Assembly (NCBI GenBank): GCA_018902385.1
Contig: JABSSW010000002.1
Location: forward strand, 620,001-684,000
Length of the DNA: 64,000 nucleotides
Source: Physcia stellaris
Lineage: Eukaryota > Ascomycota > Lecanoromycetes > Caliciales > Physciaceae
Direction of reading: 5' to 3'
The notes beneath the pieces are model-generated. The model was given only the letters and a program-made list of their open reading frames with translations. It ran no database searches and had not been told where the DNA came from. Position numbers and translations under genes: made by a program. The first letter of the stretch is position 1. The number at the start of each line of letters is the position of its first letter. Below, in pieces: positions 1 to 64,000 of the stretch.

Positions 1-3000
1 TCATTGATAAAGAAATTGCGCAATTTGTATGCAACATGTTGAGCATGAATTTCGTATTTTTATTAAAATCGAAATTCATTATCGAATTCGACGATCGTCA
101 GATTTTTTCAATAATTCATGTCATTTATTTCAAGTTGACAATTGATTTGCATTTCGAATTGACAGTTTTTTTGTTCATCATCGATCTGAACAATCATTCG
201 ATAATTTTAGAAAAATCGTGAATGAACAAACATGAAATTATTTTGAATATGATTTACGATAAATTGATTTTCAAATCGTTCAAATGTAATCATCATGACA
301 ATATATTCATCAAAACAATGCAAATTCGACGTTTGAAAATTTTTGATTCAAATCGTCGATAAAACGTATTTAATTGACGTCGCGATATTTTTTTATCGAA
401 AACAAATAACGCGAAACATATTGTTGCAATAAAATTTCGATATACGATTTTATTTCGTTCGCAATTTAGATTTTTAACGTTTTACGTACAAAACGAATCA
501 AACGTATTCGATTCAAAATGTTTCGATTGTTTTATTCATTCGAAAATCGATCAAGATGACGAGTCGTTCGTCGTTGAATCAAATCATTCAAAAATTGATA
601 TCACAACGATTACGAAACGACATTCGTCAAAAAAAAATTTGAAAAAACAACGCAACAAGCGTTGAAAAATCAAAAACAACAATTCGAAATTTTTTCATTT
701 TCGAAATTGAATTCAAACGATTCGATGAATATCGCGATAATTGATGCGATTTTTTTGTTTATTCGTCGATTTCAAAATCGAAAACAAAAAATGCAATGTT
801 TTTTCATTACGATTAATCAAATCGATTTCGCGTTCAAAACATTGCGAACAAATTTTGAATCGTTGAAAATTGTTGTCATGATCAAAAAAATTTTGAAACA
901 CGAACAAATCAAATCGATTCTTGAACGTATAATGAAAAAAATATCGAAATATTTCAAACATTTGACAAAAATATTTGATTTTTAAAAAACAATTGAATTG
1001 TCGTCGCATCGAATTTACGATCACAAAATCGAATTTTTAAACGATAACAATACATTGTTTCGAAATCGAATATATTTTTTGTTCGAACTCAAACTTCAAA
1101 AATTCAAAAATATTTGAAAAATAATTTTCAAAAAAATTTCATCGTATTCAATCAAACAACATACGTTTCGTTCGTTTTATTTGCAATCAAATCAAATGAT
1201 CAATTACGTTTGTGTGTGAATTATCGACGATTTAATCACATCACGAAACGCAATCGATATTTCATTTTTTGATCGAAAAATTTTAATTAAAATGCAAAAT
1301 TGCAAATATTTGATCAAACTGAATATCATATCGATTTTCAACAAATTTCGAATGAAGTGAAAAAAATGAAAAATTCATCACATTCGTTATTTTCATGAAA
1401 TCGTACAAATATCGAATATTATTTTTCGAATTGATCAACGAATTCGCGAGTTGACAACATTACATGAACGATTTGTTGTTCAATTTTTTGAACGATTTTT
1501 GTCAAATTTATTTAAATGATATTTTCATTTACAGCAAATTCAAAAAAAACACATCGTTCACGTTCGTAAAATGTTGAAAAAATTCAAAAAAATCGAATTA
1601 CAAATGAATATTGAAAAATGCGAATTTTTCAAAAAAAAAATGACATTTTTGAACGTCATATTATCGATGAATGATTTTCGCATGAATTCGAAAAAAATAA
1701 AAATCATTGTCAATTGAAAACGTTTTACAAATTTGAAAAAAATGCAAATTTTCGTGAATTTCGTCAATTTTTACAAACGATTCATTCGTGACTTTTCGAA
1801 AAAAATTCGAATTTTCATTCGAATGATCAAAAAATTCGTGAATTTCGAATGAATTGTTGAAATCGAAAAAATTTTCAATTTTTTCAAAAAAACGATGATC
1901 GAAATTTTCATATTACGACATTACGATCGAATCAAACAAATCATTTTGAAAATTGATTTTTTTGATTACGTCAATGCGAAAATATTATTTCAATACGACG
2001 ACGAAAAATTTTGCATTTCGTTGTTTTTTATAATCGCAACATGATTTCAATCGAATGTAAAATTTATGACAAAAAATTGTTGATCATTATTCGTTGTTTA
2101 AAACATTGACGTTTTGAATTTGAAAACATTGAAAAATCGATCAAAATTTTCATCGATCACAAAAATTTGAAAATTTTCATAACGTCAAAAAATTAATTTT
2201 TCGTCAAATTCGTTGAACAGAAATTTTTCGAAAGTTCAATATTGTCATTCAATTTCAATTCGAAATTCAAAACGTTAAAACAAATGTTTTGATTCGTATG
2301 TTTGATTCACGATCAAAAACGATATTGACGAACGACATCAATATCGAAAACAAATATTGTTTATTTCGAAACGATTCGAAATTCACGCGATGAAAATTGA
2401 CGAATTTATTTATGAACGAGTTTTTGTTGTCAATCGAGTTGACGATGATTGCACGATTTATCGTGAAATTATCGAACAAAATTTCATTTCAATGAATGAA
2501 ATTGATTTACGAAATTGCATTGAAAAAAACGACGTTTTGTATCGAAAAAATCGACTTTGAATGTTCGTCGATGTTTTTTTATTCGTTGATTTTTTCAGAA
2601 AAATTCATGAATTTTTTGTTTCGAAACATTCAAATTTTAATCGCATGAAAAATTTTATACGTCGTGATTATTATTGATTCAACATGCGTAAAACGATTCG
2701 TCGATACGTACGTAATTGTCATGAATGTCAACGCACGAAAATTTTCAAAAATCGCAAAAACGATTTATTTATTTTTTTGATTATATTTTTGCAACGTTGA
2801 ATCGACATATCAATGAATTTCATTATCGAATTGTTCGACGTTCACGATCATAATGTCATATGCACGATAATTGACAAATTTTAAAAAACGTCATTACGTG
2901 TTTTGTATCGTCGACGACGAAAATATCAATGTTGAAATCACGATCAAAATATTCATCAATTACGTATTTCGTACACATGAATTATTTTTTTCGATAACGT

Positions 3001-3910
3001 TTGATCGAGATTTTCAATTCATATCGTTCGTTTGACAAACATTTTGTCGAATTCTCGACATCAAATGTAAATTTTTCATCGTTTTTCATTCAGAAATCGA
3101 TGAACAAATCGAAAAAGTCAATCAAAATATCGAAAGACAATTGCGACAGTATTGCAATTACATGCAGAACGATTGAAACGTTTGATTGTTCATGATCGAA
3201 TTTGCAAACAACAACGCAATATTTGCAACAACAAAATTATTTTCATTTTTCATCAATAAAAATTTTCATTTTCGTATGAGTTTTTCATCAAATTTTATTT
3301 CGTATGTTACAACGAGAAAGCGATTTTTGATCGTTAAAACAAAAAATATTATCGACACAATACAAAATATTCTCAATTACGTACGAGATCATGCAGAAAT
3401 GATTCAAAAGCGTATGACAATTCAAATCAACAAATATCGAAAAATCGTAAAGTACGTCGAAAAAAATTTCGTTTTTTTCGATCGACGAAACATCAAAACG
3501 ATCAAATCGTTTGACAAGCTCGATGACAAAAAATTAGATTTTTACAAAATATTACAACGTATGAGCAACTCATATCGATTCGAATTGTTTGAAATCATGC
3601 ATATTTACGATGTGTTTCATTGTTGATTTTTGCGCAAAGATTTTCGTGATTCATTCGAAAATCAAATCAATAAATTTTTTGATTTTGTCATAATCAATGA
3701 AAACTTCGAATGAAAAATGAACGATATTTTGAAATTTCGATATTATTACAATCGTTTTCAATATCGTGTCAATTGATCGAATTGATCGCATGATCGAACA
3801 TAATATTATATCGACAACGAAAAATTTGATAATGTTCGCGACGTAATAAACGATTTTTATCGCATTCATTTCACGATTGCAAATTCAAAATCGTTCAAAA
3901 CGTTGATTTC
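1..3910 (+). pseudogene. Pol remnant of copy 1 (PR end, RT, RNase H, integrase, chromodomain-like)
   Basis: The protease tail is at 1-220. Reverse transcriptase follows at about 1,140-1,530 and carries a YLND box where an active enzyme has YxDD. RNase H lies near 1,900-2,110, ending where a conserved Trp reads TGA. The integrase zinc region still shows CHECQRT near 2,715-2,735, followed by the core domain near 2,815-3,200. The C-terminal part runs to a TGA at 3,624-3,626, again at a probable ancestral Trp. A chromodomain-like stretch follows near 3,690-3,900, interrupted by TGA codons at Trp-like positions. Several frame changes also occur. This is a dead copy with no intact ORF. Confidence 0.85.
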
Positions 3911-4346
3911 AATATTTCAAAACGTCGTCAACGAATCAAATTTTTCGATGAATCGTCGTCGTTTTCGAAAAAAGATCGTCATGTTGACATTAATCGAAAT
4001 TACATTCGATTAAAATTTGAAAATTTCGAATTCAATACATTCATTTCGATTTCATTTTCGCAACGTTCTCGCGATTTTTAATTTTCGTTATCGTTTCGAT
4101 GTTATTTACAATCAGAATTTACGTCGCATGAAGAATTGAATCGTGTCAAAAACATTTTCAAAAATTGTTGTCAAATTTTATCGAATTTTGAAACAATAAC
4201 GAAACATTTGAAAATGAAAAATGATAATCGTGAAATTTTTGAATTTTGCAAACATTCAAATCAATCGACAAGATTTTCAACAAAATTTTTCAATTTCGAA
4301 ATAACAACGAATCGTCGAAACGACGCTCGCGAAAAGAAGAAAATAA

Positions 4347-4570
4347 TGTTACGAACATGTTTGACAAATAAGTTTGACAAATAGATAATTGATATGATAT
4401 GTGATCGAGCAACGAGTTATGCTTTAATTTTACGTTGAAATTAACGTGATTTGAAACTTGACGTCGCACACTGTTTGCAATTTCAACATTTTGTATTTAT
4501 TTGTTTCTGCAGACTTATTGTCTTCGTCTAGTTAATCAATAATACGTCTATTCAAGCACGATTCATGATA
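4347..4570 (+). repeat. 3' LTR of copy 1 (224 bp)
   Basis: The repeat starts TGTTACGAACATG and ends ATTCATGATA. It matches the 224-bp LTR at 10,872-11,095 and, in reverse complement, the 235-bp LTRs of copy 3. It is joined directly to a further copy of its own last 51 bp, which is the left end of copy 2. Confidence 0.85.
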
Positions 4571-4621
4571 GTTTTCGTTTAATTAATCAATAATACGTTT
4601 ATTCAAACACGATTCATGATA
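4571..4621 (+). repeat. Partial LTR end (51 bp) forming the left edge of copy 2
   Basis: These 51 bases repeat the last 51 bases of the preceding LTR (4,520-4,570) with a few C/T and G/A differences. They are followed by the same leader sequence that follows the 5' LTR of copy 3. Copy 2 therefore has only the terminal quarter of a 5' LTR of its own. This fits recombination between elements or a local tandem duplication at the LTR end. Confidence 0.75.
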
Positions 4622-4891
4622 TTACAATAAGTTTTTAATTTTATCGTTCGTCGTGATACGCGAACGTTCAAAAATAAAATTTCAAATCGAACAAGTTTTT
4701 TTGACGAAACAAACAACGAAAAACTTTGTTGATCAAACAAACGATCAAAAGTTTTTTTGACGAAACATTTGACGAAAATCGTGAAATAACAAATCGAATT
4801 TTCACGCAAACGACGATATTTTCGACGATAAAAAAAAATTGATTCGATTATTTTTTTTTTTTTATCATTTTTCAACTTTTCATTTCTAATT

Positions 4892-6350
4892 ATGATTCGA
4901 AATCATCACGAAACAATTTTTTTCGAATTTTCTATTTCGATGAAACAACGTTTCAAAACGTTACGTTTCAATGTGAATCGTATGTTACAAAAAATCAATG
5001 ACAATTTTTTCGACGAGAATTTCGTCGAACAATTCAAACGTCGTCGATTTGTTTCAACGATAATTCATAAAAATGAAAAATGAAAAAATCATTTATTTTT
5101 GAACATCGTCATCATCGATCAATTGAAATGATAAATCAATCAAAAAATCATCGATTTTTGAAAAAAAATTTGATCGATTACGCATTGATCGTGACAATTA
5201 TTTGAACGTTTTGATTCAATATCAAAATTTATACAATATCGTCAACGTCGATCGTGACGAACTGATCAATACAAACGTTAAATTCGATAAAATTCGTAAA
5301 AAATAAATACATTGAAAACTAATTACGAACAAAAACGTGATCGATTTTTATCAAACAAACAAAATTACATTTTTTTCAAAAAAAATCATGACGTTTTGTT
5401 AATCACGATTCGCGATCGTACACGAAATTTTGATGACGACGATGAAAACAACGACGACGAAATCAACGTAATTAATTTTTTCAATAAAAACAAACGACGT
5501 TCAAAAATTCATTCAGATTTTTTTTTAAACAATCGATGAAATGAAATTTATTTGACGTGTTTGAAAAACAAAAATGCATAATAAAATGACGATTAACGTC
5601 GATCATTACGACACGAACATAATCGCAATCATTATTGTGATTGATTGAATTGAAAATAATGTCGATAATCACATACAATCGATACGTGATATCGACATGA
5701 ATTATTTCAAAAATTGACATATGATATTGAAATTTTTGAATTTCATTTTCGAAAATTTTGATTTCAAACACAATATGCGTATTCAATTTCGAACATTGAT
5801 CATAAATATTCAGAATTTTCAATTTTTTTATTTTATTTTTTTTCGTTTTAACAATTCAATCGATTATAGCGAAATCATCAAAATCGAAAAATTAATGAAA
5901 AAAATTTCCTGAAATTTGAAAAAGACGATGAATGTATATTTTCGCGAATTCATTACGTTCGACGAAATTCGAATCATTTTGCAACAAATATACAATCGAC
6001 AATCAAATTTTCGAAAAAAAAAATCGCGACACGTTAACAACGTTTTGAATTGTTTCAATTCAAATCAATTTTTGTCGTTTCGATTTCGATATTTTTTACG
6101 AAATTTGTTATTTCGATTTTTTTCGTGAAATTTGTCGTTTATTTTCATTTTAACGTTGAAATCAAAATTCATAATTCGATGACAAACAAATTAATCGTCA
6201 TGAACAAATATTTTATATGCGATGAAATCGATTACGTATGAAAAATGTGTTCGAACGTTTACAAACATCAAAAACGTCATTGACACAAAATGCAAATGTT
6301 TTACATGAACATGATCAACGAATCGAACGAATTTGATTCGAAAAATTGAT
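4892..6350 (+). pseudogene. Gag remnant of copy 2 with a ruined zinc knuckle
   Basis: Broken frames run from an ATG at 4,892 through a charged, coiled-coil-like middle (about 5,312-5,540) to a zinc-knuckle position near 6,205-6,260. In copy 2 the knuckle has lost its first Cys (now Tyr) and its His (now Tyr). The equivalent place in copy 3 keeps the C-x2-C-x4-H-x4-C spacing around an in-frame TGA. Assignment as Gag rests on this knuckle and on position between leader and protease. There is no intact protein. Confidence 0.75.
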
Positions 6351-6410
6351 AATTCACATCAAAAACGCGATTGATAAATATTTAAAAAAATTTTTATTCA
6401 TCATGACGAA

Positions 6411-9400
6411 TTGTTTGATTTTTTTGTCAAACGATTTTTAATCATCAATTGTACGTTGTCATTTAACGATAATAAACATAAATTAAAAATTTTAATAAAC
6501 ATTAATGCAATTGATTATGTTTTCATTGATAAAAAAATTGCGCAATTTGTATGCAACATGTTGAACATGAATTTCGTATTTTTATTAAAATCGAAATTCA
6601 TTATCGAATTCGACGATTGTCAAATTTTTTCAATAATTCATGTCATTTATTTCAAGTTGACAATTGATTTGCATTTCGAATTGACAATTTTTTTGTTCAT
6701 TATCGATTTAAACAATCATTCGATAATTTTAAAAAAATCGTGAATAAACAAACATGAAATTATTTTGAATATAATTTACGATAAATTGATTTTCAAATCG
6801 TTCAAATATAATCATCATGACAATATATTCATCAAAACAGTGTAAATTCGACGTTTGAAATTTTTTGATTCAAATCGTCGATAAAACGTATTTAATTGAC
6901 GTCGCGATGTTTTTTTATCGAAAACAAATAACGCGAAACATATTGTTGCAATAAAATTTCGATATACGATTTTATTTCGTTCGCAATTTAATTTTTCAAC
7001 GTTTTATGTACAAAACGAATCAGACGCATTCGATTCAAAATGTTTCGATTGTTTTATTTATTCGAAAATCAATCAAAATGACGAATCGTTCGTCGTTAAA
7101 TCAAATCATTCAAAAATTAATATCACAACGATTACGAAAACGACATTCGTCAAAAAAAAAATTTGAAAAAACAACGCAACAAACGTTGAAAAATCAAAAA
7201 ACAACAATTCGAAATTTTTTTATTTTCGAAATTGAATTCAAACGATTCGATGAATATCGCGATAATTAATGCGATTTTTTTTTGTTTATTCGTCGATTTC
7301 AAAAATCGAAAATAAAAAAAACAATATTTTTTTATTACGATCAATCAAATCGATTTCGCATTCAAAACATTGCGAACAAATTTTGAATCGTTAAAAATTG
7401 TCGTCATGATCAAAAAAATTTTGAAACACGAACAAATCAAATCGATTTTTGAACGTATAATGAAAAAAATACTGAAATATTTCAAACATTTGTCAAAAAT
7501 ATTCGATTTTCAAAAAAAATCAATTGAATTGTCGTCGTATCGATTTTACGATCACAAAATCGAATTTTTAAACGATAACAATATTTTTTGTTCGAATTCA
7601 AATTTCAAAAATTCGAAAAAATATTTGAAAAATAATTTTCAAAAAAATTTTATCGTATTCAATCAAACAATATACGTTTCGTTCGTTTTATTTGCAATCA
7701 AATCAAATAATCAATTACGTTTGTGTGTAAATTATCGACGATTTAATCACATCACGAAACGCAATCGATATTTCATTTTTTTGATCGAAAAATTTTTAAT
7801 TAAAATGCAAAATTGCAAATATTTGATCAAACTGAATATTATATCGATTTTTAACAAGTTTCGAATGAATGAAAAAAATGAAAAATTTATTATATTCGTT
7901 ATTTTCATGAAATCGTACAAATATCGAATATTATTTTTCGAATTGATCAACGAATTCGCGAATTGACAACATTACATAAACGATTTGCTGTTCAATTTTT
8001 TGAACGATTTTTGTCAAATTTATTTAAATGATATTTTTATTTACAACAAATTCAAAAAAAAAACACATCGTTCACGTTCGTAAAATGTTGAAAAAATTCA
8101 AAAAAATCGAATTACAAATGAATATTGAAAAATGCGAATTTTTCAAAAAAAAAATGACATTTTTGAACGTCATATTATCGATAAATGATTTTCGCATAAA
8201 TTCGAAAAAAATAAAAATCATTGTCAATTGAAAACGTTTTTCAAATTTGAAAAAAATACAAATTTTCGTAAATTTCGTCAATTTTTACAAACGATTCATT
8301 CGTGATTTTTCGAAAAAAATTCGAATTTTCATTTGAATGATCAAGAAATTCGTGAATTTCGAATGAATTGTTGAAATCGAAAAAATTTTCAATTTTTTCA
8401 AAAAAACGATGATCGAAATTTTCATATTACGACATTACGATCGAATCAAACAAATCATTTTGAAAATTGATTTTTTTGATTACGTCAATGCAAAAATATT
8501 ATTTCAATACGACGACGAAAAAATTTTATATTTCGTTGTTTTTTATAATCGCAACATGATTTCAATCGAATGCAATTACGAAATTTATAACAAAAAATTG
8601 TTGATTATTATTCGTTGTTTAAAACATTGACGTTTTGAATTTAAAAACATTAAAAAATTGATCAAAATTTTCATCGATTACAAAAATTGAAAAATTTTCA
8701 TAACGTCAAAGAAATTAATTTTTCGTCAAATTCGTTGAGCAGAAATTTTTTCGAAATTCAATATTGTTATTCAATTTCAATTCGAAATTCAAAACGTTAA
8801 AACAAATGTTTTGATTCGTATATTTGATTCACGATCAAAAAACGATATTGACGAACGACATCAATATCGAAAACAAATATTGTTTATTTCGAAACGATTC
8901 GAAATTCACGCGATGAAAATTGACGAATTTATTTATGAACGAGTTTTTGTTGTCAACAAAATTTACGATAATTGCACGATTTATCGTGAAATTATCGAAC
9001 AAAATTTCATTTCAATGAATGAAATGAATTTACGAAATTGCATTGAAAAAAACGACGTTTTGTATCGAAAAAATCGATTTTGAATGCTCGTCGATATTTT
9101 TTTATTCGTTAATTTTTTCAAAAAAATTCATAAATTTTTTGTTTCGAAACATTCAAATTTTAATCGCATGAAAAATTTTATACGTCGCGATTATTATTGA
9201 TTCAACATGCGCAAAACGATTCGTCGATATAAACGTAATTGTTATAAATGTCAACGTACGAAATTTTTCAAAAATCGCAAAAACGATTTATTTATTTTTT
9301 TGATTATATTTTTGCAACGTTAAATCGACATATTAATGAATTTCATTATCGAATTGTTCGATATTCACGATCATAATATCATATACACGATAATTGACAA

Positions 9401-10430
9401 ATTCAACAAAAAATGTTATTACGTGTTTTGTATTGTCGACGACGAAAATATCAATATTGAAATCACGATCAAAATATTCATCAATTACGTATTTCGTATA
9501 TATAAATTATTTTTTTCGATAACGTTTGATTGAAATTTTCAATTCATATTGTTCGTTTGACAAATATTTTGTCGAATTTTCGATATCAAATGTAAATTTT
9601 TTATCGTTTTTCATTTAAAAATCGATAAACAAATCGAAAAAATCAATCAAAATATCGAAAAACAATTGCGACAATATTGCAATTACATGCAAAACGATTG
9701 AAACGTTTGATTGTTCATGATCGAATTTACAAACAACAACGCAATATTTGCAACAACAAAATTATTTTCATTTTTTATCAATAAAAATTTTCATTTTCGT
9801 ATAAATTTTTTATCAAATTTTATTTCGTATGTTACAACGAAAAAACGATTTTTAATCGTCAAAACAAAAAATATTATCGACACGATACAAAATATTTTCA
9901 ATTACGTACGAAATCATGCAAAAATAATTTAAAAACGTATAACAATTCAAATTAACAAATATCGAAAAATTGTAAAATACGTCAAAAAAAATTTCGTTTT
10001 TTTCGATCGACGAAACATCAAAACGATCAAATCGTTTGACAAGCTCGATGACAAAAAATTAGATTTTTACAAAATATTACAACGTATGAGCAACTCATAT
10101 CGATTCGAATTGTTTGAAATCATGCATATTTACGATGTGTTTCATTGTTGATTTTTGCGCAAAGATTTTCGTGATTCATTCGAAAATCAAATCAATAAAT
10201 TTTTTGATTTTGTCATAATCAACGAAAATTTCGAATGAAAAATGAACGATATTTTGAAATTTCGATATTATTACAATCGTTTTCAATATCGTGTCAATTG
10301 ATCGAATTGATCGCATGATCGAACATAATATTATATCGACAACGAAAAATTTGATAATGTTCGCGACGTAATAAACGATTTTTATCGCATTCATTTCACG
10401 ATTGCAAATTCAAAATCGTTCAAAACGTTG
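6411..10430 (+). pseudogene. Pol remnant of copy 2 (PR, RT, RNase H, integrase, chromodomain-like)
   Basis: An aspartic-protease-like block lies at 6,411-6,743. Its catalytic triad reads Asn-Ile-Asn instead of Asp-Ser/Thr-Gly. RT lies at 7,370-8,060 (conserved stretch QLRLCVNYRRFNHITKRNR) with YLND in place of YxDD. RNase H is at 8,409-8,630, and the integrase core starts near 9,336. The C-terminal and chromodomain-like segments run to about 10,430. Segments end at TGA codons exactly where Gypsy proteins normally have Trp, for example 7,964-7,966, 8,628-8,630 and 10,149-10,151. Pro, Gly and Ala are nearly absent from the translations, as expected if CCN, GGN and GCN codons were converted. Confidence 0.88.
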
Positions 10431-10871
10431 ATTTTAATATTTCAAAACGTCGTCAACGAATCAAATTTTTTAACGAATTGTCGTCGTTTTCGAAAAAAAA
10501 TCGTCATGTTAACATTAATCAAAATTACATTCGATTAAAATTTGAAAATTTCGAATTCAATATATTCATTTCGATTTCATTTTCGCAACGTTTTCGCAAT
10601 TTTTAATTTTCGTTATCGTTTCGATGTTATTTACAATCAAAATTTACGTCGCATGAAAAACTGAATCGTGTCAAAAACATTTTCAAAAATTGTTGTCAAA
10701 TTTTATCGAATTTTGAAACAATAACGAAACATTTGAAAATGAAAAATGATAATCGTGAAATTTTCGAATTTTGCAAATATTCAAATCGATCAACAAAATT
10801 TTCAACAAGATTTTTCAATTTCGAAACAACAACGAATCGTCGAAACGACGTTCGCGAAAAAAAAAAAATAA

Positions 10872-11095
10872 TGTTACGAACATGTTTGACAAGTAAATCG
10901 AACAAGTAAATAATTGATATAATATATGATCAAACAACGAATTATGTTTTAATTTTACGTTGAAATTAACGTGATTTGAAATTTGACGTCGCACATTGTT
11001 TGCAATTTCAATATTTTGTATTTATTTGTTTTTGCAAATTTATTGTTTTCGTTTAATTAGTCAATAATACGTCTATTCAAACACGACTCATGATA
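10872..11095 (+). repeat. 3' LTR of copy 2 (224 bp)
   Basis: It has the same 224-bp length and the same ends (TGTTACG at the start, CATGATA at the end) as the LTR at 4,347-4,570, and differs by scattered C/T and G/A changes. It marks the left border of the inverted-repeat spacer. Confidence 0.85.
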
Positions 11096-11404
11096 ATTAT
11101 CGTTTTTGACGACAAAATGCATAAATACATTAAACGAAAATAATGATTAACGCGTGAAAAATAAATCAATTATGTTCGTCAACATTCGAATTTATTGTTT
11201 CAATGCATGATTACAAATGCGATAAAATCGTGACATCATTTTCTCAAAACGCACGCGAAAAATGAATTATTTTCACATTATTTGAATGATATTCGTTAAC
11301 AAATATTCAAAAAAAAATACAATGTTTTAATTTTCGTTGACGAAAATCGTTCGTCACGTCAATCACATCGATGATTAATAACGTCATCGTGTTCAAAAAA
11401 CGAT
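11096..11404. other. Spacer of the large inverted repeat (309 bp)
   Basis: This AT-rich segment between two convergent 3' LTRs does not match either element internally, as far as I can see. It contains no ORF of note. It shows the same scarcity of CpC and CpT as the elements, so it was mutated with them although it appears unique in this window. Confidence 0.6.
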
Positions 11405-11639
11405 TATCATGAATCGTGTTTGAATAAACGTATTATTGACTAGTTAAACGAAGACAATAAATCTGCAAAAACAAATAAATACAAAATGATGAAATTGTAA
11501 ACAATGTGCGAACGTCAAATTTCAAATCACATTAATTTCGTCAAAAAATTAAAACATAATTCGATTCAAACATATTTGTTTAATCATTTATTATATCAAT
11601 TATTTATCAATTATTTATTTGTCAAACATGTTCGTAACA
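11405..11639 (-). repeat. 3' LTR of copy 3 (235 bp)
   Basis: It is the reverse complement of the family LTR. It is 11 bp longer than the LTRs of copies 1 and 2 because a short AATTATTTATC-like unit is doubled near 11,600-11,620. The same extra unit is present in the 5' LTR of copy 3, so it predates that insertion. Confidence 0.85.
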
Positions 11640-12129
11640 TTATTTTTTTCTTTTCGCGAACGTCGTCTCGACGATTCGTTGTTGTTGCGAAATTTGAAAA
11701 TTTTGTTGAAAATCTTGTTGAAAATTTTGTTGATCAAATTGTATAATTGCAAAATTCAAAAATTTTACGATCATCATTTTTTATTTTTTAATATTTTAAT
11801 GACATTTCAACGTTCGATAAAATTTGACGACAATTTTTAAAAATATTTTTAACACGATTCAATTTTTTATGCGATATAAATTTTGATTGTAAATAACACG
11901 AAAAAAATAATAAAAATCGAATTGTTGAATAAAAATCGTGAAATCAAAAACAAATAAATGAAAATTGAATTCGTGACGTCAAATGTTAATCGAAAATAAT
12001 TTCGATTAATGTTAACATAACGATTTTTTTTCGAAAACGACGACGATTCGCTGAGAAATTTGATTCGTTGACGACGATTTGAAATATTAAAATTAATGTT
12101 TTGAACAATTTTGAATTTGTTGTCGTGAA

Positions 12130-15100
12130 ATGAATACGATGAAAATCGTTCATTACGTCGCGAACATTATCGAATTTTTCGTTATCGACATAATATCACG
12201 TTCGATCATGAAATCAATTCAATCAATTAACACGATATTAAAAACGATTGTAATGATATCGAAATTTCAAAATATCGTTCATTTTTCATTCGAAATTTTT
12301 GTTGATTATGACGAAATCGAAAAATTTATTGATTTGATTTTCGAAAAAATCACGAAAATTTTTGCAAAAAAATCAATAATGAAACACATCGTAAATTCGC
12401 ATGATTTTTGACAATTCGAATCGATAAAAATTGTTTTTACGTTTTAATATTTTGTACGAATTTAATTTTTTGTCATCAAATTTGTCAAATGATTTGATCG
12501 TTTTGATGTTTTATCGATTCAAAAAAACGAAATTTTTTTCGACGTATTTCACGATTTTTCGATGTTTGTTGATTTGAATTGTTATACGTTTTTAAATCAT
12601 TTTTGTATGATTTCGTACGTAATTGAAAATGTTTTGCATTGTGTCGATAATATTTTTTGTTTTAACGATCAAAAATCGTTTTTTCGTCGTAATATACGAA
12701 ATAAAATTTAATAAAAAATTCATACGAAAATGAAAATTTTTATTGATGAAAAATGATGATAATTTTGTTATTGCAAATATCGCGTTGTTGTTTACAAATT
12801 CGATCATGAACAATCAAACGTTTCAATCGTTTTGCATGTAATTGCAATATTGTCGCAATTGTTTTTCGATATTTTAATTGATTTTTTCGATTTGTTTATC
12901 GATTTTTGAATGAAAAACGATAAAAAATTTATATTTGATGTCGAAAATTTTGCAAAATATTTGTCAAACGAATAATATGAATTGAAATTTTCGATTTGAC
13001 GTTATAAAAAAAAAAAATTCATACGTACGAAACACGTAATTGATAAATATTTTGATCGTAATTTTCGCATTTGTATTTTCATCGTCGACGATGCAAAACA
13101 CGTAATGACGTTTTTTATTAAATTTGTCGATTATCGTGCAAATAACGTTGTGATCGTAAACGTTAAACAATTCGATAATAAAATTTATAAATATGTCGAT
13201 TCAACGTTGCAAAAAAATAATCAAAAAAATAAATAAATCATTTTTTCGATTTCGAAAAATTTTAATACGTTGACATTTATAACAATTACGTATGTATCGA
13301 CGAACGAATTTGCGTATATTGAATCAATAATAATCGCGATATATAAAATTTTTTATACGATTGAAATTTGAATGTTTCGAAATCGAAAATTCATAATTTT
13401 TTTTGAAAAAATCAATTAATAAAAAAACGTCGACAAACATTCATAATCGATCATTTCGATATAAAACATCGTTTTTTTCATTGCAATTTCGTAAATTGAT
13501 TTCGTTCATTGATGTAAAATTTTGTTCGATAATTTCACGATACGTCGTGCAATTATCATCAATTTTATTGATCGTCAAAACTCGTTCGTAAATAAATTCG
13601 TCAAATTTTATCGCGTGAATTTCGAATCGTTTTGAAATGAACAATATTTGTTTTCGATATTGATGTCGTTTATCAATTTCGTTTTTGAATCGAAAATCAA
13701 ACATACGAATCAAAATATTTGTTTTAACGTTTTGAATTTCGAATTGAAATTAAATAACAATGTTAAATTTCGAAAAAAATTTGCTCAACGAATTTGACGA
13801 AAAATGAATTTTTTTGACGTCATGAAAATTTTCAATTTTTTGTGATCGATGAAAATTTTGATCGATTTTTAATGTTTTCGAATTCAAAACGTCAATGTTT
13901 TAAACAACGAATGATAATTAATAATTTTTTGTTATAAATTTCGTAATTGCATTCGATTGAAATCATGTTACGATTATAAAAAACAACGAAATGCAACATT
14001 TTTTCGTCGTTGTATTGAAATAATATTTTTGCATTGACGTAATCAAAAAAATCGATTTTCAAAATAATTTGTTTTGTTCGATTGTAATGTCGTAATATGA
14101 AAATTTTCGTCATTGTTTTTTTGAAAAAATTGAAAATTTTTTCGATTTTTTCAATTTATTCGAAATTCACAAATTTTTTGATCATTCGAATGAAAATTCG
14201 AATTTTTTTCGAAAAATCACGAATGAATCGTTTGTAAAAATTGACAAAATTCACGAAAATTTGTATTTTTTTCAAATTCGTAAAACGTTTTCAATTGACA
14301 ATGATTTTTATTTTTTTCGAATTTATGCGAAAATCATTTATCGATAATATGACGTTCAAAAATGTTATTTTTTTTTAAAAAATTCGCATTTTTCAATATT
14401 CATTTGTAATTTGATTTTTTTGAATTTTTTCAATATTTTACGAACGTGAACGATGTGTTTTTTTTTGAATTTGTTGTAAATAAAAATATTATTTAAATAA
14501 ATTTAACAAAAATCGTTCAAAAAATTAAATAACAAATCGTTCATGTAATGTTATCAATTCGCGAATTCGTTGATCAATTCGAAAAATAACATTTGATATT
14601 TGTATAATTTTATGAAAATAACGAACGTGATAAATTTTTTATTTTTTTCATTCATTCGAAATTTGTTGAAAATCGATATAATATTCAACTTGATCAAATA
14701 TTTGCAATTTTGTATTTTGATTAAAAATTTTTCGATCAAAAAAATGAAATATCGATTGCGTTTCGTGATGTGATTAAAATGTCGATAATTCACACATAAA
14801 CGCAATTGATCGTTCGATTTGATTGCAAATAAAACGAACGAAACATATGCAATTTGATTGAATACGATAAAATTTTTTTGAAAATTATTTTTCAAATATT
14901 TTTTGAATTTTTGAAATTTGAATTCGAACAAAAAATATATTTTGTTTCGAAACAATGAATTGTTATCGTTTAAAAATTCGATTTTGTAATCGTAAAATCG
15001 ATGCGATGACAATTTAATTGTTTTTCGAAAATCGATTATTTTTGACAAATGTTTGAAATATTTGAATATTTTTTTCATTATGCGTTCAAAAATCGATTTA

Positions 15101-16127
15101 ATTTGTTCGTGTTTTAGAATTTTTTTGATCATGACAACAATTTTCAACGATTCAAAATGTGTTCGCAATGTTTTGAACGCGAAATCGATTTGATTGATCG
15201 TAATGAAAAAACATTGCATTTTTTGTTTTTTATTTTTGAAATCGACGAATAAATTAAAAAAAATTGCATCAATTATCGCGATATTCATTGAATCGTTTGA
15301 ATTCAATTTCGATAATGAAAAAATTTCGAATTGTTGTTTTTTGATTTTTCAACGTTTGTTGCGTTGTTTTTTCAAATTTTTTTTTTGATGAATGTCGTTT
15401 TCGTAATTGTTGTGATAACAATTTTTGAATTATTTGATTTTATAATTAACGATTCGTTATCGTCGTCGACGTTCGAATGAATTAAACATTCGAAACATTT
15501 CGAATCGAATACATTTGATTCATTTTCGATTGTAAAAAACAAAAATTTGATTTTGAAACGAAACAAAATGATATATCGAAATTTTATTATCGTTATATGT
15601 TTCGAATTGTTTTTTTGCGATAATACGATATCACGACGTCAATTAAATACATTTTATCGACGATTTGATTTGAAAATTTTCAAACGTCGAATTTGAACAA
15701 TTTGATTGAATATATTGTCATGATGATTGCATTTGAACGATTTGAAAATCAATTTATCGTAAATCATGTTCAATATGATTTCATGTTTGTTCATTTACGA
15801 TTTTTTTAAAATTATCGAATGATTATTCAAATCGATAATTAACAAAAAAACGATCAATTCGAAATGCAATTTTATTGTTAATTTAAAATATATGACGTGA
15901 ATTATTGAAAAAATTTGACGATCGTCGAATTCAATCAATGATTTCGATTTCAATAAAAGTACGAATTTCATGTTCAACATGTTGCATACAAATTGCGCGA
16001 TTTTTTTATCAATGAATGCATAATCAATTGCATCAATGTTTATTAAAATTTTTAATTTATGTTTATTATCGTTGAATGATAACGTACAATTAATAATTAA
16101 AAATCGTTTGATAAAAAAATCAAACAA
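12130..16127 (-). pseudogene. Pol remnant of copy 3
   Basis: On the - strand a protease-like block lies at 16,127-15,795, with the triad reading Asn-Ile-Asp. RT is at 15,306-14,554 and includes QLRLCVNYRHFNHITKRNR. RNase H is at 14,113-13,892, and integrase with its C-terminal part lies from about 13,713 down to 12,592. A chromodomain-like part lies near 12,130-12,411, where the + strand ORF is only its antisense. Stops and frame breaks interrupt all parts, and the terminal frames again stop at Trp-like positions. Confidence 0.85.
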
Positions 16128-16297
16128 ATCATCATCGTGAATAAAAAATTTTTTTAAACATTCATCAATCGCGTTTTTGATGTGAATTGTTAATTTTTCG
16201 AATCAAAATCATTCGATTCGACGATTAAATTCATGTACGATATTTGCATTTTGTGTCAATAACGTTTTTGATGTTTGTGATCGTTCGAACATTTTTT

Positions 16298-17650
16298 TCA
16301 AACGTGATTCAATTCGTTACATGTGAAACATTTGTTCGTGATGATCAATTTGTCGATTATCGAATCACGAATTTTGATTTCAACGTTGAAATGTAAATGA
16401 ATTGTAAATTTCACGAAAAAAATCGAAATGACAAATTTCGTAAAAAACATCGAAATCGAAACGACAAAAATTGATTTGAATTGAAACAATTCAAAACGTT
16501 ATTGACGTGTCGCGATTTTTTTTTTTCGAAAATTCGATTGTCGATTGTATATTTGTTGCAAAATGATTCGAATTTCATCGAACATGATAAATTCACGTGA
16601 ATATACATTCATTGTTTTTTTCAAATTTCAAAAAATTTTGTTCATCAATTTTTCGATTTTGATGATTTCGCTATAATCAATTGAATTGTTAAAACGAAAA
16701 AAAATGAAATAAAAAAATTGAAAATTTTGAATATTCATGATTAATGTTCGAAATTGATTACGCATATTGCGTTTGAAATCAAAATTTTCGTAAATAATGT
16801 TCAAAAATTTCAACATCATATATTAAATTTTGAAATGATTTATATCAATATCACGAATCGATTGTATGTGATTATCGATATCATTTTCAATTCAATCAAT
16901 CAAAATAATGATTGCGATTATATTCGTGTCGTAATGATCAACGTTGATCGTCATTTTATCGTGTATTTTTGTTTTTCAAACACGTTAAATGAATTTTATT
17001 TCATCGATGAATTTAAAAAAATTTGAATGTATTTTGAAACGTCGTTTGTTTTTTTGAAAAAAATTAATTACGTTGATTTCATCGTCGTTGTTTTTATCGT
17101 CGACGTTCGAATTTCGTGCACGATCGCGAATTTTGATCAACAAAACGTCGTGATTTTTTTTCAAAAAAATGTAATTTTTTTGTTTGATCAGAAATAAATC
17201 ACGTTGTTTTTCGTATTCGTTTTTCAAAATATTTAATTTTCGACGAATTTTATTTAATTCGACATTAATATTGATCAATTCGTCACGATCGACGTTGACA
17301 ATATTGTACAAATTCTGATATTGAATCAAAACGTTCAAATAATTGTCACGATCGATGCGTAATCGATCAAATTTTTTTAAAAAATCGACGATTTTATGAT
17401 TGATTCATCATTTCAATTGATCGATGATAACGATATTCAAAAAATAAATGATTTTTTCATTTTTCATTTTTATGAAATCGATCGTTGATACAAATCGACG
17501 ACGTTTGAATTGATCAGCGAAATTTTTGTCAAAAAAATTGTCGTTAATTTTATGCAACATACGATTCACGTTGACGCGTAACGTTTTGAAACGTTGTTTC
17601 ATCGAAATAGAAAATTCGAAAAAAATTGTTTCGTGATGATTTCGAATCAT
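16298..17650 (-). pseudogene. Gag remnant of copy 3
   Basis: Gag-like frames start at 17,650 (matching the frame at 4,892 in copy 2), pass through a charged coiled-coil-like stretch (17,338-16,985) and reach a zinc knuckle near 16,300-16,345. The knuckle shows CFTCNELNH followed by an in-frame TGA and then a Cys, which gives C-x2-C-x4-H-x4-C spacing. It is the best-preserved nucleocapsid signature in the window. The protein is not intact. Confidence 0.78.
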
Positions 17651-17880
17651 AATTGAAAATGAAAAATTGAAAATAATAAAAAAAAAATTAATCGAATCAA
17701 TTTTCGTTTTTTATCGTCGAAAATTTCGTCGTTGTTTCGTCAAAAAAAATTTCAAATCATTTGTTTGATCAGCAAAGTTTTTCGTCGTTTGTTTCGTCAA
17801 AAAAATTTGATCGATTTGAAATTTTATTTTTGAACGTTCGCGTATTTCGACGAGCGATAAAAATTGAAAATTTATTGTAA

Positions 17881-18115
17881 TATCATGAATCGTGCTTGAA
17901 TAAACGTATTATTGATTAATTAAACGAAAACAATAAGTTTGCAAAAACAAATAAATACAAAATGATAAAATTGTAAACAATATGCGAACGTTAAATTTCA
18001 AATCACGTTAATTTCGTCAAAAAATTAAAACATAATTCGATTCAAACATATTTGTTTAATCATTTATTATATCAATTATTTATCAATTATTTATCTGTTA
18101 GACATGCTCGTAACA
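17881..18115 (-). repeat. 5' LTR of copy 3 (235 bp)
   Basis: It is the reverse complement of the family LTR, ending (on its own strand) CACGATTCATGATA and followed by the leader TTACAATAAA. It pairs with 11,405-11,639, with the same length and the same 11-bp duplication. Confidence 0.85.
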
Positions 18116-18830
18116 ACGATTTCGAAATTTCGTATTACGAAAACGTTTTGATGTTTTTCGTGATTTCAATTAATTCGTTTTTTTGATTTTGTACAACAAT
18201 TCATAAACGAAAAATTGAAACGAATTGACAAAATCATTGAAAATGAAAAAAATGATTTTGACGTGAAAAACAAAATCGTTTGTTCTGTTGACAACAATTG
18301 TTTGTTTTATTGACAATATTAATTTTCGTGTCGTCATATATGATATTAAAACATTTTGTTCGATTGCGTCAAAAACGAAAATTGAAATCGTTTCGCGTTT
18401 GATTTCGAAAAAAAAAAATTCGAAATTTACGAAATCATCAATAAAAAATGAATTAACGAAAACGTTCATGACGTTATTGAAAATTTCAATCGACATTTGT
18501 TGAAAATGAAAAAAAATTTTGACGACATCAAAAATAAATATTACGAATTATGTGAAAACATGACGAATTGATTTTCGAAAAAACGATTTTTTATTTTCGA
18601 TCGATGATTAAATCAATTGAACAATTTCATTGATTTCATTCGTTAAAAAAAAACGCAAACGACGATATTGAAAATGCACAAAAAAACGACGAAATTGCTC
18701 GAAAAAAAATTAATTTTTCGAAAACGACGACGAAATAACGACGACGACGACGAAAAAAAAAACGAAAAAATAAATAACAATTCAAAAAATCAAAACATCA
18801 AAAAACATTATACAGAAATTTGATGACGAC
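18116..18830 (+). pseudogene. AT-rich remnant of an unidentified coding sequence
   Basis: This stretch lies outside the retrotransposon LTR but has the same mutational signature. On the + strand one frame from about 18,395 to 18,775 reads as a charged, basic-then-acidic protein end, interrupted only by TGA codons that would be Trp if unmutated. Earlier pieces (around 18,170-18,300) continue in shifted frames. The - strand ORF at 18,496-18,170 is probably its antisense. I do not recognise the product. It could be another transposon or a host gene caught at the edge of the mutated block. Confidence 0.4.
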
Positions 18831-19146
18831 GAGATTGCGACAACGAAATTTATCTGAAAAAAATGTTTTTTTCGCTGTTTATTATATGAGTCACATCTAA
18901 AATTATCTGAAACACGATTTGCATATGATGGAGATTGCAGTGGCTGGGCAGGCTTTCCTGGTATTACTAAAAAATAAAAAACGTCTGCAGTATAGAAGCA
19001 TCCAAACCTACTAGAAGACTTTGGGATGACCCCGCTAAACTGCTCGACTATTGGCACTGGTATTTCACGCTTGCAGTCTGTGTATATCCTGGATACGATC
19101 ATGGATATCGTACTGATTTAGTTTCGCTCGCTTAGAGCATTCACGG

Positions 19147-20496
19147 ATGGAGCAAATTGGCGTCTATGTGGTGACCTACAATTGCGCAAGAACCCTCGTT
19201 CAACCAGACGTCTTCGCGCGACACCTGTTCGATGCCTTACGAGATTCCCAACCACCCGAGATCTTGATCATCTCGCTCCAGGAAATTGCTCCGATCGCCT
19301 ATGCGTTCCTTGGAGGCTCCTATCTAGTGCCCTACTTCGACCGAATACGCCATGCTGTCAACATTGCTGCTGCATCTCTCAGAAATGCCAGCTACATCAA
19401 TGTGATCACACGCAATGTCGGAATGACAGCTATCGCTGCATTTGTGCTCGAGAAGAGATCGCAGGATATTGAATGGATCGAAACCGCAGGGGTTGGTGTA
19501 GGGGTTTATGGGATGGGCAACAAGGGGGCCGTAGGCTTGAGGCTTGGGTACGCCACTGAAGATGAGGATCTTGAGCTCTCTATAGTCGCTGCCCATCTGG
19601 CCCCCATGGAGGATGGTCTATCCAGGAGAAATGAGGATTGGAAGAATATTTGTCGAAGATTGGTCTTTACACCTGTCAAAGAGAGAGCTGTCCGTAGCGC
19701 CACCGCACAGCAGGTTCCTCGAGCGAACGACGGCGACGATAACGCACCATTGCTTCAGGGACAACCGGATAATTCGACTACACCATCCTCAGGCTTATTT
19801 TCTCCAAGATCTCATCTCATACTTGCTGGAGATCTCAACTACCGCACATCTCGAATTAAGCCCTCTCCGACCGACTATCACCTATTTCCTCAGCCGTGTG
19901 AGGACCAAAATAACCATCGTCACTTTTCAAATCTTCTCAAGGAAGATCAGCTTTTGCGCGAGCTGAAGGCACAGAGAACGTGCCATGGCTTCCGAGAAGC
20001 CTCGATCAACTTTCCACCAACGTACAAATATTCCGACAAGCAGCGAGCTGTCGCTGAGACAGATGATGGTGTGATGTGGGACTGGGCCAAGCACCGCTGG
20101 CCAAGCTGGTGTGATCGCATACTGTACACTGACTTGCCTACCTGGATGAAGGCCTCTGATTCACCAGCGTCCCTAGAGGTCCACGGGTATACCGCCCTGC
20201 CGTTGATGTCCACATCCGATCATCGTCCGGTCGCTTTGTCACTCGCTATACCTGCTAAAGCGATACCGATACCTAACAATCACGATTCAGCAGACGATGC
20301 TCGTCTTTCTCCGCCCTTCGATATCGATCCACAATGGAGAAGTAAGAGGGCCGCGGCAAGAAGAAGGGAGCTTGTCGTCGGCATAATAGCGTATCTAGGT
20401 CTTACCTGGGAAGGAAGAACCGTCCTGATCGCTACAGCAATCGGTGCACTTGGCGGATGGTGGATCATCAGCAGTCTGCTGATAGTGCAGAGTTGA
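19147..20496 (+). CDS. Inositol polyphosphate 5-phosphatase family protein, C-terminal membrane anchor
   Basis: This intronless gene encodes 449 aa. The protein has the endonuclease/exonuclease/phosphatase fold of inositol polyphosphate 5-phosphatases, which remove the 5-phosphate from phosphoinositides or soluble inositol phosphates. Visible motifs are LQE (44-46), GNKGAV (124-129), GDLNYR (228-233), PSWCDRIL (319-326) and SDHRPV (357-362), which supply metal and substrate ligands. A low-complexity loop lies at 190-220. After the catalytic domain come a basic patch (398-407) and two hydrophobic stretches (about 409-420 and 426-447), suggesting anchoring to an internal membrane. The start is supported by the typical first beta strand right after the Met. 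It is the first gene beyond the AT-rich block, about 320 bp from its border. Family assignment is firm; the exact substrate is unknown. Confidence 0.9.
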   Translation: MEQIGVYVVTYNCARTLVQPDVFARHLFDALRDSQPPEILIISLQEIAPIAYAFLGGSYLVPYFDRIRHAVNIAAASLRNASYINVITRNVGMTAIAAFVLEKRSQDIEWIETAGVGVGVYGMGNKGAVGLRLGYATEDEDLELSIVAAHLAPMEDGLSRRNEDWKNICRRLVFTPVKERAVRSATAQQVPRANDGDDNAPLLQGQPDNSTTPSSGLFSPRSHLILAGDLNYRTSRIKPSPTDYHLFPQPCEDQNNHRHFSNLLKEDQLLRELKAQRTCHGFREASINFPPTYKYSDKQRAVAETDDGVMWDWAKHRWPSWCDRILYTDLPTWMKASDSPASLEVHGYTALPLMSTSDHRPVALSLAIPAKAIPIPNNHDSADDARLSPPFDIDPQWRSKRAAARRRELVVGIIAYLGLTWEGRTVLIATAIGALGGWWIISSLLIVQS

Positions 20497-21400
20497 GAGC
20501 AAAAATAGTATTTGGGTTTATCTGTGAAACGGACATCGCGATATGCCTTTGGATAGAGAATCACGGGTTGAAATGCTCAAGTCCAGACACGTCAAGGGGT
20601 TATGGTCTCACAGCAACGGGAAGTGTTTTCGCATGAATCCGTTTCTCCCGACACCAAGCGACTTTCCGACAGTCCTCCACCATCAGCAGACTTCAATCGC
20701 TGCACCTGGGAGCTAACTTCACACGATTTGGAACCCCCTAGCTGATACAGAGAAGCATAGTAGCTTGGAGGTTGAAGTGTAGCTTCCGATCCCATGATCG
20801 ATAGGGGTTGTGTGATCTCGCTGCACTGCTACTAACAGTAATCTGCGCTTGGGAAGACAAGGGCATATGTGATCGAAAATTCACAACAGCGAAGTCGAAC
20901 GCTGTTTATGAATAAATGTGGTAGACCGTGGCGATTGTACAACCACACCTTGATGGCTGTGCGCAGCCCCTATGAACACATGTCCCTGCCGTGAATGGAA
21001 GCAACATCATCCTCCAACAACTGTTCATGGCATCATAACTCTGACATGAAACGCAATCCATTCACAATGCCATTCCTGGACAACGGCCACCGAGTCATGG
21101 ACCCTTACGTTTCTAAGTGATGCTTGTTTCAATGCCATGTTTCTGGTGGTTGCGAATGTGGACAGTTCGAGCGCAAATCGCATTAAAACATGTTCTCCAA
21201 CGTCTCCAACACCTTGAAACAGCTTGATCATTGGGCTGTGCTCCTCAAGCTACTCGGCCCGTTGCATGAATCCCTCTCCACGATGTTCACATGGATGGAC
21301 ATCCCATGCGATCCAGCTCGAAATTTGAATATATAAAGGGTCTCCAAGTATGCCCTCTGAATGAGGCCAGGATTTTATACATGTCTTCTCTCTGCAATTT

Positions 21401-21957
21401 ATGATGGAATCTTCTTACACTTCATTTCCTACTTTTAAACCAACCCGACGCCCTTCTATTGCACAGTCGGTCAGGCAAAGCTTCTCTTCATCTTCATCTT
21501 CTCTTACTTCTTACCTTGTGCCGGCACCAAGGACCCCTCAACCAGCAAGTAAGCCTGGGCATCGCTCCAGTCACTCTCGCTGAAAATGTTTTATTCGTGT
21601 ACAAATTACGTTAGGGGGTGCCAGGGACGAAGCAAAGACCCTGGCGGTCGTTGCTCCGGCTGCACAAAACCATCTCGAGGCCTAGGACACCGGCGGTCCA
21701 ATTGCGCCTTGCGCCCTTACGCTATGGCGACGACATCGTTAGTGCTGTCTACGTCGCCAGCGAATTCGCCTCCATCGTCACCCATATCTTCTAATTCACC
21801 TCCCTCACACTCAAGATCATCCTCATACTCCTCACTCGCCTCAGACTCTTCACTCGCGCCTCCTACGATACCCGCTCCGTCCTTCCAGAGCATTTATACG
21901 CACATCAAGAAGCCTCGCGTCCCGAAGAGATTCAACCATATCCATCGACGGCGATAA
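21401..21957 (+). CDS. Hypothetical small Ser/Pro-rich protein (doubtful)
   Basis: Two adjacent ORFs may form one small gene. The first (from ATG 21,401) gives a Ser-rich start and runs into a GTAAGC donor at about 21,550. The second (21,586-21,957) is rich in Ser and Pro and ends with a basic tail. A possible acceptor TTAG at 21,611-21,614 leads into a frame that stops after about 23 codons, so the two ORFs do not join cleanly through that site. A weaker AAG acceptor at 21,637 would join them in frame. I do not recognise either part. The Ser richness could simply reflect CT-rich DNA, so this may not be a gene. Confidence 0.22.
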
Positions 21958-22667
21958 TGGAGCTGCTCGGGAATCAAACATTAAAGTCTTACTGTACAAC
22001 CACGACTCTCACTGAATGCATTGTACGGACGTTATGATCTTTAAACAACCTGGGTACACAATGGCGCACATGGACAAGGCACGAGATACCCAATGATCAC
22101 TCGTTCAAACAGGCAAGGGGACCAAGGCGTTCGTTCAATCAGGCGGCGTTAAAACATTCACTATGGAATAGTGTGGCAAAGGGAGAAGGCTACTCCTCCA
22201 AGGCGCACCAAAGGGAGGAACAAATAGTGCTAGGTCTAGGCTCACTCACAAAAACATGTTCAAGTATTGTAATTTGCGTTCTCCCTGTGAATCTGTGTCC
22301 TTTTCCTTTGGACTTTATTAAGTTTCGTGCCAGAAACAAGTTACTGTACTATGGATATCGTGGCAGTTGCCCTGTAAATACCGAATACGTGCTTCTACTA
22401 TTTGCCACCGTGTCTTGTGACATCAACTCCAACGCAGGATCAGTTGATGGCGTCACTCCTGTATTCCGAAGCCCACCATGGAATGAAACGCTAAGAACAG
22501 GTCGACGTGGACATGGTTGAGCCTGGCCCTCCTTGTAAACTCCATCGAGCCCAACAAACAGAGGCGCTTCAGGTCCCATGAAAGTCTGGCCCAGTGACGC
22601 GCGTCTAGCTGCTGATCATAGATGATGAATCGCAATAATGGAACTTCAAGCGCAAAATTAAGCCTCT

Positions 22668-22793
22668 GTGGATTTGTACAATTCATGTTGCCTACTCTTG
22701 AACAATTGCTTCATTCCTTTTGGTGGAAAGACCAGCCGAGTGACACGCGTCGTGGATTGTACAATTGATATTCCCTATCTCTAGGATAATTGC
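22668..22793 (+). repeat. Diverged short direct repeat (two units of about 42 bp)
   Basis: Units at 22,668-22,710 and 22,752-22,793 share GTGGATTGTACAATT followed by alternating conserved blocks and an ATTGC end. A GTGACxCGCGTC block also precedes each unit nearby (22,592 and 22,738). No function is evident. Confidence 0.45.
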
Positions 22794-23291
22794 ATGGTAC
22801 CTTGTCGTCACGTTTTGAGGGAAGTATACAGCACCGCTTACCCGACCCTGGGGATATGGGGGAGCCCGCTTCATGTGAGGCTTGGATGCTTTTTGTGATA
22901 TGGCAAAGTCGTGATATGCATAATGAAGGTACGGTATGCTCTCCGTGATGAGAAGAGAAGCATCATTGAGTTACCAGTCGTAGATATTCCTCGATTCGAT
23001 GAATTCGACGACTGGTGTTCTTTCTATCGATATGCTTGCTATCTATAGAGTAGGATAGTACGATGGGTATACGCTGTGACGCAGGAGGTATCATTGTTAG
23101 GCGACAAAGAGAGGCAAGCCAATGATGATGCCGGTGAAAGGATTCGTCACCACGTCGCTTGTGAGTTGGTCAAACAAGGCTAGCGTCATCTGGACTGCCA
23201 CCCCCTCCCTTCAGCCAACTGCGTTCTGGCTACTTCTCTTCTACTCACTACCTACAACCACAACACTCTAAGAATAATAAGAGAACACAAT

Positions 23292-24673
23292 ATGTATCTC
23301 ACCAACTTTCTTTCAACGGCCTCGCTGGCCCTGACCGCCAACGCCTTCTTGATTCCGCTGGAGATAGTGGATGACGTCGAGGCGACAAAGGCTGCCAACA
23401 TCCTTCCATCGGTCGTGGACCACAATACCCAAACCCTCAACTTAGACTGCTCTACTTGCCCCTTCGCCCTCGCCAGTGAGCGCCATGGAGTCCATGAGTG
23501 GACCAACGATGTCAAAAGCGAGCTGGAGATGGAATTCGCTGCCGACAACAAACACTTGACCATGAACGGCAAAATACTGTATCCTGTGACCATCAATGAT
23601 CTTCCAGGCGAGCTATCCGCCCTTCAAGTTGAGAAAGAGCCAGGTGCCTCGAAGGAATTCGAAGGCTACAAGGGGAACTTGAAGCTCAGCTATACCCTCG
23701 AAATCCCCCAACCCCAGAAAGTGGAAGACGCCGAGATCGTCACCGTTATCATGAGTATCCTGGCACTCGATGGCCAGATGGTGAAGGTAGATAACGTTGA
23801 AGTTCAAGCTCTCAAGCAAGCCGATGGCTCGGTAAGTGTATCCTACCCTCATCCTCCCCCCAGCGAAATTGACCATGAATAGCTCTCCCTCGCCTCGGTC
23901 AAGGCTATTCCAACCTCTCCCAACGATCCCGACGCTCAATGCACCAACATGATGTGCCGCGTCATGACAAAGCTTGGCGCCGCCGTGGCCAACGCCCGTG
24001 CCAAAGCCGCAGCTTCAGCTGAGAAGGTCAAGTGCTTCTGTATGCGCTGCTTCCACCGTATGGCTGGCCACCCAGCTGCCAGCATCCCAGCCGGCAAGAC
24101 CACCCAACTACCTACCCATAACCGTATCCGCCCCGGGCAATTCGGTTCTGCTCGCGGTCCCCATGGCCACCATCACGGATTCGTCCATTCCGTGCTTGCC
24201 TTTGCTCGTCGGATGTTCACCTTCGTGCTTTTGCCCGTCATGGTCGGCGTCGCCGTCGGCATCACCGCGTCTGCGATGGGCATGTTGGTCGGACAGGCGG
24301 TCGTCTTCCTCTGGATGAAATACAGTAAGTGTTCTCGAAACGCATCCTACCCTATTTGCAATCTTGCATCCCAACCGCTTTATCCGACCTCGTGACTAGA
24401 GGGAGGGAGATAGATTGCTGACTCTGACATCTTACAGGACGCTCGGATAGTCGCCAAGGCGCATACTCAGCTGTGGAGGGTGAGGATAAGGAGGATGGGC
24501 TGCCGGCATATGACCCCGAAGGTCTCCCAGGTAGGTTTCTTTTCCCCTTTTCGGGATTGGTGTTGGAGCTGCATGATCCAACGCTTCTGTCAAGTCTGGC
24601 AATGCTGACACTGCGATCTCGAACAGCTTACGTCGACGTCGAAGACAAGAAGGAGGTCGAGGAGAAAGCTTGA
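23292..24673 (+). CDS. Secretory-pathway single-pass membrane protein, DUF7728-like
   Basis: Four exons (23,292-23,831; 23,883-24,324; 24,438-24,530; 24,627-24,673) join in frame through GT-AG introns of 51, 113 and 96 nt to give 373 aa. The N-terminus is a signal peptide (hydrophobic, about residues 1-19). A luminal domain of about 220 residues follows, with a CSTCPF motif and paired Cys residues around 215-245 (CMRCF). A His/Gly-rich segment precedes one strong transmembrane segment (about 285-322). The short cytosolic tail is acidic and carries LPAYDPEGLP, typical of this fungal family. I place it with the DUF7728 proteins from memory of the architecture; the function of that family is unknown to me. 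The first intron is not a multiple of a codon shift, since exon 1 ends in phase 0. Confidence 0.75.
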
Positions 24674-25357
24674 ACGGAACCACCCATCGGCAGAAGGGAA
24701 CTACGATACGAGCGATTGATTGGTGGAGGACTGAGAGAGAGCGGAGTTAGGGTATGGTGGCAGGCAGGCAGTGTCATGGAGTGTTTGAATTAGCCAGGAC
24801 ATTATTGTGCATCCTCATAGACTGCTGTTCTTGCGGATGCCACGGGTCGAGGCACACTTTATCCATTGTTTCTTAGGCGGGGCGTGGAAGCAGCATAAGT
24901 CTAGAGTATAGTTCTATCTATCTTTCCTCTGATCTGGGTTCTGTAGTTTGTGCCAGAAGTTCAGCCGTTTTGCTTCTTCATCTGCGTGTGTGTTTAGAAA
25001 CCAATCAAGCATATCATATTCCACAACCCAATCACCAGCATCCTCCACTCCTAAATTTCCTAATCATGCTCACAAGCGCAAAAGTACATAATCTCGACAT
25101 CAATAAGGAAAAGGGTCACTTCTCAAAAGGGCACATCAAAGTCTAGTCTCGAAAACCTCTCGTATGTGACGAAGCTAGAGCTATCTACCGCAGCGCCGCT
25201 GCCATACAACCCACAACATAACAGGAGCCGCTTTTGCTTTTAGGGGTGAGTACAACCATTTTATTCCATCTCATGCAAATGTAAGAACCTAACCAGCACC
25301 CGCAAGCCCGGATTCTTCCCCCAATTCCCCTCCTCAAGGGGTAAAAGAAGCACGACC
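24674..25357. other. Intergenic region between convergent genes
   Basis: This 684-bp stretch separates the 3' ends of the membrane-protein gene (+) and the Cys-rich gene (-). It must hold both 3' UTRs and terminators. I see no ORF or RNA gene in it. Confidence 0.6.
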
Positions 25358-27199
25358 CTACTCGCAGCCGCAGTGGCCCGCCTGATCACAGATATCCGCG
25401 CAAGGACGCGTACGGGGAGGAGGGGGATTAAGCTTCGGCGGTTCCTCGCCCGGCATAGTACAGTTCTTGGGCGGCACCACAAACGGATTAATCCCCGGAT
25501 TCATGGGCGGGACAAAGGGCGAGTATTTGCTCGTATTAATAGAGCAATCGCACCCAGCTATCGAATCCTGTTTGCAGATGCAGAAGTCATCGGCCGTGCA
25601 GACTTGCCCGCAGATGCTGACATTCTGCGTCACGTGGTAGCCGTGGTATTCTTTGCCTTCGAGCTCGTAGCCGGTGGGCGTCTGCGGGTCCGCGCCGCAG
25701 TGGCAGTCGGGCCCGGAGAGACAGATGCAGAATGCCCATTCGTTGCAGACGTGTTTGCAGGTGGGCTTGCCGGAGCCGAAGAGGGTTGGGATCGAGGAGT
25801 CTGCGGTTAGGTTTACTGGGGGTAGGGGGGTGTGGGGCACTTCGGCGGCGGCGAGACCGTCGGATTGACAGACGCAGTAGCCGGATTCGGTGCAGATCTC
25901 GAGGGATGGGCAGAGACAGGGTACGGGGGTTTTGAATGCTGGGTCGCCTGGAATCCGGCTGGGGAGCCAGTATGTGAACTTGTCAGTCAGAGGAAGTTCA
26001 TCCGAAGGAGTATCTTTCTTCTCCAGTGAGTCTTGTCGCTTGAGACAAGGTTCCGAATCAGCACATGCTGTGATATTGCATGTAAATTTAGCTATTGGGG
26101 TCATTGGAGTTAGTGATTCGTTCATTGTCGGGGTGTCTGTCCGAAGCTGAGAAGCAATTACTTACTGCATGCGGGACCGTGACCACATTGTTTGCCTGGC
26201 GGACAGGGGAATTGCGGCTTCTGAAGACAAGCTGCGGACTCGGCACATGCTGGCACATCGCAGGTAAATTCAGCTGTTCAGGTCACTGAGTTTAGTATAG
26301 TGTTCGTTGCCAGGACCAGGATGAAGTGAACTTATTATGACAGAAATACTTACTGCATTCGAGACCATGACCACAATATCTGCCTGGAGGACAGGGGAGT
26401 TGTCGCTTTCGGAGACAGACTGCCGATTCAGCACATGCTGGCACATCGCAGGTGAATTTAGCTGTTCAGGTCATTGGATTTAGTAGTGTTCATTGCCAGG
26501 ACCAGGATGATGTGGATTTATGACAGAACTACTTACTGCATTCGAGACCATGACCGCAATTCATACCCAGAGGACAGGGGAATTGTCGCTTTTGAATGGG
26601 GCAAGCCTCAGTGTTATAACAAGCAGGCCAGTTGCATCGATCAGGCGTGCAGGTGACGTTGGAAGGGCAATCGAAGCCTTCAGCACACTTGGCAATGATC
26701 TCACTACAGATCTCTGCGTCTGCGCAAAACGCAAGGCCACAAGTAGCTGGAACGCATGCGGGACCATGACCACAATTCCGGCCTGGAGGACAGGGGAATT
26801 GTCGCTTTTGAACTGGGCAGGCCTCAGTGTTATAACAAACGGGCCAATTGCATCGATCAGGCGTGCAGGTGACATTCTTGGGACAATCGAAGCCTTCAGC
26901 ACAATTGGCAAGGATCTCAGAACAAACTTCTGCGTCTGCGCACCCCGCAAGGCCACAAGTAGCCGGAACGCAATCCTGGTAGATAGTTGTTAGTGTCAGA
27001 CAGAAACGTTGTGCAAAGAGACTTACGGGACGAGGCTTGGGTAGAACCACATTATCAACTGCAGTTGCTAGATTGACCGGGGACGCAAACACGGCTACAT
27101 ATATCAGCGTTCTGTTCTCATTTGGTCTGATAGAGGGACAAACTGACCGGGAGCTGCTGTCAGACCCAAAAGGGCTGAGATTACCAAAGAAGGAATCAT
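25358..27199 (-). CDS. Secreted Cys-rich repeat protein built from duplicated exons
   Basis: I reconstruct six exons on the - strand: 27,199-27,148; 27,094-27,027; 26,975-26,537; 26,461-26,354; 26,273-26,166; 26,091-25,358. They give 502 aa. The start has a signal peptide (MIPSLVISALLGLTAAP). Exon 3 carries two copies of a roughly 72-residue module with about 13 Cys each, including CTPDRCNWP and a KRQFPCPPG segment. Exons 4 and 5 are each exactly 108 nt, begin and end in phase 1, and encode two copies of a shorter module (KFTCDVPACAES, CPPG, CGHG). Exon 6 starts with a third diverged copy, then a long Pro/Cys-rich tail with further spaced Cys pairs. No catalytic motif is seen. It is probably an extracellular disulfide-rich protein. 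I do not recognise the family, and its role (cell wall, adhesion, effector) is open. Confidence 0.8.
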
Positions 27200-27701
27200 G
27201 GTGTCGATATGTCAACAGGGTTGCTGATTCAATCTGGGGTGTACTTGAATGATCAAAGATCAAGGTGTGGTTTGATGAGCTCGAAGGAGGGAGAAATCTG
27301 ACCGAAGTCGAGAGGAGGAAGATGAGGGTAGGGGGAAAAGAAAAGAAGAAGTGAGCGAAGGAAAGTGCGGTTGAAGTATTCAATACAAAGCCTAGCCGGC
27401 TTCACTCTCTTTCTAATAACCCACTGCAATTTCCGGATAGCGGCCGGAATATAACACAAATCATATGGAAAGGGGCCTAAAACATCAAAGAGAGGCTCTA
27501 GGGTTATACACAGTCATAGACTAGCAGTTTTGACCCTTTGTCTGAGATTGCCGTGCATGAATCTCGGGAGTTGAGCTCGATGACGATAGTAAGGAATTTC
27601 AGTTTGTGTTGAAGTGAATCCATGTTCACGTCACACCCACTGATAAGGCGTGTCATGGGGTGAGGTCCAGCTTATGCCTTGACAGTCTCCTGCATGGGAC
27701 G

Positions 27702-27760
27702 TTCAACCCACAATCAACGAGTGGAGTAGGAGGCTCAACCCATATTCAACCAGTGGAGTA
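27702..27760 (+). repeat. Imperfect direct repeat of 27 bp
   Basis: The units 27,702-27,728 and 27,734-27,760 share CTCAACCCA, then TCAAC, then AGTGGAGTA, with four or so mismatches. They lie upstream of the Cys-rich gene and could be paired regulatory sites or a chance duplication. Confidence 0.5.
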
Positions 27761-28080
27761 GCTATCTCCATCCTTGAGGCTGTTGAGGCTGACAAGCACG
27801 CATTCCTTTGGTACCATTGGCTGCACCCCTTACGTGGACCGCCTTAAGCAGTTCTCCACTTCAAACTAGTTGCATGATTGCACTACCTTAAGTGGGGACC
27901 TGTCCCCATATGTCAGTCTCATACTCGCACGTGGACGGCCGAGCCTATGGGCCATAGGGCGGCGCCAGTATTCTTCCCTTTGCTCTCTGGTCCCGGGTTA
28001 ATCATATCGATCCACAGACATGGGAAGGAATGGTTGCGTTACTTCAAGCTCACGGCGTGATCCTACCTTGACTACTGCAA

Positions 28081-28605
28081 ATGAACACGTCAGGCAAAGA
28101 GAGAAATGTTGATGCAAGCACTACGACACTGAGAAACAAGCACGGCTGCCTACCATTCTTGAACATGGCGTGGGCGAAATGGTCAGATATTTCCAGCTAC
28201 CATAACCCACGGGCCGGCGTGGCGTACGATGCCAGCGGCATAACAGGCCATGTACACCACGTTCGTGGCCGCCTTGCGTATTTTGCGTTCTCGGAACTGG
28301 AGTTCTGTCTTGCTGAATGTGGTCCTAGCGAACTCCAAACTCTAGTCGATGTCAGGCAGCCGGATTTGAAGGATATCAGGTACCATTTTCACCGAAGACC
28401 CTGTAATATGGCAACGAAATGCAATACGTTTGGCCTCGGAAGCCTTGCCCTTCTTCCTTTTCATGACAAGACTTCAAGCGATCTATTAATCAGACACCAA
28501 GCGGAGGTCTCAATGACTGACTGCTCAAGACCAGATCGAGGCATCATAGCCGCCGTTAAAGAATTGCTAGATGCAGGAAACACTACGAAAGAAGCTACAC
28601 GGTAG
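28081..28605 (+). CDS. Hypothetical protein, 174 aa (doubtful)
   Basis: This single ORF from ATG to TAG has mixed composition and no signal peptide, membrane segment or motif I recognise. It is longer than expected by chance in DNA of about 50 percent GC but not by much. It sits alone between two divergent promoters. It could be a lineage-specific gene or a random ORF. RNA evidence is required to keep it. Confidence 0.25.
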   Translation: MNTSGKERNVDASTTTLRNKHGCLPFLNMAWAKWSDISSYHNPRAGVAYDASGITGHVHHVRGRLAYFAFSELEFCLAECGPSELQTLVDVRQPDLKDIRYHFHRRPCNMATKCNTFGLGSLALLPFHDKTSSDLLIRHQAEVSMTDCSRPDRGIIAAVKELLDAGNTTKEATR

Positions 28606-29184
28606 AGGCACTTATGGACGGAAGATCAGACACAGGCATACTAGAGAGAATATACATATCTTTATTAGAAGCTGTTCAATCAATGTACGGATACTGGCAA
28701 TGGTTGGGCCTTCAAGTCGATGGCTGTCAATACTACTTAGGTCTAGGTCAGCGTGTCTTCAAAATCTGAGGAGCGGTCTTGCCAAGAATCTAGTATGGTT
28801 CAAATATGAGCTTTCTGAACAAGTCTCCAGCTTTGCCGGACATGATCTCAACGTTTTAGGCTCGTCATGCTATTAGAAGACGGAAAGCTTGATAATAAAC
28901 TTCGCAAAAAAGCTGCTCCATTTCGTTCCGTCACGCAATAATCACGTGATGTTTTTGGGCAGCCCTGAGCAGCCCTAAGAATTGACAAGTCAACTTAAAG
29001 TACTCGAAGGCTGAGCCGCCTCGCACCTCTTCTTTGCACCCAACCTCAGCGCATCTTCTCCACGACGTTATACAAAACCACGAGACCCGGCATAACTAGT
29101 ACCTGCCGGTACACACAATCAACGTACAGCCACCCCATATTTCAGACGTCAAGGCCTTATATCAGGCTCATATTACACCCCAAT

Positions 29185-30783
29185 ATGGATCGACCGTTAG
29201 ACGAAGTGATCTCTGAGAGGGTAAGCGAGATTCATCAGCGGCATAGATCACTACCGTCCGTACGATGCTGACCTTCGTCCTTCAGGGTCGACGTAATCCT
29301 GGCGGTAGAGGCCGCCGTCGAGACTTCTACAACCGTGACGATTCAAGAAAGGTATACTCCTCTGGACCCGGCGCTTCTAGCCAGCCCAACATCTCTGGCG
29401 TCCCCCTGACATGAGCCTTCAATAGGTTTTTACACCTCATTCCTCTTCCTCCGCCCTCAGCTTTGGCCTCGACCAGCGATAGCAGTCCTCGTTGCTTACG
29501 AATACGGCTCTCGAGTCACACCATGGCTACTGCTGCAATGCTTGATAAATCGCTGACCTAGGTCCTCTTTGTGACGACGTAGATGAATGGAAGGAATGAT
29601 ACCTCAAACATCGATACGTATGATGTTCTATCAAGGGTGAATCACTAATTCTTCTAACACGGGATTTGTCCTCAGTGATTGGATTCACGACAAATACGAA
29701 GATGAGCCTTCAAGTACGTGATTGCGCAAATTGATCGCTTAAGACCATGGCTGACCTCTACCCAGCTCGCCGTGCTGTTCGCGGCCCACGCAACATTCGT
29801 GTAGACCGATGCTCTCCAGAATCCGAGCCGTATGATTTCCCTACAGAATGTATTCCTCCCAAGGAAATCCAGGACTGACATACCATTAGAGCCCCAACAG
29901 GTGCTCGTATCCGCGTCGACAACCTCCATTACGACCTCACAGAGGATGATTTGGACGTACGTTCGCCGCTTCCAGTTCCTCCCTCCTTTTCCTTAGCCCC
30001 CATTAATATCTAAACTAACACCTCCCAAAGGGCCTCTTCTCCGAGATTGGCCCCGTCCAATCCCTCTCCATCCGCTTCGATCGCGCCGGCCGCTCTTCCG
30101 GAACAGCATTCGTGACCTACACCCACATATCGGACGCTCGCCACGCAATCCGTGAATTCGACGGTGCGAACGCCAACGGCCAACCCATCCGCCTCACCCT
30201 CCTCCCATCCGGCCCTTCTGGCGCCGTATCGTCAAATGGCATCGGTATCCGCGGCCGAGCTGCACCCGCACCACGCAACCCATTCGACACAGCCATCAAA
30301 CCTGGCCGGAGCCTGTTTGAGAGGATCGAGGAACCCAGAGGTGGAAGTCGTAGTAAAGGCCGCAGCCGCTCAAGGAGCCCTGGTGCGCCCAGACGGACGA
30401 ATATCAGTAAGCCGCCGCCCGACGGAGTCGATCGGTATGTGCCCTCTGGCAGCAACTCTCGACGAAGGAGCCGCAGCCGAAGCCCAGTGCGGAGGCGGAG
30501 GAGTCCAGTGCGCGGAAGACGAGGCGGTGGTGGGAGGGAGAGAAGCGATGGGCAGGGATTCGCAAATGGACGCCCGCGGAAAACGCAGGAGGAGCTGGAT
30601 AAAGAGATGGAGGACTACTGGGGTGGACAGAAGAAGGACGAAGGTGTCAATGGGAACGGTGTTGTGCAGAATGGGAACGCTACCGCCAATGGCTTTGGGG
30701 GTGCGGTGTTTGCGGCTGACGGTACTGGCCCAGTTGCTCAGGCGGTCGTCGTTGACGATGGCGATATCGATATGATCGAATAA
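29185..30783 (+). CDS. Aly/REF-type RNA-binding protein (mRNA export adaptor, Mlo3/Yra1-like)
   Basis: Seven exons (29,185-29,220; 29,286-29,351; 29,583-29,617; 29,676-29,713; 29,766-29,829; 29,890-29,956; 30,031-30,783) join in frame to 352 aa. The start MDRPLDEVI resembles the conserved N-terminal box of Aly/REF proteins that binds the helicase of the TREX complex. An Arg/Gly-rich segment and a DWIHDKYED stretch follow. One RRM comes next (about residues 103-180), with RNP2 IRVDNL and RNP1-like SGTAFVTY. The C-terminal half is RS/RG-rich with a KTQEELDKEMEDYW box, which matches the C-terminal conserved motif of REF proteins. Known family members couple transcription and splicing to mRNA export. 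The last acceptor is CAAAG rather than CAG/TAG. Exon 3 is only 35 nt and intron 2 is 231 nt. Confidence 0.88.
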
Positions 30784-31810
30784 GAAGGGGTTTCTGCCTT
30801 GGATAAGACGGATTGCGTTTGTTGCTTGTCTGGAGGGTCGTGTATTATAACCGCATGCAGGCGTCTCAAACGGGGGGGCCGGGCGAATCAAGATTCAATT
30901 TCTCATCTCATCTTCTTTGCTATCGCCGTTGCTACTACGAACACAACGAGTACAGGACACCCCTTGACTATTATAACCACGAAACTCAATCCTCGTCATA
31001 CCCAGCTGATCGTAGCATTTCCGACCTTTCTACCCCGGAGAGCACCGGCCAACTAACCCCATAAGTGGAAGATGTTCTCTACTTTTACCTCCCTGAACCC
31101 CCCCTCTTCGCCACTAATACCACCAAATTCCCTCCTCCAAAATCCAAGAATCCCAGAAGAAAGAGGTTTGGGTGGGGGGAGGAAGTAGTGAGGTTAGAGG
31201 AACTGGAAGGGCTGTTGTCAGCCGGCACTAGGATGGACAGCGATGAGATTTATTTCCTTCTCGGTAGAGAGCAGCATCAGACAGTCTGCAAACAAGAAAG
31301 CCTTGGGCCAAAATTATGTAACAAACAAGTCTTCTATCTCTATTTACTTAACAAACGTCTCCGTCTTCCTTATCTACGGGCAAACTCTAATCGATCCATG
31401 AGTGAAGTGTCCTCGTCTTTCATTCAGAAGGTGTAGAGGAGTGGGGAACTTAAATGATGTAGGAAATGTGGATAGGGACAGCTATGCAAAGTTCCTGAAT
31501 GAATGCAACCGTGACCTGGCCAATGCTGACGCTATGCCCCCAACAACAATGATGACAAGAGAAATTACAAGGTGGATATGGGAACATGGAATATGTGTGC
31601 ATCCTACAGCGTGCTGTGTCCATCAGGCTGGATCGGCCACTTCAAGTAAAAGGACGTTGATGGAATAGGCAGGACCCAAGCCACGAGAAAAGAAAAAGCA
31701 ATACTAGCCGCAGAGCCGATTGAGAGCCGCGTGAGTCTTTGGAATCCTGTTGTTCCGCTCCCATCTCGGGTTCTCGTGGTCTCGCTGGGGCACTTCCACA
31801 GGTCCAGGTG
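30784..31810. other. Intergenic region between convergent genes, about 1 kb
   Basis: This region holds the 3' ends of the RNA-binding gene (+) and the gene on the - strand that ends at 31,811. Open frames here start at non-ATG codons or lack any protein-like features. I see nothing else in it. Confidence 0.55.
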
Positions 31811-33849
31811 TCATGCTGCTCGCCCAGCACTTCCTCTCCCTCCATCACCAGCAGCGGACCTTGCGTTCGTGTTGTACTGAGGCGCAATAGGCTGTGGTAT
31901 CTTGGACGGTGTCTGCGGTAGAGGAGGGCGCATGGCTACGGGGTCATCGTCGTAATCATCTGCAAGATAGTCTTCGCTTTGAGTCCCTTGATGCTGTACA
32001 GGCATTTGGTCCAAAGGTTGCTGATCGCAATGGTCCCGTTGAGTTGAGTGCTGAGGCTGCGCTGCGGCATTCTTAGAGGCATTCTTATTGCCCTTCTTTC
32101 CTTTTTTGCCTTTCATTTTCGCCTTTTCGAGGAGCCGTCGCTTCTCCGCAAGGCGCCGCCGCTCTCGTCTGTCCTTGACCTCATACTGACGGATGAGGGC
32201 TTCAGGTGGCACACCGAATATACTCTCGTATTCGCAAAACTCACATATCCAGATCTCGTCTTTGCTTGGAGGATGATGATAATTCTTGTAGTCTTGCTGA
32301 AGACGCCGTTGGCGTGCAGCAAGGGCATATTGCTTCGCGGCTGAGCGTCGAGGTTTTCTTGGGGCGGATTCCAGCTGACCGCTTCGTTGTCCAGGCAGAG
32401 CTTGTTGCATCTGGTTTGCCATAGTAGGGCTTGTTTGTGTCCCTTGAGTGGTCAAGCCCCTCTGGCCATGTGTTTGTATGGGTGGAATGACGTTTGGCGC
32501 CTGCGGCGCCTGGTAGATTCCTACTGGCGTAGGACTCTGTTGACTGGGCCAGACCATCCCCTTCGAAGAGTCGGACTCGCAAGTGAAAGTAAATTGGGTC
32601 TTGGTGGAAGAAGGTAATTTAGACGATTGTTGCTCAAGTAGACTAACATTCTCCTGCCCTTTCGGTGGCGTCGTCGGTAGAGCAGCGGCGTTCGCAATAG
32701 CAGCAGAAATAATACCTTGATCGGCAGGGCTTCGGTTGTCTAAATTCTCAACTTTAGCGGGAGCATTGTATGCAATACCGTGAGAAGATTGTCACCTTTG
32801 CCATCTACTAATTCTGAGACCATCATCTCACGTCTCAGCAACGCACTACGAGAAGAATTCAATGCGTTGGACCCATTTGTTGATACGCCAAGAGGACTTC
32901 GTCCACCATTATGTCGAGCACCCGAACGACCAAATCGTCCTCTGCCTGCACCTGAGATACCTGTACCAGATGTCGAAGCTAGAATTGCTGAACTACCCGA
33001 GCCGTAATACTGAGTTACTCCGCCATCCGCGTCTTGTCCAGGGTCGAATGGATCCATATCTCGAGTAGAATGTATACCCATCTGAGCCATTTCGGCCGAC
33101 AGTGACGAATGGTGATTACCAAGATTACCTGACGTCGGTATCTTGCGCTTCTTCTTATTATTTGTGTTTTCAAACGAGTCATAGCCATCGACCGACTCAA
33201 CTGACGAAGTAGTTGACTGTAGAATTGGTGTTTTAGGATACTTTGCAACGTCTGATCGAGCGTCACCATTGACAAAGCTACGCTGGGCTAATGGGGGTAC
33301 CCCACGCTGTTCCTGATAGCGACGCATAATACCAACGCCGTCTTCCTCGTCACTTTCGAAATCATTACTCTTGGGTTTGTGGCCATCTCTGCTCTCGTCC
33401 TTGAAGTTGAGAGGAGCTTGTTGTGGTGCCTCCTCATGCTCGCTTGTACCAGCAACAACTCTAGAGCCATCTGCTGAATGCGTTGGGCCTTTCGGAGGAA
33501 GATAAAACAATGGTCTCGAGGTCGGTGGGGCTGGTGGGTACAGGATCGAGTCAGCTACTTCTGGCGAGAGCCGAGATTTCAGAGGCTTTTTCGGCAGAGG
33601 TCGAATGGGTCTATCGGGATAGATGGGGGAGGTATGTTCTGACTGAAACCCTGCAGAGGATTGGGGCGAGTATATTGCTGCTGGCAGTAGCCACGACACG
33701 GCGTTAGCAAAGAGTATCCAAATTGTACTGATCGTTCTGCTGAGAAGATATGCAAAGAAGAGCATGAAAGCAAAATCCGACAACTTGTGGAAGAGGATAA
33801 CATGGAAGTAGTTATGGACATTGAAAGAAAGGAAGAAAACAATACCCAT
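31811..33849 (-). CDS. Conserved fungal protein of unknown function, disordered with basic C-terminal region
   Basis: Two frames on the - strand join through a 56-nt intron (32,795-32,740, GTGACA to TTTAG). The junction reads VDGK-DNRSPADQGII. The protein is mostly low-complexity (Ser, Pro, Gln). A more ordered part sits near the C-terminus with the sequence WICEFCEYESIFG, a possible CxxC metal site. It is followed by a charged helix (RRERRRLAEKRRLLEKAKMKGKKGKKG) of nuclear-localisation type. I believe this block is conserved among filamentous ascomycetes but know no function. The 5' end is uncertain: the first 50 residues after the Met at 33,849 are oddly hydrophobic and may be untranslated or intronic. 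A GTATTG donor right after that ATG and a CAG acceptor near 33,670 would remove them. Confidence 0.65.
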
Positions 33850-35471
33850 AGTGTCTGAGTGTTTCCAAAGACGGGCAAGGATGTTAGTTGCAAGAAGTCA
33901 TAGATTCGGCTACTCTATCACTCTAGGAGGGCTTCCTTCCTGTAGCTGACGAGGCGATTGCTTCAAAGGGGAGCAGAAATTGCTGACATGCCACCTGCCA
34001 GTAGAATCTTAAGGAGAGCTAGATGCAATAGTGGTAATGATATCTATCGTATGTCCCCGGGTTGCAGAGAGCTCCTTCTTCCCCCTGGTGCTGGCAATTT
34101 AAAGCTTTCGAGGGTGGCAGGTCCCTTACTCCTTTTGGATTCGCTGTTCAATCGTGGCTACGCAATGACGGTCGAGGAGTTAAAGATAAGGTCGTCGTAC
34201 CCTAAATTTGATTGCACTGGAGGAATCCAGGCAAAGAGTAGTAGTCAAAGGGGCGATCCTGCCAGTGGAAGGAGTTCGTGAGATAGAGGACTGATTATGA
34301 TGCTAGATAATACATTACTAGCATGAACCCTAGCAGTAAGGTACTGTACTCGTACATATCTTAGGGCTGAACAACATATCTTTAACGCTTTTCGGCAGCG
34401 GACAAAGTCTTTATGAGTTTATATGTACTTTCTACTCCCAGTGAAGACAGGGTCATTTGGGAAACCAAGCTCAAATTTGTCTCACAAGGTAGAATAGTAG
34501 GATACATTTCGAGTAGCCACGTGTACAGAGAAACAGCTTCCCTACCACCTGCCTGATTATAAAGGTGTTGTAGTACATTAATCTAGGCCTATTCACTTTC
34601 CTGACTTCAAGCATCTATAACTCTTTGTAAATGATATTATACTTTCGGCTTGGATTCAGGGCATAGGTCATATTAGGGAATGAGTCGGATGATTCATACC
34701 AATGGAGGACAAATCGTCATAGCTTTTTGCGCAACTCGCCATGGATAGCGTAGAGTGAAGTATTATGATAGACAAAGAGTAGGTCGAGTTGCAGGAATTG
34801 TCAACTCAACAGTTCAGCTCAAGAGCTTATGGGAAAATTTTTCGATCCATTGTCGATCCATTGTCGACCCACTCGCCCATCGCAAAATTGAGTACGGATC
34901 TCATCCATTGTAATCATTCATTGAGAACTGAATGGACCAATGAGAGCCCGACTTGAGAAATACGTCGAATTCTATTCATGTCATTTTATGTTCCGAATTC
35001 CAAAAGACGGGTACATGTAAGTTTGATCTGGCGAGTGAATTTACGTATCCCCTTTCATCAAGAGGGGCCAATTGACGGGAACCCTAATTTTTATCTAAAG
35101 GGGTTAGTGTATGCGGAGAGCTTCCGCGGTGGTTCTGAACTGTGTGAGGAGCGAGGGAAACCGCAAAATGACTCGTCCAAAGCTTCAGCTCCCCCAAATT
35201 GGCCTCTTTTCCCTCGCACAAACTGCTGAAACTTGACATCGAGTTCCCCTAATATCGCACTGTACCATTGCCCATCGGTCTTACCAATTCGAGCGTTTTA
35301 AGCCTCTTTAACCTCTTGCCCTCGCTTCCGGTGAAAGGAATCGCCCACTCGTCGATAAATCTACGAGTCCACCACATCGGCAAGGAAACGTGCGCTCGCA
35401 TTATTGACAGTTCAAGCTAAGCAAAGCTTTGCCCCAACATGCGTCCCTGATCCTGGAAATCCAACTTCAGA
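33850..35471. other. Intergenic region between divergent genes, 1.6 kb
   Basis: This region probably contains the promoters of the - strand gene ending at 31,811 and the PHD-protein gene at 35,472. It holds a short tandem repeat (34,843-34,871, unit CGATCCATTGT). Small ORFs at 33,958-34,281 and 34,978-35,229 show no protein-like features. Confidence 0.55.
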
Positions 35472-37409
35472 ATGTCTCCCCGACGCTCCTCACGCGCCCG
35501 GACGTCGCAGCCCAACCCCTCCTCTCAGCAGCAATCAAACTCGTCCAGCTCCTCAGTCTCTTCGGGCCGTGTCATTAACGGTGCTCGACCCGGGCAGAAA
35601 ATATTATCCCCAGGAAATTCTATACCTCCACGATCGCTATCCTCCGAAGAAATTGAGGGCTCCGCGAAGCCGCAACCACGGCGGACCAGGAGTAGCCAAG
35701 AAGATACAAAGGCTGACCTCGTTGCCCATCACGATGATGAGGATGACGAAGAAGGCGAAGAGGAGGTGACACGATGTATATGTGGTAACATGGACTATCC
35801 CGGCATGCCCGTGCTAGCTGGTGACGCCCCCCGATCTGGCATAAAAAGCACCACCGTGTCTGGCCTCGGTGCTTCCAGCCTGTTGGCCGAAGATGCGGGT
35901 GGCCTCTTTATTCAATGCGACGTGTGCAAGGTTTGGCAGCATGGCGGTTGCGTCGGCATTATGGAAGAATCCAAGAGCCCCGAAGAATACTTTTGTGAAC
36001 AATGCCGGAAAGATTTGCACAAAATCACAACATCAGCCAATGGGTGAGCACTCTCCTAAACAACGGCTTAGATATGCTCCCAAGCGTGCTGACGATCTGT
36101 TCCAGACAACGATACTCCCGATACCTGCCAGTCCAAGAATCGCCATCGCCCCAATCATCTCCTACATCACCTACACTTGACAACTCCGGGAAGAAAACTA
36201 AAGAGAGTAGAGCATCTCGAGCGAATGCGGACCCTCAAACTGGCCCTGGCAAACGACGTGCTACCATGAATAGTCGCGACTCAGCCTATGACGAAGCAGA
36301 GCAGCTTCGTCGGGCGATCGAAGAAAGCAAAAGAGAGGTCGAGGCTGCAAAAGGCCAGATTGGCGAAAGAAAGGGAAAGAGAAGTCGAAGCGATAGCGAG
36401 CAGTAAGATCCATTCCAACCCTGTTGTCTTCTCAACGATTGACCTTGGTACTCTAGGCGCAAAGGAGATGCTAAACGCCAGCGAACCACCACCTCATCAA
36501 CCCCCTCGGACAGCAAAACTCTCCTCGCAGATGGCATGTCGGACGACGGGAACGACGTTGAGACGAAACCGCGAGAAGGAGGGCCGAACAAAATCCGTGG
36601 TGCTGCAGCCCGTAACCACCGCAATAAAGAACTCCGGGAGTCGGAAGGGAAACGGGAACAAGAGCGCGCCGAAGCAGCAGGCAGACGCAAAGCGCGCATA
36701 GAGCGACGAAAAGGTGACGGTCAGTGTCTTTCTCCTCAATATTACTCAAAATTTGAAATTGACAATCCCATCCAGACTCTGAACCCTCCCCAGAACCCGC
36801 CCCCTCAAAGACTCACAACGATGCCCCCTTCCCAAATTCGCAACACCAACTCCACCCCTCCCCAAACCCTCCCACAAAAAAACCGGCCGGCCTCCCGCAA
36901 AGCGTGGCCGAGTAGGCAGAAATCAGTATACACGCGACCGCGACCCACCCGCAAACGCCGACCTCAATACCTCTCCCCCCGGCTCTAATGGCAGCAATGG
37001 CGACGATGGCGGCACCCCTCACATCAATGGCACACACTCCCCCTCTACTCACGCCAATAAAGCCGACGCCGGTGGGACCAAATCCAAGCTAAAGCACCTC
37101 AACCCCAACAGAACGACTATGAACGATATGAAGCGCCGCGTAGCCGCCATCCTGGAATTTATATCGCATACTCAGGTCGAAATGGCGAGTAGCGACCCAA
37201 CGCGTGCTTCGTCGACGATAACGCCACCGGATAGTGGGGGTTCGAAGGAGGGCGGGATGGCGCAGAAGTTGCTGGAGGGACAGATGGGGTTGATGGATGA
37301 CTTGGAGGTGGATGGCTTTAGGGAGCTGAGTAGTGTGGAGATGATGGAGGTGCTGACGAGGAGGTTGATGAAGTGGCAGGGCGAGTATGGGAAGTGGGGC
37401 GATAAATAA
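35472..37409 (+). CDS. Cti6-like PHD-finger protein (predicted Rpd3-type HDAC complex subunit)
   Basis: I reconstruct four exons: 35,472-36,043; 36,106-36,402; 36,457-36,719; 36,811-37,409 (576 aa). After a disordered, acidic N-terminus comes a PHD finger (about 98-180) with the Cys4-His-Cys3 pattern: CICGNMDYPGM, then CDVCKVWQHGGCVG and CEQC. An unusually long insert separates the first two zinc-ligand pairs. A charged coiled coil (EAEQLRRAIEESKREVE) follows, then a basic GRPPAKRGRVGR segment resembling an AT hook, and a conserved C-terminal box (MNDMKRRVAAILEFI ... EMMEVLTRRLMKWQ). In yeast, Cti6 reads histone methylation within Rpd3L; the same role is inferred here. Intron 3 is uncertain. 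The CAG acceptor at 36,775 gives a frame that stops, while an AAAG acceptor at 36,810 keeps the frame. Confidence 0.78.
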
Positions 37410-37801
37410 AACGAAGGGAAGATGAATGGGTATGGATGAGTCGATGTAATATATCGTAAGAGAGTCTTGTCGGTCATCGTTGCGCTTTGCGTCTCAAAAG
37501 GGTTAGGTCTAGGGAAAGGCATTTGAACAGAGCCATATCTGGCTGGTAAAGGTAAATGCAATGCAAGAAAAGGGATTGAGATTCCGAATGATTGTATTCC
37601 ATTAAACATATATGCTTCCACTGTGCGGCTTTATACAGCTATGATCAACATATGTACAGTAGGGATATTACCGGTGCTGTATCGAGGCTCAAACCCGAGC
37701 CCACCATCCACCCACCAAAACACCAAAAGAAATGCCGAATCACGTGCGCCGCCCAATGATCGCTTCGTCTCCTCTCCGAAGTACGCTTGCTCAACCACAT
37801 T
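37410..37801. other. Intergenic region between convergent genes (392 bp)
   Basis: This short region holds the 3' ends of the PHD-protein gene (+) and the myosin gene (-). Nothing else is visible. Confidence 0.6.
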
Positions 37802-40800
37802 CTACAGGAACCCTTTACTATCACTCAGCATTCTCCTCACCCCTTCCGCGTTCCCACTCTCTCTTCTACTCCCAACCCCACCTCGTACACTCCCGCCCCA
37901 CTCGCTCCCTCGTCCTCCCCTCTCCATCCTCAACCCCTTCCACCCCTCCAGCTCCCTTTCCAGCCTCAACGCCTTCTCTTTCTCTTCTCGCAGATCTCTC
38001 TCAGCGCGCTTGGCAGCGAGCTGGCTGCTCGTTTCCTCGGCCTGCAGCTCATCTATCGTTTGAAGCAACCGCTCGATCTTGTCCCGGCCTTTGGCGACAT
38101 CGTCCGTGAGCTGAGCGGCTTGTTTATCGCGGCGGGTGATTTGGGCTTGGAGGTCGCGGACGGTGCGGTCGATGTTGCGGGTTGAGCGCAAGGACGCTGC
38201 GTGGGAGGCTTCTTGGGTTTCGAGCTGGTGTTCGAGCTGCGAGATGTCAATATTTGGGGAGCTACATGCGAGGAGATTGGATAGAGGATAAAAGGTAGAA
38301 AAGATGAAAGGGCGTTTACCTCTTGTACTCTGCCAGTCAAAAAGCGGACATCCTGGCTTGCGCTCGAGTAGCCCTTGGTTTCCAGCTCCATAACTCGGCC
38401 TTGCAGGTCCTTGACGCTCTTCTCCAAAGCCGCCTTCTCTTTGTGGAGCGTGACGTTTGTCTCCCGCTCTGCAACGACGTCTTTCTGCATCTCTGTGGTT
38501 AGAGCATCGGCTCTCCGCATCTTGTCGACTGCGGCCGCGGCGATATCTTCTTGCTTGGCGAGGTTCGACTTCAGGTCGAGAAGCTCGCGATCCATGCCCG
38601 CAGCATTGCGCATCGATGGAGACTCCCCACGAGCAAGATCTTCGAGTCGATCACCTGCTTCTGTAAGGCGGGCTTCAAGGCCTCGTTTCTCTTTGAGGTG
38701 GCTGTCGCGCTCCGCGGCGACGTCGTCCACAGAGGTTCGAAGATTGCGGACTTGTGAGAGGAGAGACACTATCTTGCTTTGAGCGTCATTATGAGCCTCT
38801 ACTGCCTCCTCTCTGGACAGGGAAAGATCTTGCAGGGTCATCTCGAGACGAGACTTTTCTTTGGCCCACGTCGAGCTATTGAGAACTTCGTCGTCCCATT
38901 TAGACCTCAGATCCTCTAACTCGTCTCGCAATCGAGTAATCTCAGAACGGGCGTGAATGACATTTTCTCGCTCTATCTCCAGCTCGTTGGTAAGGGAGGA
39001 AAACTCGTTCTGATACTTCTTCCTGGTCTGATCCATGGACGTCTCCTTGTCCTCAATGTCCATGGCTCTCTGATTTCGGTAATCTTCCAGCTCATGCTGA
39101 AGTCGCTTCTTGGCTTGGATGGCTCCTTCAAGATCCGCGGAGAGATCTTCAACCTTTTCATCGAATTGCTGATTTCGCCTTTGGAGATCTTCAATAATAG
39201 CATCCATCTCCTTCCGCTCGGCCATGATGTTGGCACAACTGTCTTCGGTCTCTCGTGCTTGTGCTTTGGCAGTTTGTTCTGCGCGAGAAGCTTTGAGGAC
39301 GGCAATCTCGGCTTGCTCCAGCTTGCTAAAGTACTCATCAGCACGTCGCTTATAGAGGTTCAGACTTGACATGGCATCCATCGCCTTGGAGCTTTCCGCA
39401 TCAAGCCTTATCTGCAGGTCTGACAGATCCTGCAACAATTGATTACGGCTTGCGGCTTCGTGCTCATTAGCAGCAGTCACGTCTCGCAACTCTGACCTTG
39501 CGTCTCTTAATTCCACCTCCAGCGAAGCTCTAGAGTGCTTAATGGTATCAAAGTAGGTTTTAGCTTCAGCTAGTTCGGCAACAGTGCTATTGTGCACTTG
39601 AAGCAACGACCTTCTGGAATTTTCCTGAGAACTAATCAAATCGTAAAGCTCCTCGTGAGACTGCGCTTGGACGTCCCGTAAAGAGAGCTCTCCCGAGTGA
39701 AGGGTCCTTTCAAGGGCAGAGACTTTCTTGGCAGAGTCGTCCAACCTATCGTGGAGACGGTTATTCTCCCTCTCCAACTTCTGTACTCGTCTGACTGATG
39801 GACTGTCGTCTTGCCACGAGTCCTGAAGCGGCGTCATGCGCCCAAGCTGACTCTGCAAATGGCGATTCTGCATCTCTGTCATTTGCAGCTGAGTTTGTAC
39901 CATCTCCAGTTCGGCAGCCATATCCATTCGTTTGTTGTAAGCTACAGTATCAACGGTTCGGTCAGACCTGCCAGAATCGTTGGTGGTATTACTGATATGA
40001 CGACGGTCGGGAGTTGAAGTGTTCGAGTATGGCTTTAAATCCGAGCCTTTCCGGAGACCTTTTGGCGATCGCTTTGTCGGTATGGTATTCTGGTTGAGCT
40101 CTTCAAGAAGCTGGCGCTTCGAGGTTGAGTGACGGTTGTCTATCTCCGCCATTTCATCTTCATGACGACGGCGGAGCTCAGTGACTTGATTCTCCGCACG
40201 AGTCCATTTCTCCTGGGTCACACGAAGTGCCTGTTGTGAAGCTTCCAATTGAGCCGCCAGATCTAAGTAGTGCGGCAAACGAGGAGCGACAGATTCCCAT
40301 GTTGGGGTCATGTCTTTCGCCTCTGGATCAAAAACCTTGTGTAAGCTCACGAGCTGCTGGCGAGATTGTTCAACCTCTGCGTTAGCATTATCAAGGCAAT
40401 CCTGCATTCTTCTAGTGTTCATTTGCGCGTGGCTCTTCAATTGCCTCTCCGCTTCCAGATTCCTGTTGGCTTCCGCCAGCTGAATATTCAGAGTTGACGA
40501 AGCTTTTTCTGCATTACGGGAGCTCTGATGTTCTCGAGAAACTTCATGATTGAGGTCCTCCAGGCTCAAGGCTAATTTTTCTTTTTGCTTTTCTAGCGAT
40601 GTGATTGTTATGTGCGCATCCCCAATCTGCCGCGTCAGCTGCTTATTTTCTTCCTCAAGTTTGGCTTTCTCCGCTTGAAGATGTGTTAGTCGTGATCTCT
40701 GAGAATCACCAGCCCTGGAGTTCGATCGAGCTATGTCAAGATTCTTTTGTTGGACTTTGTTAAGCAGTGCGCGGTTGTCGTTTTCCGAGGCCGTCAAGCG

Positions 40801-43800
40801 TCCCTTGATTGTCACCAGTTCCCTTTCTATCCGTTCCTTATGCTGATCGTGGTGCAGGCGAAAATTCTCGGACTCCGCGATCAGTCTATTTAATCGCTGA
40901 ACTTCATCGGAAAGACGATCACGCTCAATTTCCGCGTCATCGAGCTGTCGGCTTATTATATCAAGGTCCTTCCTCAATGTGGCTTGTCGCTCGTTCGACT
41001 GACGGGATATAGTTCTCTCCATATCGGTCTGGGCCTGCAGTCTCGAAGCTTCTACCTCAGCGAACCTTTCTCGGAGCTTCTTCAACTCCGTTTGCATTTC
41101 TTTGCGACCTTTTTCTGCTGTGGCGCGGGCTTCAACAGCGCGGCGAAGTGTATCTTGTTGCACATAGAGTTCCTTCTCGATCGTGATCTTTGACTCGTTC
41201 AGATTTTGATATTCTTCCTTCAAGCTGCCCAATTTGTGGTCACCCAGCATTTGTACGTCATCTCTTGATTGACGCTCGCGGCTAAGTTCTGCCTGGACCT
41301 GGAACAGTTCCGACTTCAGATCCTTAATCTGCTCTTCTAATACTCTCCGGTTGTTCCCAGCTTGTACGTCCTCTGAAAGCTTAGTCTCTAGCAATCTCTT
41401 CGCATCGGCTGCTTCGCGCTCGAGCTGACTTTTCTGTGACCTTACAGCGTCGGCCTCGGATTGGATTTCCCTCAAGCGACCCTGAATATTATCATGCCTC
41501 GATGCCAGCGAGCTTTTCTCCGATCCAAGTATTTTGAGCTCTGCCTCGTGTCGTTTGAGATCTGCCTTCAACACAGCTATTTCGCTCTCCTTGCGCTTCA
41601 TAAGATCTTCGTATCCAGTCGAGGTCGAAGAGAGGTCGTTGAGCTGATGCCTAATCTGCCGATTCTCTTCAAGGAGCTGTTTGACCTGGCTGCGGGTGGA
41701 CTGTAGGTCCTTGGTAGTATTCGCAAGTTTCATGTCCAAATCCTGATCAGTCTTCAGCAGTTTGCTTTCGAGATCGGAAATCTTCCTTTGCTGAAGATGC
41801 AGTTGGCTTTCTAATACTTTGTTGTCACTCATCAAGCGCTCCTGCGACTCCTTCTTGTCCGAGCGGGTCTTCTCGATTTTGTGCAATTGATCATCAAGTT
41901 CGCTAACCTGATCAAGGAGATCTTTCTTATCAGCCTCTAACCTTGTGATGATTTGTCCTGCCTGCTCTAACTGGCCGCGCCATTTGTCAGCTTGCTCTTC
42001 CACCTTCTTCTTGGCGTCGATGAGTTCGTCAATCTGATCTTCGAGGTTCTCTTGGTCGTCAATTGCTCCAGCCAGCTTATCGGTCAATTCAGCTTCGCGC
42101 TGTTGAAGCCGCTTAAAGATTTCCTCCTTGTCTAGAGCCAAGGATCGTTCACTCTCTAACGTCTGCTGGATGCGTTGAATGTCCGTGTCCGCTCTTCTGC
42201 GCTCTTCCTCAAGTCGTTGCTTTTCACTGCTTTCCTGCTGGATCTGGGTCTCTAACTTCAGAATCATCTCGTCTCGTTTCTTGACCTCGCCAGATGTCCT
42301 TGTGGCGCCGAGCAAAGGCTTCATCCGCACGAAGAGTCTCCACCATGGATTGTTGGATAGGTCCAGATAGACATGAAAATTACGTTGTATAATTCGACTA
42401 GCCTCCACACGATACAGTCGCTTGTTAGCAGTCCGTCTCTGAGTGAAGCCTCGTGCAACAGACTGGAATCTAGACATGATCTCCCGAATGAGCGTGTCAC
42501 GCTGCTCTTCGAGTTCCGCGAGAACGCCGGCTCTAAAGAAGACTTTGGTAAGGCCTACTCGGTAGACAGCCTCGTCGAGGTTGAGCTTCTCCAGCATGAT
42601 ACGCGCGGCTGATTGTCCTTCAATGTATCCTTTTGGCATGTTACGACAGAGTACTTCATATCGCTGGCGAAATTCGGTAAAAGACAACCTGTTAGGAAAA
42701 CCAGTGCGTGCTATCCGGATACCCTCTAAAACACCATTACAGCGAAGTTGATCCAGAACTAAGGGGGCACTGAACTGCTTTGCTCTCTTCTTGTGGTTGG
42801 GCAGAATACAGCGTACGAAATGAGGATGTGTGGAATGAAGCTGATTCATCAAGCTTGAAAGTTGCTCTTTGTGGCGCTGAGCCACTGTTCTGAAGAGTCC
42901 TTTCTTGACACGGCTTCTCGTCGCTCCGCTATCTTCATCTGGGTCTATGCAGTCAGCGAACAGCCCTGCCACATGTTTGTCACTTGAAGAAGCAAGTAGT
43001 CGGGTGACATTGTCATTTAGTGGATCCTTGTTCTTTTCGAGCCATCCCTCGGTCGAGTATTCTACTTCAGCTGCGTAGTGAGTAAGCACGAAGCCTTGAC
43101 TGAGACGAGACGCCCTATATTTTGACGTTTTGCGTTCCCATAGAGAATGCATTTTCTCAGTGAAAGATTTATCAGTAGCTTTCGGCATCACTGAGTCCTC
43201 GTCCAAACACGAAAAAATACCAATAGGGTTGGGGAGCTCTATGAGATCGATGGTGGGCTGAAGGTCCTTCCCAAAGTCAATGAATTTCCATTCGATCTGC
43301 TCCCTCGCGTATTCCTCTTGTTCCAGGACAAACATGTGGTGATTGAAAAATTGCTGCAGCTTCTCATTAGTATAATTGATGCAAAGCTGCTCGAAGCTGT
43401 TGTTGTCAAAGATCTCGAAACCTGCAATGTCCAAGACACCAATGAAGTGCGAGTCATCAGCACCCATATCAGCCCTGTCTAGCTGACGGTTGATGCGGCT
43501 GACGAGATCTCCGAAGCCGCGTTCGTAGATGCCTTTAGACAAAGCGTCCAATGCCGATCGGACTTGCTCAGGAGTTTGAACCTTCTCGACCCATTCTCTG
43601 CCTGCCTTAACTTTTGGATGTAGCAAGCCTCGAATGAAAGGCTCCGATGGAATTCCAAGCAACCGACAGGCCTTTTCCGCCTGACTGCAAGCTTCTTGGG
43701 TCAGGGTTGCTTGATCGGCTCTGAAGCTCTCTTTCATCACCGTTATGTTTCCGAGAAGTAGTACTGCCGCTACAGTTCGGAGTATCGAGTCCTGTTCTCT

Positions 43801-45232
43801 CTCTGAGAACCCCATAATATGGAAAGCTTCGATAAGACCGTTCCATTCATCGCTATCCGAAATCCCAGCGATTACATCGTTACCATCTCTTGTATACGCG
43901 AAATCTTCGACTCCTAGATCATCAATCAAGAACTCCTGCTTTCTACGGCGGTCGGCTCCCCTAAGCAGCTGATAAAAGATATGATAATTTCTTTCGTTTG
44001 GATTAAGCCTTACGACACGGGATTTTTCGAGAAGATACCAATCAATGAAGGCCCCAGCGATTTGACCTGATCTTGTAAACTCGATCCGAATAAACTTTCC
44101 AAAACGGGACGAGTTGTTGTTTCGCACTGTTTGGGCGTTACCAAAGGCTTCGAGGATCGGATTAGCCCTTAATATCTGTTGCGACAAATTCGAGAATTGG
44201 CGAGCTCCAGATTTGGCGGTCGGTGAAGTCGACGAAGCTACTGCAGCAAGGTATTGAATGACTTTCTTCGTGTTCTCCGTCTTGCCGGCGCCGGATTCTC
44301 CACTAATTAGTGATCAGCTTAAGACAATGTTATCCGAACGTTGGCGTCGTACGTAACCAGAATGCTTTGATTTTCTCCTTCTTCTACCAGATTGCGGAAA
44401 GCGCCGTCTGCCATTGCATAAATATGAGGCTTCGTGTCCTCTCGGCTCCGACCTTTGTACATCTTCATGTAGTCATTCGTATATATCGGTAAGGGGCAGT
44501 ATGGGTTTACGGTGACCAGGAACAACCCAGAGTAAGTCTGGCCAAGTCAGCACAGTCAAGTTTTGGACTGCATCGTTCACTTACGTATATCAGATCGGTC
44601 TGATACCTCATGTGCAAATTATGTACGACTGAGGCTTCATTTAGATGGGTGAGCTCCGCCATATCGTCTGTCTTGTCAAATTTCGCAGGATTGACTTTGT
44701 CCACATTGTCTCTGTCGGCTTCCCGTTGCTGCAAAGCATCAGCCTCCTGTTTTCAGCGAGAGATTATTATAGGGGCCCCCACGCTGCCATCATCGCATTG
44801 CACGAGTATACGTCCATTTTCTAAATCTTCGACAATCCATCCTTTTACGAAAGCCGTTTCAGGGTCTCTAAGCCATACATAGCGCTTCCCAGAAAAGTCA
44901 TGTTCGTCCTCGATACCACCCGTTTCCTCGCTTTTGCCTTGCGCCTCCTCCGTCTTGATGAATTTAGGGGCAAAGGTATTGGACGATTGGTTGCTGCTGC
45001 GAGTCGAATTGGATCTTTGCCGTGAGGTTCTGGCTGGAGCAAGGTTGGATCCGCTCAAAGGAGAGAAGGAATGGTTCCTCGCATGACTCGTAGGACTAAG
45101 CGTACCAGATGGAGGAGTTAGTATGGCAGACATAGGCCTCGAAGGCGCCACATTTGGCGCAGAATTGGGAGAGACAGGATCTCGGTTGAAGGGTTTGTTG
45201 CGCCATGGTGCACCACCAGCAGCGGCCGTCAT
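37802..45232 (-). CDS. myoB: Class II myosin heavy chain
   Basis: Five exons (45,232-44,783; 44,728-44,585; 44,537-44,353; 44,302-38,320; 38,236-37,802) with introns of 54, 47, 50 and 83 nt give 2,398 aa, the usual size for filamentous-fungal myosin II. A disordered 100-residue N-terminus and an SH3-like domain (about 118-150) precede the motor. The motor shows the P-loop GESGAGKT (261-268), switch [11 protein letters not shown] (321-330) and switch [10 protein letters not shown] (551-558). The actin-binding part and converter follow. The neck has IQ-like sequences ([19 protein letters not shown]) before the [12 protein letters not shown] junction. The rest, from about residue 920 to 2,340, is a near-continuous coiled coil that dimerises and assembles filaments at the cytokinetic ring and septum. 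Intron 3 cuts the codon just before the P-loop. All motor signatures are intact. Confidence 0.95.
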
Positions 45233-45831
45233 ACTGTCTTGCGAGCCGCGAAAATAGAGGATGCTCTCAAGAAAACCGGAGTGGGATCATGGTGTGTCTT
45301 GGATGTGGATAATCACGCGATAATCAGACAGAGTTGTATTTGGAACGTCCATGCACTCCTCTAGGTCCTTGACTCCTTGGTGTTCCAGGTTGTCGAATGG
45401 CTGGCTAATGGGATTAATATGTGCACTGTTTACTTCATCTTAGCGCTAAACAACACGAGGAAGTGACCGCGGAACCGTGTCGTTGCCAAGCTTTTTAGCC
45501 GCTTCGCCTGGACTCCCTGTTTAAGGTAAATCCTTTGATCGGCGAGTCCTTTGAATTAACATATCACGTACGAGGTACATAAGGTATTCGCCCTCTCTTA
45601 ATCAAAATCATCACATCCCCACGATGAAACTTTTCACAGCACCGCTTTTCTCTCGGACTCAGTCAATACCTTGTGTCAAGTGTCGCTCCACGCATCTACA
45701 GATGCTATTATCTCCCTAGATCTGTATCCACTGTTGTGCTTCTTCACTTTTTGCAGGGTCCGTGAATGACAACTAATACGACAACCTCGAGAATCGAGTG
45801 TACCTGCTTTTAATTACTTGATCAGATCGTA
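45233..45831. promoter_or_regulatory. Shared divergent promoter region (599 bp)
   Basis: The myosin II gene (-) and the Red1-like gene (+) start back to back across 599 bp, so both promoters must lie here or overlap. CT-rich stretches occur at about 45,640-45,740 on the + strand. No clear TATA box or named binding site was identified. Confidence 0.5.
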
Positions 45832-48800
45832 ATGTCGAACTACCCTCCCGCGCCGCCAAGTGGACCTGGCTCTACATTCAACAGCTCGACTCCCCTCACG
45901 CAGTCTGTGAGCGCAAACCTCCCGGGCTTACCTCCATACGCATACCGGCCAGCACAAGCACACTCCCTATCCGTAGCTGGTACGCCGGACGCTCAGTACG
46001 CGAATGCATATTTCTACAATAGTAATCGACAGGCAACCAAAAATCCTCCGGACAGAAACTTAAATCCTGGAGCTTCGGTGGCAAGCTTCGATCAAGCATC
46101 GAAGACGGCACTCCCCCAACCGCAAGACTCAATAGCTTCACGTACTCAATACAATGAATTTCCACAAGCACCTCACACCGATCAACACCCTGCAACGGCA
46201 ACCTCCAATGTCCAGCGCAACCATCCCCAACAGGGTCAAGTTCCTCAACTCGGTCAGGTCGACCGAAAGGAAATGAGCTTCACGCCGAAGACAGCGGTCA
46301 AGGATTCTGCAACAGGGACGTCAGATCTCGAGGACGGAGAGCTTAGCGATGACTCTAACGGTGAAGAACCTAAAGTGCAAAGCACGATCAGTAATTCATT
46401 CCGAGTAATCTCGAGGGCTTCACCGGCGCTTGACTCATACGGTAAGAATCTCATCCCCGGTGCAGCCGACTGAATGCTAGCTCTCTCAACTAGTCATATA
46501 AAACTTGTGTTAGAATTCATTTGTGCTAATCTACCTTTCGCGCATAGGTACGCAAATCGCTTCTGGAAGTCAAAGGGTACTAGAGCCAATGTTAGATCAA
46601 AGATCACGGACAATGGCCGATAAGCACAAGTCGAATACGGTGGGAACTGACTTGTATACCAACCAAATCGAGTCGCCGAGGTCTGCTGAGGTAGCCGAAA
46701 ACAGCAAGGCGTTAGACGAGGACAAGAGACGACAAGCTAAAGATGCTCTCCGGCTATGCTACGAGCGTGGGCTTGGATTCGTGCATTTTGTTCGCGAAGG
46801 GGTCAATCCAGCGCTTCTCGAAGTACTATACTCGGAAATAGGAGTCAAGATCTCTTCGCGTGACCTAGCGGTCGGTAGCGGGTTGGACGGGCAACAAATT
46901 CAGACATCCCATGACGACGGGGCAAAAGATCATACCGTACGCACCAGTCCATCTGCAGATGGCACTAATAAATTACCAGACCCCAAAAGCAACGGCGAGG
47001 GTTCCAGTGCTCAATCAGCAAAGCTGGATATGAAGGACGGCAGTCCTCAGCTGACTGTGCCTGCTATTCAACCCAAAGCCTCCAATTCTATGCCAAACCA
47101 TGATCAATCTAATAGATCTGGGGTTCAGGAGATACCGATCCTGTCGACGCAAAATAACACGCCTACCAATAGATCGACTCACACCTCTGCCAAGGCCGGT
47201 GACAAAAGCTATGATCGGAAAGATCATATTGCTCGGATGTTGGCAGCAAGGGCAGGGAAACCAGCATCCATAGCCAATACGTCTACTCCTGTTAATCAAG
47301 CTTCACCATCAAAACCAAGCATGCCGCGTGAAACAAAAACCAGTTCAAGCTCTTCCACCAGCCTAGCTCAGGAGAAACAGAGAAACACAGATGAGTCTCA
47401 GCCGAAGCCTAGCGCTGATGCATTTGTTCGCAATCCTGAAGGACCGCCAGAGACTGCTACCCCCGCCTCTGCAATTGCTACGGAAAAGGAAAACGGATTG
47501 TCCCAATCTAATCAAACTATGCCTTTACCTCCAGCTGTTTCGGACCTTGAAGCAAAGAAAAGAGCACAGACAGAGCTGGCACGTCGAAAAATGGAGGCTT
47601 TGTTGAATCGCAGCACCAGCAAAGTACAGGAAGCGTCCATACCTCAACCTATACAGCCAGCTGCTTTTAAGCCTACTGTGGCAATGACCGCTGGCCCTGC
47701 CAATACATTCTATAATCCATCTCCAATTATAGCAATTCCCACCGCCCCACAAGCTCCTCCTACTCCTCATTCTTCCTTTTTCTCTCCAACACCTGGCAGA
47801 CAATTCAGTCTTCCCGGCTTGTTCATGCCTGCCACGCCTCTAGGCACGCAAATCGACGGCAGTAGTCAAAACAGTGGAACACAACCTTCTCCGCAGCCTT
47901 CGAAAGAGGCCGAGAAAGGGATGGTGACATCGCCTCCTCCTCCAATGATCCCTGAGAGTAATCAAGCCCCTAATGCACAGACTTCGGAAGTGGCGCACGT
48001 ATCGTCTCCCACCACTGAGATCGTCAACAAAGCTCGAAAGCGTCAGAAGGCGGCTGATTTCATTGATCCTCCCGCAACACGTGTCAAACGGTTGTTCGGT
48101 TCAAGTGGAGATAAGAGCGTCGTTATTGAAGTCAGTGAAGATGAGGCTTTAGATGGCTCGCTAGACGATGTCGAAATGGATGTTGATACGAATCAAGATA
48201 TGTATAGCTCCGGACAAGTTGGGATCAAGGGATCTCGCAACTCACAGCAAATCAATGCGCCAGATACTCAGCTGCAACGAAATTCTGCCACTACACACCC
48301 TCAAACAAGTGCAGGCATAAGGACTCCGCTAGTAACCCATCAAACATATGGGAAAGACAGCGATGGCCTGAGGTCGAAGGAGATGGAGATAGAATTCATG
48401 AAACGTAGAATTGCAGAGGTGGAGCAGCGAAGGAAAGCAAAGAGGTCAAGCAGCCGAGCTCAAACTCCCACTACTTCAAAAGTCTCCAGCACAGCCCAAC
48501 CAAGCCGAGCTTCCTCTGAGATCAATGAACCTCCAAAGACCGGTCCAGCCCCTGTTGATGTGCCGGATGAGACGACGGCAAATTATGTTGAAAAGAAGGA
48601 AGATGCTGTTCATGCTGCTGCTCCAAAAATTGAAACCAAAAATCAAGAGCGTTTGCTTGCCGAGCAACTAGGTATTGATACTGAGCAGCAGCCAGACGAG
48701 CTCGATCAGCATCATCAGCGCGAATCTGAGCGTCAAAGAGACCTAAACCAGCAAAGTGAGATCGAAAATCGTGAAAATCAAGATCCTCAAAAGCTCACCG

Positions 48801-50912
48801 TAGAGCTAGAAGGTCGTCTCGAACTCGACGAACAGTGCCTTTCAAATCTTGAGGAGCAAACCAGTGTGCAAATTGAGGAGGTGGACAACCCACGGCTCGA
48901 TCCATCGAGGTCCGAAGCCGTTACCATGACCGAGACTCAACAGGCTCAACAGGCAATGAGAGAGACCATCAAAGAACGAGAAAAGGAGAGACGTGCTGCC
49001 ATTGAGGCCGGGCTCCCGATCTTGGATGCAGAGGTTCAGAAGACCGAGCAGAAACTCCAACTCTTGAGGAATCAAATTAGAGAACTCGAGTCTGACTTGC
49101 AACGTGGTGTCGAGGGTAGGCGTAACTTGGTGGAAGAGCTTCGAAGCTTGTCGCTAGATCAAGAAACAACAATTGGTACACTCGACGTGGAAAGTGCTAG
49201 CGTCGAAATTCGAAGTTCAAGTAGCAATGGTAGATCAAGTAAGTCGCCATATCGCTGAAGTCCCTGGCAGGTTGAGCAGACATTCAGCACCAAATTCCTA
49301 AACATAGAGTTGATTCTAAAGCCCTACAGGTTCTCATAACACTCCACTCTTGTCCGAGTCCACTTTATCCATACGAAACGCCGACAAAAGCATTCCTAGT
49401 CTGGCGGAAGTGACCTTACCGGCTACCACGACGGTCCCTCAGCCTTCTATATCCAGCTCAACATCTGCATTGAGGTCCAACGGCGAGCTCGAGGAAGATA
49501 TCATGGATATATCCAAGAGCGATCTGGACGATCGCGAAATTTCTGAGCACGCTCCGCAACCCACCAGTCGCCCACAGTCTGTCTTGGATCTTGCGGAAAT
49601 TCAAGAGGCGTACGAGCGTCCTGCAGTCATCGATATGAAACAGACTCCACTCTCCACAGCCTCGGATGTACAAGAACAAGGATCGGGATTTAACGTTGCT
49701 GGTCATTCCTCTCTTCCCCCTCCGCAGGGTGGCGCTGCGGACAATACGAACCATGAAATTTTAGAGGCGTCACCTCATCCAAGCAGTCAAGCTGGGGACC
49801 TTAATACCAGGCTTAGTCAGACTGCTTCTGGTAGTGATACCGACGAGTCTGACGATTACGAACCGCCAGAACCTGTCTCACCTTCAGAACCTGCAGCTTT
49901 GGACAATGGAGCCGTTACTCAGAATTCCCAGCTTCTTCATTCAACCGCAGCTTCTACTACTAACCAGCAGCCTTTGATAGTAACAGAATTTGAAGCACAG
50001 GCTCCAGCTGGCGATGCAAGTGCACATCCCGACCCACTCTCAGAGGTTTGTCAAACCTTCTCATTGAGGTCCTTACTAATGTGACCAGACTAACCGTGCA
50101 AAACCTGTGCAAAACCACAATCACTTTGCTCCCTACGAGAGCCCTTTAAAGCAGTTCAAATCATATCGCTACCATCGCAGTTTCCCCGCTGACGTAGCAC
50201 ATGGCTTTAGATCGTTGACATATAGTCATGATATAAAGCCGGAAGAGCCTATATGTCCTTTCGAGATTGGAGGCACATGCAATGATCAGTCATGCCCATA
50301 TCGTAGGTGCCTTTCCGAGTAAAAGTTTCCTGAAAAGGAGATAGGCTTCCATTCTGCTACTAAGAATCGGCGGATGTGATCTGGCTTGCGGCTGTTGCGG
50401 CCAGTCACAAGACCGATTTCAGCTGATGCTAAAGCTGCGAAATGACATTCCAAACCCCCTTTCCTTGGCTTTCGTTGGGACACTTCATGTATCTTATTAC
50501 TTTCCCCGACTGGCTTGTCCTTAATCGTGCTTGCGTTCAACACCTAGAGGAAGATTGCTAATTGTGGGGTATAAATAGAACATTTTCGGAACATGAGTTT
50601 GAGCGGTGCGTAGAAACCAGAAGACCAACCCAAGTCGACTATTCCCCTAGCTATCATTGGCTCCTACTACTTTTTAGTCCTAAAAGCTGACCTAGGCATC
50701 TAACGCTCACAGACAATATGATCCTTTTGCAACTTGGATCCGAGCCTGAGGGTTTGTCCGCAGAAGAAAAGACTGCCTATAATGAAGGTCTCAAGAACCT
50801 TATTCGTGACATCCGTTCCAGACATGTGCGCGACTTCAACTCCATGGCTGCTGATATTACGACTTATCGCGCCAATTTCATTGGAGACAACACGAAGGTT
50901 TTGCCATTGTAG
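45832..50912 (+). CDS. Red1/ZFC3H1-like zinc-finger protein (nuclear RNA surveillance scaffold)
   Basis: Six exons (45,832-46,441; 46,548-49,238; 49,330-50,045; 50,089-50,302; 50,579-50,605; 50,713-50,912) join in frame to 1,485 aa. Most of the protein is disordered (Ser, Pro, Gln). Ordered parts include a conserved DALRLCYERGLGFVHFVREG helix region near residue 275 and a coiled coil near 1,045-1,100 (KTEQKLQLLRNQIRELESDL). The C-terminus has the putative zinc finger of this family: FAPYESPLKQFKSYRYH, then C-x7-C-x4-C-x3-H starting at CPFEIGGTC, and a final helical segment. In fission yeast, Red1 scaffolds MTREC, which directs meiotic and cryptic transcripts to the exosome. The zinc-ligand His is encoded by a 27-nt exon. 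A role in RNA surveillance is inferred from the family. Confidence 0.85.
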
Positions 50913-51993
50913 ACACGGTAAGGACTGACTTTTGATGTATCTTCTCTTCAGTCTGGATGCCGGCGGGTTCTCCTGCTTGTATAGCCAGCCTTGTCAGTAT
51001 CGAAACCCCATTGCTCGATCAGGCTTGATCAACCGTCGAACACGCCGACTCCGCTGCCCCGACTTTGGATTCGCGCGGCTTCATGATCTGCTTGGAAGAC
51101 CTTTACTAGACATGACTTTCGACTACCTAGAGTCGGCTTTTCTTTACCAAAAACTCTAATCACTGCCGACCCTTTATGTCTTTTATGCATTGGACGGAGT
51201 TGTTCGGCATAGGAATGGAAAGATACCCCAGCTCTTCCTCTGTAGTCACAGGAGCTCAGAAAAGTGACCGAACTGGATCACTGTGGTCAAATGCGATTTC
51301 ACAGTCAGGTAGACTTTGGGATATTCTCAGTCTGCTAGAAGATGGAAAAGTAATGGATAGGAACACCATGTGCAGTTAGCTGAGCTTTGATAAATGAAAT
51401 TCTTCCAACATTCTGTTGCTTTTTCTCGAACGTGAGATGGAGAAATTATTAAAGTTTCAGATAGCACAAAATCAACCCCAAGTCGCAGAGCCTTCCAGTC
51501 ATCGGACCTGGTGGTCTTTAGGGAGACGATATGAGCGGCTTATCCCCTTTTGAGCTCACGTAAGACATGGTTTTCTTGCCCTTCCCTTCCACACACTCAA
51601 ATCAAGTGAATGGAAACATGAAGTTAGAGGCCATTGGAGCGCCAAGACATTGTTCTTGGCATCGCAAGGCTAGGCGGCTATACCGGGCCGTGCGGCGTTC
51701 GCTCATTAGCGTAAGAGCGGCCGACCTATCTACATACGGAGTGAATAATGGAACAATAAGTCCTTCATGTCCTCAATAGATTTGTCACTCAAAGGATTTG
51801 CTCTTCAGTCTTGAGCACAATACAGCTACGCCATACCCACTCTATATACATTGTGAAAGAGCACTCGTTTCTTCTTTTTAAGACTGCTCTGTTGCGCAGC
51901 AACTCTAAGCACGGCACGAGTGAAAAAGATCCACAAACTAACTCCATGGTCACAACATAATTCAGTCAAGACGCTCAAGTGAGCCCGTGGAAG
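50913..51993. other. Intergenic region upstream of THO2 (1.1 kb)
   Basis: It holds the 3' end of the Red1-like gene and the promoter of the THO2 gene. Several short ORFs (50,932-51,379; 51,567-51,779) lack protein-like features. No RNA gene was seen. Confidence 0.55.
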
Positions 51994-54900
51994 ATGGCTC
52001 CTGGCGGTAGCAATAAGAGGAAAAGAGGGGATAGGACCTTTTCGCAAGATAGTAGGGAGGAAGGATCCAGGCCGTCGCCCCATCGTCCGGGTAACTTGAA
52101 CCTTGCCAAACAATCGAATGCTCAACAAAGCTCTCAGCAGCAGACATTCAGTCAAGAACAAAATGAAGGGCGTGGAGGAGGAAGACGACGTGGTAGCCGA
52201 GGAGGTAGAGGAGCAGGTCTGCCGCAGCGTGGCAGTCCCATGAACAGTCCTAACTCTATGCCAATCACATCCCGTACCACCAATACAGCAAAGACGTCTT
52301 CACCCCCATCGCCCTTGATTCAGCCCTCGCGCGAAGGTGACAAACCAGCACTACAACAACCGCCACCCACATCCGAGACTGCAACCCAGACCGCAGAAGA
52401 CCATCCCTTATCTGTACCATACCAATACGACCTGCTCACCAGGCAAAATCTTGACCGTTGGGATCAGACTGGACGGAATGCAGTCGTACGCGCTGGTCTC
52501 CATGCTCGGAAGACCAAAGATTCAATTAGTCTTAGCATGCTTTTTCAGGAGCTGGTACGATCTGCCATAGACGGCCAACTTGGTATGGGAGAGGCAGGTT
52601 CGGCAGTCAAGGATATCCTCGAGGAAAATACTGTTGTAGATGTGGCCCTTCAAGAGCCTGACTCCTCATCACCCTTGGACGCTGTCGCCCTCTTCTTGGA
52701 CTGCATGTCCATCGTCGACGAATCTACCTCCATCCCTTCTCAATTGTCGCCATTCATTCAAGCCAGTGGTATATCCACTTTGCGCATGCGGCTTGAACTG
52801 GGCGATGAATTTCTCAAGAAACTGGGCATTGTCCGTAACACCTTTGACCGGGTGGGCATCAGAAAGCAGACAAACTTGATTTATCGACAGTCGAATTACA
52901 ATCTCCTGAGAGAAGAAACAGAAGGCTTCTCAAAGCTAATTACAGAGCTCTTCACAACAAGCAGCAACGAAACGCTCACCCCGGAGCTCGTCGAGGAGAC
53001 GTTTGAACACGTCAAAGGAATGATAGGGGCATTCGATATGGATGTCGGAAGGGTACTTGATGTTACCCTGGATGTCTTCGCAGCTGTTCTCGTGAAGCAA
53101 TATCGATTCTTCGTTAAGCTATTCCGCACAAGTTCATGGTGGCCTCATCAATCCTTGTTTCAGGAAACCTCGTCCAAGCAGGTATCGGATACTCTACCGC
53201 GTTGGGCTTTGCCCGGTGCTCCTTGTCACCCATGCAGTATCGAGGAGAAAGCGGAACTAGCTCTTGCAAGAGACGAGCGTGACAAACAATTTTGGAGGCG
53301 AGCTACAGATATTGGTATGGCAGCATTCTTCGAACTAGTCGGACGAAAGGTCGAGGAATCTGTCTCTGAGAAACTCAGAATGATCGAAGAATACAAAGCT
53401 GCCTATAAAAGTGGTGGTGCACTCGAAACAGTACCGCAAACCGAAATCGATCGACGATGGGTCGAAGCTACGGGCACGCTCCCCCCAAAGGGCAATTATA
53501 TGGCCGCTCAGATTCTAGGCTTCAAACTACGTTTCTATAGTTCCTCTGCGCGGAGTCCAGGAGACGCCTTGCCGGTGAACCTCATATACCTCGCAGCTTT
53601 ACTTATCAAGATTGGATTCATCTCCCTCATAGACCTCTACCCTCACCTCTGGCCAGCAGACGAGGCAATGGAGAACGTCCGAGTCGAGAAAATGAAAGAG
53701 AAGGCCGAGAGGGAGAAAACAAACAGACCAGGAGGGGGTGCATTAAATGCTCTTGCGTCTGCTGGTGCGCTTCCTGACGACATGCCAAGTATTCCGACTG
53801 GAAGAATGCGTGAGTCGGACAGATTGCGTGAAGCAGAAGACTCTCGAAAGACCCCTTCCGCACCCGATGTCGTAGTGGACACGGCTGCCGAAGTCGATGT
53901 AGAAGATGGCCTTCCGGAACCCGCTGACCAAAAGGTTCAGCTACTGAAGAGCTTGCTCTGCATTGGCGCACTGCCAGAGGCACTCTATATTCTTGGTCGT
54001 TTCCCATGGCTCCCGGACGCTTTTACCGAACTTCCCGAATACATTCATCGGATTTTGCACCATAGCCTCAGCAGAATATACGAACCCCTTCGGCCTTTAC
54101 AAGATCATTCTGCATTAAGAGAGCCACAAAGGAGTTTAGACCCCGATCAAACGTCGACCACTAGAGGCACGCTTAAATACGTTGATTCACCTCCTCGAAA
54201 GACACTACGTTGGGCGCAACTCGACAAAGAAGACACGAATGAAGGCATTGACTACCGCTTTTACTGGGACGACTGGGCTGACATGGTCCCCGTCTGCCAA
54301 TCGGTCGACGATGTTTTCGTATTATGCCAAACGTTGCTCAACTACACAGGTGTAAAGATCGGTCAGGACCCTCTGTTGCTCATGAAGCTTACTCGAATCG
54401 GCAAGTCCTCTCTGACCACGGATACGTCGGAGATGAATAAGAATCGGTGGTTCGACCTACTTAAGCGGCTCATCGTCCCGTCTCTAAGCATAACGAAAAG
54501 CAACCCTGGCGTTGTCAATGAGGTATACGATCTTCTTAAGTGCTATTCAACCATGGAGAGATACTCCATCTACACAGAGTGGTATCAGGGACAAACATCT
54601 CGACTACCGGATATCAAGACTGCATTTGAACGAGTCAAAGCCGAGACCAAGGATGTGCTCAAGAGAATCAGTAAGACGAACATCAAACCCATGGCACGAG
54701 CATTAGCAAGGGTCGCCACGGCCTCGCCAGGCATAGTCTTTCAAGTGGCTATCTCGCAAATAGAGTCGTATGACAATCTGGTTGATACTGTCTCGGAATG
54801 TGGCCGTTATTTCACCTACCTATCGTATGACGTCCTAACCTGGTCACTGATGAGCTCGCTTGGAGCGCAAGGAAGGACCAGGGTGCAGGCAGACGGAATG

Positions 54901-57900
54901 CTAACCAGCAAATGGCTCCAAGCAATCGCTCTATTCTCGGGGAAGGTCTTCAAACGATACACCGTCATGAATCCGACGCCTGTCTTACAATATGTGACTG
55001 AACAGCTCCGCCAGAGCAATCCCACCGATCTCGTTGTGCTGGAACAAATCATAAACAACATGGCTGGCATCGTCTCGGATACGAATTTCAACGAAGCTCA
55101 GATCCTAGCAATGGCCGGTGGGGATCTTCTACAGGCACAAACTATGCTTCAGTTGCTTGATAAACGACACGAACTTCAAACACCTGCGAAGCGCCTCCTC
55201 CAAGCACTCACTGGGCCCCGCTTAGCCGGTCAGCTGTTGGTTGCTATTGCTCAGGAAAGGCAGACGTGCGTCTACAAATTTCCCGAACAGAATGCTCCTC
55301 TGAAGGTATTGGGCAACCAGTTCGATGAGCTGCACCGTATCCTTGTACAGTATCTCGACCTTCTTCGAACCAATCTCTCCACCAAAAAGTTTGATGATCT
55401 GGTTCCTAGCGTGTCGAAGTTGATCTTGGAATTTGGAATAGAGGCAAACATTGCCTTCTACATCTGCCGTCCTGGGATTGCCGCAGCTGTACTGCAACAT
55501 GACAGAGCAGCTGCAAAGTCAGCTAGTGAGCTCAAGAGACCCCCTCTCCAGGAATCGAAGGAAGATGCAGTGAAGATCACCGGCGAACAAGTTAACGGAG
55601 ACTTCCACGACAGGGGAGTCACAGACGCTGAGGGCGGAGACAAGCAAGACGAGGCATCAAACAAAATCAATGGTCTTGAAGACGGCGAAAAGATGGACGT
55701 TGACGCAAAGGAATACAAATCAAATGATCAAAGTCCCCCCAATTCTCCCCCAGCTGCAATTGAACCACTGCGACAACCTTGGCACCCGGTCCTCCAAGAC
55801 GTTATGGATGCAATTCAACCGGCACTTCCCAGCAGCACCTGGGAAGCTCTAAGTCCGGCCTTCTTCGTCACCTTTTGGAGCCTCTCCCTCTGCGACATGC
55901 ATGTCCCGACGCAAAGCTATGATGACGAGATTAATCGCCAGAAAAAGAAAATCGCTGCAATCAACAGCGATCGATCAGATTTGACCAAAGCAGGGACCGA
56001 GAAAAAAGAAAAGGATAAAAAGGCTCTAAACGACCTCCAAGATCGCCTTCGGGCGGAACTCAAAGATCAGGTCCAAACCTACTCACAGACTAGATCAAGA
56101 TTACAGAAGGAAAAGGAAGCCTGGTTCTCGGACTTTTGGGGTAAATGGGAAGCCCTCAACGCAGCTATTCTCGAGCAGTGCTTCCTACCTCGCCTTGTCC
56201 TCTCACCTGTAGACGCTTTATACGTTTTCAAGCTATTCAAATATCTCCATTCCTCCGGTGCGGTCAATTTCCGAAGCATGGGGCTTCTTGACCAGCTGTT
56301 CAATGAGAAAAGGCTGACACTGGTTCTTTTCTTTTGCACAGCAAAAGAAGTCGAGAACTTTGGTCGATTCCTAAACGAGATCCTCCGCGAGCTCGGTCGC
56401 TGGCACGGGGATAAAGCTATATTTGAGAAAGAGGCGTATGGGCCTAAAAGGGATCTCCCGGGCTTCGCCAAACGACTCGAAAAGGACACGACTAAAAAGC
56501 CCGTTGAATTTCTTTCTTTTGAAGAATTCCGCAGAATCATGCTCAAATGGCACAGAAATTTGCATCTTGCTTTGAAGACAAGTTTTGGTAGCGGCGAATA
56601 TATGCATATTCGTAACGCCATAAATGTACAGAAAGCGATATATCAACACTTCCCCGTGGTCAATTACATGGGCACTCAGCAAGTTGCTTCCATCACTCAG
56701 CTCAGCCAGAACGAGACACGAGAAGATTTGAAAATTGCGGCTACCTCGTTACTTGGTAATCTGAAACGGCGTGAGAAAGACTGGGTCCTCCCCAGGCATT
56801 CAATTTGGTAAGTAATGTTGCATATCCGGCACAGATCCGCACAATTAATCGTTCGCAGAATGAGATTCCGGTCAACGGAGCCAGTGGCCAACGAGGGGCG
56901 TCAGCGAAGCCTACCACACCACAACCAAACGGCGAAACACGAAAATCGCTAAACCCTAGAGCGCCCGACTTCCAGCCAAGCACCCGGCCCAGGTTCGTCA
57001 CTCAACCCCTATTGTGAGATACAGAAAGTGCTAATTAAGCTTTCTTTCTGTTAGCACCGATGGTGCTTCCGAACAGTCGCTACAGGCGGCGAACCAGGCC
57101 AGAATAGACGCCGAGGATGGTGAGATTGACGATGCCAAGATGACAGACGCGCCTCGAGCCAATGAAGCTACCAACCAGAAAGATGCTCTTGGTCAAGTCG
57201 CCCAGGAAACAGCAAATTTGCCGATCGAACAAGCTCAGCAGGTGCATTCACAGCCGGCAGACGACCCTTCAAAGGAAGTATCAAGATCTCAAACCCCTAA
57301 GCCGGCTGGCATCAAACCAGATTCTGGAGTCGCAAGTCCGGTAGCAGCTCCTACAAGTCTGGCACCAGCAATGGATCCAAAACCAGTTCCATCTACCAAT
57401 GCAGCACTGTCACCCTCGGTACCTCCTAGGCCAGAAACCAGCAGAAGTAGCTCGGCCAGCGCTGCAAACGGTCGCTTACCGCATACTTTACCTAGCCGGC
57501 CTGAACCACCTTACCCCCGAGGGGTTGACAACCGCATGCTAGATAGAGTCAATGACCGTGGAATACGCGATCTTTCGAGAGACAACCGTTACCCGGACAG
57601 AAATAGCATTGAGAGGCCTCGAGACTTGATGCAAGAACGGCCAGGTGAGCGTCACGTCTCTGGGGCCCAGCCTAGAACCCATGAGCCACCGCCAGAGAGA
57701 TCTTACAACTCAGAGCGCAACCGTAGCTCATCTAGTTGGGGTACTGATCAGCCAGCAAACCGCCCGTCCGCAGACGACCGACATAGCTCGCTAAGCAATC
57801 GCGAATCGCGGCCGCCACCGAGAGAAGAGAAAAAAGAATGGTCTCACAGAGACAGATCTTTTGGAGAACCAAATAACATTTCGAGAACTCCTGAAACGCA

Positions 57901-59749
57901 AGGCCCGCTTAGCCGGGATCAAGCCATGGCTCCGCCCAGGTCTAGTATATCACATCATCCAGACAGAGCTGCTCTCATTCCCGGTGCCCAGGATCGCGAA
58001 AAAGCTTCGTTCAACGGTCCGCATTACGAGCGTCGTCACGAAGGGAACAGATCTGATAGGCATGCGAACACGGGTAGATCGTCACGTGGAGTGTCTCCTT
58101 CGCGCCTCGAAGACCGTCGTACTCCGCATCAAGGTCACTACGAGGATCGCCAGCCAAGCGAAGTCCATCACGCGTCTAGTGATCTTTCTTACGGCCATTC
58201 GGCGCGATATGACAGCAATCATCTTCCAACCGGACCACGAACAGACCGAAATGGAGCGCCAAGCTCGCATGATAGATTTCGAGAGTCCTCCAGAAACGGA
58301 CTGATCGCACCGCCAGCAAACGAACAATCGCGGAGACCTACCCATGAATCAAATTACATTAACCGGCAACAAGAGTCCCAGTATGGAAGGCTCAACCCAG
58401 GGCCCGAGGACTCTGCAGGTCGAGTAAATACGAACTTCGACGCTCCTTCAGGTCCAAGGCTGCCAAACGGCAACAATCCTCCGGCAATGCGAGCCAATGG
58501 TCGCAATTTGAGCGGTGCGTTTTCTCAAGGCAGTAATCCGCAGGCTCAGCATCCACCAGCGACGCCAACCAATGCACATCCAGTTCAAGAGAGGCAGACT
58601 CCTACGGGTCCATCGTCTCGAGGTACCCCAAGAAATTCGCTCCCCATGCCAAGGCTAGACACGACACAGCCTACAGCAGCCACACAGGCAACCGAGAGTC
58701 CGGATACAGCAGGTGTTCATCCCGATCGTTTGAGAGCAATCCAAGGAGCGGTGACAGCGCCTCCAGGGAATGTCCCACCGAGCCCTAGCAATATGGGTCG
58801 ACCACCCCGGCCACCACTACCGCCTGTGTCTGTGGCCCCTTCTGGAGTTAATCACTCGCCACATGGTCAGATACCAAGTCCCGCTGGACCACCTGCAAGC
58901 TCAGTGCCTCCTGGATCGGCTAATATGGGTCCTTCACCCACAACGCGTGGACCTCCCACCGGTCCGTCCTCTACAAACGATCGAAGCCGAGGCGATAAAA
59001 GGATGTTCGCTGGACTTCAAAACATGCTTCAGCAAGCAGGCACGCCTAACAATGTACCTGAAAGATCAGGTCAAGGGGCCAGCATCCGTGGCAGAGGTGG
59101 TCGAGCTAACAATATGCCCATGCATTCACCTGCGGAGTTGGGGCCGCCGACGCCATCCATTCCAAGATCTGAGCAAAGCCGGGGAGATCTGTTTTCTAGC
59201 CGGCATGGTGGACCACCTGCACAAACTGCGGGCGAAGAGGATGGCGCTTACGGTCGCGGTGGTCGGCGAGGACCGATGAGAGACGCTACAAGAGAGTTTT
59301 CGAGAGAAACTGGGCGGGAGAGCGAAAGGGATATGACGAGGGACAATGAGAGAGGACGTGAGCTGATGAGAGACGAAGTCCGAGAGGGCGAACGACGTTC
59401 GGGTCGGCTTCGCAACGGCCGGGACGAGGGCCGAGATGGGGGTCCTGGATCGTCGATGTCGATGAGGGATGAAGATCGGTTGCCTCGTCGAGAGGATGCT
59501 CGCGAGCGTGGTAATGGCCGAGGGCCAATGCCGCCACCCAATGAGCGGGAGATGCGGCGTCCAGGGCGTGGCGAAGAGCAACGGAGAGCCGAGTCGGAGC
59601 GGAGAGGGATGGAGGGATGGGGTCCAGAGGCAAGAGCCGGCTTGGAGAGAAGGGACGACCGGGACAGACGAGACGGTGGTCGGAAGAGGGGCCGGGCTGG
59701 GGACGAGGGCCGAATACACGAGGAGAAGAGGCAGAGGAGGGTGAATTGA
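51994..59749 (+). CDS. THO2: THO complex subunit 2 (Tho2), with an apparent 1-nt frameshift
   Basis: The gene starts at ATG 51,994 (MAPGGSNKRKRG). Exon 1 covers the large helical THO2 core, including MARALARVATASPGIVFQVA and the following repeats, with a charged coiled coil near 55,920-56,110. The tail exons are 56,859-56,992 and 57,055-59,749, a long disordered Ser/Pro then Arg/Glu-rich region ending in basic repeats. As written, exon 1 stops at 56,809-56,811 inside the GTAAGT donor. One additional base in the CCCC run at about 56,790-56,793 would give VLPQAFNL, put the donor in phase 0 and join cleanly to exon 2. The product would then be about 2,547 aa. Otherwise it is 1,605 aa without the tail. 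Tho2 is the scaffold of THO/TREX, linking transcription elongation with mRNP assembly and export in the nucleus. Confidence 0.9.
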
Positions 59750-61190
59750 TTTGCCGGGAGTTGATGGTGGGCATCTACATGGTACATGGGTTCATGGAAC
59801 GGGGCATGCATCGGTGGCGTGACGGTGCTTGGTTAGCAGATGGCATTTGATGGGCAGCGATTTGTTTGATATCCAGGGATCATAACCTTCGGGCGATGTT
59901 TTCATAGTACGAGTAGTAGGGATTTATTGCATCTGTCTACCGACCCTTCCCAATCATGCTGCTTGTTGTTTCGAGAAAGGACGAAAGGATGGGATCGATG
60001 TGCGCCAAGCGCTTAAAAAGGAGCTTTGGATGCAATTTACTCACTACCTCCCAATGCTTTCTCGTAGCATTGACTTTGACTCAACCGCGCCGATGGGTTC
60101 GGTGCAGCTGCACGACACGACATGACCCACCCTCGCGACTTTTCTGCATAATCGTCAACGACTGGTCCACTGGAGATTGCACGACATGGTCTGTGCGAGA
60201 CCGCGAGTGGTGAACAGTTGGTAGTGGTAGGTCTGAGCTTCCAACGTTGTAGAATCGACAGGACAGCCGCGACAGGCGAATTCCGCCAGGCTGTCTGATG
60301 GATTGGAAGAACTGTCTGAACACAGGAGATCAATTCGATGTACTCGGTATGAAGATAGCGAGATTGCGAGAGATGCTGGGAGCCAGTGATCTGTTCAACG
60401 CCGGTGCGCTGTCAAAGGCTACTGCTACAGCAGTGTAAGGTACGGTAAGCTGCAAGTGGCGAATGAATCAAGGTTAATATTGCAAGTCGAACCGTTCGGC
60501 ATGCAGAGAGCCGGGGGAGGACCAGGGATGGGTCGATGCGGGCCAGTCGCGGTAGCCATCCGGGCGAGATTGGACAGAAGGGGCCCTCATCCTGGCTGAG
60601 GATCTAGCTGCGAAAGGGAAAGGCATGAGCTCCATTTCCAGCTCGAGCTTAGACTGGCTGGCTATTGCAGGTAATGGACTCATGCATCCACCCAATCAAC
60701 CACACCAATTCAAAAGCCATAGAGAGCGAACCGTTCGTCTGATGAGGTGGATGAGGGCTAATCCGAGGGAAAAAGCCCAGGGCGTCGACCCAAGACCTGC
60801 CTGCATCGACGCCGCACCTCTCCTTTGCTTCTGTCTCTCCTGAAACTCCATTTCTCCTACGTACATCGTCGTCGCTTTCCGCACATCTGCAAGCCACTGC
60901 AATCTTCCATACATTTGGCTTTCCAGGCCTCTCCATCATCCTTCTCAGTAATAGTATAATATAATCTACTTACCACCCCAGTCTCCTTGCCATTCGTGAC
61001 CTACCCAACCTCCACTTTCATCTTCTACCGGCTGCTCAGCCTCCAGTTGTCCCACTCCAACATTCGTTGAAACATTCCTGTTGAACGCCGGAGAGAGCGT
61101 TGCTACGTAGCGTACCTTTGGAGGGGCACTTGGTTGTGCTGCGCCATTGACCGAAGGATTATACACGTTGGAAAAACAAACTCTTCCACC
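59750..61190. other. Intergenic region, 1.4 kb
   Basis: It includes the THO2 3' end and the 5' region of the next gene. Overlapping ORFs on both strands (60,037-60,939) are short and show no recognisable motif. The last part, about 60,830-61,190, is CT-rich and probably 5' UTR or promoter, with CCACC directly before the ATG at 61,191. Confidence 0.55.
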
Positions 61191-63104
61191 ATGAAGAGGA
61201 AATTCTCTCTTTCATCTTTGCGCTTGGTAGGTCGCCCCGAAGCACGGCAACATGCAGACTTTCACAGTCCTCAGTCCTGACTGGATCGTGCCCGCTTTCT
61301 CTCAAACGGTACTGATTCCTGAACAGAAGTCGACTCCAGCACCGGAAGAGAGCAGGACCCCAGAAGAACTCGACTCTCCCCTTATAGCCCAACACCCTCA
61401 TGTACCGAACGACCACGTATACACTCGAACACCCTGTTTGAATTGAAGGAAGCATGCACGATTCTGGTCACCGACACAAATCCTCCAAGCGATGAATATG
61501 ATCAGCCTCCAGATCACCAGGAAGCCCTCCGAAAATACAAGGAACAACAGGCTGCGAAGAAGAGGGCACAAGCTCGCGCTGCGGAGAAGGCCTCGAAAAG
61601 GGAGCAGGAGTCGTTCTTCTCGAGGCGGCCTCGAAATGAGATGGTCGAGCCGGATCCAAAGCCTGCACCCTACAGACATGTCCCCAAGAATGCCGCCTCG
61701 GACTTCGAGAACACTGCCATACCCCGAAGACCATCACAGTCGCATCACGCTGAAGACCTCGATCTCGAGCCTCTTGAGCCGTATCACACAAAGATGTCAG
61801 GCAAAAGCAAGGAGCAATATCATAACTCTGACGATCCTCTATTCCAAATCCGAGCTGCTCTAGAATCACGCCCCAAGACTTCGGCTGCTGCGTGCATTGA
61901 CTATTCCGGTCCCTCCGTCGACACCAGTAATTCGACCTCCCGTTCAAACACTACCTATGACGGTCATGGCCGCCCCATCTCAACTGGAGTAACCTCCATC
62001 AACCTCACACCTGGAGATGAGAAGCGCACATCCTACAACAACCAGATCCCACGCGTCTCGGAGCAAATCTTGCAAGACGGCGCGTCTGCCTCTCTCGCTG
62101 ACGCCACCGCCAAAGCATGGATGATGCAAGAACTCGCGCGTCGTCGCGCCGAAGCCAATGCCGCTGGCCCCGCCCGTCCCGCCAGCAGAACCTCATACAA
62201 GCCCACTTCGGCCGCGGACGAGATCTCGAGACCTCCCAGCCGAGCAGGCAGTATCGCTCGCAGCGTGACAGATGGCGTACGAGACTACATCCGTCCCCGT
62301 GCCAGCATGGACAGCATACGCTCGACACGATCGGAAAATACAGACCTCTCCCGCAGCCACAGCAGAAGCAGCAGCAAGAACCGAGACTCGAGTGGCGGGT
62401 GGCGTGCTCAGCTACGCCGAAAGGGAAGCTTCAGCTCCTGGCGCAGTAACAAACCCCAGCAGGAAGAAGCGAAATCACTGACCTCCGACGGCGGCGTGAA
62501 CCTCAACCGCCAACTCCCCGCCCTGCCCGGTCTGGACCAGTACAAAGAGAAGAAACCCAAGCCGGCGCACATAGCCCAGATCATGCGGCCCGGTGCGCGG
62601 GGAGCCAAGACCGAGAAATCGAAGCCCGTGACTATGAGCACCTTCAACACCGCCTCCGCGCTGCCCCTCAGTCCCGCAGAGGAGCAGAGACGCCAGTACG
62701 AGCTCCGCCGCGCGGTGGAAACCAAGATGCGCGCCACGGGACGGCAGACTGTGTCGCAGGGTAATCCGTCCGTCCAGAACCCGTACAGCCCTCGCATCAA
62801 GAGCCCGCACTCGAACACCACCCACAGTCCGCAACCGAATTCCTATAGCCCGCATCAGATGAAAAGCCCCTCCTCGACGACAGGCCACTACAACGCCGGC
62901 CTCAAAGCACCCACCTTTCCGGAGACGATGCGCACGCAGAGTCAGCCTGCGCTGCCGACGGTCCGGAAACCGGCGGAGGTGGGGCAGAAGAAGAGACCGA
63001 GTTTGAGGAAGCGGTTGAGTCGCTTTTGGAGTAATGGGGATGTGAAGGAGAGGGAGAAGGGGATTGGGGGGGTGGGGGTCGGGAAGATGGTTGTTGCGAA
63101 TTGA
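61191..63104 (+). CDS. Disordered Ser/Arg-rich protein of unknown function
   Basis: The large frame opens without an ATG near 61,443. The best start is ATG 61,191 in a strong context (CCACCATGA), giving a 12-codon exon (61,191-61,226, MKRKFSLSSLRL). A 221-nt intron (GTAGGT to GAAG) then leads to exon 2 (61,449-63,104), 563 aa in all. Alternative acceptors are possible, and a neighbouring frame just before 61,490 (SGHRHKSSKR) also looks protein-like, so the 5' junction is not certain. Visible parts: a charged helix (DHQEALRKYKEQQAAKKRAQARAAEKA, about 27-53), a helix ending MMQELARRRAEA, an RS-rich middle with WRAQLRRKGSFSSWRS, and a basic C-terminal block (KKRPSLRKRLSRFWSNGD) that could bind acidic lipids or nucleic acid. 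I know no function. Many serines lie next to basic residues, which suggests kinase regulation. Confidence 0.65.
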
Positions 63105-64000
63105 GTTCCTGCCTTATTGGGTTCTCTTTTCGTGGTGTTTCTTCTTTTCTGGTTTTCTACCTATCTAGGGCTTTTTTGGGGGTTTTGATACGATGGCGAA
63201 GTTTATGGTGCTACGGTCGCGCTTACGGTTTCTCGTCTACCTTTGACCATGCATTGTGAGATGGGGAAAATGGGGTATGCGTCACGTCCGTCTACGGTCT
63301 CTTGGTAATGTTGTGCGTGAGTGAGGGAGTGAGGGAGTGAGGGTTATTGTGGGGATATTTCGAGTGGGCAGGACAGGGACAGGCCTATCTTAATTGATAT
63401 CATTTCAACCTTGGGGATGGACTGTGGGGTTCTTTTATCTAGGTATTAGATGTCTAGGTAGTAGATGGCCAAAGTATATAATTACTATTTATCTGTCGAA
63501 GGGGCATCATTCCTTGGTTTTCTTTCTTGATCTTGTCGAGGGGGGCTTTTCTAGAAAGGGAGGGAGGGAGGGACGTGGGAGCCATCTTCTTCTGATGGTT
63601 CTTTAGATTTGGCTGTCCCCAGTCAATAGCCTTCTTTTGCATGCTCACTTTCTTGATATCGCCTCTCCCTTCTCAACTTTCTCTTGTCCTGTCACCCTAT
63701 GTTTTTTAGGGTTTTATCATACACCACCACTACTTTACCTCAAAATCGTCTGATGAAATGACTCCTTGCCAGCGGAAGATTTGCGAATGGACCTATCTTC
63801 TCCTTGTGTAATGTAGAACCCGCTCGAACCGAAAGTCATTGAACTCAAAAGCCAGGTTCTGAGCAAACGAATACGGAATTGTTTGGGTAGTTTCGATGCA
63901 GAAAACCGACATGCGATTTTCTTGGTGGCGAAAAAAGAAAAACAGATGTGAATCTTGCTGCAAAGACAGAACTCGAGTGTCTTTTCATTTTTGGGATTTG
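63105..64000. other. Intergenic region at the right edge, with short simple repeats
   Basis: This 896-bp region downstream of the last gene has no convincing ORF. It contains a GAGTGAGG tandem run (about 63,319-63,345) and a GGGA run (about 63,560-63,573). A neighbouring gene may begin beyond the window. Confidence 0.55.

Follow-up and report, generated by a model that had tools for sequence, protein, structure and literature searches.

In the described RIP systems of fungi, the usual sign is a preferred change of CpA with a gain of TpA, which is not seen in all reported RIP. The available text of one report gives the order of preference as CpA>CpT>CpG>CpC for Neurospora crassa, and as CpA~CpG followed by CpT>CpC for Trichoderma reesei (PMC5496416). 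A survey of 1,239 species attributes, in its accessible part, a common CpA preference to RIP-like defences (PMC12543289). As far as the accessible parts of further studies describe it, CpT to TpT is a main change in Magnaporthe oryzae, Botrytis cinerea T4, Colletotrichum truncatum, Anisogramma anomala and the control fungi of a RIPper survey (PMC4352252, PMC6180176, PMC10998396, PMC7882544). Here we analyse a stretch of 64,000 nucleotides from Physcia stellaris (the window), in which a C-to-T process has acted on C before a pyrimidine (CpY).

Dinucleotide counts and a 100-base edge profile delimit a hypermutated tract at positions 1..18900, with one CpC, no GpG, CpT and ApG nearly gone, and CpA and CpG kept. 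Within 1-18,830 (2,408 C and 2,352 G), 1 CC (at position 5,908), 0 GG, 55 CT and 88 AG were counted against 1,149 CA and 1,202 CG. The corresponding observed/expected ratios are 0.00, 0.00, 0.06 and 0.10 against 1.26 and 4.0; TG occurs 1,062 times (1.23) and TA 1,102 times (0.42). A chance origin of the CC and GG loss is excluded because composition alone predicts about 308 CC and 294 GG. The high CG ratio, together with the 2-8% of CpG changed in the copies compared below, does not agree with a decay of CpG to TpG or CpA. Beyond the tract, CC, CT, GG and AG lie at 0.93-1.12 of expectation (18,831-30,000 and 30,000-64,000), and the GC content is 51% in 19,001-64,000 versus 25% in the tract. 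The edge is abrupt: none of the nine 100-base bins of 18,001-18,900 contains CC or GG, and the five bins from 18,901 contain 7-12 per bin (CC+GG). The initial annotation had counted 40 C in seven 60-base lines, 19 before A, 21 before G and none before C or T, and our recount returned exactly these numbers. Its statement that G follows T or C applies to 2,264 of the 2,352 G in 1-18,830, and the dinucleotide ratios which it had proposed to compute revealed a CpC and CpT loss even stronger than first stated.

The tract is composed of repeated elements. Self-comparison and genome matches place a first LTR retrotransposon copy, truncated by the window start, at 1..4613 on the forward strand. It matches 6523-11105 at 94% (1-4580) and, inverted, 16015-11367 at 88% (1-4613), and is found in about 40 genomic places at 91-97%. 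Direct repeats and self-comparison define two further copies: the second, at 4614..11105 on the forward strand (left limit approximate), lies in tandem with the first, offset by about 6.52 kb, and the third is inverted at 11367..18238 on the reverse strand, with LTR-like direct repeats at 11405-11778 and 17881-18238 that are 80% alike. A segment common to another repeat follows at 18120..19003, as judged from a genome DNA search (11 other matches, the best at C7:310521-311406 with 90%) and the edge profile. Mutation fades within this segment, whose last 36 bases (18968-19003) are found again inverted at C2:610166-610201. The neighbouring gene at 19147..20496 on the forward strand, which encodes an Exo_endo_phos2 domain (Pfam PF22669, 5.7e-51), has normal composition and served as an unaffected control. 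At the one edge examined, single-copy DNA beside the tract is thus spared, with the limit at about 18.9 kb and a normal gene at 19,147. An Rfam scan of the 64-kb window gave zero matches at gathering scores.

The target rule was derived from copy-to-copy comparison. For this purpose, 34 genomic copies were scored against an unmutated relative, L036, and the pair L036/L037 was used as control. The best alignment per locus was taken, which covered L007, L019, L021, L032, L067 and L068 in part. We rely on per-copy rates; pooled figures count the window copies twice, since L005 and L031 sit in the window. Across the 34 copies, C-to-T change affected 77-99% of CpC, 44-98% of CpT, 3-19% of CpA and 2-8% of CpG, versus 2-4% in every context of the control pair (CpA 3%, CpG 2%). 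Thirty copies have the higher rates (CpC 0.94-0.99, CpT 0.74-0.98, CpA 0.05-0.19, CpG 0.03-0.08), and four, L065-L068, are partly mutated (CpC 0.77-0.91, CpT 0.44-0.65, CpA 0.03-0.07, CpG 0.02-0.05). The latter reveal the order CpC > CpT >> CpA, CpG, with a CpC rate 2-3 times the CpT rate. The comparison with the unmutated relative shows that the signature arose as C-to-T loss rather than through an inherited bias.

The central proposal of the initial annotation, a C-to-T process in repeats that acts on C before a pyrimidine to near saturation, is upheld by this alignment of copies to a low-mutation copy, which it had itself suggested. It had also described CpA and CpG as partly affected: this stands for CpA as a weak effect (3-19% versus 3%), and fails for CpG, which remains near background in most copies (2-8% versus 2%). 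The annotation had named two findings as contrary evidence, highest rates at CpA and an unmutated copy already devoid of CpC and CpT; CpA was the most changed site in 0 of 34 copies, and L036 has normal CpC and CpT. As a separate observation, CpA changes are commoner before C, with 0.12 for CAC versus 0.04-0.06 for CAA, CAG and CAT in five mid-level copies; in L065-L068 the corresponding values are 0.08 and 0.02-0.05.

Ordinary CpA-type RIP, misread through composition, would be in keeping with the RID-like and DIM-2-like genes of this genome, which CpA-RIP fungi also have. However, CpA is kept at 81-97% across the 34 copies, and the 24 mutated RT loci have TpA/ApT values of 0.37-0.45, whereas the RIP threshold is 0.89. 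This explanation is contradicted for the loci examined, and we give it practically no credence. In the tract itself TpA/ApT is 0.42 and the composite index -0.93: standard RIP indices rate it RIP-free, and the usual preference for CpA with TpA gain is absent. Index-based scans would consequently miss CpY mutation despite a GC content as low as that of the tract. CpY-type systems may have escaped surveys because CpA-based indices rate such repeats RIP-free.

The 3′ base of the target is decisive, with rates spanning 0.03 to 0.85, whereas the 5′ base has little influence (0.80-0.89 for NCC and 0.43-0.61 for NCT, whichever of the four bases N is). C5-methyltransferases have 3′ specificity and APOBEC-type deaminases 5′ specificity. 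Editing of retroelements by the latter follows a 5′-neighbour rule and acts on a single cDNA strand. It shares with the present process C-to-T hypermutation under a neighbour rule, but here the rule is 3′, both strands are changed, as the copy comparison demonstrates, and DNA transposons are affected too. The 3′-neighbour rule therefore argues against an APOBEC-type deaminase, and the process is not limited to cDNA because DNA transposons are also mutated. A cytidine deaminase, for instance of the OTT_1508 type, might nevertheless mutate cytosines without a methyltransferase. The search for deaminase homologues suggested by the initial annotation, carried out for the PF14441 family, did find three genes of this type with long open frames. 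Furthermore, a stepwise-change simulation of C runs in six copies predicts 0.66-0.87 for the first C of CCC+purine, and a prediction from the original 3′ base gives 0.84-0.97; 0.60-0.83 was observed. This hints that the 3′ base is read after its own change, as direct deamination would likewise produce, with a slow CCC context as a possible alternative. The stepwise model, however, fits CCC and not CCT, for which observation exceeds prediction in 5/6 copies. Taken with the strict 3′ rule and the near absence of a 5′ rule, these data make a deaminase acting on its own improbable.

The distribution of changes informs on how they arise. Relative to its sister L065, L066 has changed at 56/80 CpC, 47/301 CpT, 3/498 CpA and 2/492 CpG. 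Inside two tracts, whose limits were picked after viewing the data, lie 98 of the 103 CpY changes; elsewhere 5 of 194 CpY sites changed. Strand tests inside these tracts are moderate only (p 0.036 and 0.003). A strand bias is also seen within L065 itself, in an example likewise picked after viewing the data (reference 1-700), with 11/53 CpC changed on one strand versus 57/64 on the other. Nine sites are CpA in L065 and CpG in L066. Among 14 copies the correlation at CpT sites is 0.04-0.33, the exception being sister copies (0.79), which shows that copies were mutated largely independently. An artefact of sequencing, modified-base calling or consensus polishing can hardly be reconciled with changes on both strands, clustering in tracts, normal single-copy DNA next to the tract and copies that vary largely independently in extent (CpT 0.44-0.98), and is very improbable. 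The same clusters bear on a slower scenario, in which DIM-2 methylates CpY in heterochromatin and 5-methylcytosine deaminates spontaneously, with no active mutator. A DIM-2 relative is present, Neurospora DIM-2 is described with a CpT preference in the available part of a review (PMC13297926), and CpA changes are commoner in the most mutated copies. A clock would, however, scatter changes, and CpY approaches saturation in copies with little change of other kinds (T-to-C is 1.3%, 22/1,659, in L030). We regard such methylation decay as unlikely.

The process reaches different classes of elements. Among the loci fetched, 24/30 RT loci and 5/7 DNA transposons (DDE_1 loci) are depleted in the same way. 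In these loci and the 34 copies, C:G to T:A transitions are concentrated in repeated DNA, as is characteristic of RIP. Not every repeat is hit, because L036 and L037 (95% similarity across 3,477 bases, no CpY excess), four further RT loci and one DDE_1 locus are unmutated. This weighs against the RIP reading, since RIP should target any repeat of sufficient length and similarity, although L036, L037 and the other normal RT loci could be recent arrivals. The coding damage differs in type from that of usual RIP. The 34 copies contain 478 new stop codons (392 TGA, 84 TAA and 2 TAG), 380 of which derive from TGG to TGA.

Homologues of Rid and Dim-2, which the initial annotation had recommended looking for, are present in the genome. 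One DIM-2-like and two RID-like genes with methyltransferase blocks were found, a combination that points to a filamentous ascomycete; both RID-like proteins contain PF00145 and shared blocks, and we assign them provisionally to the RID class by motifs rather than by a tree. According to the accessible parts of the sources, RID/Masc1 occurs in Ascomycota only, among genomes surveyed (PMC4352252), and in vitro catalysis by RID-type proteins is listed as not detected (PMC13297926). Given these genes and the mutation pattern, the process is probably a RIP-type, repeat-directed C-to-T defence with a reversed target rule, built on a C5-cytosine-methyltransferase. With somewhat more reserve, we favour a RIP mutator re-specified to need a 3′ pyrimidine, with CpC as its best and CpG as its worst site. 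The natural candidate for this mutator lies among the two diverged RID-like paralogues. The machine would recognise repeated DNA, repetition being the presumed trigger and the sexual cycle the presumed time of action, and convert cytosines into thymines. The acting protein would most likely be one of the two RID-like proteins, DIM-2 being less likely. It would require a pyrimidine 3′ of the C, convert CpC at about 2-3 times the rate of CpT, almost spare CpA and spare CpG. Single episodes may each affect part of a copy, with a preference for one strand, and their recurrence would lead to saturation. The system bears on how RID-type proteins select their cytosines and mutate them: with its sharp reversed rule, its pair of RID-like paralogues and its copies mutated to all degrees, it would make target choice testable via domain swaps.

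Our search of openly accessible papers on RIP and hypermutation found no system with such a CpY preference. Several reports, in their accessible parts, complicate a simple CpA rule or the novelty of the present process. CpT exceeds CpA in Neurospora Tad1, is high in S. nodorum and dominates among the control fungi studied in PMC7882544; CpA is not depleted in M. haptotylum, and Monilinia has CpC>TpT double changes. In Rhizoctonia solani AG8, a table gives CpC SNPs a mean spacing of 214 bp versus 370 bp for CpG, for heterozygous SNPs and in genes and repeats alike, which counts against novelty. In the basidiomycete transposons described for this species and for Microbotryum, C-to-T change also occurs in repeats, but in the available text CpG is the target there, whereas it is the best-kept site here. 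The CpT-biased RIP-like fungi resemble the present case in that CpT to TpT ranks among the main changes and RID-class genes occur. As far as their available descriptions go, CpA accompanies CpT in these fungi, TpA/ApT indices, when reported, are elevated, and main targets named do not include CpC; in the present loci CpC is hit most and CpA persists. The loci examined also depart from the CpA preference reported, in the part at hand, by the survey of 1,239 species (PMC12543289). The process has in common with N. crassa RIP the change of C:G to T:A on both strands of repeats, the sparing of single-copy neighbours and the presence of RID-like and DIM-2-like genes, and differs in its order, CpC>CpT>>CpA, CpG, and in the absence of TpA gain. 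With T. reesei RIP it shares the C-to-T change of duplicated DNA, demonstrated there in crosses, while its order is nearly the opposite. The target rule is thus the reverse of the usual fungal RIP rule and of the RIP preferences that we found described: CpC, the least preferred site in the N. crassa and T. reesei reports as far as available (PMC5496416), is the most preferred one here.

The mutated tract (window 1-18,830) consists of copies of one LTR retrotransposon. By self-comparison, copy 1 runs on the forward strand from the window start to ~4.6 kb, copy 2 follows in tandem at a spacing of ~6.52 kb (4.6 kb are common to both at 94%), and copy 3, inverted and with LTR-like ends, occupies ~11.4-18.2 kb. 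The family is abundant: the 2,000-base piece 1001-3000 has at least 39 other long genome matches at 91-97%, one of them inside the window, a lower bound since 40 of 406 candidates were scored. A DNA search gave 11 further genome matches for the stretch 18,120-19,003, which this part of the window has in common with another repeat. Mutation ends inside this stretch, and the neighbouring gene at 19,147 has normal composition. The last 36 bases of the repeat (18968-19003) recur, inverted, on contig C2 of the same genome (G000 C2:610166-610201), ~28 kb upstream and beyond the window. Judging from this recurrence, the retrotransposon copies look as if they were contained in a larger element with inverted ends.

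In the initial annotation, 40 C residues were counted in seven lines of the tract, 19 preceding A and 21 preceding G, and our recount agrees exactly. Over 1-18,830 the loss of CpY (C before C or T) is more extreme still: the dinucleotide counts are CC 1, GG 0, CT 55 and AG 88, as against CA 1,149, TG 1,062 and CG 1,202; the observed/expected ratio is 4.0 for CG and 0.42 for TA. Dinucleotides are normal in the window outside the tract, the switch taking place within ~100 bases near 18.9 kb.

The mutation rule was tested against L036 (G000 C5:1165021-1168497), an unmutated relative (GC 0.52, CC and CT normal) which was used solely as a yardstick and shares 69-76% identity with 30 fetched, heavily mutated copies of the family. 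Per copy, the C-to-T fractions are 0.94-0.99 at CpC, 0.74-0.98 at CpT, 0.05-0.19 at CpA and 0.03-0.08 at CpG. When copies and tract are pooled, which counts the window copies twice, C-to-T reaches 97.1% of 15,000 CC, 91.8% of 13,900 CT, 11.3% of 14,426 CA and 4.5% of 14,281 CG sites; T-to-C amounts to 0-3% by context. As a control, the unmutated relative L037 (C12:58811-62278) shows 2-4% difference from L036 whatever the context, and the CpG changes are therefore close to plain divergence. The CpA rate exceeds divergence in the most heavily mutated copies, and CpA may be a very weak target. The proposal of near-saturating C-to-T change before a pyrimidine is thus borne out by the 30 copies, while the accompanying claim of a partial effect on CpA and CpG holds, weakly, for CpA and not for CpG. 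L036 and L037 are 95% alike and no CpY excess separates them despite their numerous mutated relatives; recent arrival and escape are both possible.

The order of targets is apparent in four partly mutated copies (L065-L068), fetched as the closest mutated matches, in which the fractions are 0.77-0.91 at CpC, 0.44-0.65 at CpT, 0.03-0.07 at CpA and 0.02-0.05 at CpG. The rate at CpC is 2.0-3.0 times that at CpT, which in turn exceeds the CpA rate ~40- to 170-fold after subtraction of the CpG value. The 5′ neighbour matters little (NCC 0.80-0.89, NCT 0.43-0.61, both lowest after G), and modelling of C runs yielded mixed results. The rare CpA changes, scored against L036, are commoner before C, both in L024, L025, L028, L030 and L033 (CAC 0.12 vs 0.04-0.06) and in L065-L068 (0.08 vs 0.02-0.05).

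L065 and L066 are sisters with a CpT-site correlation of 0.79; the other pairs among 14 compared copies lie at 0.04-0.33, and non-sister copies were therefore mutated largely independently. Relative to L065, L066 carries 108 extra C-to-T changes, at 56/80 available CpC, 47/301 CpT, 3/498 CpA and 2/492 CpG sites. Two tracts of ~0.3 and ~1.0 kb hold 98 of the 103 L066-specific CpY changes, and 5 of 194 CpY sites changed outside them. Of the 98 changes in the tracts 85 are on one strand, which also offers more open sites; within the tracts, whose limits were chosen after inspection of the data, the strand difference is moderate (28/41 vs 3/10, p 0.036; 57/100 vs 10/36, p 0.003). In the reverse direction, 28 CpY changes in L065 are absent from L066. 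In one L065 stretch, also picked after inspection, CpC is mutated at 11/53 sites on one strand and 57/64 on the other. Discrete, strand-biased attacks fit this tract pattern better than a slow clock. At nine sites, all in one strand sense, L065 has CpA where L066 has CpG, and these depart from the CpY rule.

The process extends beyond this family. A genome search for the reverse-transcriptase domain RVT_1 scored 150 matches among 527 candidates, mostly with TGA stops. Among the loci fetched for the best 30 of these, (CC+GG)/(TC+GA) is ≤0.17 in 24, with TpA/ApT at 0.37-0.45; the TpA gain of CpA-type RIP (repeat-induced point mutation) was seen in none of the 24. The remaining six (L035-L038, L049, L063) are normal or nearly so (0.68-1.01). 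The DNA-transposon domain DDE_1 gave 10 genome matches; of seven stretches fetched, five have a ratio ≤0.011, and the other two reach 0.478 (intermediate) and 0.622 (close to normal). Since those five are likewise depleted, the process is not tied to reverse transcription. Along the L036 frame, 34 copies have acquired 392 TGA, 84 TAA and 2 TAG stops, 380 of them by TGG to TGA, in agreement with the prediction of the CpY rule. A stop-free reverse-transcriptase match lies in a strongly CpY-depleted locus (G000 C57:264754-265218), so CpC loss alone does not break every frame.

Candidate homologues of Rid, Dim-2 and deaminases, which the initial annotation proposed to look for, are all present: two RID-like, one DIM-2-like and three deaminase-like genes. 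The methyltransferase domain PF00145 has four matches at three places. One protein (L002) has as its best PDB match 9bap (608 bits), entitled merely "DNA (cytosine-5-)-methyltransferase", which we take to be fungal DIM-2; by sequence similarity L002 is a predicted DIM-2-like protein. The other two proteins lie on C6 (modelled at 513 aa) and on C5 (798 aa with an open N-terminus); they align over 307 aa at 39% identity and have an intron position and N-terminal region in common. Both retain SPPCQ, a PQxRxRV-like block and IGNAVPP, and diverge strongly directly after SPPCQ; presumably they belong to the RID/Masc1 class, assigned by motifs rather than a tree. PF14441 (OTT_1508-type deaminase) matches at C38:375945, C34:399643 and C17:41218, in long open frames without stops. 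Dependence on the 3′ neighbour with little 5′ influence is a trait of C5-methyltransferases rather than of APOBEC-type deaminases, and the 3′ rule found here suits the former better. A RID-class enzyme is the most likely mutator, with DIM-2 second.

In window 1-18,830, TpA/ApT is 0.42, (CpA+TpG)/(ApC+GpT) 1.35 and the composite -0.93 (-0.61 in 19,001-64,000). The first two miss both RIP thresholds stated in PMC2621366 (≥0.89 and ≤1.03), so the tract is RIP-free by standard indices, which could overlook such a process. In the literature, the preference is given as CpA>CpT>CpG>CpC in N. crassa and CpA~CpG, then CpT>CpC, in T. reesei (PMC5496416); CpA, CpT and CpG signatures are listed, with CpA/CpT linked to RID-class genes (PMC4352252). 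CpT as a main target is not new: it is foremost in M. oryzae and B. cinerea T4 (PMC4352252), appears along with CpA and raised TpA/ApT (PMC6180176, PMC10998396), dominates as CpT to TpT in alignments of RIP-capable control fungi (PMC7882544) and exceeds CpA in Neurospora Tad1 (PMC2621366). For a process that hits CpC first and spares CpA and CpG, no description was found in open-licence PMC text. According to a survey of 1,239 species, RIP-like defences hold a CpA preference in common (PMC12543289). The process described here works like RIP and is best classed as RIP-like, a mutation of repeats whose target rule is inverted.
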